From Eucommia ulmoides (Eukaryota > Streptophyta > Magnoliopsida > Garryales > Eucommiaceae), in assembly GCA_016647705.1 (NCBI GenBank), contig CM028333.1:22314243-22378242 (forward strand): a stretch of 64,000 nt of DNA, given 5' to 3'. The stretch's first letter is position 1, and the number at the start of each line of letters is the position of its first letter. A model generated the notes under the pieces. That model did no database searches. It saw only the letters and a program-made list of their open reading frames with translations, and was not told the origin of the DNA. Below, piece by piece: positions 1 to 64,000 of the stretch. The position numbers and the translations under genes were made by a program.

Positions 1-49
1 TGTGAAATTTTAGAGATCAAAGTGATGAAATTAAAACATGAAAGTGCGA

Positions 50-530
50 TGTTTAGCGAACGAGTTGTTTACCTCTTAATATTTATTTTAAAACTTAATT
101 TCTGATAAATACATTTTTTTAAAAATTATTTATCAAAGGATCATAAGCCAGCTATTTAAAGCCAGGATTACAAATCTAGGCTTCAACTTTTTTTTTTTTT
201 TTTTAAGTGAAAACCGGGATTTTGAATCCAGGTTATCCTTTTTTTTTTTTCCACACAAAATTGGGGTCCCAAACCCTGGCTATATTAAGAAAAAAAAAAA
301 AAAAAAAATTATGAAAAAACCGTATAACTGGGATTCAAAATCCCGGTTTTCACTTAAAAAAGGAAGAAGAAAAATCATTTAAACCTGGAATTTGTAATCC
401 CACTTTAAATAGCCGGGATTCACAATCCCTACTTATGATCCTTTGGTAAATAATTTAAAAAAAAGAGTATTCATCAGAAATTAAGTTTTAAAATAAATAT
501 TAAGTGGTAAACAAGTCTTTAACAAACCAT
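50..530. mobile_element. Foldback MITE-like inverted repeat
   Basis: The two halves (about 55-236 and 310-525) are imperfect reverse complements: GTTTACCTCTTAATATTTAT on the left matches, inverted, the AATATTAAGTGGTAAAC region on the right, and CCGGGATT blocks recur inverted in both arms. The centre is poly-T and poly-A. The paralogous flank of CslE copy 3 (25700-25780) carries the same surrounding sequence without this block, so it is an insertion specific to copy 1. No coding capacity is seen. The exact ends and any target duplication are uncertain. Confidence 0.7.
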
Positions 531-1070
531 ATACTTCACGGTTGCAAAGGGTAGTTTAGTCCGAAGATTTCAATGGGAGTTTTCCCTCAAAAAATTCATA
601 AAGTAATCTTAACAATCTATTTTAGTCAAAAACATCTCAACGCTCAAGTGTAAGACAGTTATGAGAACCTTTTGATTTGTTATATAGATTTCCCTAGTGG
701 TAGCGTAAAAACTGTTTGATTTGTTATATAGATTTCCCTTGAGGCAGCGTTTGGTGTCATGGGATTAAAGCATTGGAATTGGAATTACAAATAATGCATG
801 TAAAAATTTGAAAAATTACATGCATTCATTTCCAATTCTATTTGTAAGGCTTGAATTCGATGTCAAACGCTGCCTGAATATCTCCCTCCAATAAAGCAAG
901 TTATTCGAATCTTAGAAGCAAATGCAACCATTAACTATGATGTAGAATTTGCATGGCATAAGAAAACTGTATAAGACTACTCAAGCTTTCCTTTAAGGAC
1001 AGAAATTATATAACAACTCCACAGTTTTGCACTAAAAATTCTTGAACACTAGATTCGAAAACCTAGGAAT
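531..1070. other. 3' flank of CslE copy 1, shared with copy 3
   Basis: This stretch is collinear with 25770-26257 downstream of copy 3, including the GGTTGCAAAGGGTAGTTTAG block and the MITE at 743-874. A short local duplication of a TTTGATTTGTTATATAGATT segment occurs at about 670-740. No gene is seen; it would hold the downstream region of the gene. Confidence 0.6.
743..874. mobile_element. Tourist-like MITE (132 bp) with TGA target duplication
   Basis: The element begins GGCAGCGTTTGGTGTCA and ends with the near-complement TGTCAAACGCTGCC. It is flanked on both sides by TGA, the 3-bp duplication expected of PIF/Harbinger-type elements. The same element sits at the paralogous position beside copy 3 (25938-26072). 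The equivalent site beside copies 2 and 4 (about 9955 and 39080) reads through without it. Confidence 0.75.
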
Positions 1071-4000
1071 TTAGTGCAAGACTAATAAGCAAACGAATAT
1101 AGCTAATCCAAGTGACTGATATGTAACAGAGGAGGGCATTCGACCATTGTCCTTAACGGGGAAACATCCCTTGGTACAAAGGTATATTGATAATTAAGAC
1201 CAACCCACATAGGATTAGCTGTAGAGCCAACATATCTAAATCCCGTGAATCTCTAATCACATTCTTAATCCATCCAAAGACACAAAACATGTTGATTAGA
1301 GCAACTGTTGCCAAGACAATTGAACATCGGTGAAGAAACTCCGAATTCCATGACATCTAGCTCATACCTCATGTAAACATCCTCATCGGAGACCTTTCCG
1401 GTGATCAGAAAACCCGATGTGGAAATTCTTAAGGACTTCAGTATGGAATCATAGAATGCAAATAGGTAAGAGGCTAGTCTTTTGAACAACCATATTCTCT
1501 GATCATTCCACCAACCTTTGACCGTCCCTCTGCACCATGTAAACTCGTCAAAGCTGTAGCTATACTTCGTGATGATGACATACATGTGGGGTAGAATCCA
1601 TGGGCTTGTAAACTGTTGACACGACACGATTCATTGTTAAGAAGATGCTCTACTGTTGTGTGATAAATATATTGGGAAGAACTGGAGGATTGAGCATATT
1701 ATTTCAGCATACAAGTTAGGTATGGTTAAATCCTACTTCGCCTTTGTGAGGCTTCTCAAACTAATCTATAGGAGCTACTCCACCTAAAGCCATATGCTTT
1801 TAGGTTGGAACCTCTTAACAATTATATTCAAACTGGATATGTTTGGGCTCCCTTGACGTTTATATGTTGTCATGTCAAATTTTAATTTTTGAAACATTGC
1901 TCCATATTTTTTTTTTGTGTCCAACTAAACCTATTGACAGCTCGGTCATTTTTCTTGCTAGAGCCAGTCACGCGATCTGACCTGCATGTGAAGGAAAAAT
2001 AATGGAATAAAGAAGAGGTTGAATTCTGCTTCACACACTTGAAGTTTGAGTTTGGTTGGACTTTGCTCCCTACTATGCCGACAAAGTGACCAGAATTGAA
2101 CTTTGGGGAGGAGTGTGTAAGAATTGATATTTGAGGGGTGCAAGATGTGATTTGTAAAGAGTTTTGGATATCGTTACATATGAGCTCTACTTATACAGGT
2201 TCCAAAAGATTTTTGAGTCTCTGAGAAGCCAAAATCTTTTTGTAATTGCAAACTGAATAGACCTGAGACATATAACTTTCGTAAAATTTCATACCTTTGG
2301 AAACATGGAGATGCCTTTTAGGAGACAAAGCGCAGGGACTAGGCAATAGTACATTGTGGGCAAGCAGTTTGCAGCCCATAGCAAACAGACACAATAGGAA
2401 GTTTGGAGTTTGAAAGGTATTTTTCCATGCCCAAGTATGAAAGGGCAATACTTTGAGGAAGAACTAAAGTTCACCTTCTTTCCATCTTTTGTGCTGTACC
2501 AGTGTCTGCAACAATGTTGTCGTTGCAACTCCTACGAATCCCAACACAGATTTCCAGCCTCTGCACTGTTTTGATTTTCCTGTGATCACATCTTCTAGTG
2601 GACACCCATATTTTATTCCCATCTGTCATTCATGAAGAATCAATTTCGTATATGTGTGTGTATATATATTATATGTATATGCATGCATAGAGAGATAAAT
2701 AAGAGTATAGCCTCGGTGCAGCAGTAAGACAGTTTCATTGCGATCTGGGTTCCATCTGATTCTTCTCCAACTTCGCAATATGGGAAAATTAGTTAGAGGG
2801 AGAGTGCCTTGGTGCAGCCGTAAGGTAGTTTTGTTTTTACCTAGTTGTGATAGGTATTAGAGTTATTATTGTTGTTTAGTATTATTGGTAAAATAAACTT
2901 TTCTTCACTTTCTCTGTCTTTCTATTGTAAGCCTATATAAGTTATCTCTTGTAGGTATTCTCTTGTGTTTTTGTATTCATTATTCACATATACTAAACCC
3001 TAGTCTCCTTTTCTCTTTTTTCTCTAGACTCTATGTTTATTCATTGATCTTCTCGATAGGTTCAAATGCGTACATATCATGCTCCCCTGACTGTGTTATA
3101 TGGAAGTGTTGTGCACTGGACTACCTTTTAAGGGAGAGAGAAAGAGAGAGGGCCTCTTTTCCCCATTGAGTGTTCTCTTCATATGTGCAGGTTGCCAGAT
3201 CTTTGCTCATCTCTTCAAGCTCAATCGCACTCTCTGTGACAACTCTGCAATTCTGCGTCATCCAATCAGCCTTGTATTCCTTGTCATGCTTCTTCCCGCA
3301 TAGAATCTCTCTCCTGTGAGAGCACCCAGTACCAATATACATTGGCCCTCTATTTGAGTCAAATCCTGGATGCTCCAACTTCATGAGATAAAAATAAACA
3401 CATGTTTAGAAACATCCCAACGCATCAGAACATTTCAGTACCCGTTTGGTTGAAATAAAATGATAAACTGCGATTTGGATCATTATTATTACCTTGCAGA
3501 TTACTCTTAGGGAATTGCTGTAGATATCGTTCTTGGTGTTGTTGTTAAAGGACTGAGGATACTGTATGTAAGCAATGTCGTGGCCCTTCTTTTCGTCCAT
3601 GAAAAAACAAATGGCATCTCTAACTGACTGGGAATTGTTGGAATACCTGTTGCAGTCCACGTTTAGGGTGATCGGATTGTTGCTCATCCTTGATGACACC
3701 CTTATCTGTTATGATGACCATCACTATCAAAAACAACAAAAGTAGAAGAAAATGTTGTGCGTGTGTTTGTATGTGTGAGAGAGAGAGTGAGAAAGAGAGA
3801 GATGGAGAATGACTGACCAGTGCATTCATAGCTTCAGCTTTGAATTACTGGGGTCTCTTCTCACGTGCCATGTAAACCAGCATTGGCAATGGTTTCCCCT
3901 CAATATCCATAGCCTTGGAATCTCTTCCATCAATTAGTATCTACCGGTTCAGAATATTTGGGGAGAAAAAAAAAACAGTTAAATCAAATATGTTAGAATA

Positions 4001-4304
4001 CTTGTCTGTTTGGCTTGCAATTTCAAAGGTGCTTTTTGTTGACTTGGAAATTGCTTGATGAAAACATAGTTCCTAGATTTATTTTAATCTCTCTTCTTAG
4101 TGAGAGCTCGTTCTGGTTTTTTAAATATTTGTTAGAGTTGCAATCAAATTTAGTAAAGAGTACCTGAACAATGGGGTGGTGATCTCTTTCGCTTGAGACT
4201 AGATCTCATTCTCGAAATCCTTTGTGCTGTTTGTATACTTCTTCTGGTATTCTTCCCAGCTTACTAATGCCTTCAATTCGTGTCTTTGATTCCTCATATA
4301 ATTT
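1071..4304 (-). pseudogene. CslE: CslE copy 1, pseudogene lacking exons 1-2
   Basis: Recognisable exons, in gene order: exon 3 4164-4304, exon 4 3818-3940, exon 5 3493-3705, exon 6 3154-3378, exon 7 about 2270-2622, exon 8 1071-1612. Lesions seen: TGG to TGA in exon 3; a 9-bp loss plus TAA in exon 4; the catalytic DCD of exon 5 reads DCN; the donor after exon 6 is GC instead of GT; exon 7 has an 18-bp in-frame loss and then a TAG with a frameshift; exon 8 is frameshifted near 1320 and has an inserted base giving TAA near 1153. Exons 1 and 2 (transmembrane start and first catalytic Asp) are absent; a gypsy fragment lies where they should be. The family is a Golgi-type GT2 glycosyltransferase. 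This copy cannot make a working enzyme. Confidence 0.9.
1700..1825. repeat. Dispersed short LTR-like repeat in intron 7
   Basis: A block with GGAGCTACTCCACCTAAAG and TTTTAGGTTGGAACCTC lies in intron 7 of copy 1. It recurs at about 26895-27015 (same intron of copy 3), in part near 25525, and twice at 44885-45190. Its presence at the same intron position in copies 1 and 3 implies insertion before their duplication. Whether it is a solo LTR of a small element is inferred only. Confidence 0.4.
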
Positions 4305-4479
4305 CTACAACCACAAACTAAGGAATTCAGGGTCTGTTTTGGCTTTCGCTCTTAGAGTTCTTTGTATTTTATTTAATTCAAAAAAACATATTTTTTTGGG
4401 TAAAATGAGCTACAGTTGAAATATGAGCGTGTGGGTTCAGAGTACATCAAATACAAATTTAAGGATGTTTTTGCTAGCA

Positions 4480-7140
4480 TGTTAAAAAAACAATACTAGC
4501 CTACCAAAGTTTTTCGCGTCCATGTCTTAGAGCTATGGACGACCTAAGAGAACATGAGCGACGTCCATAGGTAAAACATCACATAATATTTGTGTGGAAT
4601 AGTCACCCATTTTGATTGGTACCAAACAAGTCTCATAAATAGGAAAGGAGGTCGTATCTACTCAGGCTACCTTATAGGGGTGAGGATGTGGGATGGTTTT
4701 GGGCTTTAACCTAGCAACAACAGACTTGGATACAACATTCATCGAGCTTCCTCCATTGATAATCAACCTACAAACTCTATCTCCACATTTGACATAAGTG
4801 TGTAAGGTACTGTTACGTTTCCAGGCATCAGAATCCATAGGTGTAGTAATGACATACCTTATAACATTAAGATAGGCATTCTTGGACTCGTCCCTTGGTT
4901 CTTCACCCTCTTCCGATGGTTGTAAATGTTCTATTACTTTGTTAGTTTCTTCCTCATCTATGGGTTCTACTTCTTTGACACCTATTGCCAGGGTACGATA
5001 TGGGCAACGTGATGCAAAGTGACCTACACTATGACAATTGTGACATTTAATGGAGAAGAAATCCTTAGTCTTGGTCATACTAGGTCTCTGTTAGATACTT
5101 TGACTATGAATAAAGCTTGTCCTGGAAATTCCTGGTGGTACTTGACAGAGGGTTGTAAATACGCTTGAGTGCTACGGAAATAGTTTGTGAATGGTTGGTC
5201 CTGTGTGATTTCTCAAATAGAAGGATCATAGCTAGAGCCCTATGATATGACTCTGCTAATGATTCTGGCGAATGGAGGGAAACCATTCATTGAATATTAG
5301 TCCTTAACCCATTAATGAATTTGGTGACACAAACCCATGATGCCTCATCAATATCACATCTCATCATTAATTCCTCAAATCAGGTTACATAATCAGATAT
5401 GCTAGAGGACAACTGCATTAGGTTAAGCTATTGGTTCATTAGTTGTTGCATATAGCCTGTCGGGAGATACGTTTCTTTTAGCCGATGTTTCATGTCCTCC
5501 CAACGGTTGATAGGTGTCTCTCCTATTCGTTCCATGTTTCTTTGGACACCTTGCCAATACCTTTTAGCAGACGCAATAAGTTTCATTTTAGAAAATCTAA
5601 CCTTGTGGTTATCTAACATCTCATATCATTCAAAATAACCCGCCAAATCATTTAGCCAATCTAAGAAAGTGTTAGGGTTTCAAGTGCCATCTTACAAGAA
5701 ACATTAACCTTCACCTTTCTAGTATATCATTATGGTCAAAGCGAGGTTGATGGTGTCTAACCTAGGCTCTTATTGGTCTAGGATAGCCAAATGCTTCCGC
5801 TCCACGGGGGTATACTTCATCGAAAAATTTTGGAGCCTCATCAAATGGATATTTAGAAGCTATGGGATGATGACTCTCTAGGGGAAATCTTCTATCAAAG
5901 TCCCTAGGCCTACCCTCTATTTCATTTGTGCCTCGCTCGGGGTGACTGTGGGAAGGATCTAAGGTAGGTGAAGAACTTGAATGTAGAACTTTCGGAGCAG
6001 CCGACATTAAGTGGGGGATAGTAAATTTGTATTGTGATGAGAAAAATTAGACTCCTCTCATCGTTCCTTTACTGGTTGTTTTTTCATGTGCCTAGTAGTC
6101 CTATAGGTGTTGCTCAAATAATTGAGTGACTTGTTGAGGGATCAAGCTACCTGACTCAATGCAAATTTCCTTATGAAATTTAGTTTGTCGCTTGTGGTGG
6201 TCGGTATATAAATCATTTCAATTATGGTTCACTACTTTAAGGGGGTCAACAAAATTTTGAACGTGGTCTATTGAATTTTAAAGGTTAGTCATTGTCTTTT
6301 GCAGGGTTTGGACTTCATGTCACATGGAATTTTGGGAATTCTATAGGTCTTGAATTGTCATAAAGTGTATTATAGAGTAATGATGATGTTAAGTCTCCAA
6401 ATATTCTAAATGGAAGTACTACACTTCTATATTGTGACGAAGGAAAATAATGCAATAAGGGTACTAATGTGACAAGAAAAATAGAAATAATTTGTTGTTA
6501 TTTATTTATTTCTGGTTTTTTAATTAAAATGCAAAACCTGGAAATGAAACAATAGTATATATGTATATTCTCTATATTTTTTTTAATTAAAAGTATGGTA
6601 GGACTTACAGACCGTGTCTAGGGCACAAAGCAATGAACGGCCGCTACCGAAGGAATCTGGAGCAAATCTGGGGTGCTGTGGAGCTCCGGCGACCCGGTGA
6701 GGTCCTACGAAGGTTGGCCAACTGAATCTGGAATGTTGGACTGTTGTAGTGGAACGTGGCTGGGCTAATCGATGGTGGCTAGAGTTTTCTGATCTGTTGT
6801 GGCTAGGGTTTTGGTTTGCACGTGAAGCTTGAAGCATCAAAGTAAGCTTCAAATACCAATTGAAGGAGGCCAATTGAAAAAGAAAAAAAATAATAAAAAA
6901 AGAAGAAGATAAATTTGATCAAATAATTCAATAATCAATCAATCAAAAGTGTTTTTTTATTACAATAAAATCTCATTATATAGGTTTAGAATGACAAACA
7001 ATAATGATTACTTAACAAAATAGGAATGATGGCTACTTAACAAAAATAAAAATAACGACTACTTAAGCAAAATAGAAATAGCGATTATTTAACAGTTACT
7101 TAACAAAAATAAGATTAACGGTTACTTTAACTGCTGTAAT
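4480..7140 (-). mobile_element. Truncated Ty3/gypsy retrotransposon (gag and protease only)
   Basis: Reading down the minus strand there is an LTR-like AT-rich stretch (about 6870-7140), a short leader, gag, a CCHC zinc knuckle and an aspartic protease region. The similarity stops near 4480, just after the protease-end motif LLGRP. Reverse transcriptase, RNase H, integrase and the second LTR are missing. A degraded primer-site-like TGGTATTTGAAGC is seen near 6850. The LTR limits are not clear, and I found no target duplication. Confidence 0.65.
4535..6007 (-). pseudogene. Gypsy gag-protease remnant
   Basis: The gag starts near MSAAPKVLHSSSS (6007) and continues through a retrotransposon gag core containing WEDMKHRLKETYLP (about 5450-5500). 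The zinc knuckle is CHNCHSVGHFASRC (about 5015-5060). The protease region has INGGSSMNVVS where functional relatives have a catalytic Asp (DGGSS type), so Asp has become Asn. It continues through PHPHPYKVA, then an in-frame stop where Trp is usual, and CLVPI and LLGRP blocks. Several frame breaks separate the pieces. The product would be a virus-like-particle gag and its protease in an active element; this copy is dead. Confidence 0.75.
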
Positions 7141-7149
7141 TAACTATTG

Positions 7150-7385
7150 TGGGAAGAGAGACACTAATGATTTCTGCCCCCGCTATATATAAGTTTGAAG
7201 CATTGGCCTTCGTTGATCTCCATCAAAGAGGTAAGCCTAGGAAGACTTGGGATGAGACTCTTCGAATTGATTTGATGGTATTAAACCTGACTGAGGGGAT
7301 GACCTTTGATCGATCACGATGGCATAAATGGATTTATGTAATCAACCCTACTCAAGTGGGACAAAGGTTTTGTTGTTATAGTTAC
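7150..7385 (+). mobile_element. LINE 3'-end fragment A
   Basis: The reading frame contains GKPRKTWDETLRIDLM, then MTFDRSRWHKWIYVINPTQ. This is the characteristic carboxyl end of plant LINE reverse transcriptase ORFs. It ends near 7380 with a TTGTTGTTA-type tail. It abuts sequence also found downstream of copy 4 (38823 onwards), so it was inserted into the 3' flank of CslE copy 2. It is 5'-truncated, as is usual for LINEs. Confidence 0.7.
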
Positions 7386-8418
7386 CTCTCCTTCATCAGT
7401 CCTATTATTTAACTGTATCAACATCATCTATTTAGCAATTTGATTGTGAGAGAATTTTTGAATCTACTTTCTGGGAATAAAAACAATGATCCGGGAAATA
7501 ATATGTCACTTGAGTTATTGGGAATTATGGCAAAGAGACCCAAGGGGAACAAATTACCTGCATATTTGGAAGTGGCAGTCTATTTATTGGAATCTGACTT
7601 TGACATTGGTCCTATTAATAGTAAAATCAAATATAGGATTCAACATCATACCCTTAAAAAAATATAATCGAGACTAAATTCATTTAGCAGTTGAAGTTAT
7701 TGCATTTAGTCTGTGTATTACGAAAATGTTACCACTTCCAATCATAATGAATCATAATAAGTTACAGATAGATATTACCTAAATAATTATAGCATTTGTT
7801 TCAATACTTATTTGTTCACTTACTATTGGCTGATTGTGGGTTCCTCCTTCTGTAATCAATAACATTTTCAGAAGAATATCCATTAAGAAAAAGTTGGGGT
7901 GTTATGTTATTGTTTCTACGACTGTTGTGCAATATTTTCTTAATAGTGATTCTCTGTGCCTGTTTTTATTTTTTATTTTTATTACTTTTAATTAAATTTA
8001 AAGAAACAATCTTTTTTTTTTTTTTGCTTAGGGTAAGTATGTGATCATTGAGAAAGATAGAGAATATAAAAAATAACTAAATAAGTGAAAAAAATAATAA
8101 TATTAAAACTGGTAAAAAAGTACAATGGATAAAATAGGTTTGTGATAGACAATAGCTAATAGAAAAGAAACGGGTGGAGAATCAATTTCAATCAAATCAA
8201 AGATTGATTGAGCCTTTCATTTTGCATAAAGTAATTCTAAAAATTAAAATGTGTGGATTTTCAAAAAACTTCTTGAAAAATCGTTTTTTTTTTCTGGGAA
8301 GGGGGGGGGGGGGATTGGTTTGAACTGACTTGGTCAAGAAGGACAATTAAACACAAATTGTAGAAGTTTTAAGAGTAAAGTGATGAAATCGAAAGGACAA
8401 CGTTTGACAAACACTATC
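7386..8418. other. 3' flank of CslE copy 2 and AT-rich filler
   Basis: 7386-7570 matches 38823-38975 downstream of copy 4 (shared TTACCTCTCC and GGGAATTATGGCAAAGA type blocks), marking the duplicated flank. 7571-8418 is AT-rich with a G13 run at 8301-8313. No gene is supported; the ORF at 7440-7667 is a chance reading of the flank. Confidence 0.5.
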
Positions 8419-9838
8419 TGCATGGTTCCAGAAACTGTGTATTAGTCAGGTTTGGGCAATTATATTCCTCCAAAAAAAATCTAAAGGTTTGAATATTAGC
8501 AGAAATAAGACGAAATTCATGCATTGCAATTTTAGTAATGTCCGAAGAGATGATAGTGCGGTTAAAATTGAAGATGGGGGGGTTCCAAAGATTGATCATT
8601 TTAGATATTTAGGTTCAATGATTTAGAGCAAAATCGAAATTGAGGAGGATATCACTCATAGAGTCAAGGCATGATGGTTGAAGTTGAGAAGTATAGTTGG
8701 GGTGATATGTAATTGTAGGATACCATTGAAATTCAAAAGAAAATTCTACAAAACTATAATATGACCGGCACTTTTGTATGGTTCAAAATGTTGGCCAGTA
8801 GAAACAAAGCATGTCCAGATAATTAGTGTGATAGAAATGAGGATACTACGGTGGACGAGTGAGAAGACGAGAATGGATAAAATTAAGAATGAAACTATTA
8901 GAGAGAATTTAGGAATAACACCTATCAAAGAGAAGATGAGAGAAATCGTTTACGGTGGTTTAGAAATGTGCATAGAAGACCCATAGAAGCACCAATGAAA
9001 AAATGCGATTTAGTTCAAATTCGGTGGGCTACTAGAGGGAGAGGTAGGCTTAAGAAAACTTGGGACGAGACTATTAGAATCAAGGTTTTAAATCGCTGTA
9101 TCGGGTTATGTAATGGTAATGGTCGCAATGTAACAGTATCGGGAGTATTGACATGTCTGTAACAGGAATTGGCCGTAACGGTCGCGAATTTTTTAAAATC
9201 ACCAGAACATCTTCAAAAACTCAATAATAGTAACTGTTTTACTCATTTAACCCTTAATAAACACATTTTAATAGATCTTATGACATTTAACTATATATAC
9301 AATACATTAACGATACAAAAAAAGACGAAAAACTGTTGCACTGAACAATCTTAAAAGAATAAGATGATACACACAACATTGAATGAAAATATACTACACA
9401 ATCATAATGAAGAAATAAATTGTATTTATACATCATGTTATAGCATTTAACTGATGGGAGGAGCCTGAAAAAAGGCTGAAACTCCAGTTGTTGTCCGCCG
9501 ATGGGAGGGGCCTACGGAGGAAGACTGAATGGCTTGTAATGGCCATTACGACTCCCCGTAACGGGACGGGCCCGTATCAGGCCGTAACGGCCCATTACGG
9601 TGTGAATCGGCTCAAGCACAAAGTATTAGTCCGTAACCGTAACGACATCTCAATTTTCCATGATGTATCGGCTGTTACACCACGTAATAGCCGATACTTA
9701 GAACCCTGATTAGAATTGATTTGATGACATTAAACTTGACTGAGAGGATGACCTTTGATCGATTATTATGGGATAAACAAATACATGTAGCCAATTCTAC
9801 TTAAGTGGGATAAATGCTTAGTTGTTGTTGTTGTTGTT
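8419..9838 (+). mobile_element. LINE fragment B (reverse transcriptase C-terminal part), interrupted
   Basis: In the plus strand one reads SKGLNISRNKTKFMHCNF, a Tyr-Gly-Ser-Lys-Cys-Trp-Pro block (LLYGSKCWPV), MRILRWTSEKTRMDKI, then KKTWDETIRI. After a 628-bp hAT-like insertion the frame resumes with the RIDLMTLNLTERMTFD-type tail and a TTGTTGTTGTTG end near 9838. Stops (for example TGA within the usual KAGWLK block) show it is dead. Like fragment A it sits in the 3' flank of CslE copy 2. Confidence 0.8.
9081..9708. mobile_element. Non-autonomous hAT-like element (628 bp) inside a LINE
   Basis: The element starts CAAGGTTTTAAATCGCTG and ends (inverted) CAGGGTTCTAAGTATCGG. It is flanked by a perfect 8-bp duplication ATTAGAAT at 9073-9080 and 9709-9716. 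Removing it restores the LINE reading frame seen in fragment A. Both subterminal regions are packed with short CCGTAACGG / CCATTACGG / GTATCGG motifs, as expected for transposase binding in hAT ends. There is no transposase. A piece of the same family (TTTTAAGTATCGGCCATTAC) occurs near 25390. Confidence 0.85.
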
Positions 9839-10092
9839 TTACATTAATCTTAACCATGTATTATGTTAAAAATTCTGAACCCATATTTTTATGACATTTT
9901 TGAGAACCATCGGATTTATTATATAGACAACCATTGGATTTATTATATAGATATTTCTTGAATGGCTTTCTCCAATAAAGCAAGTTATGTGCATAGTATA
10001 AGCAAATTGTAGAAGACTTGTTAAGTTTTCCTATAATAAAACCTTTATTTTCTAGTATCTTTAAGACAAGTTCAATTGGAAGGCATGGGAAA
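9839..10092. other. 3' flank of CslE copy 2
   Basis: Collinear with 39000-39219 downstream of copy 4 (ATTTTTGAGAACCATCGGATT and TCTCCAATAAAGCAAGTTAT blocks). No gene. It shows that copies 2 and 4 share a more recent flank than copies 1 and 3. Confidence 0.6.
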
Positions 10093-12356
10093 TCAGTACA
10101 ATACTAATAAGCAAGCGAATATCGCTAATCCTAGTGACTGATATGTAACAGACGAGGGCATCCAACCCTTGTCCTTACGGAAAACAGCCCTTGGTACAAA
10201 GGTACGTTGATAATTAAGACCAACCGACATAGGATTTGCTGAAGAGCCAAGATATCTAAATTCCCTGAATCTCTAATCACCTTCTTAATCTCTCCAAAAA
10301 TACAAAAACATGTCGATTAGGCGATTGTTGCCAAGATACTGAACATCAGTGAAGAACTCTGAATTCCATGATCTCTTGCTTTTACCTCATTGTGATATCC
10401 CCATCGGAGACCACCTTGGTGATCACGAAACCCGATTTGGAGAATCCTGAGGACTTGGGTATGGTAAACAGCCTTGGTACAAAGGTGCGTTGATAATTAA
10501 GACCAACCCACATAGGATTTGCTGAAGAGCCAAGATATCTAAATTCCCTGAATCACTAATCACCTTCTTAAGCTCTCCAAAAATACAAAACATGTCGATT
10601 AGGCGATTGTTGCCAAGATACTGAACATCAGTGAAGAACTCTGAATTCCATGATCTCTTGCTTTTACCTCATTGTGACATCCCCATCGGAGACCTTCCCG
10701 GTGATCACAAAACCCGATTTGGAGAATCCTGAGGACTTGGGTATGGTTTCGCAGAATGCAAAGAGGTCAGAGGCTAGTCTTTGTACAATCATATTCTCTG
10801 ATCATTCCACCAACCTTTGACCGTCCCTTTGCACCATAGAAACTCAGCAAAGCTATAGCTGTACTTTTCGATGATTACATACGCATATGGTATTGAAAAC
10901 TGTTGACACGACACAATTCATTGATAAGATGTGGTAGTGTTGTGTGATAAATATGTCAGGAAAAACTTGAGGATGAAGCATATAATTTCAGCGTATGAGA
11001 TTAGGCATATTGAGAGTTAAGGATATGTTTGGTCTGCAATCTGATAATAATTTTACAAAGGCTAATGCCATTTTGCACCCTTGGGTTTTATATGTTGCTG
11101 ATGTTCTAAATTTTGCATATTGCTCCATAATTTTTTTTTCCATGTCTGACTTACCTTTTTGACCACTTCTGTTGATTTTCTTGCCAGAGTCAACCATGTG
11201 AAGGAAAAATAGCGGAATAAAAAAGAGATTAAATTTCACTTTGCACCCTCGAAGTTTGAGTTTGGTTGGACTTGAGAATTGAAATTTCAGGGGTGCACGG
11301 CGTGATTCAAATTTTTACGGAAGTATATGAGTTTTGGAGAGAGTTATTTGTGAGATCTACTTATACAGATTTGGAGTCGGTTGAAAATAATAACGGTTTG
11401 TAGTTGCGATCTAAATTGTCCTGAGATACTATAACTCCGGTAGATGTTCATAACTTTGCAATATGGGAGTTTTAGGGGGAGAGAGATCTTCTTGGTGGAA
11501 CAATAAGGTAGTTTATTGTGACCAAGGTGTCATAGGTTGAAATGTGTAGATTAAATCCTACCTAGACCTCGCAATGTGGATGTTTTGTGCACTAGAATAC
11601 CTTTGTGAGAGAGAGAGACAATCTCGGTCAGATAGTTGTAGGTTCAGATGTGTACATCTGATATTCGCCAGAACTTGCAATGTCGGAGTTTTATGCACTG
11701 AATACCCTTGAGAGAGAGAGATCTTCGCTTCAAGCTCAACCATACTGTGACAATTCTACCTTTCTTTGCATTCCAGTCGGGTTTACATTCCTTATCATGC
11801 TTCTTTACACAAAAAATCTCTCTCCTGTGAAAGCACCCACTGCTGATATACAAAGGCCTCCATTAGAATCAACTCCTGGATGTTCCACCATCGAGACTAC
11901 AAATTAAAACAACAAATGTTTCAGAAACATCCCTAATTATTGATAAACATAAATTCTGTAGTCCCTGTTAAGTTGATTATAAATAATTGACGAACCACAA
12001 TCTCCTTATTCTTACCTTGTTGATTACTGTTAGGGAATTGCTTTAGATGTCGTTCTTGGTTATGTTGTTAAATACTGAGGATACTATATGTAAGCAATGC
12101 CGTGGCCCTTATTTTCATGCATGAAAAAACATACATCATCTTGTATTGATGATAGCCTGTCCTTGAATGTGTTAGGTGATAGCCTTTCCTTGAACGTACA
12201 ACAACGGATGGGATTCCATCAGACTGTTTGGGTGACGAACTAGTAGAAACCGAACCACACCTCGGCCAAGAGCAAACCAATCTAGGCCAGTCTTCTAGCT
12301 TCTTCAGGCCTCGATACACTACTAACTCTGTGAACAAACACAAAAAATATGGACAC
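10093..12356 (-). pseudogene. CslE: CslE copy 2, pseudogene (3' part)
   Basis: Remnants in gene order: distal part of exon 1 at about 12135-12356, part of exon 5 at about 12034-12130, part of exon 6 at about 11725-11890, exon 8 at 10093-10899. Exons 2-4 and exon 7 are missing. Exon 1 carries an in-frame TAG where the intact copies have Trp (FYW to FY-stop) and a local repeat of the CAAGGACAGGCTATCA segment. Exon 8 contains a 283-bp direct duplication. The first 30 or so codons of exon 1 lie 12.9 kb away at 25268-25359, separated by a copia element. No catalytic domain remains. Confidence 0.85.
10176..10745 (-). repeat. Tandem duplication (unit about 283 bp) within exon 8 of CslE copy 2
   Basis: The string CCTTGGTACAAAGGT occurs near 10189 and again near 10472, with the following sequence repeated in order. 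The two units differ at a few bases. The duplicated part encodes the C-terminal membrane helices and destroys the reading frame. Neither intact copy has it. Confidence 0.85.
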
Positions 12357-12514
12357 TGTTAAAGTAAAAGAAAGGTAGGAAAAGAATGAGACGACTTAAC
12401 AATTGTGTTAGCCTCTCTCTCTATTTATAATAGAAATAAAAAAATCATATAGCAAATCCTAAACAGTACAGGAAACCCTAAGTAATATGGAAAATACATA
12501 AATATTCTTTAACA
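12357..12514 (-). repeat. 3' LTR of the copia element
   Basis: 158 bp with TG...CA ends. It contains a TATTTATAATAGAAATAA promoter-like stretch and matches the 5' LTR at 25129-25267 over its length with scattered differences and small indels, showing considerable age. Confidence 0.85.
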
Positions 12515-12551
12515 CTCCCCCTCAAATTGGAGTATATATATTGTATGCTCT

Positions 12552-15205
12552 TTACTTGTTACGAATATATTTTATCCTTAAACCCCTCAACAGTTTGGTA
12601 AATATATTAGCTAACTGATCAACTGAATTGACATGTTTAGCCTCAATTTGCTTCTGTAACAATTTTTCTCGAATAAAGTGACAGTCAACTTCAATATGTT
12701 TTGTTCTTTCATGGAAAAGGGGATTGGATTCAATGTGAAGAGCTACTTGATTATAACATATCAGGTCAATCGGTGAAGAGTGTTCAAATCCAAGTTCTTT
12801 CAACAAATGTTTCAACCAAGTTAACTCATAAGTGGTGTGAGCCATTGCCCTATATTCTGATTCTGCACTTGACCGCTCCACTGCCGTCTGTTTTTTACTC
12901 TTCCAAGAGATAAGGTTCCCACTAACAAATACACAATACCCAGTAGTAGACTTCCAATCTGAGGGTGATCCGGCCCAGTCTGCATCTGTATAACCTTTTA
13001 TTTGAGTATGCCTAAAATTTTGATATAGCAAACCGTAACCAGGAGCACCTTTCAGATATCGGAGAATACGAATCACTGTATCCTAGTGACAATTCATTGG
13101 ACGATCCAAGAACTGACTGATAACACTAACAGCAAAGGAGATATCTGGCCTGGTAACTGTCAGATGGTTCAACTTCCTAACTAACCGTCTATATTGCGCT
13201 GAATCTGTCAGTGGTACACCCTAATCTAGCAACAATTTGGTGTTTGGATCCATAGGTGAGTCAATCGGTTTAGCTCCTAGCATTCCTGTTTCGCTCAATA
13301 GGTCAATGACATATTTTCTCTGAGATAGGTAAATGCCTTGACTTGATCGAGTAACTTCAATCCCCAAGACATACTTTAGGTGACCCAAATATTTGGTTTG
13401 GAACTTAATATGTAAAAACTTCTTGAGTTCTTGAATATCACCGTGGTCATTCCTGGTAATTACGATGTCATCCACATATACAATCAACAATATTCTTCCG
13501 ACTTTACTATGCCTGTAGAAGACGGAATGATCGACTCCACAATGCCGAAGACCAAATTCAGTGAACACTGCACTAAATCTTCCAAACCATGCTTTAGGAG
13601 ATTGCTTGAGGCTATAAATAGATTTCTTCAAGCGACATACCAAATCAGACTCCCCCTGAGCAACAAACCCAGGAGGTTGCTCCATATATACCTCCTCAGT
13701 CAGATCGCCATTTAAGAAAACATTTTTGATATCGAACTGATGTAATGGCCAACGAAAAGTAGCAGCCCGAGAGATGAACAAACGAACAAAAACAAGTTTG
13801 GCAACAGGAGAAAAAATCTCATAGTAATCAAAATTGTATACCTGAGTATAGCCTTTGGCAATTAAGCGAGCCTTGAGTCAATCAATAGTGCCATTCGAAT
13901 GAACTTTGACAGTATACACCCATCTACATCTAACTACTGTTTTGTCAGGCGGAAGCGAGACGAGATCCCAAGTGTCATTTTGATGTAAGGCAAGCATTTC
14001 TTCTTCCATTGCTTTTGCCCAACCAGGGTGAGTGAGGGCCTCTGAAACAGACTTAGGAATAGAAATAGAGGACAAAGAAGCAACAAAAAAGGAGTATGAA
14101 GGATATAGGTGTGCATATGAGACAAAGTTGGAAATAAGATGGTTAGTACATGTGCGCTTACCCTTCCTGATGGCAATGGGCATGTCTAGGTTAGACATGG
14201 ATGATTCAACTGGAGAAGAATCTGAGGATACAGAATTGATGGGTGCGATAGCGGAGGCGACGTTCTGGCGACGAGAGTATACCTACAAAGGAGCGGAAGA
14301 GAACGACTAGGCGGGATAGGATCTGGAGTAAAGGAAGATAGTGTAGAGTTTGGTACACTTGGTAAAGGAAGTGTAACATCCAAATCATCTCGAGAGGATG
14401 TGACAGAAAAGTAAAGGGTAGACTCAAAGAATGTAACATCTGCACACACAAATGAGTGACGTAATGATGGACTATAACATCGATAACTCTTTTGTGTGCG
14501 AGAATAGCCGAGGAAAACACATTTTAAAGCACGAGGATCTAATTTGTCCCTTCCGGGAGTCAACTGATGAACAAAATAGACATACCCAAATATTTGAGAA
14601 GGTAAACTAAACAAAGGTGAATAAGGAAAAAGAATGAAATGTGGAACCTTGCTATTTAGGGTAGAGGACGACATCCGGTTGATTAGGAAGCAAGTTGTAA
14701 GAACCACATCGCCCTAGAAGTGTTTGGGAACGTTCATCTAAAAAAGACGAGTACGGGCCACTTCTAAGAAATGTCGATTCTTACGCTCAGCAACTCCATT
14801 TTGCTGCGGTGTGTGGGGATAGAAAGATTGATAAAAGATACCAGAGTGTGACATAAATGAGGTAAATGGCTAAGAAAAATATTCTCGAGCATTATCACTT
14901 CGGAGAATACGCACTGATACATTAAATTGAGTTTTAATTTTAGCATAAAACGCACGGAAAATAGAAATAATTATGAACAATCTTTCATTAAATAAAACCA
15001 AGTAACTCTGAAAAAATCATCCACAAATGTAACAAAATAATGAAACCCCAATGTAGAAGTCACACGAGAAGAACTCGAAACATCTGAATGAACTAAATTA
15101 AAAAGACTCGATGTTCAAATATGAGCTGGGGAAGCAAATGAAATACGATGATACTTACCCAATTGACAATACTCACACTCTAACGAAGACAAATGACTTA
15201 AATGA
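12552..15205 (-). pseudogene. Copia pol remnant: integrase, reverse transcriptase, RNase H
   Basis: Read on the minus strand: a pre-integrase zinc region (CEYCQLGKYHR, about 15165), integrase with SDNAREYFS and TPQQNGVAERKNRH blocks (about 14780-14900), CVFLGYSRTQKSYRCY (about 14480-14520), then reverse transcriptase (RCRWVYTVKV near 13920, QFDIKNVFLNGDL near 13730, YVDDIVITRND near 13450). Last is RNase H with YTDADWAGSPSDWKSTTGYC (about 12990) and SSAESEYRAMAH. Frame breaks and stops (for example TGA near 13875 and TAG between the RNase H and RT parts) separate the pieces. The polyprotein would copy and integrate the element; it is inactive. Sequence recognition ends abruptly at about 15205. 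Confidence 0.9.
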
Positions 15206-17508
15206 GGAACAAGTATGTAAAGTATTTATGTATGTGTATATATACACACACACATGTAGGCCTATTGTTTCTTTTATCAATTTTTAATTAGTAATTATAA
15301 ATTAAATTAATAATTTTATATTATGTATTACTTACGAAGTAAGTATAAACATTTATTTTCTCCTATTACCTTAGATAATTTATGTTATATAGTAAATCTG
15401 CAATAAATTTTACGTTATGTCGGTTGCATGGAAGAATATGAGTGCCCTGTGCATGATAGACCTGCAACTATATTATATAGAGTAAGTAAATTATGGAAAT
15501 CTTATTGGTCGATCTTCAAGCCTGTTTGAAGTATTTGGATTTGTTTCTTTCAACGTTATCAATATGTGTGCTCTATGTATGCCTCTTTCAGTGAATTAAC
15601 AAGTATGAATTTGATTTATGTCTTCATTTTGAATTTTGCTTTCAGCATTAATTTTTTTCAGAGATGGGAGGAGTTGTATTAAGAAGGGGTTGTCAATTGA
15701 GTAGTGGCGACTGCATCCTTCTTAGCATTTATACTGTGTTGAGTAGAAATATTATTGAAGGAAACAAATAGGAGTTTATGCTCTTTCCCACTTTCATATA
15801 ATTTGTTGGTGAATGTTGCGATTTTTAGGTTCTTCATTGTAATTGTAGGTCAATTTGTAGCTAACTTTCAATGTGAATAAAGAACATGAAGCTTGTGATT
15901 GAGGAAAGGGAAAACAGAGGATAAAAAATAAGAATAAAGGAAATCAATACCCAGTTTAGGTGTCTTTTATATGCTATTTGAAATAATGCGCTCACTCAGA
16001 AAAGATAATACATATGATTAAAGAGAGAATAATTTTTTATATTAAGGAAACGTTAAGGATCAAGATAAATACTTGAATATTGGCCAAATGCAAACCATTA
16101 AGAAAAGGAAACATAGGCTTAAAAAACCGTGTGGTAGTTTAGTCAAAATTAAGTTGCCTATATATTTAATCCTATCAATAAGCTCTTGGAAAAAATCATT
16201 ATGCAAACCTACATAGATATAATACAACAAAAACCAATTACTGTAATAAACATGGTGGTCTAATTTGTACGACAATTAACTTGTGATTAATTTTTCTTTT
16301 AATTTTCTTTTAATTCTTACTTTAAAGTGTCACGTTGTTTCTCTTGTATTGTGATCATTTGTGTTTATTTATGTGTTTAATTATATTTAATTATTTGTAG
16401 ATGCAATAGGTCGAACAGGTGATGTGCAGTTCTTAACGATAACGAAGGATTTATATATTGTTCACAAAATACAAAGAAATTATCAAAGGCATTTATGCAA
16501 ACATGTGGTGTTCATTTGCTGTAAGTTTAATTTAAAATAACTTGAAAACCACTTTGCAAAGGCATATGTTCAATTTTTCCTTTAATAAAATTCTATTCAT
16601 TTTCCAAGATAAAATTGATAAACATATATGTGATCTAGATTTGAAAATGTGTGGTCATAATTTTTTTTTATTTTTTTTTTATCCCTATATTTTGTTGTCC
16701 TTTTGAGGGGGAAAAAGACTAAAGTAACAAGACATAATTGTTTAAATCCCCTTAATTTGCTTTCCGTTTAAATTTAGAATTTTGAATTACAAATCCGTAG
16801 TATAACAAAAAAAGAAAACTATATTTATATTTCTGTTTTTTTTTTTTAAGAAAAAAAGGAGAAACAAATACCACCAACTTAATCAGTTAATTGTAGAAGT
16901 GATAACAGTGGATGTATGAAAGATTGTTGTAGGAAATTACTTACCGAAGAGTGATAATAGTAGGAAAGTCAAATCATATGCAAAGATGGGTGATCGCACC
17001 AGTGAAATGAAATGCATACCAAATTCTTGAAGCAAAATGTGTTGCCAAAAAACCAAGAACAATGAGTAAATTGGTGGAAACAAGAAGGTATTTATCATGT
17101 ACATGTCGCACATATTGGATGAAGAAAGACATGATACAATTTGTGCGAAGTGGAAGCCTTTAGACTATAGGTGTCGTGTGAAGTGTGATGTTTGGGTTTT
17201 GTCTGTTCATAATGTTTCATTTTTGATTCACAATAGTGAAATTACAAATTGGATCATTAATTTAAAGTGTTTTATATATATATATATATATCCTTCATCA
17301 TTTTAGTCCATTTTTTTTTTCAATTTATTTGTGTCTTCATAGTAGAGTCATTTTTTATTCAAAGAAAAATAAAGTAAATTGAAAAGGTAGGTATTTTTTA
17401 AAATAATTTAAGGTATGTCTTATCATTCGAATGTCACTTGTCTATTTGTAATATTTCATTGAATAAGAATTATAGATTAGTGAAATTACAAATTGGGACA
17501 ATTATTTT

Positions 17509-17544
<36 letters not shown>

Positions 17545-18393
17545 CCCTTTCTCGTTTTAATCCATTCGTGTTTTTTTTTTTTTTTTTTTTTTCCATTTAT
17601 TTTTGTTTGCATAGTAGAGACATTCTTTATTCTAAAAAAAAAAGTAAATCGTAAAAGTAGAGGATTTTAAAAAAAATAAAGTTTTTTTTATTAAATAAAT
17701 TAATGTGTGTGAAGTATACAATATTTCTTATCATTCGGATGTTATTTGTGTACGCTTTGCATAAATGGATGTATACTTTTTATAATAGGTCTTTTCTTTT
17801 TTAAAATTTTAATCGTGATTATTTTGGAAGCTCAGTATTGTTTCCCGCTACATGTAGATTATATGTTGATGCAGTGGAAAAATCATGTTGTATAGAGTAT
17901 TTTTTAAAAAATCTCACATGGGCTATTGATGTTTAACAAGTGAGTGGAAAAAATCTCATATGGCCTTTGGATCATAATGATTGATGTTTAACAAGTGAGT
18001 GGAGCTGGGGATTCTCGAGGACGAATAGGTTACATATATAACTATTATTTTCACTATTTGATTGGGAGAGTAATTTGCACATGCTAAAAGATTATCTGCA
18101 TAAAATCTTCATAATAAGTCAAGACGTTTTTTTTAAATGTCATTTCGGTAACAGGTGAAATTTATTTGAAGGGAATGGATGTATGAGATTGAATTATGAA
18201 AGCATTTGGGGCAAAAAATTTCGGCCAAAATTTTCAAACCCCCACGTTAAAGAACGTTAAATTAAATTATATTTTGTGCTCTTTAAATTTTACATTTGTA
18301 TTTAATCGGCCATGTCATAGTTTGTTGTACTTCTTTCTGATTGGTGAGAGTTATTGGAGAATCTCCTTGCTTCTTATTTTCCTTTTACTCAAA
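15206..18393. other. Left part of foreign DNA inside the copia element
   Basis: AT-rich DNA with no gene that I can support. It holds an interrupted AC/TA microsatellite near 15235-15255, poly-T runs at about 17512-17545 and 17570-17592, and a diverged local duplication: the segment with GTGAAATTACAAATTGG near 17235 recurs near 17480 with about 250 bp of following sequence. A second small repeat (GATGTTTAACAAGTGAGTGGA) occurs at about 17928 and 17983. Confidence 0.5.
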
Positions 18394-18427
18394 TCATTTT
18401 TCTCTACTTATTACTTCTTCTAAATTC

Positions 18428-18789
18428 TCACAATAAGAAATTTTAATAGTTTTCAAGTTTGGAAGGCAAACAAGCCACGTTAGGCTTTCGATTTTGTTGC
18501 ATGAGAAAATACAAACCTCACGAAGGTTAGGGTAGAGTTGATAACTCCAGTTTACCACTTCTGTTTTCTCTACTACTATGTGATCAATCACTATATCTTC
18601 AATGCTCCAACAACTATCAAACACCGCGGTCTCTATTCCTATCACGTGTGATAGAGATAAGACATCAAAAGTGGGGAGGGATTCCATTCCTTTGAACATT
18701 AAACTTCTATTGCAACTTTGTGATGTTAGAGAACTCGAGAATCTTTGAAAAGAAGATACAAAACTTATTGTGGTACCCAATGTAGTCAA
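18428..18789 (-). pseudogene. CC-NBS-LRR resistance gene fragment (LRR region)
   Basis: The reading frame ends in YPNLREVCIFSCNKIESL, then TWLVCLPNLKTIKISYCENL, then EEVISREK. Spacing of Leu and the Asn-Leu...Cys...Leu-Glu-Glu-Ile/Val-Ile pattern is the RPS2/RPS5-type leucine-rich repeat found near the C terminus of CC-NBS-LRR proteins. Such receptors detect pathogen effectors in the cytoplasm. There is no NB-ARC domain (P-loop, GLPL, MHD) nearby, and the frame covers about 120 residues of a protein that is normally 900 or so. It is an isolated piece. Confidence 0.7.
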
Positions 18790-18879
18790 GCATTTACATG
18801 TAACAGAATTGAACTTTGAATGTATGTCGATTCAAATTTTGATTTCACACCATTGGCAAATTGTCGAACAAGTGGTGTG

Positions 18880-19440
18880 CAATGGAAAAAAAAGGGTTTC
18901 AAACATGTATTGTCCAAATGAAGGATGCAGGAGGAGTTACATAATATTCAAGAAACATAAAATTGTGGGTCGCAAAGGTTAGGGAAGTGAGAGAGAAGAA
19001 GTTACCTCTTTGGTTTTCTTTGAGTTGTGTGGAAAACTGCTAGCTAAGTTCGGTTGAAGACGGTTTGCGAATTCGAATTTCATAGAATTAGTAGAGGTGG
19101 CTAGACAATTACGGAGGACGCGGTTGGTGGTTTGTGGTGCGCCAGTTGTCAGTATGTTTGGTGTCGATTGGGCAATAATTAAAAGGAATGGAAGGTGAAT
19201 GAGGGTGGTCAAGTTACGTGGGGGTTGTCGACGATTGGTTTGTGAAGTTGTGTTAGCGAAGGTATTGAAGATGGAGGCCATATTGGATGCATGGTGTTTG
19301 GAGACATGGTGTTTGATTGTAAGATGGGTGTTTAATTACCAAAGGGTATAGTGGGTAAATTGAAATGTTTCCAAATAGTATCATTTTTTTTTAATTGAAG
19401 TAGATAGATTGGCAATTAGGTGTTACTTATGGGGTGAAAA
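18880..19440 (-). repeat. Direct repeat, copy L (promoter, exon 1 and intron start)
   Basis: Shares ordered blocks with about 23990-24640: GGGTCGCAA(A/G)GGTTAGGGA, the exon 1 region with GGTGGTTT(G)GGGTG and GTGTCGATT-like strings, and a promoter block (AAATGTTCCAAA). The two lie 5 kb apart in the same orientation and bracket the ER-body-like fragment, which suggests an old segmental duplication of a gene's 5' end. Confidence 0.6.
19006..19281 (-). CDS. Possible first exon of an unrecognised protein (plastid-type N terminus)
   Basis: An ATG opens a 92-codon frame beginning MASIFNTFANTTSQTNRRQ, rich in Ser, Thr and Asn with few acidic residues, and with a hydrophobic patch HLPFLLIIAQ. This is compatible with a plastid transit peptide. 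It ends in frame at a good donor (AAAGAG then GTAACT). A diverged copy of this exon with its promoter and intron lies at about 24100-24430, where the frame is disrupted. I do not recognise the protein and found no confident second exon just downstream, where the LRR fragment lies. It may be a partial gene copy. Confidence 0.4.
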
Positions 19441-19523
19441 AGGTACACTTTTTAAATTCCAACAATTTGTGGTACGAAAGAATAAGTTAATTAATTACTG
19501 ATAGTAGGAAGGAAAATTCACTC

Positions 19524-20057
19524 ACATCATGACCGATGATGAAAAGTCGGCCAACCAGATCATTAGCTAATCCCAAAGCTAAAATATTCATTGCATTAAA
19601 TTAATTAGTCAGATTGCACAAAGCGGTATATTCATGGTTCTGAAAATATGAATAGCTTATAAAGTAATTTATGTACTCAAAGAAATCACAAAACCAATGC
19701 ACTAACACCACTATAGAACCAACGAAATAGTTGCACTTATTCGCATAAGATCTTCCGTGGAGGCACAAAATTAAGCACCTGAAAAGAAGTAATCTACAAT
19801 ATACTTACATGTGGCAGCTTCAGCACCAGCTGTAGATGATACAACTCCCAGGCTTGTAATTGACTCAATTAACCCGCCACATACGATGCTCTTAATTATA
19901 TCAACCTTGTTAACTTCTCTTGCTTATGTGGCTCTTTGTTCTGACAAGTGAATATGAGCCTCAATACAGGGTGAAGCCGGAGATATAATCACATTCTCTA
20001 TTGTTTTCCCAACTATTGATTCAAATGGTACTTCCATAGTAATTATTTTATCCTTGC
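19524..20057 (-). pseudogene. Membrane protein of ER body-like (VIT/CCC1-type) fragment
   Basis: One exon (19809-20057) ends with VDIIKSIVCGGLIESITSLG, then VVSSTAGAEAAT, followed by a GTAAGT donor. The next piece (about 19524-19595) reads NILALGLANDLVGRLFIIGH before a GTGAGT donor. The order IVYGGLIESITSLGVVSS then LNILALALANL..GLFIIGHN is the conserved transmembrane part of the membrane protein of ER body family (MEB1/MEB2-like, related to vacuolar iron transporters). A TAA stop interrupts the first exon just before AREVNKVDIIKS, and the second exon has no clear AG acceptor. The rest of the membrane domain is absent. It is a broken partial gene. Confidence 0.65.
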
Positions 20058-20526
20058 CTGCATCGTATTGTAATACCAAAAAATTGACAAATAAGTTCAT
20101 TATAGACAAATATATTGAGAGCTATAAGAGGACACAACTACAGCACCACCAGACTAGTTGCTTACTAAACAAAGCCTGATAACTTAAAATCAGACTGCTT
20201 AAGCCAAGTACTACTAATGGTCTGCTTGGCTCTTTATTCATAAAATTGACACACTATCTTCCATAGCTTAACGGGAATTGATTGCAAAGCGCACACACAT
20301 AACAAGGTATCCAGGACAATGAATTATTAGAATGCATTCATAAAGAGCACATTTACGGGGGAAAGGTAAGGGAGTTGACAAGATTGCAACATTAGGAGAT
20401 AGCTCCTTTCCGAAAACACTGAATGAGAGGGAATTTTTTTTTGCTTGCTATCCAAATTAGATAAGGGAGTCTTTTTGGAACAATTAAACTTTCTATTTCC
20501 TGAAGATTTTATTACCTTTATAGAAT

Positions 20527-20735
20527 TACCTTGAAATGTTATTATTTTTACCTGCATCACTTTTTTCTATAGCATTCTTCAAATCTTTGGCAACGATAAC
20601 TATTTTATCAACTTTCAAGGATTCTTCCATTGGTTGATATGATGTGCTAAGGAACATTAAAGGGATGAATTCCATCCTCATTGCAAAATTAATGAGGATT
20701 AAGTCAAATTTAATAGAAGTTACAAACCATGCCAT
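20527..20735 (-). pseudogene. Possible upstream exon of the ER-body-like fragment
   Basis: Frame with MEESLKVDKIVIVAKDLK followed by NAIEKSDAG and a GTAAAA donor. The next exon begins after an identical GATGCAG acceptor context and continues DKIITMEVPFESIVGKTIEN. Charged, low-conservation sequence of this kind precedes the membrane part in MEB-like proteins, so linkage is inferred from position and splice phase only. Two further exon-like pieces on the same strand lie near 21980-22030 (FVDKDACEQAYFK before GTACAT) and 23475-23540 (PELKLSKIIKRETVYAMHSL before GTGAGT). Confidence 0.35.
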
Positions 20736-21593
20736 TAAAGATGAAAGGATGTGCTAGAAAGTTTAATAGGATGAAGTTATCTATAAATGCAAACATAACT
20801 AAATGCTCTAATAGAAGGCCCATATGCAAAACTGCCCAATTTCTTTTTCCTTTGATCACAATTTTTGAACTTCCTTCATTTTTTTTAGAGTTTAGCGGCA
20901 GCTTCTTGAGCGCGCGACAATCGATTATTTTGCAGAGTTTTCGAGCAATGGAAAAGTAGGGAAGTAACATAGATGCTCTTTAGCCCCTAAAGACTTTATT
21001 ATTTTTCAGATATATTGTAATTTGTGTCTAATATAGTGTCTTTTCAGTATCATGGTTGAGGAAAAAAGGAAGAATGAATGTTGTGAAGAGATGATGGATA
21101 ATAAAAAAGGCTATCATTACTTCTTGCGTGATTGGGTGATGGATGGTAATAAATAAAAGTAGAATGGACGTGAATCATAATTAAGTATGAGCATGCATGC
21201 AGATGCAAGAACCTTCTCCACAATTTTACTAAATAAAGAAAGGAAAAATTGTTTTAATTGGAAATTTTGAAAGAGATATGTGTGAACACCCGAAAGTGAA
21301 AAAGGTGGGGGAGGGGAAAGGTTTTGCCAAATGTAAGGAAAATATATATTTGATTTTGAATTTGAAGAGATTTTTAATTTTCAATTTAGAACAACACAAT
21401 TATACTTTTGTATTGGTCACATGGCGTTGGAGCTAGGGACCTCTCTTATGTTCACCTTCTCTGTAGCTTGTATAGAAACAATTGGGGACTGAAAAATATG
21501 GAATTTTAAATTTTAAAAGGCCAAAAAAGAAGAGAAGGGTTTGGCCGCGCTGGAAAACAATTCATAAAATTTGAAAACAAGAATGTTAACAGT
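20736..21593. other. AT-rich stretch, no gene supported
   Basis: Reading frames on both strands near 20710-20970 are mutual shadows with no recognisable motif. The remainder is AT-rich intron-like or intergenic sequence. Confidence 0.4.
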
Positions 21594-21811
21594 GTTAAGA
21601 CCATCTAATAAACATAGAATAAAAGGTAGGCCAGGGTTTATTATTGAAAATAATGAATACTAAGTTACAATAAAAAGGCTTAATAAACTTATATAGGTTT
21701 ACAAAGAAAATCCTAAGAAAGAATAGAAGACCATTGCACCCTTAATACTAAATAAATATAATCTATTATAAAAAGGAGTACATAGCAATTTCTTGTTGTC
21801 AACATTGCCTT
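21594..21811. repeat. Possible solo LTR (about 218 bp)
   Basis: The block begins TGTTAAGACCATC and ends GTTGTCAACA, and it contains a TTATATAGG element as in small LTRs. No clear 5-bp duplication, primer site or polypurine tract flanks it, so the call rests on the ends and composition alone. Confidence 0.35.
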
Positions 21812-22562
21812 GTGTAAGTATCAGTAGAGATTTAACTTAGTTGATGCACAAGATAGAAAAAAATGTATCTGAGTTGAAACATGGTGGAAGGATGAAACAT
21901 ATCAAGGTAGCCTGATATCCATGCATTATGTATTATTCAAGTATGATGACAAGAAAAATAATTGCAGATCCTCAATGTACCTTAAAATATGCTTGTTCAC
22001 ACGCATCTTTGTCCACAAACTCTAGCACAACAACAAAAAAAAAATGCGTAGGTTAGATCATCATACATACTATTACACGTCAAAGCTAGAGAAAACAAAT
22101 TAGGGAGTCAAAACTAATAATAGGCACATGGGGAAAAATCTTTTTTTTTTTGGAGAGGGGTGGGTGGGCAAAAACACGTTATCTTTTCTCATTTTCTATA
22201 TCTGCGCAGTTGGGATGTAATAGGGTTGAAAGTCCAACTAAAAATTAAGGCTAGTTGAATCAATTTTCATCATTTCTACATTATTCACTTCCAAGTTTTA
22301 AGAATGTCCCCTTTTAAACAGCAAAAGAAATATCTTATCCACTAAATAACCCTTTGATAATTTTTCAAGATGAACACCACTGAGCTACTTTTGGTAGTTT
22401 CAATCCTTCAACTTGTATAGTCATTCCTTCAATTTATATTTTGCTATGAATCACAGCAATTCCGTGGAACTAATTTCCAATAGCAACAAATCACAAGAGA
22501 TATTGATGAGAGGGAGATATCATATCCCACATTTGCATGCAGCATGCTAATGGAGAAAATAA

Positions 22563-22743
22563 GGTGGCTTTTGGTAACCATTTTTGTTTCCATTCCAGCA
22601 GTGGGATGGGAATGGGATGGGATGGGATGAGAATTTTGTATTCTTTTTGGGAGTAGAATCGCATTTGGTAACGATAATTTTTTTTTTTTTTTTTTTTTTG
22701 TTTTGGGAAGGGAATTGTGTTTGGTAATCATTTTATCTTAAAA

Positions 22744-22784
<41 letters not shown>

Positions 22785-23185
22785 CCTGTTTTGGCCTGAC
22801 GGCGGTGGCGCCGTCGCCGGCGGCCGGCGGTGCTCCGGCGTCGGAGAAGGCGGTGGCCCCCCGCCGGCGACTCCGGTCGGAAGTGGCCGGAAAATTCCCG
22901 GCTTGCGGCGGCGGCGGCGACAGTGACAGGAGGGCGGCGACGGCGGCGGGCGGTGGGCGGCCGGTAGATGAATAGTAACTATGTGTTTTGGGAATGGAAT
23001 GGGAATAATGAGAAACAACTTTTTTTTGTTTCTCATTTCTTAAGAAAAAAGTGAGCACAATTCTCAAATGGGAATGAAATGGAAACGGAAACAAAAATTA
23101 CCAAACGCTATTCCCAAACAGAATTCCCAAAAATCTGGGAATGGAATGGAAATTTCTGGGATGGGATGAGTTACCAAACGGGGCC
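22563..23185. mobile_element. Tourist-like element (623 bp) with TAA duplication and GC-rich core
   Basis: The left end GGTGGCTTTTGGTAAC is the imperfect inverse of the right end (GGCCCCGTTTGGTAAC on the minus strand), flanked by TAA at 22560-22562 and 23186-23188. This is the pattern of PIF/Harbinger MITEs. Between long T runs (about 22680-22698 and 22745-22784) and the right arm lies a core at about 22795-22970 made almost wholly of G and C (GGCGGTGGCGCCGTCGCC-like). ORFs here translate the core and the poly-T and are not genes. Confidence 0.75.
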
Positions 23186-23989
23186 TAAGTTTCTCAATAT
23201 GATTCACCTACATATTAACAAGTGGTTTAATGCTAACACTAAATGACTGCGTTGCAAAGCCTGCAAACATCAAATGGTCTATTGTAGTACCATTCAGAAT
23301 TCAAACTAAAGATGCAGTATATATATTACACAATGAAGCTAGGCAAGAAGGCAAATAGGGGCTCTTCTCGTGACGTATTATCTCTAAGAGATTCATGAAA
23401 GTAAATGATGTATTTCCCTCATTCTTCCATTTATCCTTTTTTCGTTGGGAATGAGACCAAAGAAAATGATACTCACCAATGAATGCATAGCATAAACTGT
23501 CTCCCGTTTTATAATCTTGGATAATTTAAGCTCTGGCACCATAATTAGTGCTTCCAAACACCATCTAAGATGCTTTATTACTTAAATCAAATGTTGAGTA
23601 CATTACTATATACCTCCCTTTCCTCCTATCCTCCCAAATTTGAAAAAAAATAGAAGTGCAATTCCATTTCCATTTAAATGCTACCAAAGCCTGCACAAGA
23701 AGCCCAGAAACTTGAAATCAATTTTTTTTCTTCTTCAAGGAAACGTATTTTTCATTGGGTCTCGTTTTTTTATTAAACAAAATCTTGGGAGGGAGGGATA
23801 TCGTATTTTGGGCTTTGTTTGGGGCGATGTATTCGCGTTTTGGAATGACAGAAATGTACCGAGTTGTTTCTGTAGAGTTTCGCATGGGGTGGACTTGCAT
23901 TTTGTTCATTTCGCTGCTTAATATAGGGGTCGTGTAAGTATGTCCAAGGGTTGGCGTTTTGTCGTACAGTTGGTGTGCAATCCAAATAA

Positions 23990-24640
23990 AGTTTAAAACA
24001 TGTGTGTGGGTGAAGGATACAAAAATCAGAACTGGCCATGTAGAATATACAAAAATCAGAAATCATGTGGGTCGCAAGGGTTAGGGAGGAGGGAAAGTAG
24101 AAGTTACCTTATTTTCCAGTGAATTGTGTCGACGAATATCCAATTTGACAGAAGTTCCTTGATTCTGGCGAGGTTGGTCAATGTAGGCTGCGTGAATTGC
24201 GATTGCAGGAAACAGAGCGAATAAGATGAATTTCGTACTTCTTATCATCTACCGGCGGAGATCAATAGTTATACTACTGATCGAGATAATTCGTTGCTGA
24301 TTCGCAACTTCGGATTGTCAGACGCAAGGGATTCGGTGTGACAGTTAGGGCGGATGTCAGTGGTGGTTTGGGGTGTGCCGTATGCCGGTTTGTTATGCGT
24401 CGATTAGTTCGTCCTGGAAATGAATGTAAGGTCGAACTTCGAAGAGCCAAAGAGGTTTGTCAATTTACTGGGTTTCAAAGCCGTTTGATTTGGGGAGTTT
24501 ATTAAAGTTTAAAAAGTCATATTGAACTGGTGTCGTTTGGTTGGACAAGTGTGGTTTGGTTTGTCATTTTCTTAAATGGACAAGGGCATTATAGGTATAA
24601 TAAAATGTTCCAAAACAGTAATCGTTATTTATAATGAAAG
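23990..24640 (-). repeat. Direct repeat, copy R (disrupted exon 1 region)
   Basis: Partner of 18880-19440. The donor context (TTACCTTATTTTCC on the plus strand) and the GGGTCGCAAGGGTTAGGGAGG block are kept, but I could not follow an open frame equivalent to the 92-codon exon. Confidence 0.55.
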
Positions 24641-24699
24641 TGGATTGAGGACGAAAGTAAAAAAAAAAAAGACGAAAGTACAAAAAAAAAAATAGAATA

Positions 24700-25128
24700 G
24701 GTAAGGAAAGGGGTTACTGTTCGAAACGGCTTATTATGCCGTAGTGGTGGTAGAAGATTCGATCGGAGCCGTCGAAGGGTGGAACGACGTTGGCGAGCAC
24801 CTTAGACGACGTCGGTGAGTGCCTTAGACGACGTCGGCGATGACGAAGATGGTCGGAGCACGGGTGGTGACCGTCGGAACAGTCGACGCCGGATCTGACG
24901 ACGACGACGAGCGTCGGAACTGAAGACGCCGGCGGCGAAGTAGGATCGGGGCTGCGGATTTAGGGTTTTGGTTTAGTATCGGCAAAGTAGGATCAGCGCA
25001 GTTAGGGCTTTGTTTTTTTTTTCTCTTTTGAACACGATAGGGAGGGGGAACGAAAAGAAAAAAAGAAAAGAAAGGTTTAAACGAATGGAAGAACAGAACT
25101 ATGAAAAATTTACCAGCTCTCGCTACCA
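24700..25128 (-). other. 5' leader of the copia element
   Basis: Lies between the 5' LTR/primer site and the foreign DNA. It is locally GC-rich with CGACGTCG repeats (about 24780-24930) and CT-rich on the minus strand. The gag gene that should follow is missing. Confidence 0.5.
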
Positions 25129-25267
25129 TGTTAAAGTAAAAGAAAGGTAGAAAAAGAATGAGACGGCTTCACAATCGTGTTAGTCTCTCCCTCTATTTAT
25201 AATAGAAATAAGAAAATTATACAACAAACTCTAAGTAATATAGAAAAAACATAAATACCCTTTAACA
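25129..25267 (-). repeat. 5' LTR of the copia element
   Basis: 139 bp, TGTTAAAG to CTTTAACA on the minus strand, partner of 12357-12514. The primer-binding site starts at once at 25128, going down. Confidence 0.85.
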
Positions 25268-25359
25268 GATGTTAATATAGAAGTTGTATACAAAAAATAT
25301 GGTACACGTCCTTTTGCTGATTTGGTTTTGAAGAGAGGAAGATAAATATCTTTCTCCAT
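25268..25359 (-). pseudogene. CslE: First codons of CslE copy 2 exon 1, cut off by copia
   Basis: ATG at 25359 opens MEKDIYLPLFKTKSAKGRVP, followed by YFLY. This matches the start of the intact copies ([20 protein letters not shown] and [13 protein letters not shown]). It runs into the copia LTR after about 30 codons, and the rest of exon 1 continues at 12356. Confidence 0.88.
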
Positions 25360-25937
25360 TCCTTTCTCTCTCCTCTTCCTCTCAGTAGTTTTAAGTATCG
25401 GCCATTACATACCGCAATGGCCGATGTGTAACGGTTTATCAGAGTGTCAGGAGGTTCCAACCTTCATTTCATTTCTCTCTCCTCTTCTTTCATTTTTCAC
25501 AAAGGAATTGGGAGGAGGTTCCAACCTTCAACCATATGCTTTTAGGTGGAGTGGCTCCTTTCACTTGCAAAGATAGTTTAGGAAGTCTAAAGAAATTGAC
25601 ATGGGGATGAGATTCTTACAATAATCATTAACATGCATAATTTTTTAAACTGTGATGAAAATCTAGCAAAAAAATCGTTTGAATTTAGTGAAAATAGGTA
25701 ATTAAGCACAAATGTGAAATTTTAGAGATCAAAGTGATGAAATTAAAACATGAAAGTGCGAAGTAGTTCAAGGTTGCAAAGGGTAGTTTAGTCCGAAGAT
25801 TTCAATGGGAGTCTTTTCCCCCCACAAAAAAAATCATAAATTAATCTTAACAATCTATTTTAGTCAAAAGCATTCTCAACGCTCAAGTGTAAGACAGTTA
25901 TGAGAACCGTTTGCTTTGTTATATAGATTTCCCTTGA
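25360..25937. other. 5' region of copy 2 and 3' flank of copy 3
   Basis: 25385-25445 holds a fragment of the hAT-like family (AGTATCGGCCATTAC and CGATGTGTAACGG). About 25490-25570 has a piece of the TTTTAGGTGGAGTGGCTCC repeat. From 25713 the sequence equals the first bases of this window, i.e. the shared 3' flank of copies 1 and 3. Confidence 0.55.
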
Positions 25938-26072
25938 GGCAGCGTTTGGTGTCATGGGATTAAAGCATTGGAATTGGAATTACAAATAACGCATGTAAAA
26001 ATTTTAAAAATTACATGCGTTCATTTCCAATTCTAATTCTAAGGCTTGAATTCTGTGACGTCAAAAGCTGCC
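25938..26072. mobile_element. Tourist-like MITE, paralogous to 743-874
   Basis: Ends GGCAGCGTTTGGTGTCA and, inverted, GGCAGCTTTTGACGTCA; TGA on both sides (25935-25937, 26073-26075). Same family, same position relative to the CslE stop as the copy 1 element. Confidence 0.75.
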
Positions 26073-26257
26073 TGAATATCTCCCTCCAATAAAGCAAGTT
26101 ATTCGAATCATAGAAGCAAATGCAACCATTAACTATGATGTAAAATTTCTTTTAAGGACTACTCGAGCTTTCCTTTAAGGACTGAAATTATATAACTTCA
26201 ATCTTGCACAGTTTTGCACCAAAAATCTTCAACACTGGATTAAAAAAACATAGGAAT

Positions 26258-29200
26258 TTAGTACAAGATTAATAAGCAAACGAATATCGCTAATCCAAGT
26301 GACTGATATGTAACAGAGGAGGGCATTCGACCGTTGTCCTTACGGGAAAACATCCCTTGGTACAAAGGTATGTTGATAATTAAGACCAACCCACATAGGA
26401 TTAGCTGTAGTGCCAACATATCTAAATTCTGTGAATCATTAATCACCTTCTTAATCCCTCCAAAAACACAAAACATGTGGATTAGAGCAACTGTTGCCAA
26501 GACATAGAACATCGGTGAAGAAACTCCGAATTCCATGATCTCTTGCTCGTACCTCACGGAAACATCCTTGTCGGAGACCTTTCCGGTGATCACAAAACCC
26601 GATTTGGAAATTCCTAAGGACTTCAGTATCGTATCATAGAATGCAAATATGTAAGAAGCTAGTCTTCTGTACAACCATATTCTCTGATCATTCCACCAAC
26701 CTTTGACCGTCCCTCCACACCATAGGAACTCACCAAAGCTGTAGCTATACTTCGCGACGATGACATACATGTACGGTAGAATCCATGGGCTTGAAAACTG
26801 TTGACACGACACAATTCATTGTTAAGAAGATGCGGTAGTGTTATGTGATAAATACGTTGGGAAGAACTCGAGGATTAAGCATATTATTTCAGCATACATG
26901 TTACGTATGGTGAAATCCCATATCGCCTTTGTGAGGCTTCTCAAACTAATCTATCTATGAAAGGAGCTACTCCACCTAAAGTCACATCACATGCTTTTAG
27001 GTTGGAACCTCTGAACAATTATATTGAGACTGGATATGTTTGGGCACCATTCCTTGACACATTTATATGTTGTCATGTCAAGTTTTAATTTTTGAAACAT
27101 TGCTCCGTAATTTTTTTTTTTCGTGTCCAACTAAACCTATTGATTACTCAAGTCATTTTTCTTGCTAGAGCCAGTCAGGTGATCTGACTTGCATGTGAAG
27201 GAAAAATAATGGAATAAAGAAGAGGTTAAATTCTGCTTTACACACTTGAAGTTTGACTTTGGTTGGACTTTGCTCCCTAATATGCCGACAAAGTGACTAG
27301 AATTGAACTTTGGGGAGCAATGTGTCAGAATTGACATTTCAGGGGTGCAAGAAGTGATTTGTCTTAGAAAGATTGAATTTTGGATATGGTTACATATGAG
27401 ATCTACTTATACAACTTCCAAAACATTTTTGAGTCACTGAGAAGCGAAAATGGTTTTGTAATTGCAAACTGAATAGACCCGAGACATATAACTTTCGTAA
27501 AATTTCATACCTTTGGAAACATGGAGATGCCTTTTAGGAGACAAAGCGCAGGGACTAGGCAATAGTACATTGTGGGCAAGCAGTTTGCAGCCCATAGCAA
27601 ATAGATACAATAGGCAGTTTGGAGTTTGAAAGGCATTTTTCCATGCCCAAGTATGAAAGGGCAATACTTCGAGAGGAATATTTGAAGTTCACCTTCTGTC
27701 CATCTTTTGTGCTGTACCAGTGTCTGCAACAATGTTGTCGGAGCAACTCCTACGAATCCCTTCCTTTCTGGATCGAAAAACACAGATTTCCAGCCTCTGC
27801 ACTGTATTGACAATCCTGTGATCACATCTTCTACTGGACACCCATATTTCAGTCCCATCTGTCATTCATCAAGAATCAATTTCATGTGTGTATGTGTATA
27901 TATATATTATATGTATATGCATGCATAGAGAGATAAATTAGAGTATAGCCTTGGTGATTAAGTAAGATAGTTTCATTGCGATCTAGGTTCCAAGAGTAGG
28001 ATAGTTTCGTTTTTACCTAGGTGTCATAGGTATTAAGGGTAAAATAGACTCTTTTTGTTTTTTATCTCCCCACCCCCCCGGCGCCCCTCTTTCGAGGCCT
28101 TTCTATTGTGAGCCTTTTCTATTGTAAGCCTATATATGTTATTTTTTCTGGGTATTCTCTTGTACTTTTGTATTCATTATTCACATATAATAAACCCTAG
28201 CCTCCTTTTCTATTTTTTCTTTAGACTCTGTGTTTATTCAATGATCTTCACAATAGGTACAAATGCGAAAATATCATGCTCCCCGGACCTTGTAATGGGG
28301 AAGTTTTGTGCATTGGACTACCCTTTGAGAGAGAGAGAGAGAGAGAGAGGACCTCTTTTCCCCATTGAGTGTTCTCTTCATATGTACAGGTTGCAAGATC
28401 TTTGCTCATCTCTTCAAGCTCAACCACACTCTCTGTGACAACTCTGCAATTTTGCGTCTTCCAATCAGCCTTGTATTCCTTGTCCTGCTTCTTCCCGCAG
28501 AGAATCTCTCTCCTGTGAAAGCACCCAGTACCAATATACATCGGCCCTCCATTTGAGTCAAATCCAGGATACTCCAACTTCATCAGATAAAAATAAACAC
28601 ATGTTTAGAAACATCCCAACTCATCAAAAAAAAAATAAAAAAAATTAGTACCCGTTTGCTTGAAATAATTGATAAACTGTAATTTGGGTCATTATTAGTA
28701 CCTTGAAGATTACTCTGAGGGTATTGCTGTAGATATCGTTCTTGGTGATGTTGTCAAAGGACTGAGGATATTGTATGTAAGCAATGTCGTGGCCCTGCTT
28801 TTCGTCCATGAAAAAACACATGGCATCTCTAACTGACTGGGAATTGTTGGAATACATGTCGCAGTCCACGTTTAGGGTAATCGGATTGTTGCTTATCCTT
28901 GATGACACCCTTAACTGTTATAATGACCATTACTATGAACAACAAAAATAGAAGGAAATGTTGCGTGTGTGTTTGTGTGCGTGAGAGAGAGAGAGAGAGA
29001 GAGAGGGAGACAGAGAATAACCGACCAGGGCATTCATAGCTCCAGCTTTGAAGTTATGGTGGTAATTGGGTCTCTTCTCACGTGCCATATAAACTAGAGT
29101 TGGCAATGGTTTCCCCTCAATATCCACAGCCTTGGAATCTCTTCCATCAATTAGTATCTAGCAGTTAAAATATTCGGGGAGAAAAAAAACCAGTTAAATC

Positions 29201-32200
29201 AAATATGTAGAAAATACTTGTCTGTTTGGCTTGCGATTTCAAAAATGCTTTTTTAGACTCGGAAACTGCTTGATGAAAACATAGTTCCTGGATTTATTTG
29301 AATCTCTTTCCTTTCAAATATTTGTTAGAGTTGGAATCAAATTTAGTAAGAGTACCTGAACAATGGGGTGGTGATCTCTTTTGCTGGAGACTGAATCCCA
29401 TTCTCGAAATCCTTTGTGCTGTTTGTATACTTCTTCAGGTATTCTTCCCAGCTTTGTAATGCCTTCAATTCGTGTCTTTGTTTCCTCGTATAATTTCTAC
29501 AACCACAAACTAAGGGATTCAGGGACTGTTTTGGCTTTCGCTCTTATTGAGTTTTCCATGTTTTATTTACTCAAAAAAATAATTTTTTGGGTAATGAGCT
29601 ACGGTTTTACCATATGAAAGACGGATAGTTACATCCACCTCTCGGTTTGTCCAAATAGTAGATAGATATCCTATCCCTTTTCAAAACTATTCTGACATCC
29701 CTTATTTATAACATATGTTATTTTGTTAAGAGAACATGTGAAATGACTATTTGGTCCTCTGACTTTTTGACACCTTTGAATAAGTATAAAAATCATCTCA
29801 CAGTTTGCTTGCATCATCAGTTTAAAAACTTAAAGGCGCATGTCTATGTGTGTGTAATAAATTGCCTACATTTCCCTCCCGCTCCCGGCCCTTCTCTTTA
29901 TATATTTACATAAATGATATAGAAGAGAAAATTATTTATTCATCAAAAGTAATTTTATCTATTTCTTTATCTATTTAAGTTAAAGACGATAGGAATATCA
30001 CAATCATCCCTTTTGTTTAAATATGAGAGAAAAAATTGAACTACACCTTTTTAATTAAAAAGTTGCTTATAACATTTTCTTATTTATTTTTATTATATAT
30101 GGTGGTAAAATTGATTATAACATTTTCTTATTTATTTTTATTATATATGATGCTAAAATAGTAAATCACATGTTTAAATAATTTTCATTTCTCTCATTTT
30201 TCTTTCAGTAACAATCTAAGGTGCTATATTGTCATTCTTTTACATCCCCGCTACAAATAAAAATAAAGCGAAAAAATAAATTTCCATCAAGTGAAGAAAT
30301 GATAATGTTTTTCAATCAAATGTATTGATTTTTTGTTTTAATTCTTTGTAATAAGGATAGAATGGATTTGATTTATTCCGGTTAGAAATGTTAAGGTACT
30401 CTGTATTTAGTACCAAGTGTCAAGTGTAATTTACCCATTTTTTGTGAAAAGGAATCTGATTTAGTTCAAGAAGAAGAAAACAAGTGCATATATTACCTTG
30501 ATAAGCGAACATTCTTGATCCATCATTGGATCATCGGATGGTGGTTCATATACATCCGAAAAATAAGCCTCTGGCGACAGAGGTTCTATTTTCCATTTCT
30601 TGCAAAACGGCAACCAATGCTTTGAGAAATTTGAAGCTTCCAAGAGAGCGTAAAACATCAAGTTGGATCCGCCGTCGTCGGAGAGATAAACACTCATCTT
30701 GTGTGGAGGATAATCGTAAGCCATCATTGACAGAACGGTGTTTATTACCATCATCGGGGGCTCTAATATGGGGTCCGCCGTGCACACAAATATGTCTATC
30801 CCTGGCAACACCTCCTCGTATCTATATGATATTTTAGCATAACATTCTCATTAAGTTTTATAAAATAATTTAATAAAGTATATGTTATGTTTTCTTGAAA
30901 AATTATTATATTATCTTTTAATTATCATTATCTATTCATGTTTTCTTTTTATTTATTTTTTAATACTTCTGAATAAATTTATAGTCATACAATTAGGATA
31001 TTATTTAGATTGAATTTATCTAATTGATATCAACTAGATATTGAATTTGTATTTCACATCATAGATAAAGTCTACTAAAATGTTGGAAATAACTAAAGAA
31101 TAAGTTGGTAGGGGGTTAAAAAATAAATTGCTCTAAAAACATGACAAAAATATTAAATAAAAGACTATATAATAAGAACCCTTAATGTTTTGGGAAATGC
31201 TATTAAAGCTCCATGATATTTAGTTATGTTGAATCCCATATCGCTTGTGTTACCTGATCCTGAGCTATATATAAAACTAAATGCAATCCTCTTCTTACAA
31301 GGCGTCTTTTGAGAGTAAGTTAGGCCCATTAAAATTACTACATGGTATCAGAGCCAAGCTTTTCTTTGATGTTGGGCGTGTTAAATCCCACATCAATGAT
31401 GGGCCCCCCCGATATCCATTCGCAGTGGTTTGTCAAATTCCACCCTGCGCGTTAGGGGGCGTGTTGAATCCCACATTGATATTGGGCCTCCTGATATCCG
31501 TTCGCAGTGGTTTGTCAAAATCCACCCTGCGCGTGAGGGGGCGTGTTGAATCCCACATCGCTTGTGTTACCTGATCTTGAGCTATATATAAAACTAAATG
31601 CAATCACTCTCAAAAGATGCCTTGTAAGAGGAGGGTTGCATTTAGTTTTATATATAGCTCAGGATCAGGTAACACAAGCGATGTGGGATTCAACACGCCC
31701 CCTCACGCGCAGGGTGGACTTTGACAAATCACTGCAAACGGATATCGGGAGGCCCAACATCAATGTGGGATTCAACAAGTTACACTCAAAATACACTAGT
31801 TTTAAGACGGCTAAATAATGAATCTAGCATAAAATTAGACATTTTTGGAGTGCCAATAGGGTTTCCTATTTTTTTTGTGATCTAATTGAAAGGAGACTTC
31901 AATCAAATTTTAGGATCTTAATTTTTTTTTTTCTCCTTAAAAAGTTATGAATGAAAATATTATTTTTTGGATAAGTGAGTGAGTTTGAGTTTTTTAATAA
32001 TTTATATTTTAGAGAGAAGATGTGTGTCTAGCAAAAGAGAGTTACATGTGTTGGACTTGGGGACCATTTTAGGGGAAAAGGGAGTGATTTTCCATGCCAC
32101 AATATCATATGGTTTGAGGAAAAATCCTTGATTCATTGGAAGCGCAATCAGATTTTTGCTTAACTTTTTCTAGCAGCAATTGTCCATTCCATATGGAAAG

Positions 32201-32787
32201 ACTAAATGCTAGGATCTTCAAGCAATCGAATACAGATGTAGATGGAGTGTAGAGGGAGATTTTTTATCTGATTCAGAGTAGCATTCAAAAGAAGATCACC
32301 AATGTCAGCCTTGAGGAGAACAGAAAATGGGGAATGCAACAGTAGATGTGTGGCTTGTTTTTTGTTCTGTGTTTGGATTTGATTGTTGTTGTTCTGGGGA
32401 GCCTCTCTACTGCTTGTTCTTTTTGTTGGTTGTGAGGCTTGGTGGTTTTTTGCCCGTTTTCCTTTTAATGCATAATTAAACTAATTGTTCAAAAAACAAA
32501 AAGAGAGAGCGGGACCTTTGTGATAGCCTGTCCTTGAACGTGTAGCGACGGCTGGGATTCCATCGGACTGATTGGGTGACAAGCCAGTAGATGCAGAACA
32601 ATACCTCAGCGAAGAACAAACCAATCCAGGCCAGTCTTCCTGCTTCTCTGGGTGCCGGAATACTACTAACCCTGTGACCGAACACAAAACATATGGACAC
32701 CAGTACTGAAGCAAAGTACAGAAAATATGGGACACGTCCCTTTGCTGCCCTTGTTTCGAAGAGAGGAAGATATCCTTCTTTCTCCAT
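26258..32787 (-). CDS. CslE: Cellulose synthase-like protein E, copy 3 (intact, 731 aa)
   Basis: GT2 glycosyltransferase of the Golgi or endomembranes, predicted to polymerise or transfer sugars from UDP-sugars into wall polysaccharide or related product; CslE substrates are poorly known. Exons: 32516-32787, 30497-30821, 29356-29496, 29026-29157, 28702-28914, 28353-28577, 27511-27858, 26258-26797. They total 2196 nt, giving 731 residues, close to the usual length (about 730). All introns are GT-AG. The N terminus [18 protein letters not shown], with two membrane segments in exon 1, is typical of CslE. Catalytic motifs: SDDGGS (139-140), DCD (307-309), VED (445-447), QHKRW (485-489). Exon 8 supplies the C-terminal membrane helices. 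Intron 1 carries a LINE remnant and a palindromic LTR element. A TATATGCATA-like box lies about 45 bp upstream of the ATG; a copia element starts 450 bp upstream. CslG/M is less likely. Confidence 0.9.
27871..28352. other. Intron 6 of copy 3 with microsatellites
   Basis: Contains a TATATATATTATATGTATATGC stretch split into short TA runs (about 27895-27920) and a GA repeat (about 28328-28350) beside the exon 6 donor. Copy 1 has the same GA run shortened. No gene. The ORFs called here are shadows of exons 6 and 7. Confidence 0.5.
31227..31776. mobile_element. Palindromic small LTR element (TRIM-like) with AGTTA duplication
   Basis: Left to right: an LTR form (31227-31342) starting TGTTGAATCCCATATCGC and ending TACTACA; a primer site TGGTATCAGAGCC (31343-31355); a short internal part with a 3' GGGGGCG purine tract; an LTR start (31462); then at 31606 the sequence turns round into an inverted LTR ending in GGGATTCAACA at 31776. 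Arms 31462-31603 and 31636-31776 are inverted repeats with a 32-bp spacer. AGTTA flanks both outer ends. The paralogous site in copy 4 (about 48358) is empty and reads CAGTTGCACTCAAAATACAC. No coding capacity. Confidence 0.82.
32110..32490 (+). mobile_element. LINE ORF2 end remnant in intron 1 of copy 3
   Basis: Plus-strand pieces read HWKRNQIFA, then a Trp-Lys-Asp/Glu-Arg-like block and DVDGV, ending in a Ser/Lys-rich tail. This is the zf-RVT-type end of a LINE ORF2. The same remnant lies at 48700-49440 in copy 4, so it predates the duplication. It ends about 30 bp from the exon 1 donor. Confidence 0.55.
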
Positions 32788-33234
32788 CTCTCTCGGCTTC
32801 CTCTCACAATCACTGCGTGTGTAGTATGTGTATGCATATAGAAGAAGAAATGGTCAATAAATAATATGTGGCATGGAGATAGTTGCATAATCCAATTTGG
32901 ATTCATTTGGTATAAATGTCAAAAATAGTGGTTTTGTCGTGTAGGGCTTGTCTATTTTGAGGGACTGGGTCAATCATGGAGTTGTATCTTTTTAATAATC
33001 AACCTTTTTTTTTAATTAGAAACAAAATACAATAATTCTGTTCTGAACTATTTATGTATAAGATACTTGTTGGTGGGGATCAGTTGAAGCCGGCACTTTG
33101 AATAGACTTTTTGATTATTTATTATCACTTATTTTTAGTTTAATTACCTTTCAGTTTTGGATACTTGCAGCCATTACTTGATTAATGGGATTTTTATCTT
33201 TTTTGCTACATCTAACTTTAAGGAGGATGCCAGT
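32788..33234 (-). promoter_or_regulatory. Upstream region of CslE copy 3
   Basis: Only about 450 bp separate the ATG from the copia element at 33240. A TATGCATA/CTATATGCATACAC motif on the minus strand lies about 45-55 bp above the ATG and is also present above copy 4 (about 49780-49797). It is a candidate TATA element, inferred from conservation between the two copies. Confidence 0.4.
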
Positions 33235-33624
33235 ATAAGTGTTAAACCACCATGATTTAATAAATATACAATCAATCAATAGTAATTGTAAACTAAAACG
33301 TAGGATTTTATTTTCCATGATTTACACTTTATACTTATATATTGATGACTCCTCGAGAGAAAATTATACTAGAAATTCTCCTCTTAACATGGTATCAGCT
33401 TAAACGATAATCTCTTTGTTTTTCTTTCTTTTTTGCCGCCATTGTTGCTGTGTTGCATCGACAACCCAGTCTTTTTCTTCGCGATGATCTTTGTGGTACT
33501 TGCAAAATTCTTCTCTTTCATAAATAATCATTTTCCTCTAGATAGTTGGAGTTGAGATGCTTTTTCTTCTCTCTGTACAACTTCTACTTGTCTCCGTTAG
33601 TTCCCCACTTCTCTAAAAATTGCA

Positions 33625-33905
33625 TAAACAGCCCCACAACTTTATGGAACCTGCAAAAACTTCCCCACAGCTTTCTGGAACCTGCTGAAACAGCCCCACA
33701 ACTTTTTGGAAGTTGCAGAAACTGCCCCACAGCTTTCTGGAACTTGCAGAAACAGCCCCAAACCTTTTTGTAACTTATAAGATCAGTCCCATACCTTTCC
33801 AGAATTTACAGAAAGGCACCAAACCTTTCAAGTAGTTACGAAAATGGTCCCAATTCCAGAATAGTGCCGAACTTTTTGGAATTTATAGAACAACCCCACA
33901 TCCTT
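33625..33905 (+). repeat. Minisatellite in the copia 2 leader/gag
   Basis: About eight imperfect units of roughly 32 bp on the theme CCCCACAACTTTCTGGAAC followed by CTGCAGAAA. They drift progressively toward the right. It can be read as a Leu/Pro/Trp-rich ORF, but this looks like a repeat artefact. Confidence 0.75.
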
Positions 33906-34140
33906 TGCCAATTGCTATTAAACCCAAAATTGTCAGTTTTGTTTCTCCCCTTCTTCATCATGACTACATATTTCGCTGGTGGATACACTGCCTGGCGTAC
34001 CACCTCTCCTAAAAAACTACCCCTATCCCTCTAGTGTGCTTGACCCTGCTTCTGTACCCTCATCCGTGTTTATGTGCCAATTATATTTTGGGATTGGCCA
34101 CTCATACGTGTTATCTACCTATATATTTCCAAACCAGGTT

Positions 34141-35474
34141 TGTTAAGTTTTAGAGTATTTTTATAGCGTTTTTATATGTTTTAATTAGTTTGTATTCTTT
34201 TTGTATTAAGACAGGTGTGTGGGGGCAAAAAGATAGAAAATTGGAGCGAAAACGATGAGATCGAACTAAGAACGGTCGAAGAACGGTGGAAAAATGAGCA
34301 AGGCGGCAATATTCTGAAAGAAGCCCACCGTCGCGGTGTCCAGACTTCCGCCGCGGCGGTGAAAATGCAGAGAATGACCAAATTCTACTAGAAGCTCATC
34401 GCCTAGGCGATGAAAATGCAGGATGGTCTTCCTAATCCACCGCCTTCTTCACCGCCGCGGCGATCAGCCAACCGACCTGCTCACCGCCGCAGCGGTGACC
34501 TCTGCACAGACTTAAGATATTTTTTGGATATTTTTGAGATATTTTCCTTATTTAAGCTCTCCTCCTCCCTCATTTCCGACCTCTGTGGCATGCTACCACC
34601 CTTAGAACATATCTAGGGTGAGGTAGAAGAGTTTTAGAGGGAAAGCTTACATCCCGAGAGAGAGGAAGACGGCGAAGCGATCATTGAACATTCTTAGCGG
34701 CTAAATTTCGAACGAGGCTAAGTTCTTCAATTTCTTCCTTTATTTCTTTAACTTAGGATTTTGTGAGCATGTTTAGCTCATGTTTTTTTGTAAATATGGT
34801 TATGGCCGTTAGCTAAACATGAATTGTATAAGGATTAACAATATATTTATAAATATGTGATTCGTATGATTTCGGTGCTGTGTTTATGTTTGTTCTTCGT
34901 AGTTTGATTGTGTTTGCCGTATTGTTTGTTTATTACGTTTAGATAGATATATCGAGAATACGAGGTTTGACACTCGAGAGAGGTAACCCCGGATTCGGAC
35001 TAAAGTAAACGTAACGCCAATCAATGATGTTGGGGCAAGGTTCACGTGACCTAGGGTCGTTAAGACATTGTAGGGGACTTCTTCGTTGACTCGAAGTCAT
35101 GTATTCCCTTGTCTTACACTCGGGAGAGGTGGCGGGGGAGTTTACGAATTGAGATTGTCAAATAGGTCGAACACCGTAAACGTAAGTCAATCAAGATCGA
35201 ACACGTATTTGTAAACCGAGTTAATCCCTAGACAATTCTTTCCCCTAAAACATCGCATTATATTAGTATAGTTAACTTAGGTTATATTAATATTAGTATT
35301 AATTAATTAAATACATTTGTTTTTAGCCTAGATAAAATTAGGTCATGACAAACATGGTACTCGATAATAACGTCAACTAATCCCTGTGGATACGATACTC
35401 GATCTTCAAGATCACATTAAACTAAAACTTTGACCTCGTACACTTGCGAGTAGTCAATACGCGAGCACGTAACA
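34141..35474 (+). mobile_element. Solo LTR, probably Ty3/gypsy, nested in copia 2
   Basis: It starts TGTTAAGTTTTAGAG and ends GCACGTAACA. It separates the copia zinc-knuckle-like stretch (CQLYFGIGHS, about 34075) from the copia protease/pre-integrase part (WNPDTGVSTHMTGNP, about 35580). Inside are CCGCCGCGGCGG blocks (34330-34500) and a 3' part with CCCTGTGGATACGATACTCG, a string common near the end of large gypsy LTRs. No gag-pol, and no clean target duplication was found. Confidence 0.65.
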
Positions 35475-38400
35475 AATGCTCGTCGTACAATCACTTGGCT
35501 CAAAAGTGCTCTTGGCTCTCTTCATTTGTGAAATCTTTTGTTTCTCAACTTTTGTCCACCCCAGCCACTTTAGACCTAGCTGGAATCCTGACACCGGTGT
35601 TTCTACCCACATGACGGGCAACCCGACTTTTCTCAAGCAATTGCACACCCTACCGTGGTCGTGATTCCGTTCAACTTGCTAAGGGTGATCAACTCTCAAT
35701 CTTCTATACAGGTAACATGACATTACCACTAGGCTCATCTTCCTTTCTTCTTAATAATGTCTATGTTGTTCCAATTATGCGTAAAAGCTTAATCTTTATT
35801 TCTCAAAGCACTGATAATCATGTTCTTTGTACTTTTGAGGTTCATTACTTCTATATCTTTGATCTTGCTACTGGTTCTCTCTTGTATCGAGGCCTATGTA
35901 AGGATGATCTCTATAAGTTACCTATCCATTCGCCTCGCCTAGACGTTTTATCTGTCACCCACAATCCATCGTCCTTATGACACAATCGTCTAGGTCATCC
36001 TTCTGCTCAAGTTATGTCATACTTAAGTAATAATAAATTGTTATCTTCTACCTTCCAATTCAAATCCTTCTTTTGTTCTGAATGTGCCTTGGGTAAGTCT
36101 ACTCGCCTCCCCTTTCCCTTATCTAATACAATAAAAATTTCTTTTCTGTTTACTTTAGTTGGCAATCTCCAGTGCTTTCGGTTTCTGGTTATAAATATTA
36201 TGTGTTAGTCACTGATGATTACACTTGCTTCACTTGGTTATACTTTATGAAACAAAAATCTGAAGTCCTCCATCATGTTAGAAATTTCTTAACTTATGTC
36301 CATACTCAATTTTTCACTCACGTCCAACAATTTCGAAGTGATGGTGGTGGGGAATTTGATAGTGACCCCTTTAAATCTCTTTGCTTCTCCCTCGGTATCC
36401 ATCGTCGTCTCTCGTGTCTTGACACTCCTGAACAAAATGGTCTTGCTGAGCATAAACACACACATTGCTGACATGACACGCACCCTCCTTCTCACAAGTC
36501 ATTTTCCTTTCTATCATTGGCCTGAAGCGGTCAACATTGTTGTTCACTTAATTAAACGTCTCACTTCAGTGGTCCTTGCCATTCTCTAGTCCTTATGTTC
36601 ATATACTCTTTCATATTCTAAGCTGCGTGTGTTCGGTTGTGCATGTTATCCTCATTTAGGTGCTTACTGCACTAATAAACTTCCGCTAAGAATTGTTGAA
36701 TGTGTGTTTTTAGGCTACCTCTTGTGGCACAAAGGCTACCGTTGTTTGGATCGCACAACTGACAAAGTTTAAATTTTCCGGCATTGTTAATTTCAATGAA
36801 CAATACTCACTGTTCATATCTAACACTAGCAATAGTCCACCAATCTCTACAGTCTGACTCTCAAAATAACTTTCTAACTCCTTTAAGTTCTCCAGCTCTT
36901 ATTCAACAACCTTTTCCGTATCATTATCAACGTCGATATATTTGGCCCTCATAGACTCATCGTTTTGCTATTGCCTCCCTGAGTCTCCTCCTCTAGTTCC
37001 TCCGACATCAGGATGGTACCCGGCTCCCTCTTGTCTAAACAGATAGTACAGTCCGATATCCTCTCCCACAGGCTCTCCTCGCTCAACTTCCATCTCTTAC
37101 TAATGAGCCAACCTGCTACACCCAAGCTATTCGTATCCCTGAATGACGTCAGGCCATGACCAGTGAGTTTGATGCATTCTTATTCCTCCTTCCCCACATT
37201 ATGTTGTAGGAAGTAAGTGGGTCTTCAAACTTAATCTCAAATCAAATGGTTCCATTGAGATGTACGATGCTCGTCTAGTAGCCAATGGATTTCATCAATA
37301 GGCAGGTGTTGACTTTGATCATTTGATGAGACATTCAATCCTATAATCAAACCCACTACTGTTTGTATTATGCTCAGTCTTGTTGTATCTTTTGGATGGA
37401 TAATGCATCAGCTTGGTGTGAAGATTGCATTTCTTCACTGCAGTTTGGATGAAAGTGTCTATATGAGTAAACCATTTAGCTTCACAAATCCTGTTTGTTC
37501 TCAACACGTCTATCATCTACTAAAGGCCATTTATGGCCTCAAACAAGCACCCTGAGCTTGGTTTCAACGTCGTGCACCTTCCTCTTATAGTATAGTTTCA
37601 CCTAGTGTCCTGTTGATCACTCTATTTATTTATTGTTCTGACTCTGCAGTGATGCTTTTTGTTCTATATGTTGATGACATTATCCTCACTTGCAATTAAC
37701 CCTATCTAGTTTCATTGTTTATCACCACTCTTAGCAACAAGTTTGAGGTCAATGCCTTGGTTCTCTATCTTAAGTTTTGGGCCTTGAAGAGTTTACACCT
37801 ATCTCAGCTCAAGTATACTATTGATCTTCTTGTATATTTTGTATGATAGATTGCAAACCCTCTAATACCCTTGTATGGTCTAAAGACTCAGTTGCAATCT
37901 CATAGCGGGGATCTCTTGTCTGATAACACTGAGCATCGACAATTGGTGGTTCCTTGCACTATCTAACGTTCTCCACACCGAACACTACCTGTGATGTTCA
38001 TCATGTTGCTCAGTTCACAAGTTAACCTCTTTTGCATCATCTTATAGCCGCCAAACGGATCCTGCGCTACCTAAAAGGGACTTTAGACTTTAGTTTTCTT
38101 TTTCAGCGCAGAGCTACTCCCTTTACCCTCAATGCTTATTTTGATGCTGATTGGATAGGTTGCCTTGATTCTCGTCGCTCTATCAGTGTTGGTTTTTATT
38201 TTATTTAATTTTTAATTTTTAATTTTTAATTTTTTTTGGCTCCAATCTGATCTTTTGGACCGCCAAGAAACAACCCACTGTCTCTTGCTCAAGCGCCGAA
38301 GCTGAGTATCGATCTCTTGCTCATGTTTGTGCCGAATCCACGTGGGTACTTTATTATCTTCAGGAGTTGCAATTTTCCATTTCTACGCCTATCACCTTAC

Positions 38401-38550
38401 TATGTGATAATTTCAACACTACTTACATCGCTTCAAATCTTGTGTTTCATGCTCGCACTAAGCACATTGAATTGGACTACCACTTCATACGGGACCACAT
38501 TCTCGCTTGCACGCATCGAGTCCAATTTGTTCCTTCTAAAGATCAGATTG
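35475..38550 (+). pseudogene. Copia 2 pol remnant
   Basis: Protease/pre-integrase (DTGVSTHMTGNPTFL), integrase (VTDDYTCFTWLYFMK; SDGGGEFDS; TPEQNGLAEHKHTH), reverse transcriptase (GSKWVFKLNLKSNGSIE near 37210, FHCSLDESVYMSKP-type block near 37430, YVDDIILTCN near 37670) and RNase H (SSAEAEYRSLAH near 38295; ARTKHIELDYHFIRD near 38455) occur in the correct order. They are scattered over all three frames with many stops. It encodes no working enzyme. Confidence 0.88.
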
Positions 38551-38743
38551 CAGGGGAGTGTTAAACCACCATAATTTCAGCTCCTCCATAGTTGTAAGTA
38601 ATGAGAATAAATGTGCAATCAATTAATAGTAATTGTAGGCTCTAACTTAGGATTTTATTTTCCATGATTTACTCTTTATACTTGTATAAATTGATGCCCC
38701 CTTGAGAAAAAAATATACAAGAAATTCTCCTTCTAACAATAAG

Positions 38744-39219
38744 GGATTGGTTTTGAATCGTTGATTATTGAGATTTAATAATTTCATTCTTTGTCTGAGA
38801 TTTCTTTTTCTTTGTTTTTTGGTTACCTCTCCTTTATCTATCCTATTAGTTAACTGTATCAACATCATCAAAATTAAAAAAAATGATCCGGGAACAGAAA
38901 CACTAAACATATGTCATTTTAGGTATTGGGAATCATGGCAAAGAAACCCAAGGGGACACAAATTGCCTGCATATTCCTCCCAAAAAAATCTTGCAGTAAT
39001 CTTAACCATCTATTATTGTCAAAGTCTGAACTCATATTTTGATGACATTTTTGAGAACCATCGGATTTATTATATATATTTTCCTTAACTTGCTTTCTCC
39101 AATAAAGCAAGTTATGTGCATAGTATAAGCAAATTGTAGAAGACTTGTTAAGTTTTCCTACAACAAATCCTTTATTTTCTAGCATCTTTAAGACGAGTTC
39201 AATTGGAAGACATGGGAAA
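38744..39219. other. 3' flank of CslE copy 4
   Basis: Collinear with the flank of copy 2 (7386-7570 and 9839-10092), there interrupted by LINEs. It ends in TCTCCAATAAAGCAAGTTAT, also present after copies 1 and 3. AATAAAG on the plus strand is not in gene orientation, so I do not call it a polyadenylation signal. Confidence 0.55.
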
Positions 39220-41234
39220 TCAGTACAATACTAATAAGCAAGCGAATATTGCTAATCCTAGTGACTGATATGTAACAGATGAGGGCATGCGACCTTGGTC
39301 CTTACGGAAAAACAACCCTTGGTACAAAGGTACGTTGATGATTAAGACCGACCCGCATAAGATTAGCTGAAGAGCCAACGTATCTAAATTCCCTGAATCA
39401 CCAATCACCTTCTTAATACCTCCAAAAATACAAAACATGTCGATTAGAGCCATTGTTGCCAAGATAGTGAACATCAGTGAAGAAACTCCGAATTCCATGA
39501 TCTCTTGCTCGTACCTCACTGTGACATCCTCGTCGGAGACCTTTTCGGTGATCACGAAACCCGATTTGGATAATCCTGAGGTCTTGAGTATGGTTTCGCA
39601 GATTGCAAAGAGGTAAGAGGTTAGTCTTCTATACAACCATATTCTCTGATCATTCCACCAACCTTTGACCGTCCCTTCACACCATAGAAACTCAGCAAAG
39701 CTATAGCTGTACTTTGCTATGATGACATACACGTATGGTAGGATCCATGGGCTTGAAAACTGTTGACACAACAAAATTCATCGATAAGAAGATGTGGTAG
39801 AGTTGTGTGATAAGTATGTCAGGAAGAACTCGAGGATTAAGCATATAATATCGGCGTATGAGATTAAGCATGTTGAGAGTTAACGATATGTTTGGTCTGC
39901 AATCTGATAATAGTTTTTCGAAGGCTAATCTCATTTTACACCCTTGAGTTTTATATGTTGCTGATGTTCTAATTTTTGCATATTGCTCCATAATTTTTTT
40001 TTCCGTGCCTGACATACCCTATTGACCACTTCGGCCAATTTACTTGCTATAGTCAACCATGTGAAGGAAAAATAACGGAATAAAAATGTGATTGGATTTC
40101 ACTTTGCACCCTTGGTTTGTAGTTATAATCTGAATTGACTGGATATACTGTAACTCCGGTAAAAGTTCATACCTTTGGAAAAACGGAGATGCCTTCTAGG
40201 AGACAAAGTGCAGGGACTAGGCAATAGTATAGTGTGGGCAAGCAGTTTGGAGCCCATAGCAAACAGCAGCAGTAGGAAAATTGGAGTTTGAGAGGTATTT
40301 TTCCATGCCCAAGTATGAAAGGGCAATACTTTGAGCAGAAAATCTGAAAATCACCTTCTGCCCATCTTTTGTGCTGTACCAGTGTCTGCAGCAATGTTGT
40401 GGGAGCAACTCCTAGGAATCCCTTCCTTTCTGGATCGAAATGCACGGATTTCCAGCCTCTGCATTGTATTGACAATCCCGTGATCACATCTTCCACTGGG
40501 CACCCATATATTAGTCCCATCTGTCACTTACGAAATTCACTTTTAGACAAATATACATGCATTCATATATATGTACATATGCATGTATATAAAATAAATT
40601 ATGACGGGTATAAGATCAGGGATATTTTTCTACCTTCTAATATCCTATGAGATAAATAACAGTACAGATTAAATATGAATTACCAAAAACCCTAGGTCAT
40701 ATTGTCAGCTGCCAATCCCTCTCTTTCCCAATTTACCTTTCTTGATTCTGTTCCTCTCAAAAATAAACATTCCTTCCTCAAAATCAAGCCCTTCTCTCTC
40801 TTTTGGAAAGTATTTTTATGGCGCTCTAGAAAAGTCAAGGCCTAAAAATCCATTCTAATTCCTCTCTCTCAGAAAAACCCAGCTTCACCACAATCAAAAT
40901 TCTGTCTGATTAAAACGTTTTCTTCACTCTTGTAGAAACCTAATGGGTCTAACTCACTCTCAAATGACACCTCGCAAGAGGAGGATTGCCGTAGATTTTA
41001 TATATAGTTCAGGATTAGGTAACACAAGCGATGTGGTATTCAATGCGCCCCCTCACGCATAGGGTGGACTTTGCCAAACTATTGTGAGCGGATATTGGGG
41101 GGCCCAACATCAGTGCGGGATTCAACAACTCTCTCTCACCATCTTTCTCTGGCACCCTCGCTCTTGCTCTCTCCCCGCCAAGTACATCATCTTTTTTCTG
41201 AACCTGTCTTGCCATATTGTTTTTGATTTCAATT

Positions 41235-41281
<47 letters not shown>

Positions 41282-44200
41282 CTATTTGCATAACATATTT
41301 GTTTTTGTTTATTCTTGATTTGATTTTGTTTTATTTTTATTCAAGATTTTTGTTTAATTTATCTAGCCTTTTTTTTTCCCCCTTAGAAGAGTGAGAACAA
41401 CAAAGGAAAAATCAAATAGTGGAAACCCAAAAAAATAAAAAAATCTGAACAGAATAAAAAGAACAAATGCATTTTTTGCATTTGTATTTGATTGTATTTA
41501 TGTTTATTTTTTGTAGATCTAGTGGATTTGGAGTGAATTTATGAGAATCATTTTGCATGATCCAATCAAGTGACCTAGTTAATTACACATAGCACCTTAG
41601 CCTCTTTGATTTGCTCATTTTTAAATGCCCAAATTCTCTATCATTTGCTCCGTTTACTCGGTGTGTTTTTTTTTTTTCTTCTTCGAAGAGAGAATATAAA
41701 TTGAAAATCAAATGGTGGCAACAATTTTTTATTTTTATTTTTCAGTTCTTAGAAAGTCAAATTGGAAGAAGAGATTTAAGGTTTTTCCCCTCGTATGTTT
41801 TTATTTTTCTGTTCTTAGAAGGGTGAACAATTATGTTCTTGATTTTTTTTTTTCTGTTTTCGTTCCATTTCTTTTTTTGTCTGTAATGTGTTATTGATTT
41901 ATTCTATTTTGCTATTAGTTCTCGTTCAATGATTTCTATTTTCTCTCTCTATATTTATGTTCCTAGTGAAGTTAGAACATGAACAGAAAAAAGTGTTTCA
42001 ATTGTTTTGTTTCTATTCAGTGGTTTTTATTTATTTCTGTTTATTTTCTAATTCTATGATTTTTTTTTTCTAGAAGAGAGAGCATTAGAGCATTAATAAA
42101 AAAATCAATTTAAAAAAAAAAAGAAATAGAAATATGTTTTTTTGTTTTTTTAATGATTTTAAAAAACAGATATGTTTTTGCTTTTGTTTTTCCTTATTTT
42201 CGTTACACCTTTATTTTTGTTCAGTTTTCTTCCTGTTCATTGTTTTTTTATTCATTTTTGTTTATTCTCTTCTTAGAAGAGTGAGAGCAAAAGCAGAAAA
42301 GAATAGTGGGAACAATTTCGTTGTGTTTGTTTTTTTGTCCTTTGGATAACTGAGAAGTGAGAACATAAAAAATAATAATTTAAGTTTCAATTGTTCTGTT
42401 TGTCCTTTATTTTATTTTTGTTACACTTTTTTTTTAATGTTTATTTTCTAAACCATTACTTTGTGTATTTTCTTCGGTTCTTAGAAAGTGAAAAGTGAAA
42501 AAAAAAAAAAAAAAAAAGATTTTGATTTGATTACGGTATTTTTTTTTCGTGGGTGTATTTCAATTGTCTGACTTTGTGCCTCTTCTAAACATTATTAAGT
42601 ATTTCACTTGATTGTTTGTCTCAAATTTGTTTTGTTTAGTCGTTTGTTTCAATTTATTTCTTTTTTCTTCTTAAAATTGGAAAAGAAACAACAAAATCAA
42701 ATACGTTACTTTCTACTTATTCTGACGAAATAGGATGCCTATTTCAAATCTATCCCAGAGAAATATTTTCCACAATTTAAAAATTACTAAGGGCATAAGA
42801 CCCTGCATACGCTGCCTATTTTTGTGGTAATGGCTCCTGTTGGGTTTTCGTGTCAGTCTTTGTTCTTGAAAGCTATTTTTTGCACCAGACTCTGCACAAG
42901 AACACTGAGTCGTATCTATGATGTAGGTATTTGTTTTCTTTTTTGCCAAAAACTACGTGGGTATTTGTTGGAGTTGACTACATCATTTCTCCCGGAAGAT
43001 GGAACTATATCCATAACAAACATCGTTTGTCCCCAAGTATTGTTATAATTGTCTCAAATTATTGTATTTTATTTGTGTACTGAAAATCTCTGAGTCACTA
43101 AAAAATGATGTAAGTTTGAATTTTGTTAATAACTTCATGATCATCTTGCTTTCTTGTCTAAATATTAAATTTTTATTTTTTAAAATTGTAATTATTTTTT
43201 TTTACTCTATGCCTTCAAGTTCGGGTGATACACTAGTGCTATAATAGAACATGATAAGCTATATTTTCAAAGTCATTTTGATTTTAAAAGATATTTTCGA
43301 AGTATAACATATATATTGTAAGTCTTACAAATGTTATATCCCATTTCGACCGAATGCAAAAAATGAATAAGTGAATATTGTGATATAAAGCAATTGCAAG
43401 TTAATGGATAGACTCACATAATCACGTGCAAAATGGCATAGGCATTTGACTATATCCCTCATCTCAAATTTTGTCTTTTACTTCAATTTTGTTGTCTAGT
43501 TCAATAAATGAGTCGTTCAAATTAAATGGTTTAGTTGGTTCAATCACTAGGTTTTTTAGTTTTAACGAAATTCGACAATTTTTAAGGATTGGTCGACGTT
43601 TCAAGAGGCTGAACTAACCAGTTCGGTCTAAATCATTCCAAAATATGAATATATGATTTTTTAAATTAGGCTAATTTTTTAATCCATGCCTTCAAGGGTT
43701 ATACGCTAGTATGTGTAGAAATGTATATATATATAGCGAGAGAGCGACTTAGTGCAACGGTGTGCACAGGAAAACCCTTTTAAGAAAGAGAGAGAGAGAG
43801 AGACCTCTTTTCCCCATTGAGTGTTCTCTTCATATGCACAGGTTGCAAGATCTTTGCACATCTCTTCAAGCTCAACCACACTCTCTGTGACAACTCGGCA
43901 ATTCCATGTCTTCCAATCAGTCTTATATTCCTTGTCATACTTCTTCCCACAAAGAATATCTCTCATGTGAAAGCACCCAGTACCAATATACAACGGCCCA
44001 CCGTTTGAATCAATTCCTAGATACTCCAACTTCATCAAATCAAAGCAAATACATGTTTTAGACACATCTAACTCATTGAAAAACATTAGTTTCCGTTTGG
44101 TTGATAGTAAATTAAATTGACAAACTGTGACTATTACCTTGAAGATTACTCTTAGGGAGTTGCTGTAGATGTCGTTCTTGGTGATGTTATTGAAGTATTG

Positions 44201-47200
44201 AGGATACTGTATGTAACCAATGTCGTGGCCTTTCTTTTCGTCCATGAAAAAACACACAGCATCTCTTATGGATTGGGAATTGTTGGAATACATGTCACAA
44301 TCCACGTTCAGGGTGATCGGATTGTTGCTTATCCTTGATGACACCCTTATCTGTTATATCATCCATTATTATTTTAAGAAAATAGAAGGAAATATTGTGT
44401 CTGTGCGCGCTAGGGAGGGAATAACTGACCAGTGCATTCATAGCTCCAGCTTTGAAGTTATGGTGGTAATGGGGTCTCTTCTCACGTGCCATGTAAACCA
44501 ACGTAGGCAATGGTTTCCCCTCAATATCCACAGCCTTGGAATCTCTTCCATCAATTAGTATCTACCGTGGTTCAGAATATTTTGGGATTAAAAAAAAAAG
44601 TTAAATAAAAATGGAAGAATACTTGGAGCTCGTTTGGAACCGGTTTTTAAAGATTTAGCAGAGTTGGAATCGAATGTAGTAAGATTACCAGAACAATGGG
44701 GTGGTGATCTCTTTTGCTGGAGACTAAATCCCATTCTCGAAATCCTTTGTGCTGTTTGTATACTTCTTCTGGTATTCTTCCCAGCTTACTAATGCCTTCA
44801 ATTCGTGTCTTTGTTTTCTCGTACAATTTCTACAACCACAGTGGAAAACATGTTTAAAAAATAAAATAAAACCATTTATCAATGATAGAATTCCATATCG
44901 AACTTGTGAGACTTGCTAAAATAGTCTATATATGAAAAGCTACTCTACCTATTACCATATGGTTTTAAGTTGAAACATTTTAACATAGATGGGTTTGGAA
45001 AGTCGCAATTGTTTGCTTTCTCTCTTTGTCTTCTGATATATGTTTGGTTGAAAATGTGCAAGACGGGATTGTATGTGGGGGTGGGTGTTCGAAGCCCACA
45101 TTGAAATTGTGAGGTTTCCCAAAGTAGTATACGTATGAAAGGAGTTGCTCCACTTGAAACCATATGATTTTAGGTTGGAACCTTCTACCAATAAAAAATT
45201 GGAATATATCTTGAATATAGTTTTATGATAAGAAAAAAACGACTATACTTAGGTGGGTCAAAGATTTGGTTGTTGTATAGAATAATAACGGACATCTTTT
45301 GTTATCTATTTATTGTTTTCAGATTTTTATTTTAGTTGTTTATTTTTTTTTTCCCGGTTTTTAATAACTAATTTTGGTTCAAAAATAAAAAGAACAAAAA
45401 TTTTAAAAAAATAGAAAACAAAAAATCAAACACAAAAGAATAGAAAACAAAAAACAGAAAATGAAAATAAAAACAACACAGAAATTTGAAAACGAAAACA
45501 AAAATTAGAAATTCAAGATAAAAAAAATGAAAACTGAAAAAAAAAAAAAAAAAAAAACGGAAAAAAAAAATCAAAACAAAAACGAAAAAAAAAAATGGAA
45601 AATAGGAAGCAATAAGGAACAAGAAGAAACAAATGATGGATATTACACTTCACTCCCCAATACAATTGTAATTTAGCTAAGGGTTACATCAAAAATTTGT
45701 TTACATCATCTTTTCTCAATTTTTGGCCTTTAATCTCCTTAAAACCTACCAAAAGAGAGTCATCTTTCTATTCTATGATTGTGAATCCACACGTTAATGT
45801 GTGTAATAAATTGTCTATATTTCTCTCTCTCTTTCCCTTCCCCCTCCTCTATTTAAATAAGAAGAAAATGAGTGTGATATTACCTCGATAAGTGACCGTT
45901 CTTGGTCCATCATAGGATCATCGGACGTTGGCTCAGATGCATTGGAAAAATATGCCGATGGCGACCTGGGTTCTATTTTCCATTTCTTGCAGAAAGGCAA
46001 CCAATGCTTTGAGAAATTAGAAGCTTCCAAGAGAGCGTAAAACATTAAGTTGGATCCACCGTCGTCAGAGAGATAAACACTCATCTTGTGTGGAGGATAA
46101 TCGTAAGCCATCATCGACAGAACGGTGTTTATTACCATTACTGGTGGCTCAATTATAGGGTCCGCCGTACACACAAATATGTCTATCCCTGGCAAGTCGT
46201 CCTCATATCTGTTTGATATTTTAACACAACACTCTAATTTAATAATGTAATTTAAATAATTGTATGTTATTTTTTGGGAAAAAAAATATATTATCTTTAA
46301 TATAATTAAGTTATCATTTTTTATTCTTGTTTTCTTTCTCTTTATTTTGTATCATTTGAAATAATTTTAGTCATTCAATTAAAATATCAACTAAATTGAA
46401 TTTATCTAATTGGTATTAAGTAGATTGCATTTGCTAATTAAATTAATTTAAATAAGTGCAAGTTATTTTTTTGGAAAAATTACTATATTATCTTTAAAGT
46501 AGTCAGTTATCGTTTTTCATTCTTGTTTTCTTTTTCTTTATTTGTAATCCTTTGAATAAATTTTTAGTCATTATGTTAAAATATCAAGTTGATTGAATTT
46601 ATATTGTTGATATCAACTAGATGCTGAGTTTATATTTGTTATCATAATTTTTTTTTTTTTGGGTAGTTTGAGAAAGCAAAAAAAAAAAAAAAAAAGAAGA
46701 AGACAAAAGGAACAAAATGGACTAGCTTGATGGGCTAGAGTCCAAAGTCCTTTGGTCCATTTCTTCAACAATCATATTCTCAATTTCAAGAATGGGAGTC
46801 TCCAGGAATCTTGAGCGTGAAATGCTCCTTGGCTCCCTTCTTGGCTAGTGCATCAACACACCTATTCGCCTCCCTTGGAGTGAATTGCAGTGTATATTCA
46901 CTAATGAGGAGGGTCCACTTGCACTCCTTTGTTATCATAGTTAAAGTCAAACTACAATGTTGGAAAGAAACTAAAAATAAGTTGGTAAAATAAATTGCTC
47001 TAAAAACATAACAAAAATGTGTAAAATATTAAAATGATTTTGGAGACGAATGGAATAATTTTATTACGATATAATAATTTTATACAATAAGGTTGCACAC
47101 TCACCATTATATAGTCATAACGGAGGGCTAAATTATTTAGTATGCTGCTGTAATAAATGGGAAAATTAAAGTATGAAACCACAAAATTAGTCAATATGAC

Positions 47201-49734
47201 CTAAATAGGAAATAATACTATTAAATATTTCAACACTCTCACTCAAACTGGGACGAAGTTGTTTCAGAATCCGAGCTTGACAGGAGTAAAAACGAAAGAT
47301 GGTAAGTGTCAGGCGATCAATAGCAATAATTGGAACGTTGGGTGACCAACGACGACAATTGGAATGTTGGGCGACCAACGACGACAATTGGAACAACTAG
47401 AACATCAGACGACATACGACGATAACTGGAACGCCAAGCGACATGCGGGGACAACCAAAACATCGGGTAGGTGACCAATGGTGACAACTGGAACGTTGGG
47501 CGACCAATGGTGACAACTGGAACATTTGGTGACATACGACAACATGAATGTCGTGCGACCAATGACGACAACTGGAACATTGGACAAACAACGATAGCAA
47601 CTTGAATGCTCAATGAGCAACGATGACAAGTAAATTGCCAGATAATAGTCGCGTGGGAGATGGCTAGAGAGGAGGGCCAAAATGAGGTTGAGGAGAAGGC
47701 AGTCCTATTGTAGGACAAACAAGGACGCAAACAAGACCTCCAAACGCTGCTAGGCAAGGTTGCGAATCTAGATAGTAGGGTCGCGGATTAGGAGATCCAA
47801 ACACAGCTATGGCAAGGTTGAAAATCTAGACATCAAAGGAATGAACAGGATGACAGGCGCTGTGGCAACAGATCTAGATAGCAGAGACACGAATTGGGCA
47901 GCAGGAGCAGCGGCAATAGATCTGGATGGCAGGGGCACGAACAGGACAACTGAGGCTGCAACAACAGATTTGGACAGTAGGGAGCCGCAATAGCGTCGGT
48001 GGCTTTGTGAGCTGCCGCCCACCAGGGTAGTTTAATTTTTTTCCCCTATGGCTTTGATACCAAAAAGGATTTTGGGGAGGAATGAAATAATTTTATTATG
48101 ATCTAATAATTATATACAATAAGGCTTTACTCTCTCTATTATATGACTACAACGGTGGGCTCAATTAGAAAATATATTGACCTAATAAATGGACAATTAA
48201 AGCAAAACAGAAATAAGAGCAAAATACTAAAAAATAAAAAAATGCATGGATGAAAATATTAAATATGTCAACAATATTAGATAAAGGGCCATATAATAAT
48301 TAAAAAAAAAAAAAACCCTTAATTTTTTCTGTGAAATACTTTTGGCTCTTCAATATTCAGTTGCACTCAAAATACACTAGTTTAGGTTGGATAAATAATG
48401 AAACTAGCGTGCAATTAGACATTTGGGAGTGCGAATAGTGTTTCCTATCTTTTTGTTGATTTAATTGAAGTTAATGTAAAAGGAGACTTCCATCAAATTT
48501 TTGGGATTTTAATTCATTTCGTAAGAAGTTAAGAATAAAAATATTATACTTTGAAAAGTGGGAGTAAGGTTGAGCTTTAAATAATTGTAAATAAAATTTA
48601 TATTTTAGAGATAAGATATGTATGTCTACCAAAAAAGAGAGGTAGTTTTAGATGACCATATATGACGTCTAGTCCACTTTGGTAAGCTCAAACTTGGGAC
48701 CATTTTAGGGGGAACGGGAGTGAGTTTCCATGGCCCAAGATCATATGGTTTAAGGAAAGAATCCCCGGCCAGTGTCCTATTCTATAGTTAGCTGCTCTTG
48801 GAAAATCTTGGAATTCTTAGCTAGTGAGTGTCAGTTAACCACGCAGGATTCTCTGGAGGTGGTGTTAAATTGGGACTTGTAGAAACCCAATGGGTCTAAT
48901 TCACTCTCAAATGACACCTTAGAAGATGGGGATTACCCCTAGACTTATATATAGTTCAGGATCATGTAACATAAGCGATGTGGGATTCAACACGCCCCCT
49001 AACGCGTAGGGTGGACTTTAACAAACAACTGCAAACGGATATTGGGGGAAGGGCCCAATATCGACGTGAGATTCAACAGGGCCTGATTCATTGGAAGTGC
49101 AATCATATTTTAGCTAAACTTGTTCTAGCAGCAAGTGTTTATTCCGCATGGAAAGATAGAAATGCCAGGATCTTCGTGCAATTGAATAAAGATGTGGATG
49201 GTGTGCAGAGGGAAATATTTTTTTATGATTCAGAGTTGCAGTCAGAAGAAAAGAAAAATGGGGAACTTAGCAGTCGATATGTGTAGCTTGTGTTTTGTAA
49301 TGTTGGTTTTGGTTTGATTGTTGTTAATTTGTTATACCATGCTTGTTTTTCTTGGCGGTCGTGCTTTTCGTTTTTTTGCCTAGGAGGCTGTTTCCCTTTT
49401 AGTGCTTAGTTATTTTTTTTTTTTTTTTTTTTTAAATAAAAAATAAAAGAGGACAGTGTGACCTTTGTGATAGCCTGTCCTTGAACGTATAGCGACGGCT
49501 GAGATTCCATCGGACTGTTTGGGTGACAAGCCAGTAGAAACCGAACCACACCTCGGCCAAGAACAAACCAATCCAGGCCAGTCTTCCGGCTTCCCCGGGT
49601 GCTGGTACACTACTAACCCTGTGACCAAAAACAAAGCATACGGACACCAGCACTGAAGCTGCGTACAGAGAATATGGGAGACCTGTCTTTACTGACCTAA
49701 TTTCGAAGAGAGGAAGATAACCATTTTTTCCCAT
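39220..49734 (-). CDS. CslE: Cellulose synthase-like protein E, copy 4 (intact, 731 aa)
   Basis: Same predicted role as copy 3: a membrane GT2 glycosyltransferase of the secretory pathway. Exons: 49463-49734, 45884-46208, 44689-44829, 44430-44561, 44138-44350, 43805-44029, 40173-40520, 39220-39759. Each has exactly the length of its copy 3 counterpart (2196 nt in total). The start [18 protein letters not shown] was chosen for its match to other CslE N termini; an upstream in-frame extension is 5' leader. Catalytic motifs are kept: SDDGGS, DCD, VED, QHKRW. The last codon of exon 3 is CTG instead of CAG, changing Gln to Leu beside the donor. Introns 1 and 6 are expanded to over 3.2 kb by LTR elements, a LINE remnant and a Helitron candidate. 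An intact frame does not prove expression. Confidence 0.9.
40931..41131 (-). mobile_element. Solo LTR of the small LTR family, ACTCT duplication
   Basis: 201 bp, TGTTGAATCCCGCACTGATG to GGTTTCTACA on the minus strand, flanked by ACTCT on both sides (40926-40930, 41132-41136). It defines the true LTR of this family as about 200 bp, containing a repeat of its own first 12 bases about 83 bp in. Confidence 0.85.
41240..42540. repeat. T-rich degenerate repeat tract in intron 6 of copy 4
   Basis: After a T run (about 41240-41279) the segment TTCTTAGAAGAGTGAGAACA or a variant recurs near 41382, 41683, 41810, 42070, 42270 and 42478, each followed by an A-rich then T-rich block. It is an irregular array of decayed units of roughly 130-300 bp. 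The Phe-rich ORFs here are composition artefacts. Confidence 0.5.
44885..45190. mobile_element. Short element with two direct terminal blocks in intron 2 of copy 4
   Basis: Blocks at about 44895-44985 and 45095-45185 share AAAG(G)AG(T)T/CACTCTAC-like and ACCATATG(G/A)TTTTA(A/G)GTTG strings in the same order, separated by about 110 bp of unrelated sequence. This resembles a TRIM made of two small LTRs. Single blocks occur in introns of copies 1 and 3. Confidence 0.45.
45300..45640. repeat. A-rich low-complexity tract in intron 2 of copy 4
   Basis: About 250 bp of AAAACAAAAA-type sequence with runs of A. Its reverse frame reads as poly-Phe and is not a gene. Confidence 0.7.
46209..47030. other. 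Intron 1 of copy 4, proximal part
   Basis: AT-rich. An approximately 170-bp segment (TTTAATTAT-rich with GTTTTCTTTxTCTTTAT and TATTAAxTAGATTG blocks) is present twice in tandem (about 46225-46440 and 46440-46640). A short A run lies near 46680. No gene. Confidence 0.45.
47031..48273 (-). mobile_element. Short non-autonomous LTR retrotransposon with ATATT duplication
   Basis: LTRs at 47031-47235 and 48063-48273 in minus orientation start TGTTGA. A primer site TGGTATCAAAGCC lies at 48050-48062 and a weak purine tract (TTTGAGTGAGAG) beside the other LTR. ATATT flanks both sides (47026-47030, 48274-48278). The LTRs end CCAAAATC(A/C)TTTT rather than CA. The interior has no gag or pol; it holds a 30-bp minisatellite and a related CAGATCTAGAT(G/A)GCAG-type repeat (about 47790-47990). 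Confidence 0.82.
47325..47620. repeat. Minisatellite inside the short LTR element
   Basis: About nine imperfect units of roughly 28-31 bp on the theme GGAACGTTGGGCGACCAATG followed by (G/A)(C/T)GACAACT. Reverse-strand frames give repeated CRHWSPNVP-like peptides, which I regard as repeat-driven. Confidence 0.8.
48279..48886. other. Intron 1 of copy 4, shared with copy 3
   Basis: Matches 31777-32110 of copy 3 (CACTCAAAATACACTAGTTT and ATTAGACATTT blocks). It includes the empty site for the palindromic element (about 48358) and the start of the LINE remnant. Confidence 0.55.
48700..49440 (+). mobile_element. LINE ORF2 end remnant in intron 1 of copy 4
   Basis: After the solo LTR the frame reads [20 protein letters not shown] then WKDRNARIF and [11 protein letters not shown]. 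This is the zf-RVT-type C-terminal region of a plant LINE ORF2. It ends in a T run near 49411-49431. Its counterpart is at 32110-32490. Confidence 0.65.
48887..49078 (-). mobile_element. Solo LTR of the small LTR family in a LINE remnant
   Basis: TGTTGAATCTCACGTCGATA to GGGTTTCTACA on the minus strand, about 192 bp. The flanks GGGACT and GGGCCT are near-identical and may be the diverged duplication. It interrupts the LINE remnant, which reads through uninterrupted in copy 3. Confidence 0.7.
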
Positions 49735-49960
49735 CTCTCTCTCCTCTCTCTCACAGCTGCATTGTGTGTGGTGCGTGTATATATGCATATAGCAGAAGAA
49801 ATGGACAGAAACAATATGTGGCATAGAGATGGTTGCTTATGCTTAATGCAATTTGAATTCATTTCATAAATGTTAGAAAATGATGCTTTTGTCTGCTGCC
49901 GCTTGTCTATTTGACGGAACAAAAACAATGATCTTGGAACAGAAACACTAAACAAATGCC

Positions 49961-50035
49961 ACTAATCTTGGAATGCATGTCGCGATCAACGTTTAGTGTA
50001 ATCGGATTGTGGCTAATCCTTGATGACACCCTTAT
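49961..50035 (-). pseudogene. CslE: Isolated CslE exon 5 fragment (fifth copy trace)
   Basis: The minus strand reads [20 protein letters not shown] then HSK, from an intact-looking TAACAG acceptor type context. Compare [20 protein letters not shown] in copy 4. The catalytic DCD reads DRD. A CTGACCGGT piece of the exon 4 end follows at about 50055. Nothing else of the gene is seen. Confidence 0.75.
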
Positions 50036-50069
50036 CTGTTATATCTAGAATGACTGACCGGTAGCTAGC

Positions 50070-51160
50070 AGGTGAGAATAATTTTTGGAAAGTATTTCCT
50101 GGATATAGTTTTGTGTAAAGTTGGAATCTTTCTCATTAGTAAGTGCTTGTTTCGCACGGGTTTGTTAAGATTTAGCGAAGCTAAAATCATATTTAGTTAG
50201 CTAAGCCTGCATTCGTTTAGTGTTTTTTGTTCCCTGAAACTTCGAGACAGAAACAGAAATCTGGGAACACTTTTGTTTTGGTCATAGAACAATTCTTTTT
50301 GTTCTTGTATTTCTATTTCTGTTCCCAAAACAAACTAGATTTTGAGGAGTGTTTGGGTACTGTGTAGCCTAATTATTGTGCGCATTTTACATGCATAAAC
50401 CCAAGTGGTTTTGGGTGTATGTACATTCAAATGCAAAAAAGAAATATTCTGAACAATCCTAGTCATTCATGTCCAAAGTCGAAGTTAGAATTTATAGGTG
50501 GTTTTATGGTAGCATGTAGTAGGTCATCACAAAAATTATAAGTTTTTGATGAAAAGTTATAAATTTGGATGACAAAGTTACAAGTTATTTTTACAAAGAT
50601 TATTTGCGAAGTTGCAAGTTAGTTGAACAAATTTATATAAAGGATATTGTTGGTGGCACCGGCTTTTTGATTGGTGCCACTAGACTTGTCTTTTGAACAT
50701 TTCTTTTTTAGGGTTTAGGAGATGTTTGAAAAATGAAATTAGGGATTATTCTTTAAATAAGAAGTTACGTAATCTAACGTTACATGATGCGTTATAATAT
50801 TTTCACAATGGTTATGTAAGTTGTAAATTAACATGACCAATTATAATTTAAATTGGAGTATCTCCATAAATTCTTGACATATTTAGATTTATTAGCAATT
50901 TCTTTGTAAAAAAAATAGTTATTCAATTGATATTATATTTAACATCAAAAGTTAATCATGTAATTTGAAAATTGAAGCATTCAATTGGATAACTAAATAA
51001 GTAAAAAAAATAAATTGAATAAATATTCTTTATTATATAAACTTTTTCAATTAGAAACTACGTGAAAATAAGTAGAGGAATAATTTAAAAAATCAGACAC
51101 TTCAATTTAATATTCAAACATATAATTTGTTTTATTTGACAATTTGTTTTTGTTATTAAT
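50070..51160. other. AT-rich intergenic DNA, no gene seen
   Basis: Contains short local repeats (AAGTTATAAATTT / CAAAGTTACAAGTTA near 50520-50640) and a small inverted pair TGGTGGCACC / TTGGTGCCAC near 50655-50690. No supported ORF. Confidence 0.5.
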
Positions 51161-51282
51161 TGGGGAACGTGGCAAGTTCAACATTTTCTCCAACACAAAA
51201 AATTCCGGCTCCTCTTTTCAATCTAGGGTTAGTGTTCCATCTCTTGCAATTAAATTCTATCAAAACTTCCAAATCCAAATCG

Positions 51283-51465
51283 ATGGCTCCTAAGAAATCA
51301 AAAAGATCAGTGAAGAAACACAGAGTTGACCCTGCAATCAAAGGTTCTGCTACTGCTGTAGTGTCGGAGACAACGCCAGTTGCTGATGAGGTGCCTACGG
51401 CAGCGGCGACGATTGCTGCCACTCCACCATGTGGAACTGAAGCTGAGGTTCAAAATTCTGCCTAA
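51283..51465 (+). CDS. Short unrecognised frame (60 codons)
   Basis: ATG at 51283 opens MAPKKSKRSVKKHRVDPAIK, a strongly basic start, followed by an Ala/Thr/Val-rich low-complexity part ending at TAA. The sequence above it is less AT-rich and leader-like (CTCCTCTTTTCAATCTAGG). It could be the first exon of a gene with a nuclear-type N terminus, or a piece carried by a mobile element. I see no second exon. The function is unknown. Confidence 0.25.
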   Translation: MAPKKSKRSVKKHRVDPAIKGSATAVVSETTPVADEVPTAAATIAATPPCGTEAEVQNSA

Positions 51466-51539
51466 GAAAACGATTCCCATCCAAGAACGGTCAGTCAAGA
51501 AAGGGTCTTAAAAATGATTCAGCTGAGCAATGGTATCTC

Positions 51540-52806
51540 AAGTTCTTTGTTTTTCGAACGTAAAATTTAAAGACGGTTCCTTTAAAATTCTAACATTTAA
51601 TTATTTAGAAGCTGAAGCCATTTAAGTAAATTTCTTGCTGAAGTTTACAATTTGTCCGTCCATGTTTTTTTATAGCAATATAAAATGAATGAAAAAGAAA
51701 TTAGCATTAATCTCATGTATTTTTTTTATTTTATTTTTCTTTTTATACCTTTGTTTTGACCATGTCACTCTATCACCTCTCTCCTACTTTGCATTTTTGT
51801 GGCCACTTGTCTTTTTCTCTCACATCTCTTTCCTATTCATACACGTCATTCTGGCCTATGACGCTCTTGTACTATTTTTCATATGTAATTTTAGGATATG
51901 TTTAGTAGGAATGGTGAAAAGGAAAATAAAAATAAAAATTATTTTTTGTAAAGTGAAAATTATTTTTTTTAGTATGTTTGGTTGGAGGGATATAGAAGGA
52001 GGGAAAATAATATTTTGTGTGTATTAAAAAAAAAAAGTAATATATTTTTTGTTTGATTTACTATTTTATCCTTACTACAAATAAAATGAATATTTAATAT
52101 ATAAAATAAAGGGACAAAACGATAATTTTGACTTTTTTTTTTTATCCTCTTTTCATTTTCTCTTCAAATTTGAGAGGAAATAAAATGGATCATTTCACCC
52201 TTTATTTTTATTTTCTTTTTCCTTTTCACCTCCAAGCAAATACACTAGGGGGAAAAATTGGTCATTTTACTCCCTATTTTCATTTCCCCTCTCAAATTTT
52301 TATTTTTCAATAAATGAAAAATAACAAGTAAAATATCATATAGAAAATAAAAAATACACAATTAAAACTAAGAAAATTAATAAAATAATATTTTAGTTTT
52401 CATAAGACACAAGAATTAAAAGAATATTATGTATTTTTTATTTTTTTTTTATTTTTTTTTCATTTTTGGCATTTATATATATTTTTTTATTTCTAACCTT
52501 TATTTGGATGGCCTTCATTACAAATTTGAATTCAAAAAAAAAAAAAAAAGAGAGAGAGAGAGAAAAAAGAGAAAAAAAACCTGGCCTTTTCCTTTTTTCA
52601 TATTTTTTTTTTTGTTTTTCATTTTTTGTAAAACCAAAATAAAAGCGATAGTAGAAACCAAAAATGAATTCAAGACAAAATTATAAAATATTAAAAAAAA
52701 GAAAGAAAGTTAAAAATGAAAAAAAAAAAAAAAATCGATGCGAAAATCTAGAAGTCCTAAAGCAAAAACAAAAAATTCAAAAAAAAAATATATATATATA
52801 TAGTAA

Positions 52807-52838
<32 letters not shown>
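51540..52838. other. AT-rich and low-complexity DNA
   Basis: T- and A-rich sequence with a possible degraded Tourist-like element (TTTAGTAGGAATGG and AGTATGTTTGGTTGGAGGG, about 51895-51990), A runs near 52530-52580 and 52720-52740, and a TA run (52811-52839). The ORFs are compositional. No gene. Confidence 0.5.
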
Positions 52839-52839
<1 letters not shown>

Positions 52840-53047
52840 CTATTATATAAAACATGACGGCTTTTTGATTGACTAGGACAAATTTATGATTATCACAAAA
52901 AAATATGATTAGGACAAACAACGTTGCTGACTAGGACAAATAAAAAATGTGACTAGGACATTTTCGAGACATAAATTTAGGGCCATAAAATGAAACTGGG
53001 TTTATCAAAATAGAAATAAGGTTATATATATATATGTGTGTGTGTGA

Positions 53048-53075
53048 GGGGGGGGGGGGGGGGGGAGGGGGGGGG
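53048..53075 (+). repeat. G-run (18 G, A, 9 G)
   Basis: Uninterrupted homopolymeric G except for one A, next to a TA/TG microsatellite (53023-53046). Such runs can form quadruplexes and are error-prone to sequence. Confidence 0.8.
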
Positions 53076-53424
53076 TTTGATTTATAAGGACATATATAAT
53101 GACAAAATAGGTATATAATTTTTTTAAGGGAAAATCGATGAAAAGTCTATTTTTTTAAGTCTAATCGGTGAAAATTCTTTTTGTGTTATTAGGTTTTGAT
53201 TTAATCTTTTAAGTTATATTCCACTTGTGTTTTAGCCCCGTATTGCAGGAATTGTAGGGATATTGCAGGGATTGTAGGGAGCCTTTTAGTGAGTACATTC
53301 GATTTTTATAGTGAATTCTGTTACATGTAACTAATGTTAGTTATAATTTCATAATTGTTATTTTTCACACATATTTGGGCATTTTTAGTTACATGTACTT
53401 ATATAATATTAGACATGTTACAAT

Positions 53425-53484
<60 letters not shown>

Positions 53485-53489
53485 TAATA
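53425..53489. repeat. TA microsatellite, left arm of palindrome
   Basis: About 65 bp of TA with two TATGTATA interruptions; counterpart of 54359-54420. Confidence 0.9.
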
Positions 53490-54357
53490 TTTTGTGATGT
53501 TACTGAGAAAATATCAGATTTTTTAGTTACATATCAGAGATATGAAACTAAAAAGTATTGAAACATGTAATTGAAAAATATCAAATTTTTTAATTACATA
53601 TCAGAGACATGTAACTAAAAAGTTATATATTATTGGAATATGTAAACGAAAAAAAAAAAAATAGTTACCTGTAACTAATACAGTAATATTACACAGAAAG
53701 TAGTTACATGTAACTGGCGCGTGATTATCACGTGAGTAAGGTTTCTGCCTTTTTAAAACAGATAAGACTAAATCAAAAGTTTTTATCACGTGTAGGACTT
53801 TTGACCAATTAAAATTTAAATAGAGAATCTCTTACCAATTGTCCCTTTTTTTAATTCCCTAATTTTCTCTATCTATCTCTTAGTTCTCAATCATAACCTT
53901 AATTCCTTGAATAGAGACACCAAAATTATGGAATGAAAAATGTCTAATTTCCTCAATTCCTAATTCCTAATCGCCTATCAATATTATGGAAACAAAGATG
54001 TCTAATTCCCCTATTTTTCTCACTCTCCTTTTATTATAGGGACAATTGGTGGGAGATCTTTTATTTAAGCTCTAATTAGTCAAAAGTCTTTTATGCGGTA
54101 AAAACTTTTGATTTAGTCTCATCTGTTTTAAAAAGGTGGAAGTTTTACTCACGTAATAGTCACGCGCTAATTACATGTAATTACTTTCTGTGTAATATTA
54201 CTGTATTAGTTACAAGTAACTATTTTTTTTTTTCAAGTTACATATTTCAATAATATGTAACTTTTTAATTACATGTTTGTAATTAAAAAGTTTGATATTT
54301 TTCAGTTACATGTCTCTGATATGTAATTAAAAAATTTGATATTTTTTCAGTAACGTC

Positions 54358-54358
<1 letters not shown>

Positions 54359-54420
<62 letters not shown>
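54359..54420. repeat. TA microsatellite, right arm of palindrome
   Basis: About 31 uninterrupted AT units. Confidence 0.9.
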
Positions 54421-54729
54421 CATGTAATTAAAAATGCCCAAATATGTGTGAAAAGTAATAATTATGAAATTGTAACTAACATTAGTTACATGTAACAAAA
54501 TTCACTATAAAAATTGAATATACTCATTAAAAAATTTCCTACAATTCCTGCAATATTCTTACAATTCCTGCAATTCGGGACTAAAACACAAGTGGAATTT
54601 AACTTAAATGACTAAATCAAAACATATAACACAAAATGACTTTTCACCAATTAGACTTAAAAAAATATAATTTTCACCAATTTTCCCTTTATTCTAACCA
54701 ATCAATTTGTCACCCTAATTATCTTTTTC

Positions 54730-55340
54730 ATTAACATAACACCACCGTCTTTCTAAACAATCGCATCTCTTTCCTTCACTCCCATCTGCCCAAATCCTCT
54801 GCAATTGCCCTTCCGTGGCCATCACTGCACCGTCGCTGTTCCATCGCCATGACCACACCTAGGTTTGCTTTTCTCTCTCTTTATCTCTTGCTTTCTCAAT
54901 GGACGCATGCCACCATGCTACCCAACCACCACCGCAACCATTGTTGCTAACCCTCTCTCTTAATTTCATCTCTCAGTCTCTCTAGACGCACTTTACCATA
55001 ACCACTAGAGTGTTGAACCCTCCCTTACCCAAGATCGACGTTGCAAAACACTGCCACCACCACCAACACCCACGCTCTCTTCTATCATCACAGCCATGAT
55101 TTGGCAAAACCTACGTTCGATTTTCTATATTTGGGTTCGAATTGCCTAGATTTGGCCTTCCCTACACTATCCTACATAGCCTCAATCCAAGTAACATTGA
55201 ATTGAAGGTTTTGTGCAACTAACTATGGTTAGTGTTTTTGTTCTGATGGGTGGAGCTTGAATGTGACGACGAATTGAAGGTTTCTGTTCTGATAACATTT
55301 CGTTGTTTCGTTTCGCAGGGGATTTGGTTTACATAGTTTT
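54730..55340 (+). other. Leader-like, less AT-rich segment in the Helitron candidate
   Basis: C- and T-rich DNA with ACCACCACCGCAACC and CTCTCTCTTTATCTC stretches and a CAGGGGATTTGG block after TTTCGCAG, resembling a 5' untranslated region and a splice acceptor. No long frame and no recognisable protein. Helitrons often pick up such gene starts; that origin is inferred. Confidence 0.35.
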
Positions 55341-55965
55341 GCTTCAACAGACACAAGGGATTTGGATGGAGGTAATGGTTATTTTGTCTATAAAATTCTG
55401 AATTATCAACTTACATAGATCTGAATTTCTTTTTTGAAAAATTGGAATATGTTCTTTGTCTATGATTTGTTCATATGGTTCATATTTTAATTTGTTTAAA
55501 GTTTAATTTTTGGATGATTTCTTCTTTAATTCTTATCTGTTGAATGAATCGTTTTTGTAATTCGAACTGAAGGGAGGCTTGAGTTCATCTTCATGCTAAT
55601 TATTTTGTGCTTTTGTCAATTTTGTTTCTGTTTTTTCGTATAGAGATTGAATATTTCATGTTTATATTGAAAATTTCCAGTCAGGTTTTGCTCATCAAGG
55701 TATTCTTCATCTTTTCTTTTCATTTAAATTAATAGTTGCATCCCTCTTTTCTCTATGCAGACATGGTAAGTTATAATTTCTTGAGTGAATTATAAGCAAG
55801 AATTTGAAATATTTGACTATATAAAATTGTTTTGGATTTGATAAGTAGTTTAAGTTGTATTTGTTGGCTCCCATATGATGTATTATTGTATTTTATATTT
55901 TTTTGCAAGGAATTGAATAAATAATTAACTATTTTGTTTATTTATGGAGGAGATCTTACAACTAT

Positions 55966-56200
55966 TTTGTTGTATTGGTTTGAAAACAGATTGTTAAAAA
56001 TGGGAACGTTGTATAAACATATTAAATTATGTATTTTTTTTTCTTCAAATTTTGGTTAGTTATGTTCATTTGAAAATGCAACTATTTTGTTGTATTGGTT
56101 TGAAAACAGATTCTTAAAAATGGGAATGTTGTATAAACAAATTAAATTATGCATTTTTTTTTTCAAATTTTGGTTAGTTACGTTCATTTGAAAACGCAAG
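55966..56200. repeat. Tandem duplication (unit about 118 bp)
   Basis: AACTATTTTGTTGTATTGGT followed by TTGAAAACAGATT(G/C)TTAAAAATGGG occurs at about 55967 and 56080, with the following 90 bp repeated and only a few differences. Confidence 0.8.
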
Positions 56201-56731
56201 TTGAGAACCAGGAAAATAAGTAGTGCGTTATTATTTTTTTGAATTGTTGGTTAAGTTTTGTTGATTATTATTGTTTGTGTTGGTTATTATTCTATTCATT
56301 TGAAACCTTGAGAATGTTGTATAAACATCGAGAGTTTAGTCATTTTTTCATTTGTATTTGTATTATTAATTGGTGCCTAATTGTAATTCACTGCTTTCGA
56401 AATTTGTTCATATATTTTTTAATTTATAAGTTTTGGCATTAGTTTGCGCGATCATATATTTTTATGAATTGTCTTTAGGCTAGGGCAATTATTATATTGT
56501 ATAAATGGAGAGAGTTTTGTTAATTATAATAGGAGTGTGTTGTTCATTTGAAAATATGTGTTAATAACTAAATTGTTGATTATTGGTTTTTTATGTTTGA
56601 AGTTTTATGTTTGGACTTATATTCTTTAATTATATTTTTGTTGTTGAGTTCATTGATTTTTTTGTTTAATTGTCTAAATATTAAGATTATATTTTTTCGT
56701 TTGTGCCTTCAGACACTTTGTTATATGATAA

Positions 56732-57079
56732 TCTATATAATAAAATAGGATGGTTTTTGGCTGACTAGGACAAACTTATGACTAGGACAAACAAAATATG
56801 ACTAGGACAAAAAAAAATATTGACGAGGACAAACAAATGCTGACTAGGACAAATATAAAAAAAATCAATTTTGGTAAAATGTTGACTCAATTTTCCTTAA
56901 TTAATTTAATTACATAATTGAACAATTATACAATTCCTTAATTAGATATAACAATTAGTGAGAATATAAAAAGCACATTAATTAGTGAGAATTAATTAAT
57001 TAATATAAAAATGAAATGGTTTATTTAGTTAAAAAAAAGAAACATGTATTTTTTTATATATTCTTTAATTCTTTAAATA
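56732..57079 (+). mobile_element. Helitron 5'-end fragment with GACTAGGACAAA repeats
   Basis: Starts TCTATATAATAAAATAGGAT after an A. It carries about five imperfect TGACTAGGACAAA units (56760-56850), as at 52866-52965. It is cut at 57080 by another 5' end of the family. Confidence 0.55.
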
Positions 57080-57787
57080 TCTATATAATAAATCAAAACG
57101 GGTATATTCACGACCGTCGGATGAGAGACAAAACTATTGACATTTTAAGGCCGTATGATCTTTTCATTTTTTTTTTTAAATTAGGGCCATAAAAGAAAAC
57201 TAGGTTTGTTGAAATGAAAATAATTGTATATCATTAATTGATAGGATTTGTCACCTATAACTAATCATCTTAATTCCTAATCGTGTATCACTTTTATGGA
57301 AACAAATGGCTAATTAATTCTTAATCCTTAATTGCCTCTCAATTTTATGTAAACAACGACGCTTAATTCCTGTAATCCTCTCATTGTCTTTTTCTCTCCC
57401 TAATTGTAAAAACATAACACCGAGATTTCCAAATTTGAGAGTCCAATTAAGTAACAGTTGCATTTGTGAGGGATCAAAAGAGTCATTAGCCTGAATAGAT
57501 AGCCTGAATAGAAAAGAGAATTTATGAAAAACTTTATATAGTATATAAATAGTATGAATTAGTAAAGAATGTATAATCTTCTTATTTTACATCGATACAT
57601 TTTTTAATTTTAATTATTGGTTATTAGTGATGTTCAACTGTTAGTTATTATTGATATTCAAATTAAATAGGTGCATGATATTAATATCGGTTGTTATTTA
57701 TTGTTAATGTTTAAATGAAATAGGTCAATTCTTTATTTTATTTTTGTTGTTTTACACCCGTGCCTTCAGGCACGGGTTATACGCTAG
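57080..57787 (+). mobile_element. Non-autonomous Helitron (708 bp)
   Basis: 5' end TCTATATAATAAATCAAAAC after A. 3' end is a perfect hairpin CCCGTGCC-TTCA-GGCACGGG (57757-57776) followed by TTATACG and CTAG (57784-57787), then T. These are the classic plant Helitron signatures: TC start, hairpin about 10 bp before CTRR, insertion between A and T, no target duplication. No Rep/Hel coding. Confidence 0.85.
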
Positions 57788-58551
57788 TATATATATAAAG
57801 CAAAACAAAAACAAAAAATCAAACAAGAGAAAAGAAAATTATATTTAGTTTTTTCATATTCTAATATATTGATATTATGAGAAAGTGTGTTAAATTATCA
57901 AAATAATTATAATTTAAAAATTTCCGATCAACTTTTTTAATTAATTTTTCAGTTGGATCAAATTAAAATTAAAATTATTAAATAAAAAATTAAAAGATTA
58001 AATGCATTATTTATGAAAGGTCAAAATCCATTTAAATATCATACCTAAATCAAAGTACTAAAATGTATTTGTTTTTCCTAATTTCTATGGTTGGAATTTT
58101 TATTTTTTTTTAAATGTCAATTAAAAATCGGCAAGAAGTCAAGCAAACCACCAATCACAGTTATTGCTATTGTGTGGTTTCTCCAACTCAACAATAGCGA
58201 CGAGTTAGGAAATTCGTACTTTTGGTGCAGACAATTAATGCCCATAAAAGGACAGTTCTACCTAAGAAGACTAAGGGAGGGTATGTTTGGTTGGACCGAA
58301 GAAAGAGTGGATGAAAATAAATACATAAATAAAAAGGAAGAAAGAAAAAATAAAAAAGAGAGACAATAAAATGAAAAAAAATTATGCTTTGTATGGGGAA
58401 TTTTATTATTTAGTCATTTATAAAGGCCCTATTAAGAATTCAGATCTCACTAATTTTAATTTTTAATTTTTTCATTATGACCCTCTAATAATATTTATGT
58501 ACGATTTCTGTCATTTTGTCTTATACAAGAAGACAAAAATATGCACATACG
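57788..58551. other. AT-rich intergenic DNA
   Basis: No gene supported. A GGGAGGGTATGTTTGGTTGG string near 58273 resembles the end of a Tourist-like element, without a recognised partner. Confidence 0.4.
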
Positions 58552-59213
58552 ACGTTAACGTTAACTCAGTTTTTATGTTCAGCAAATACACCCCCCTTTG
58601 CGTTTTTTTTTTTTTTTTTTTTTTTGTGTGTTAACTCATTTTTTAGTGTGTTAACGTTAATTTATTTTTTGTGCGTTACTCATTTTTTCTGTGCGTTAAC
58701 GTTAACGTTTTTTTTTTTTTTTTTTTGTCCTAAGTTACTTTTTTTTTTACAAGTTAACGCATCATCTCTCAATCTATCTATTTTGTGCGTTACATTAACG
58801 TTAATTTATTTCATCACCAAATGTGTTATGTATTTTTTCTCTTGAATATTTAGCGTATTTTGTGTGTATTTATATTAACGCATCTTATTCATTTGTGTGT
58901 GTGTTAAACGTTAATGCATTTTTTTTTTTTGTGTTTCAAATTACAGCCTTTTTCATTATTTATTTTATGTGCATTAACGTTAACGCATTTGAGTAAGTTT
59001 GCGTTAACGTTAATGCACATTTTGTTGCATCTCTGTATTAAACGTTAATACATTTAATGTTGTCCAAAAAATATGTGAAATAAAAATCACTCACAACATA
59101 TTCAAATTTAGTTGCATTAACGTTAATGCATTTACGTTGCCTGGAAAATCCATATGTGACGTTAACGTTAAAAAATATATATTTTTTGGGTCTCGTCTGT
59201 GTTAACGTTAACA
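58552..59213. repeat. Array of TTAACGTTAA palindromes in T-rich spacers
   Basis: At least nine copies of the 10-bp palindrome TTAACGTTAA (near 58555, 58649, 58697, 58795, 58974, 59005, 59115, 59161, 59201), plus half-copies (GTTAACTCA, GTTAACGCA) and TTAAACGTTAAT variants. They are separated by T-rich spacers containing ATTTTTT and GTGTGTT. Unit spacing is irregular (30-180 bp). The array abuts the RPK2-like fragment. No gene. Confidence 0.85.
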
Positions 59214-59234
59214 CGTCAAACCTTGTCTAGAAAC

Positions 59235-59786
59235 AACACACGTCAAACCCATGAATCGTGAAGGTAAAGACATGGCAATGGAATTTCCTTCGAGATCCAG
59301 TAGTTCAAGCTTTTCCATTCCCCAAATTTCCATGGGGATTTCACTGTTGAAACCATGGAAAGGGAGGGACAAAACCATGAGCTCGGAGCTTCGTGATCGC
59401 CGGCGATAAATTGCCTTCTATTTTTAGTTGACTAAGTGAACAGACCCTTCCTAATTCTGACCCCATCTGGCGGAAAATTAGAAAAATTAGCACATAGTAA
59501 AGCATCGGAATTACCGTTGTCGGTGATGTTGAGAGCCACCACCCGAGAGTTCGAGTCGCAGGCGACGCCGGGCCACGAACAGTGGTCAATATCGGTTAAA
59601 TCCCAACGGAACAGCAGCTGCAAATAGGTAGAAGACTGGATTTTTGAACTCTAGGAGAGTTAATTTGTCCGAATTGGAGCCGAAAACGAAGTCCTCCTGA
59701 GCTAACATGAGAACCCAAAACAAAAACACTAGCTTCAACGAGTTGTGGAGATGATACCATTTGATCAGAGAAGAACAACGACCCAT
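59235..59786 (-). pseudogene. LRR receptor-like kinase RPK2-like fragment (N-terminal)
   Basis: ATG at 59786 opens MGRCSSLIKWYHLHNSLKLV, a signal peptide-like region, then SNSDKLTLLEFK. After frame changes it reads DHCSWPGVACDSNSRVVALN, then [20 protein letters not shown], then [13 protein letters not shown]. This order (N-terminal LRR cap with CSW.GV.CD, then [19 protein letters not shown]) is that of RPK2/TOAD2 receptor kinases, which signal at the plasma membrane in meristem and pollen development. Only the first fifth or so is present; the remaining LRRs, membrane segment and kinase are missing. It stops abruptly near 59235 at the TTAACGTTAA array. At least two frameshifts are seen. The 5' leader (59787-59940) runs to a 50-T tract. 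Confidence 0.8.
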
Positions 59787-59944
59787 CACAGAAAAGACAA
59801 AAAAAACCAAAAAAGGGTCAGAGAAATTCCGATGAACTAGAACTCCCTCTTTCTCGCTGGAGTCGGTGCAGAGCCTGAGTTTTGTAAGTAAGGAAAATAG
59901 AATGGACAAAAAATAGAAAAGAAAAGACCCTCCTTTCTTCTTCT

Positions 59945-59947
<3 letters not shown>

Positions 59948-59991
<44 letters not shown>
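59948..59991. repeat. Poly-T tract
   Basis: About 44 T in a row directly above the RPK2-like leader; equals a poly-A on the minus strand. Confidence 0.85.
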
Positions 59992-59992
<1 letters not shown>

Positions 59993-60400
59993 TACCTCTC
60001 AATTTCGAGATGAAAATCGAGAAAAAAATGGTTGAAGGTTAAAAAAAAAATACCAAAATTATAATTATGCTCGTATCCTTTTATTATCTACCCATTTATT
60101 TATATATATTTTGTATATTTTTTTTAATTAGATTTTATTTTAGAAAAATTTATTATTTAGACCTTAAGAGATATATAACTCAAAAAATAAACTTTCCATG
60201 ACTGTAATAAAGTTTTTAGTTCTTAAAAAGTAGTCATATTTCTTTGGCCATATTTTTCTTATTATTTATATATAATGTTATTCTGTAAAAATAGCAAGAC
60301 AAAAATATTCACATTTTTTAATTCTTTAATTTTAAATATTTTAATATATTTTAGCACTGATTGTGTTATTATGAATGTTCATTATTCCTTACGTGAATAA
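59992..60400. other. AT-rich DNA, nothing recognised
   Basis: AT-rich with no repeat structure or frame that I can support. Confidence 0.4.
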
Positions 60401-61620
60401 ATTTACATTTCATTATGTTCCCGGTATGAACATTCAGGGAAAACCAAACCGAATAAAAAAATATGAAAAAAGACTAAGATCAATGAAAACAAACGCAGCA
60501 GCGTAAACATTTATGATCATTCACCCAAAATCACCCAAGAATAACAAATCAAGACATTGAAAACCCTCCCTAAGATCAATGAAACGACCATTCACCGATC
60601 ACAAATGACACATTCATTCAAAAACTAAATAAAAAAAGGTCTAAACTTGTGTGAACATTTACGAAACACAAATAAAAAATATTTAAAGAAATCTAAGATC
60701 AACAAAAAAGATCATTCACATGAATAACACAAAACTTCACAAAAATAACAAAATCAAAACAGATCTAAAGTCAGTGCAAACATTCACAAAATAAAATCTA
60801 GAACATTGAAATTTTTCCTTGAAAAAACCCTAAATATTAGCGAAAAAAACAGACCAATGGGCACCAAAGCCACACATTAGTAAATGAACATTTAGATATG
60901 GAGATTGAATATGAACATTCAATATGGGATTTTAGCGAAACGACAAACTGCCTTCCGTCACCGCAACGATGAATCGTTCGCCACCATTGGCAGAAGAAAG
61001 ACGTTGGTGCACACAGAAGAGAGACGGTGGTGCACGCAGAAGAAAAGCGGTGGCTTGGCCATCGATGGATGCGTGGCCGTGAAGGCAATCAATCATGAAC
61101 AAAAAAACAAAATGAAACCCAAACCAAATCAAAACACCATGAACAAAAAACAAACCATGAACATTCCCAGATCAAAACAAGAACAAAAAACAAATAAATA
61201 AAAAAAACAGATCAAAACTACCAAAATCAAAATACCACGAGCAAAAGACAAACATTCAAACCAAAATTTTTCAGATCTGGGAATGGATCCTTAAGAGCCG
61301 ATTCCTTCCACCTGGTTCATCAAATCTGAAAATCTAAAAGACGAGATTCACTGTTGTTCATGGCCGATTTCGGATCTAGCTCATCAAATCTGAAGTCGTA
61401 ATTTTTTATAGATCGCTAAACTTTTGGTACCAAAAAATAAATAAGCTTTTGCAAATTTGAATTAAGATAGAAATTAACATCTTTGAGAAAAACATTCACA
61501 AAAATCAACAAAATCGAATAGATCTACCCCTAATTCAAACATTCACAAAAAACGAATAAAAAACATTTGAAAAACCCCTAAAAAAATCACAAAACCAAAA
61601 CCGAAAATCGCGACATCGCA
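60400..61620. repeat. A-rich tract with recurring AACATTCAC and GATCAA motifs
   Basis: Irregular recurrences of AACATTCACAAAA, AAGATCAATGAAA and AACAAATCAAAAC. Within it, 60940-61090 is less AT-rich and can be read in both strands without recognisable motifs. It may be the body of a decayed mobile element carrying a gene start (next entry). No gene supported. Confidence 0.4.
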
Positions 61621-61629
61621 TACTCTCTC

Positions 61630-61920
61630 AGATCTGGAGAAATCCAAAACTGACTGAAGAAGACAACATCGGTGGCATTGCATGAGCATGGTGGCAGAAG
61701 ACAAACATCAACCAGACCACAGGCAGCGTCACCGTCGTCGTTCTCGGCGAGCGACGAGCAGAACCAAGCGTCTTCGTCTTCGGCGAGCAGAACGAGACCA
61801 GACCACGCACTGTCGTTCGATTTTTACGTTTGGAAATTGTAGAGAGAGATGAAGAGAATAGAGAGAGGCAACGACAGCTTTCCCAAATCAAGTGAATTTA
61901 GGTTTTAGGGTTTGAGTTAT
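61630..61920 (-). other. GC-richer leader-like segment
   Basis: On the minus strand: AAACCCTAAAACCTAAATTC, then CTCTCTCTATTCTCTTCATC, then GCTCGCCGAAGACGAAGACG. The composition is typical of a plant 5' leader and first exon. ORF 61628-61891 has no motif I recognise. It could be a captured gene start in a mobile element. Confidence 0.3.
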
Positions 61921-62249
61921 TTAATTATATATGTAGAAGGACAAACATGTCCCTTCATTATAGCCAAAGGATTAAATATTAACCACGTTTTAATAGAAAA
62001 CTAAATAATAAATTTTTTGCATGAAAGATTTATTGAGGAGAGAGAGAGTGTGAATTTTGGTCTAAACATTAAAAATTCTTTTATTTTATTAGTAATTTAC
62101 ATATATTGTATTCAACTTGAATGATGATTATTATATTTATAACTCTATTTTAGTTAATTATTTTTTTATTAGTTAGTGAATTTCTTATTTTATATGATTT
62201 TAAATATTGATGGTAAATTTTTATTTTTATTTTTCTTTCTTTACTAAAG

Positions 62250-62330
62250 ATGAACATTATATTTTAGTCTATGATTAGTTATACCCCATGCCTAAAGACA
62301 CGACTTCGTAGGTATACAATTCTAAATTTG
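62250..62330. other. Possible decayed Helitron 3' end
   Basis: ATACCCCATGCCTAAAGACACG near 62280 resembles the CCCGTGCCTTCAGGCACGGG hairpin of the Helitron family, but the stem is imperfect and CTAG is not present where expected. Confidence 0.25.
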
Positions 62331-62524
62331 TATTGTAAATATAACACACAATTAACGTTAGTATGCATAGTAATAGGCATATATTGTTTTGTTTAAATTA
62401 ATCTTATTCCCTTTAACTAGAGTCCAAACTAAATTGTATTTATATTGAAATTCGGGGTCTAAAATAAAATATGAGAAAATTTTAAGGCCATAATTTTAAT
62501 TAGAGCCTTTATTTCCTCTTCCTT

Positions 62525-62836
62525 TTGTGTTGTCTGTTACCACAATCTACCAAAACCTCAGCCGCCACACACTACTGCAAGTCTGCAACTCGTCGCCGCC
62601 GACCATCAATTGCCTTAGTTCTCTCTCTATCTCAATCCAAACGAACACCGCCGCCCAAAACCACACACACTCTCTCTCTAATTGTTTATGCCGCCACTGT
62701 AGAGCGATACACCCCAACCAATTTTACCACCATCATTGGGCATCAGAGAGATTTAGCACCCTTCCACTGTGATCAATTTTTTAATTCAGAAGATCTAATT
62801 TGTGGGGGCTCTTACGCAGTTGACGTTCCCTGATGT
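62525..62836 (+). CDS. Unrecognised frame in a leader-like segment
   Basis: Two overlapping frames exist. The longer encodes about 102 residues, rich in Ser, Thr, Pro and Arg, ending GGSYAVDVP. Local base use is richer in C than the surroundings, with CTCTCTCTCTAA and GCCGCCACAC stretches. It could be a 5' leader or transit-type first exon. I recognise no family, and the ATG is weakly supported. Confidence 0.2.
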
Positions 62837-63413
62837 TTTTGAAAAGATTAAGAATATGAAATAATGATAGCATAAAAAAGGGGGATTTTTTTAAAAGTGC
62901 CGATTTTCTTAAAAAGTACTTAGGCCATTTAAAAATAAGGAGTTACCATTTAACATTGGGTTTAAATGGTGTGTTAAGTCACCGAATAACCTCTTCTTCT
63001 ATTTTTATTTTTTATTTTTTATTTTTTCTCTTTCTATTTTCTCCCTATTTTTCTTTTATTTTTATTTTATTCTCTATTTTTCTACTTATTTATTTTTTAT
63101 TTTTTCTATTTTTCGTTTCAATTTTTTTCCAAGAATAACCTAAAATAAGAAATAAAACAAATTATAAAATTAAAATAAATTTTAGTGGAACGATCACAAT
63201 GACGTGTCTACAGTTACCCATCTTTGTCATGCGAGTTTTACTTGCATGAAAATGACAAGAGATCACGCCATTTTGATCGTCCAATTTTTTAGATTTTTTA
63301 AAGCATTATTTTAACAACAAAATAATAAAAAATTAAAAAGATCCCTTTCAGGTCGTGATGGAAAATGATGAGAATGGAATATGGATGAATTGCAGTCGAA
63401 CTCTAAAAGGGTT
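62837..63413. other. AT-rich DNA with T-rich microsatellite-like tract
   Basis: 62990-63130 is a TATTTTT/TTTATTTTT-type tract. A small inverted pair (GTGGAACGATCA / TGATCGTCCAA) lies at about 63185-63290, possibly a stem. No gene. Confidence 0.45.
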
Positions 63414-63728
63414 TGTAGAAATTTTAATAGGCCTAACTCACTCTCAAAAGACGCCTTGTAAGAGGAGGATTACCCTTGGCTCTATATATAGCTCAGGATC
63501 AGATAACACAAGCGATGTGGGATTCAACACGCCTCCTCACGCGCAGGGTAGACTTTGACAAACCACTGCGAATGGATATCGGGAGGCCCAACATCAATGT
63601 GGGATTCAACATGCCCCCTCACGCGCAGGGTGGACTTTGATAAACCACTGCAAATGGATATTGCGGGCCCATCATTAATGTGAAATTTAACATACCCAAC
63701 ATCAAACAAAAGTCTGACTCTGATACCA
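63414..63728 (-). mobile_element. Small LTR element: LTR, internal part and primer site, lacking its own 5' LTR
   Basis: On the minus strand: primer site TGGTATCAGAGTC (63716-63728), a short internal part, purine tract GCGTGAGGGGGCA, then a full LTR 63414-63611 (TGTTGAATCCCACATTGATG to ATTTCTACA). The LTR matches the solo LTR at 40931-41131. Where its upstream LTR should stand, a copia LTR (63729-63887) is joined directly to the primer site. Confidence 0.8.
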
Positions 63729-63887
63729 TGTTAAAGTAAAAAGGTGATATGAAAAGAACGAAAAGGCTTAAACAATTGTATTAGCCTCTCCCTCTATTTA
63801 TATTAGTAAACAGATAACAATATAAGAAATCTTAAACGATATGGAAAACCCTAAACAATACTAGAAAGGCATAATTACCCTTTAACA
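63729..63887 (-). repeat. Copia LTR, same family as 12357-12514
   Basis: 159 bp, TGTTAAAG to CTTTAACA on the minus strand, followed upward by the purine tract (CTTGAAGGGGAG). By that position it is a 3' LTR. On its other side it abuts the primer site of the small LTR element. Confidence 0.85.
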
Positions 63888-64000
63888 CTCCCCTTCAAGC
63901 TGGAGCATATATATTGTATGCTCCTAGTTTGTTACAAATATATTTTATCTTTGAACCCCCTAACGGTTTAGTGAATAAATCAGTTAACTGATCAACTGAC
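63888..64000 (-). pseudogene. Copia pol end (RNase H C terminus), cut by the window edge
   Basis: Aligns with 12515-12630 of the first copia element (GGAGCATATATATTGTATGCTC type block). The last bases encode the SVDQLTDLFTKP-type end of copia RNase H. The rest of the element lies beyond the window. Confidence 0.75.

Follow-up and report, generated by a model that had tools for sequence, protein, structure and literature searches.

A 551-bp insert (31227-31777), a non-coding TRIM (miniature LTR retrotransposon), was found in an intron in the 64,000-nucleotide stretch of Eucommia ulmoides DNA analysed here (the window). It entered in one insertion with an exact target-site duplication (TSD) and an empty paralogous site, carries U3 at both ends and arms of one source, and has a layout that recurs at a second locus, L070. 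With a probability of roughly 0.6, this partly palindromic molecule would have arisen when surplus plus-strand strong-stop DNA primed back on a plus-sense strand and integrase used the U3...U3 product. The features are given below by window position.

31222..31226, no strand: target-site duplication, left, AGTTA (sequence)
31227..31342, plus strand: left LTR, short form, 116 bp, TGTTGAATCCCATATCGC...ACTACA (sequence and alignment; short starts end 8 direct loci with exact TSD)
31343..31355, plus strand: primer-binding site TGGTATCAGAGCC (sequence)
31356..31461, plus strand: remaining internal domain, with an 82-bp-type unit (sequence)
31454-31461, plus strand: PPT1, purine tract AGGGGGCG closing the internal domain (sequence)
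31462..31605, plus strand: 3' LTR, long start 31462, short start 31544, cut off at 31605 (sequence and alignment)
31535-31543, plus strand: PPT2, inner purine tract GAGGGGGCG within the 3' LTR (sequence)
31604..31607, no strand: fold-back junction with 2-nt microhomology (GA, minus strand), turn between 31605/31606
31606..31777, minus strand: long-form LTR arm in inverted orientation, with its U3 start at 31777 and truncated in the R-like region (sequence and alignment)
31778..31782, no strand: target-site duplication, right, AGTTA (sequence)
48251..48450, plus strand: empty site of the paralogous intron (about 48.36 kb) in gene copy 4, with AGTTG once (flank alignment)

The original prediction had placed an element with AGTTA duplicated at both edges at 31222..31781. 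The duplication is exact and the location correct, but the right edge was drawn one base short, as AGTTA runs to 31782. The left terminus of the insert is TGTTGAATCCCA and the right terminus is the reverse complement of TGTTGAATCCCA; in the terminal comparison (left TGTTGAATCCCATAT; right, as reverse complement, TGTTGAATCCCACAT) 14 of 15 bases match. Beyond this terminal motif the ends differ, the left one going on CATATCGCTTG, the start of the 116-bp LTR form, and the right one CACATTGATG, the start of the form of about 198 bp. The idea that both outer ends are the same LTR end therefore holds in that both are U3, but the two ends use alternative U3 starts 82 bp apart. The turn-back had been put at 31606, with 142-bp arms and a 32-bp spacer, and this description was borne out: the 3' LTR turns at 31605/31606, and the arms (31462-31603 and 31636-31777, 142 nt each, with a 32-nt spacer) are complementary at 136 of 142 positions. 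All six differences between them are transitions, and AACTAAATGCAA is common to the three LTR segments of the insert, unlike the other three window copies, which indicates that the arms were near-identical at insertion. The primer-binding site presumably matches the 3' end of the initiator Met tRNA. No ORF of 120 aa or more was found inside the insert, the minus-strand open stretches reaching at most about 60 codons.

The full LTR of other window copies is about 198 bp long and is made up of an 82-bp part, which begins TGTTGAATCCCACATTGATG and ends in a GAGGGGGCG-like purine tract, and the 116-bp part, which begins TGTTGAATCCCACATCGC. Within this LTR, U3 starts occur at two places separated by 82 bp, each preceded by a purine tract; the insert ends on the left with the inner (short) and on the right with the outer (long) start. 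One window copy is a solo LTR at 40931-41127, flanked by AGAGT on either side. Direct relatives were collected from the genome (946.7 Mb, 391 contigs), in which the TRIM family gave 5,127 first-look candidates, 40 of which were scored. This left 28 distinct direct loci, that is, 29 of the 30 recovered loci minus one duplicate (L021 is the same as L017), the 30th being the window copy. An exact 5-bp TSD was present in 20 of the 28, 12 with the outer and 8 with the inner start, a split that is approximate because several elements are present in each of L007 and L022 and the choice of ends there varied between analyses; 8 of the 28 had no exact TSD. Since both U3 starts terminate direct copies with an exact TSD, both make integration-competent ends, and the sequences would be explained most simply if both purine tracts can prime plus-strand DNA. 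Tandem TRIM arrays with a period of about 316 bp were seen at L017, L018 and L027; one exact TSD encloses 1463 bp in L017 and 1145 bp in L018.

The site in gene copy 4 had been described as empty, and the alignments agree. The insert flanks joined by one AGTTA aligned to 48251-48450 with a score of 161, far above the best of 300 shuffles (49.5), and the left flank alone scored 63 against at most 41 for shuffles. A 5-bp match at a spacing of 556 occurs at 121 of 63,439 window positions, and the value expected from local composition is 0.0022; the probability of a chance TSD match at the insert is about 0.2-0.3%, and on this probability two separate insertions with a chance TSD were rejected. 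The exact AGTTA pair together with the empty paralogous intron shows that the inverted unit entered in one integration, as had been proposed with the idea of one integrase-type insertion of an already inverted molecule. A sister allele with direct LTRs and the same AGTTA duplication was not found; in the genome search the right flank matched only its own locus and copy 4, so that such an allele would hardly be findable.

L070 is nearly a replicate of the window copy. It is 553 bp long against 551, is flanked by the TSD CTTAC/CTTAC and repeats, in mirror orientation, the layout of the window copy: the solo arm carries the long U3, the turn lies in R, and the full arm closes with the short U3. 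The polarity agrees, and the fold sites differ by a few bases at most. At its left end L070 has TATCGAATCC instead of TGTTGAATCC, and its junction is GAGAGTGAGTGA/ATTACC, GA being common to both sides; read from the solo arm, the junctions are GAGAGT-GA-TTGC in the window copy and GAGAGTGAGT-GA-ATTACC in L070. Because the two belong to different sequence variants (AACTAAATGCAATC in the window copy against TGTAGGGGTAATTC in L070) and have different TSDs, they were taken as independent events. The window copy, L031 and L070 all fold in R, and in each the antisense part begins no more than about 3 nt from a common AATC site; L031 turns at almost this position too, but with reversed polarity, a gap in its R part and its left end lost. 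L033, L034, L039, L041, L069 and L076 fold at other sites. A strong R hairpin driving the fold-back was also considered and was weakened, as the R inverted repeat folds no better as DNA than its shuffles (-1.8 to -3.6 kcal/mol; 45, 100 and 128 of 200 shuffles fold as well). What we claim from these three loci is a putative preferred fold site rather than a stable hairpin. The recurrence of the fold site across loci supports template switching, one of the two causes suggested in the original prediction, as the likely cause.

Inverted loci were sought genome-wide (946.7 Mb) by exact patterns for inverted TATA-box pairs; diverged copies are missed by such patterns, so the counts are lower bounds. 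Inverted TATA boxes lie 21-85 bases apart at at least three loci (the window copy, L031, L070), 81-145 bases apart at at least three (L033, L034, L076) and 141-205 bases apart at at least one (L039, by one of two patterns, the other giving none); the reversed-pattern controls of the six scans gave zero. The proposed search for further copies with inverted LTRs and 5-bp duplications thus yielded more cases, but the duplications are not present in all of them. A further pattern, requiring CTTTTGAGA near an inverted TATA box, was biased, and its loci are unusable as evidence of fold-site preference; it gave 33 matches against 115 for the reversed-pattern control, so that most matches are uninformative. 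Three of these matches gave no locus. The 30 loci obtained (L040-L069) comprise 11 without an LTR match, two repeats (L054 is L031 and L059 is the window copy), nine with LTR parts on both strands (L041, L048, L049, L050, L051, L052, L065, L066, L069) and eight with LTR parts not on both strands (L043, L046, L053, L055, L057, L060, L062, L068).

Readable inverted units with U3 at both ends number nine: the window copy, L033, L034, L039, L041, the L049-L051 group, L069, L070 and L076. The TSD at the U3 edges is exact in three of them (AGTTA in the window copy, GATTC in L034, CTTAC in L070), matches at 4/5 positions in L033 (CAAAT/CAAAC) and at 3/5 in L039 (AGAAAT/AGAAT with one base gapped), and is absent from the edges in four (L041, L069, L076 and the L049-L051 group). 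In 3000 trials, random edge pairs matched at 5/5 positions in 0.27% and at 4/5 or more in 2.4%; offsets of up to 3 bases bring the random 5/5 rate to 6%, so matches at the edges alone were counted. L069, L076, L049 and L051 reach 4/5 solely with offsets. L049, L050 and L051, related copies with a worn left end, were tallied as one group. The tally excludes L031 and L066, each of which lacks an outer end, L052 and L065, whose outer ends look complex or truncated by eye, and L048, which has normal U3 and U5 ends. A long-U3 solo arm is combined with a short-U3 full arm in the window copy, L033 and L070. This rule is reversed in L041, the solo arm is short in L066 and L069, and short U3 ends stand on both sides of L034, L039 and L076; among these six loci L034 alone has an exact TSD.

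Several other arrangements were observed in these searches. The unit at L048 (1319-1575) has normal U3 and U5 ends flanked by CAAAC on either side and an inverted LTR piece inside, which is what two strand switches would give. L049, L050 and L051 (C7, 6.28-6.33 Mb) and two matches on C112 are LTR-LTR palindromes of about 200 bp without an internal domain, and the several related copies suggest that this palindrome was apparently amplified along with its surroundings. L076 (1468-1653) is likewise an LTR-LTR palindrome, of 186 bp, without an internal domain. L065 (940-1520) consists of inverted copies whose U5 sides meet (CCATTAAAAATTTCTACA facing its reverse complement), with truncated outer ends. 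A head-to-head search gave four loci (L035-L038), none of them clearly a joined U3-U3 junction of one insertion; at L035 (1490-1530) two short U3 ends face away from each other, 10 bp apart with TATTTTATCC in the gap, and may stem from two insertions at almost one position.

The inverted molecule could have been made in other ways. Host end-joining could have linked two separate linear cDNAs, or one cDNA and a piece of LTR, tail to tail ahead of integration, leaving two free U3 ends for integrase to use. Junction sites do vary among loci, and L034 (left end GGTTGAATC in place of TGTTGAATC) fits this explanation better, since both of its arms have internal parts and its junction begins exactly at one arm's U5 end, with about 20 bp missing from the other arm and no clear microhomology (by eye). 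Nevertheless, the window copy and L070 agree in layout, polarity, length, GA microhomology and near fold site despite their different variants, and in both of them, as in L033, one arm is just one LTR, which should be rare for random cDNA pairs; we regard end-joining as a rather unlikely source. The 2-nt microhomology itself fits polymerase switching and end-joining alike. The start of the L034 junction exactly at the LTR terminus is also what strand transfer by a U5 end would give in self-integration (autointegration) of the cDNA before insertion, the other cause originally suggested. For the window copy this cause is contradicted, because the junction GAGAGT/GATTGC lies in the LTR interior on both sides, without the CTACA end that integrase would use; as the junctions of L031, L070, L041, L066, L069 and L076 are also LTR-interior (by eye), self-integration appears highly improbable.

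Rearrangement after insertion, by which an ordinary direct element or two nearby insertions would be left with an inverted LTR, could account for loci where the TSD or an outer end is missing (L031, L041, L049-L051, L066, L069, L076). The exact AGTTA at the U3 edges and the otherwise continuous empty site of the window copy would, however, need either a base-exact inversion or the 0.2-0.3% chance, and such a history is very unlikely. Inverted terminal parts are also found in foldback DNA transposons and in DIRS elements, which have a tyrosine recombinase and inverted terminal repeats. Against both stand the LTR, primer-binding site and purine tracts in LTR-PBS-PPT layout, the 5-bp TSD, the lack of an ORF of 120 aa or more and the direct relatives, which are LTR-internal-LTR with an exact TSD; both assignments were rejected, and an origin of either type has practically no probability.

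Backward priming by surplus plus-strand strong-stop DNA would have proceeded from a minus strand that carried two purine tracts, both priming plus-strand DNA during reverse transcription. The strand from the inner tract would have been transferred normally, giving the short left LTR. A second strong-stop DNA, with the outer-tract start (long U3), would have undergone displacement or a pause in R, found a match of 2-3 nt on a plus-sense strand (itself or the displaced plus strand), annealed there and been extended back as minus-sense DNA up to the left end of the cDNA, after which integrase would have taken both U3 ends and made the 5-bp duplication. Since the TRIM shows no coding capacity, reverse transcriptase and integrase would have been supplied by another element, presumably Ty1/copia-like. 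In the model for Ty1 and Ty3 the PPT acts as primer repeatedly, later products displacing the first one, which carries a 12-nt tRNA copy, and dead-end strong-stop products accumulate in Ty3 particles (PMC5371799). The solo arm of L033 consists of the whole long LTR plus 10-13 nt of the primer-binding site and turns back through a common GGC. A first plus-strand strong-stop DNA extended into the tRNA 3' end should have this composition, but so could a 5' LTR-PBS fragment broken off a cDNA.

Several points weigh against backward priming. The R inverted repeat is weak as DNA, and snap-back on the short strand alone would miss the internal domain, so that a template jump is needed. L031 deviates in polarity, and TGTTGAATC is replaced at the left ends of L070 and L034. 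As a general rule the mechanism meets varying fold sites, an arm rule that fails at several loci and four units that lack a TSD. The wider proposal, that palindromic TRIM insertions are fossils of surplus strong-stop DNA, that duplication of the purine tract in this family provides two plus-strand starts per minus strand, and that the outer-tract strand repeatedly primes backwards at the R site or, as in L033, after a 10-13 nt tRNA copy to give a reproducible U3-U3 class, is tentative and on balance doubtful. If true, it would show plant PPT recycling from genome sequence alone. Aberrant integrants preserve traces of reverse-transcription intermediates for which particles are otherwise the one place of observation. 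The record in the window suggests alternative plus-strand starts and backward strong-stop priming in a plant element, and the palindromic insert indicates that the integrase of a plant element will accept a molecule bearing U3 at each end.

The genes of the window are cellulose-synthase-like by two of three ORFs (Pfam), the third, a pol-like stretch at 12.6-13.1 kb, giving no family, and the insert lies between exon-like minus-strand ORFs at about 32.5-32.9 kb and 30.46-30.85 kb. The suggestion that a transcript could form a long hairpin gained support from folding, the arms as RNA being predicted to form a very stable, near-perfect hairpin (-276 kcal/mol, z -37, 100 shuffles). The insert would be a ready-made intronic hairpin, and small RNAs can arise from structures of this type. 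Elsewhere in the window, at 63414-64000 on the minus strand, the end of another LTR element (LTR ending TTTAACA), which we take to be copia-like by its pol-end motif, is followed directly by the TRIM primer-binding site, internal domain and 3' LTR. Judged by its sequence this is a chimera joined at the LTR/PBS border, and it may point to a helper element. LTRs related to the TTTAACA-ending element (minus strand, starts 25267 and 12514) also bracket a long stretch at 12357-25267, and exon-1-like pieces of the neighbouring gene copy lie beside both bracketing LTR ends (12176-12356 and 25289-25359), so gene copy 2 was probably interrupted.

The window copy has the features of a TRIM: it is 551 bp long, lacks any ORF of at least 120 aa, and has the primer-binding site TGGTATCAGAGCC, the purine tracts AGGGGGCG and GAGGGGGCG before the U3 starts and the 5-bp duplication AGTTA; but because U3 is inverted at both ends and its relatives have direct LTRs it was filed as an aberrant insertion of a TRIM family and not as a normal TRIM. 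A Cassandra TRIM, for which 5S rRNA-like LTR sequence is expected, was rejected, as no Rfam family reached the gathering score in 31000-32000. Inverted members inside one exact TSD, as in an inverted TA-TRIM, were found in the window copy, L034 and L070; the window copy differs from an inverted TA-TRIM in having one internal domain plus an inverted LTR, not two whole inverted TRIMs. Palindromic retroviral cDNA forms are inverted, LTR-bearing unintegrated DNAs of animal viruses. They were not met in the literature searched, nor was a paper on integrated U3-U3 TRIM palindromes, most subscription journals being outside that literature.

PPT recycling in Ty1 and Ty3 resembles the present case as a source of surplus LTR-length plus-strand DNA, the first form with a tRNA copy; it concerns yeast, and the surplus DNAs are described there as dead ends, not as integrated palindromes (PMC5371799). 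The complexes that template switching left in Triticeae, rice and maize (Angela, Squiq and Opie) are likewise aberrant reverse-transcription products inserted as a unit and flanked by TSDs, but they have three direct LTRs, with a switch between the R regions of two RNAs, and the main text uses none of the words inverted, palindrom and antisense (Sabot and Schulman 2007, PMC1950507). In maize, a TRIM array with inverted members inside a TSD was reported in 2016 (PMC4717578), also a small, non-coding, inverted LTR element with a 5-bp TSD and about the same length. It belongs to another family, its array type is named in a legend and it was checked by PCR and sequencing; no inversion mechanism is given in the portion available. 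The available parts of PMC4717578 and PMC1950507 were not found to describe a pair of U3 starts, fold junctions resolved in sequence, an empty site or a replicate, whereas the ends, the fold junction, the empty site and a replicate locus are resolved here.
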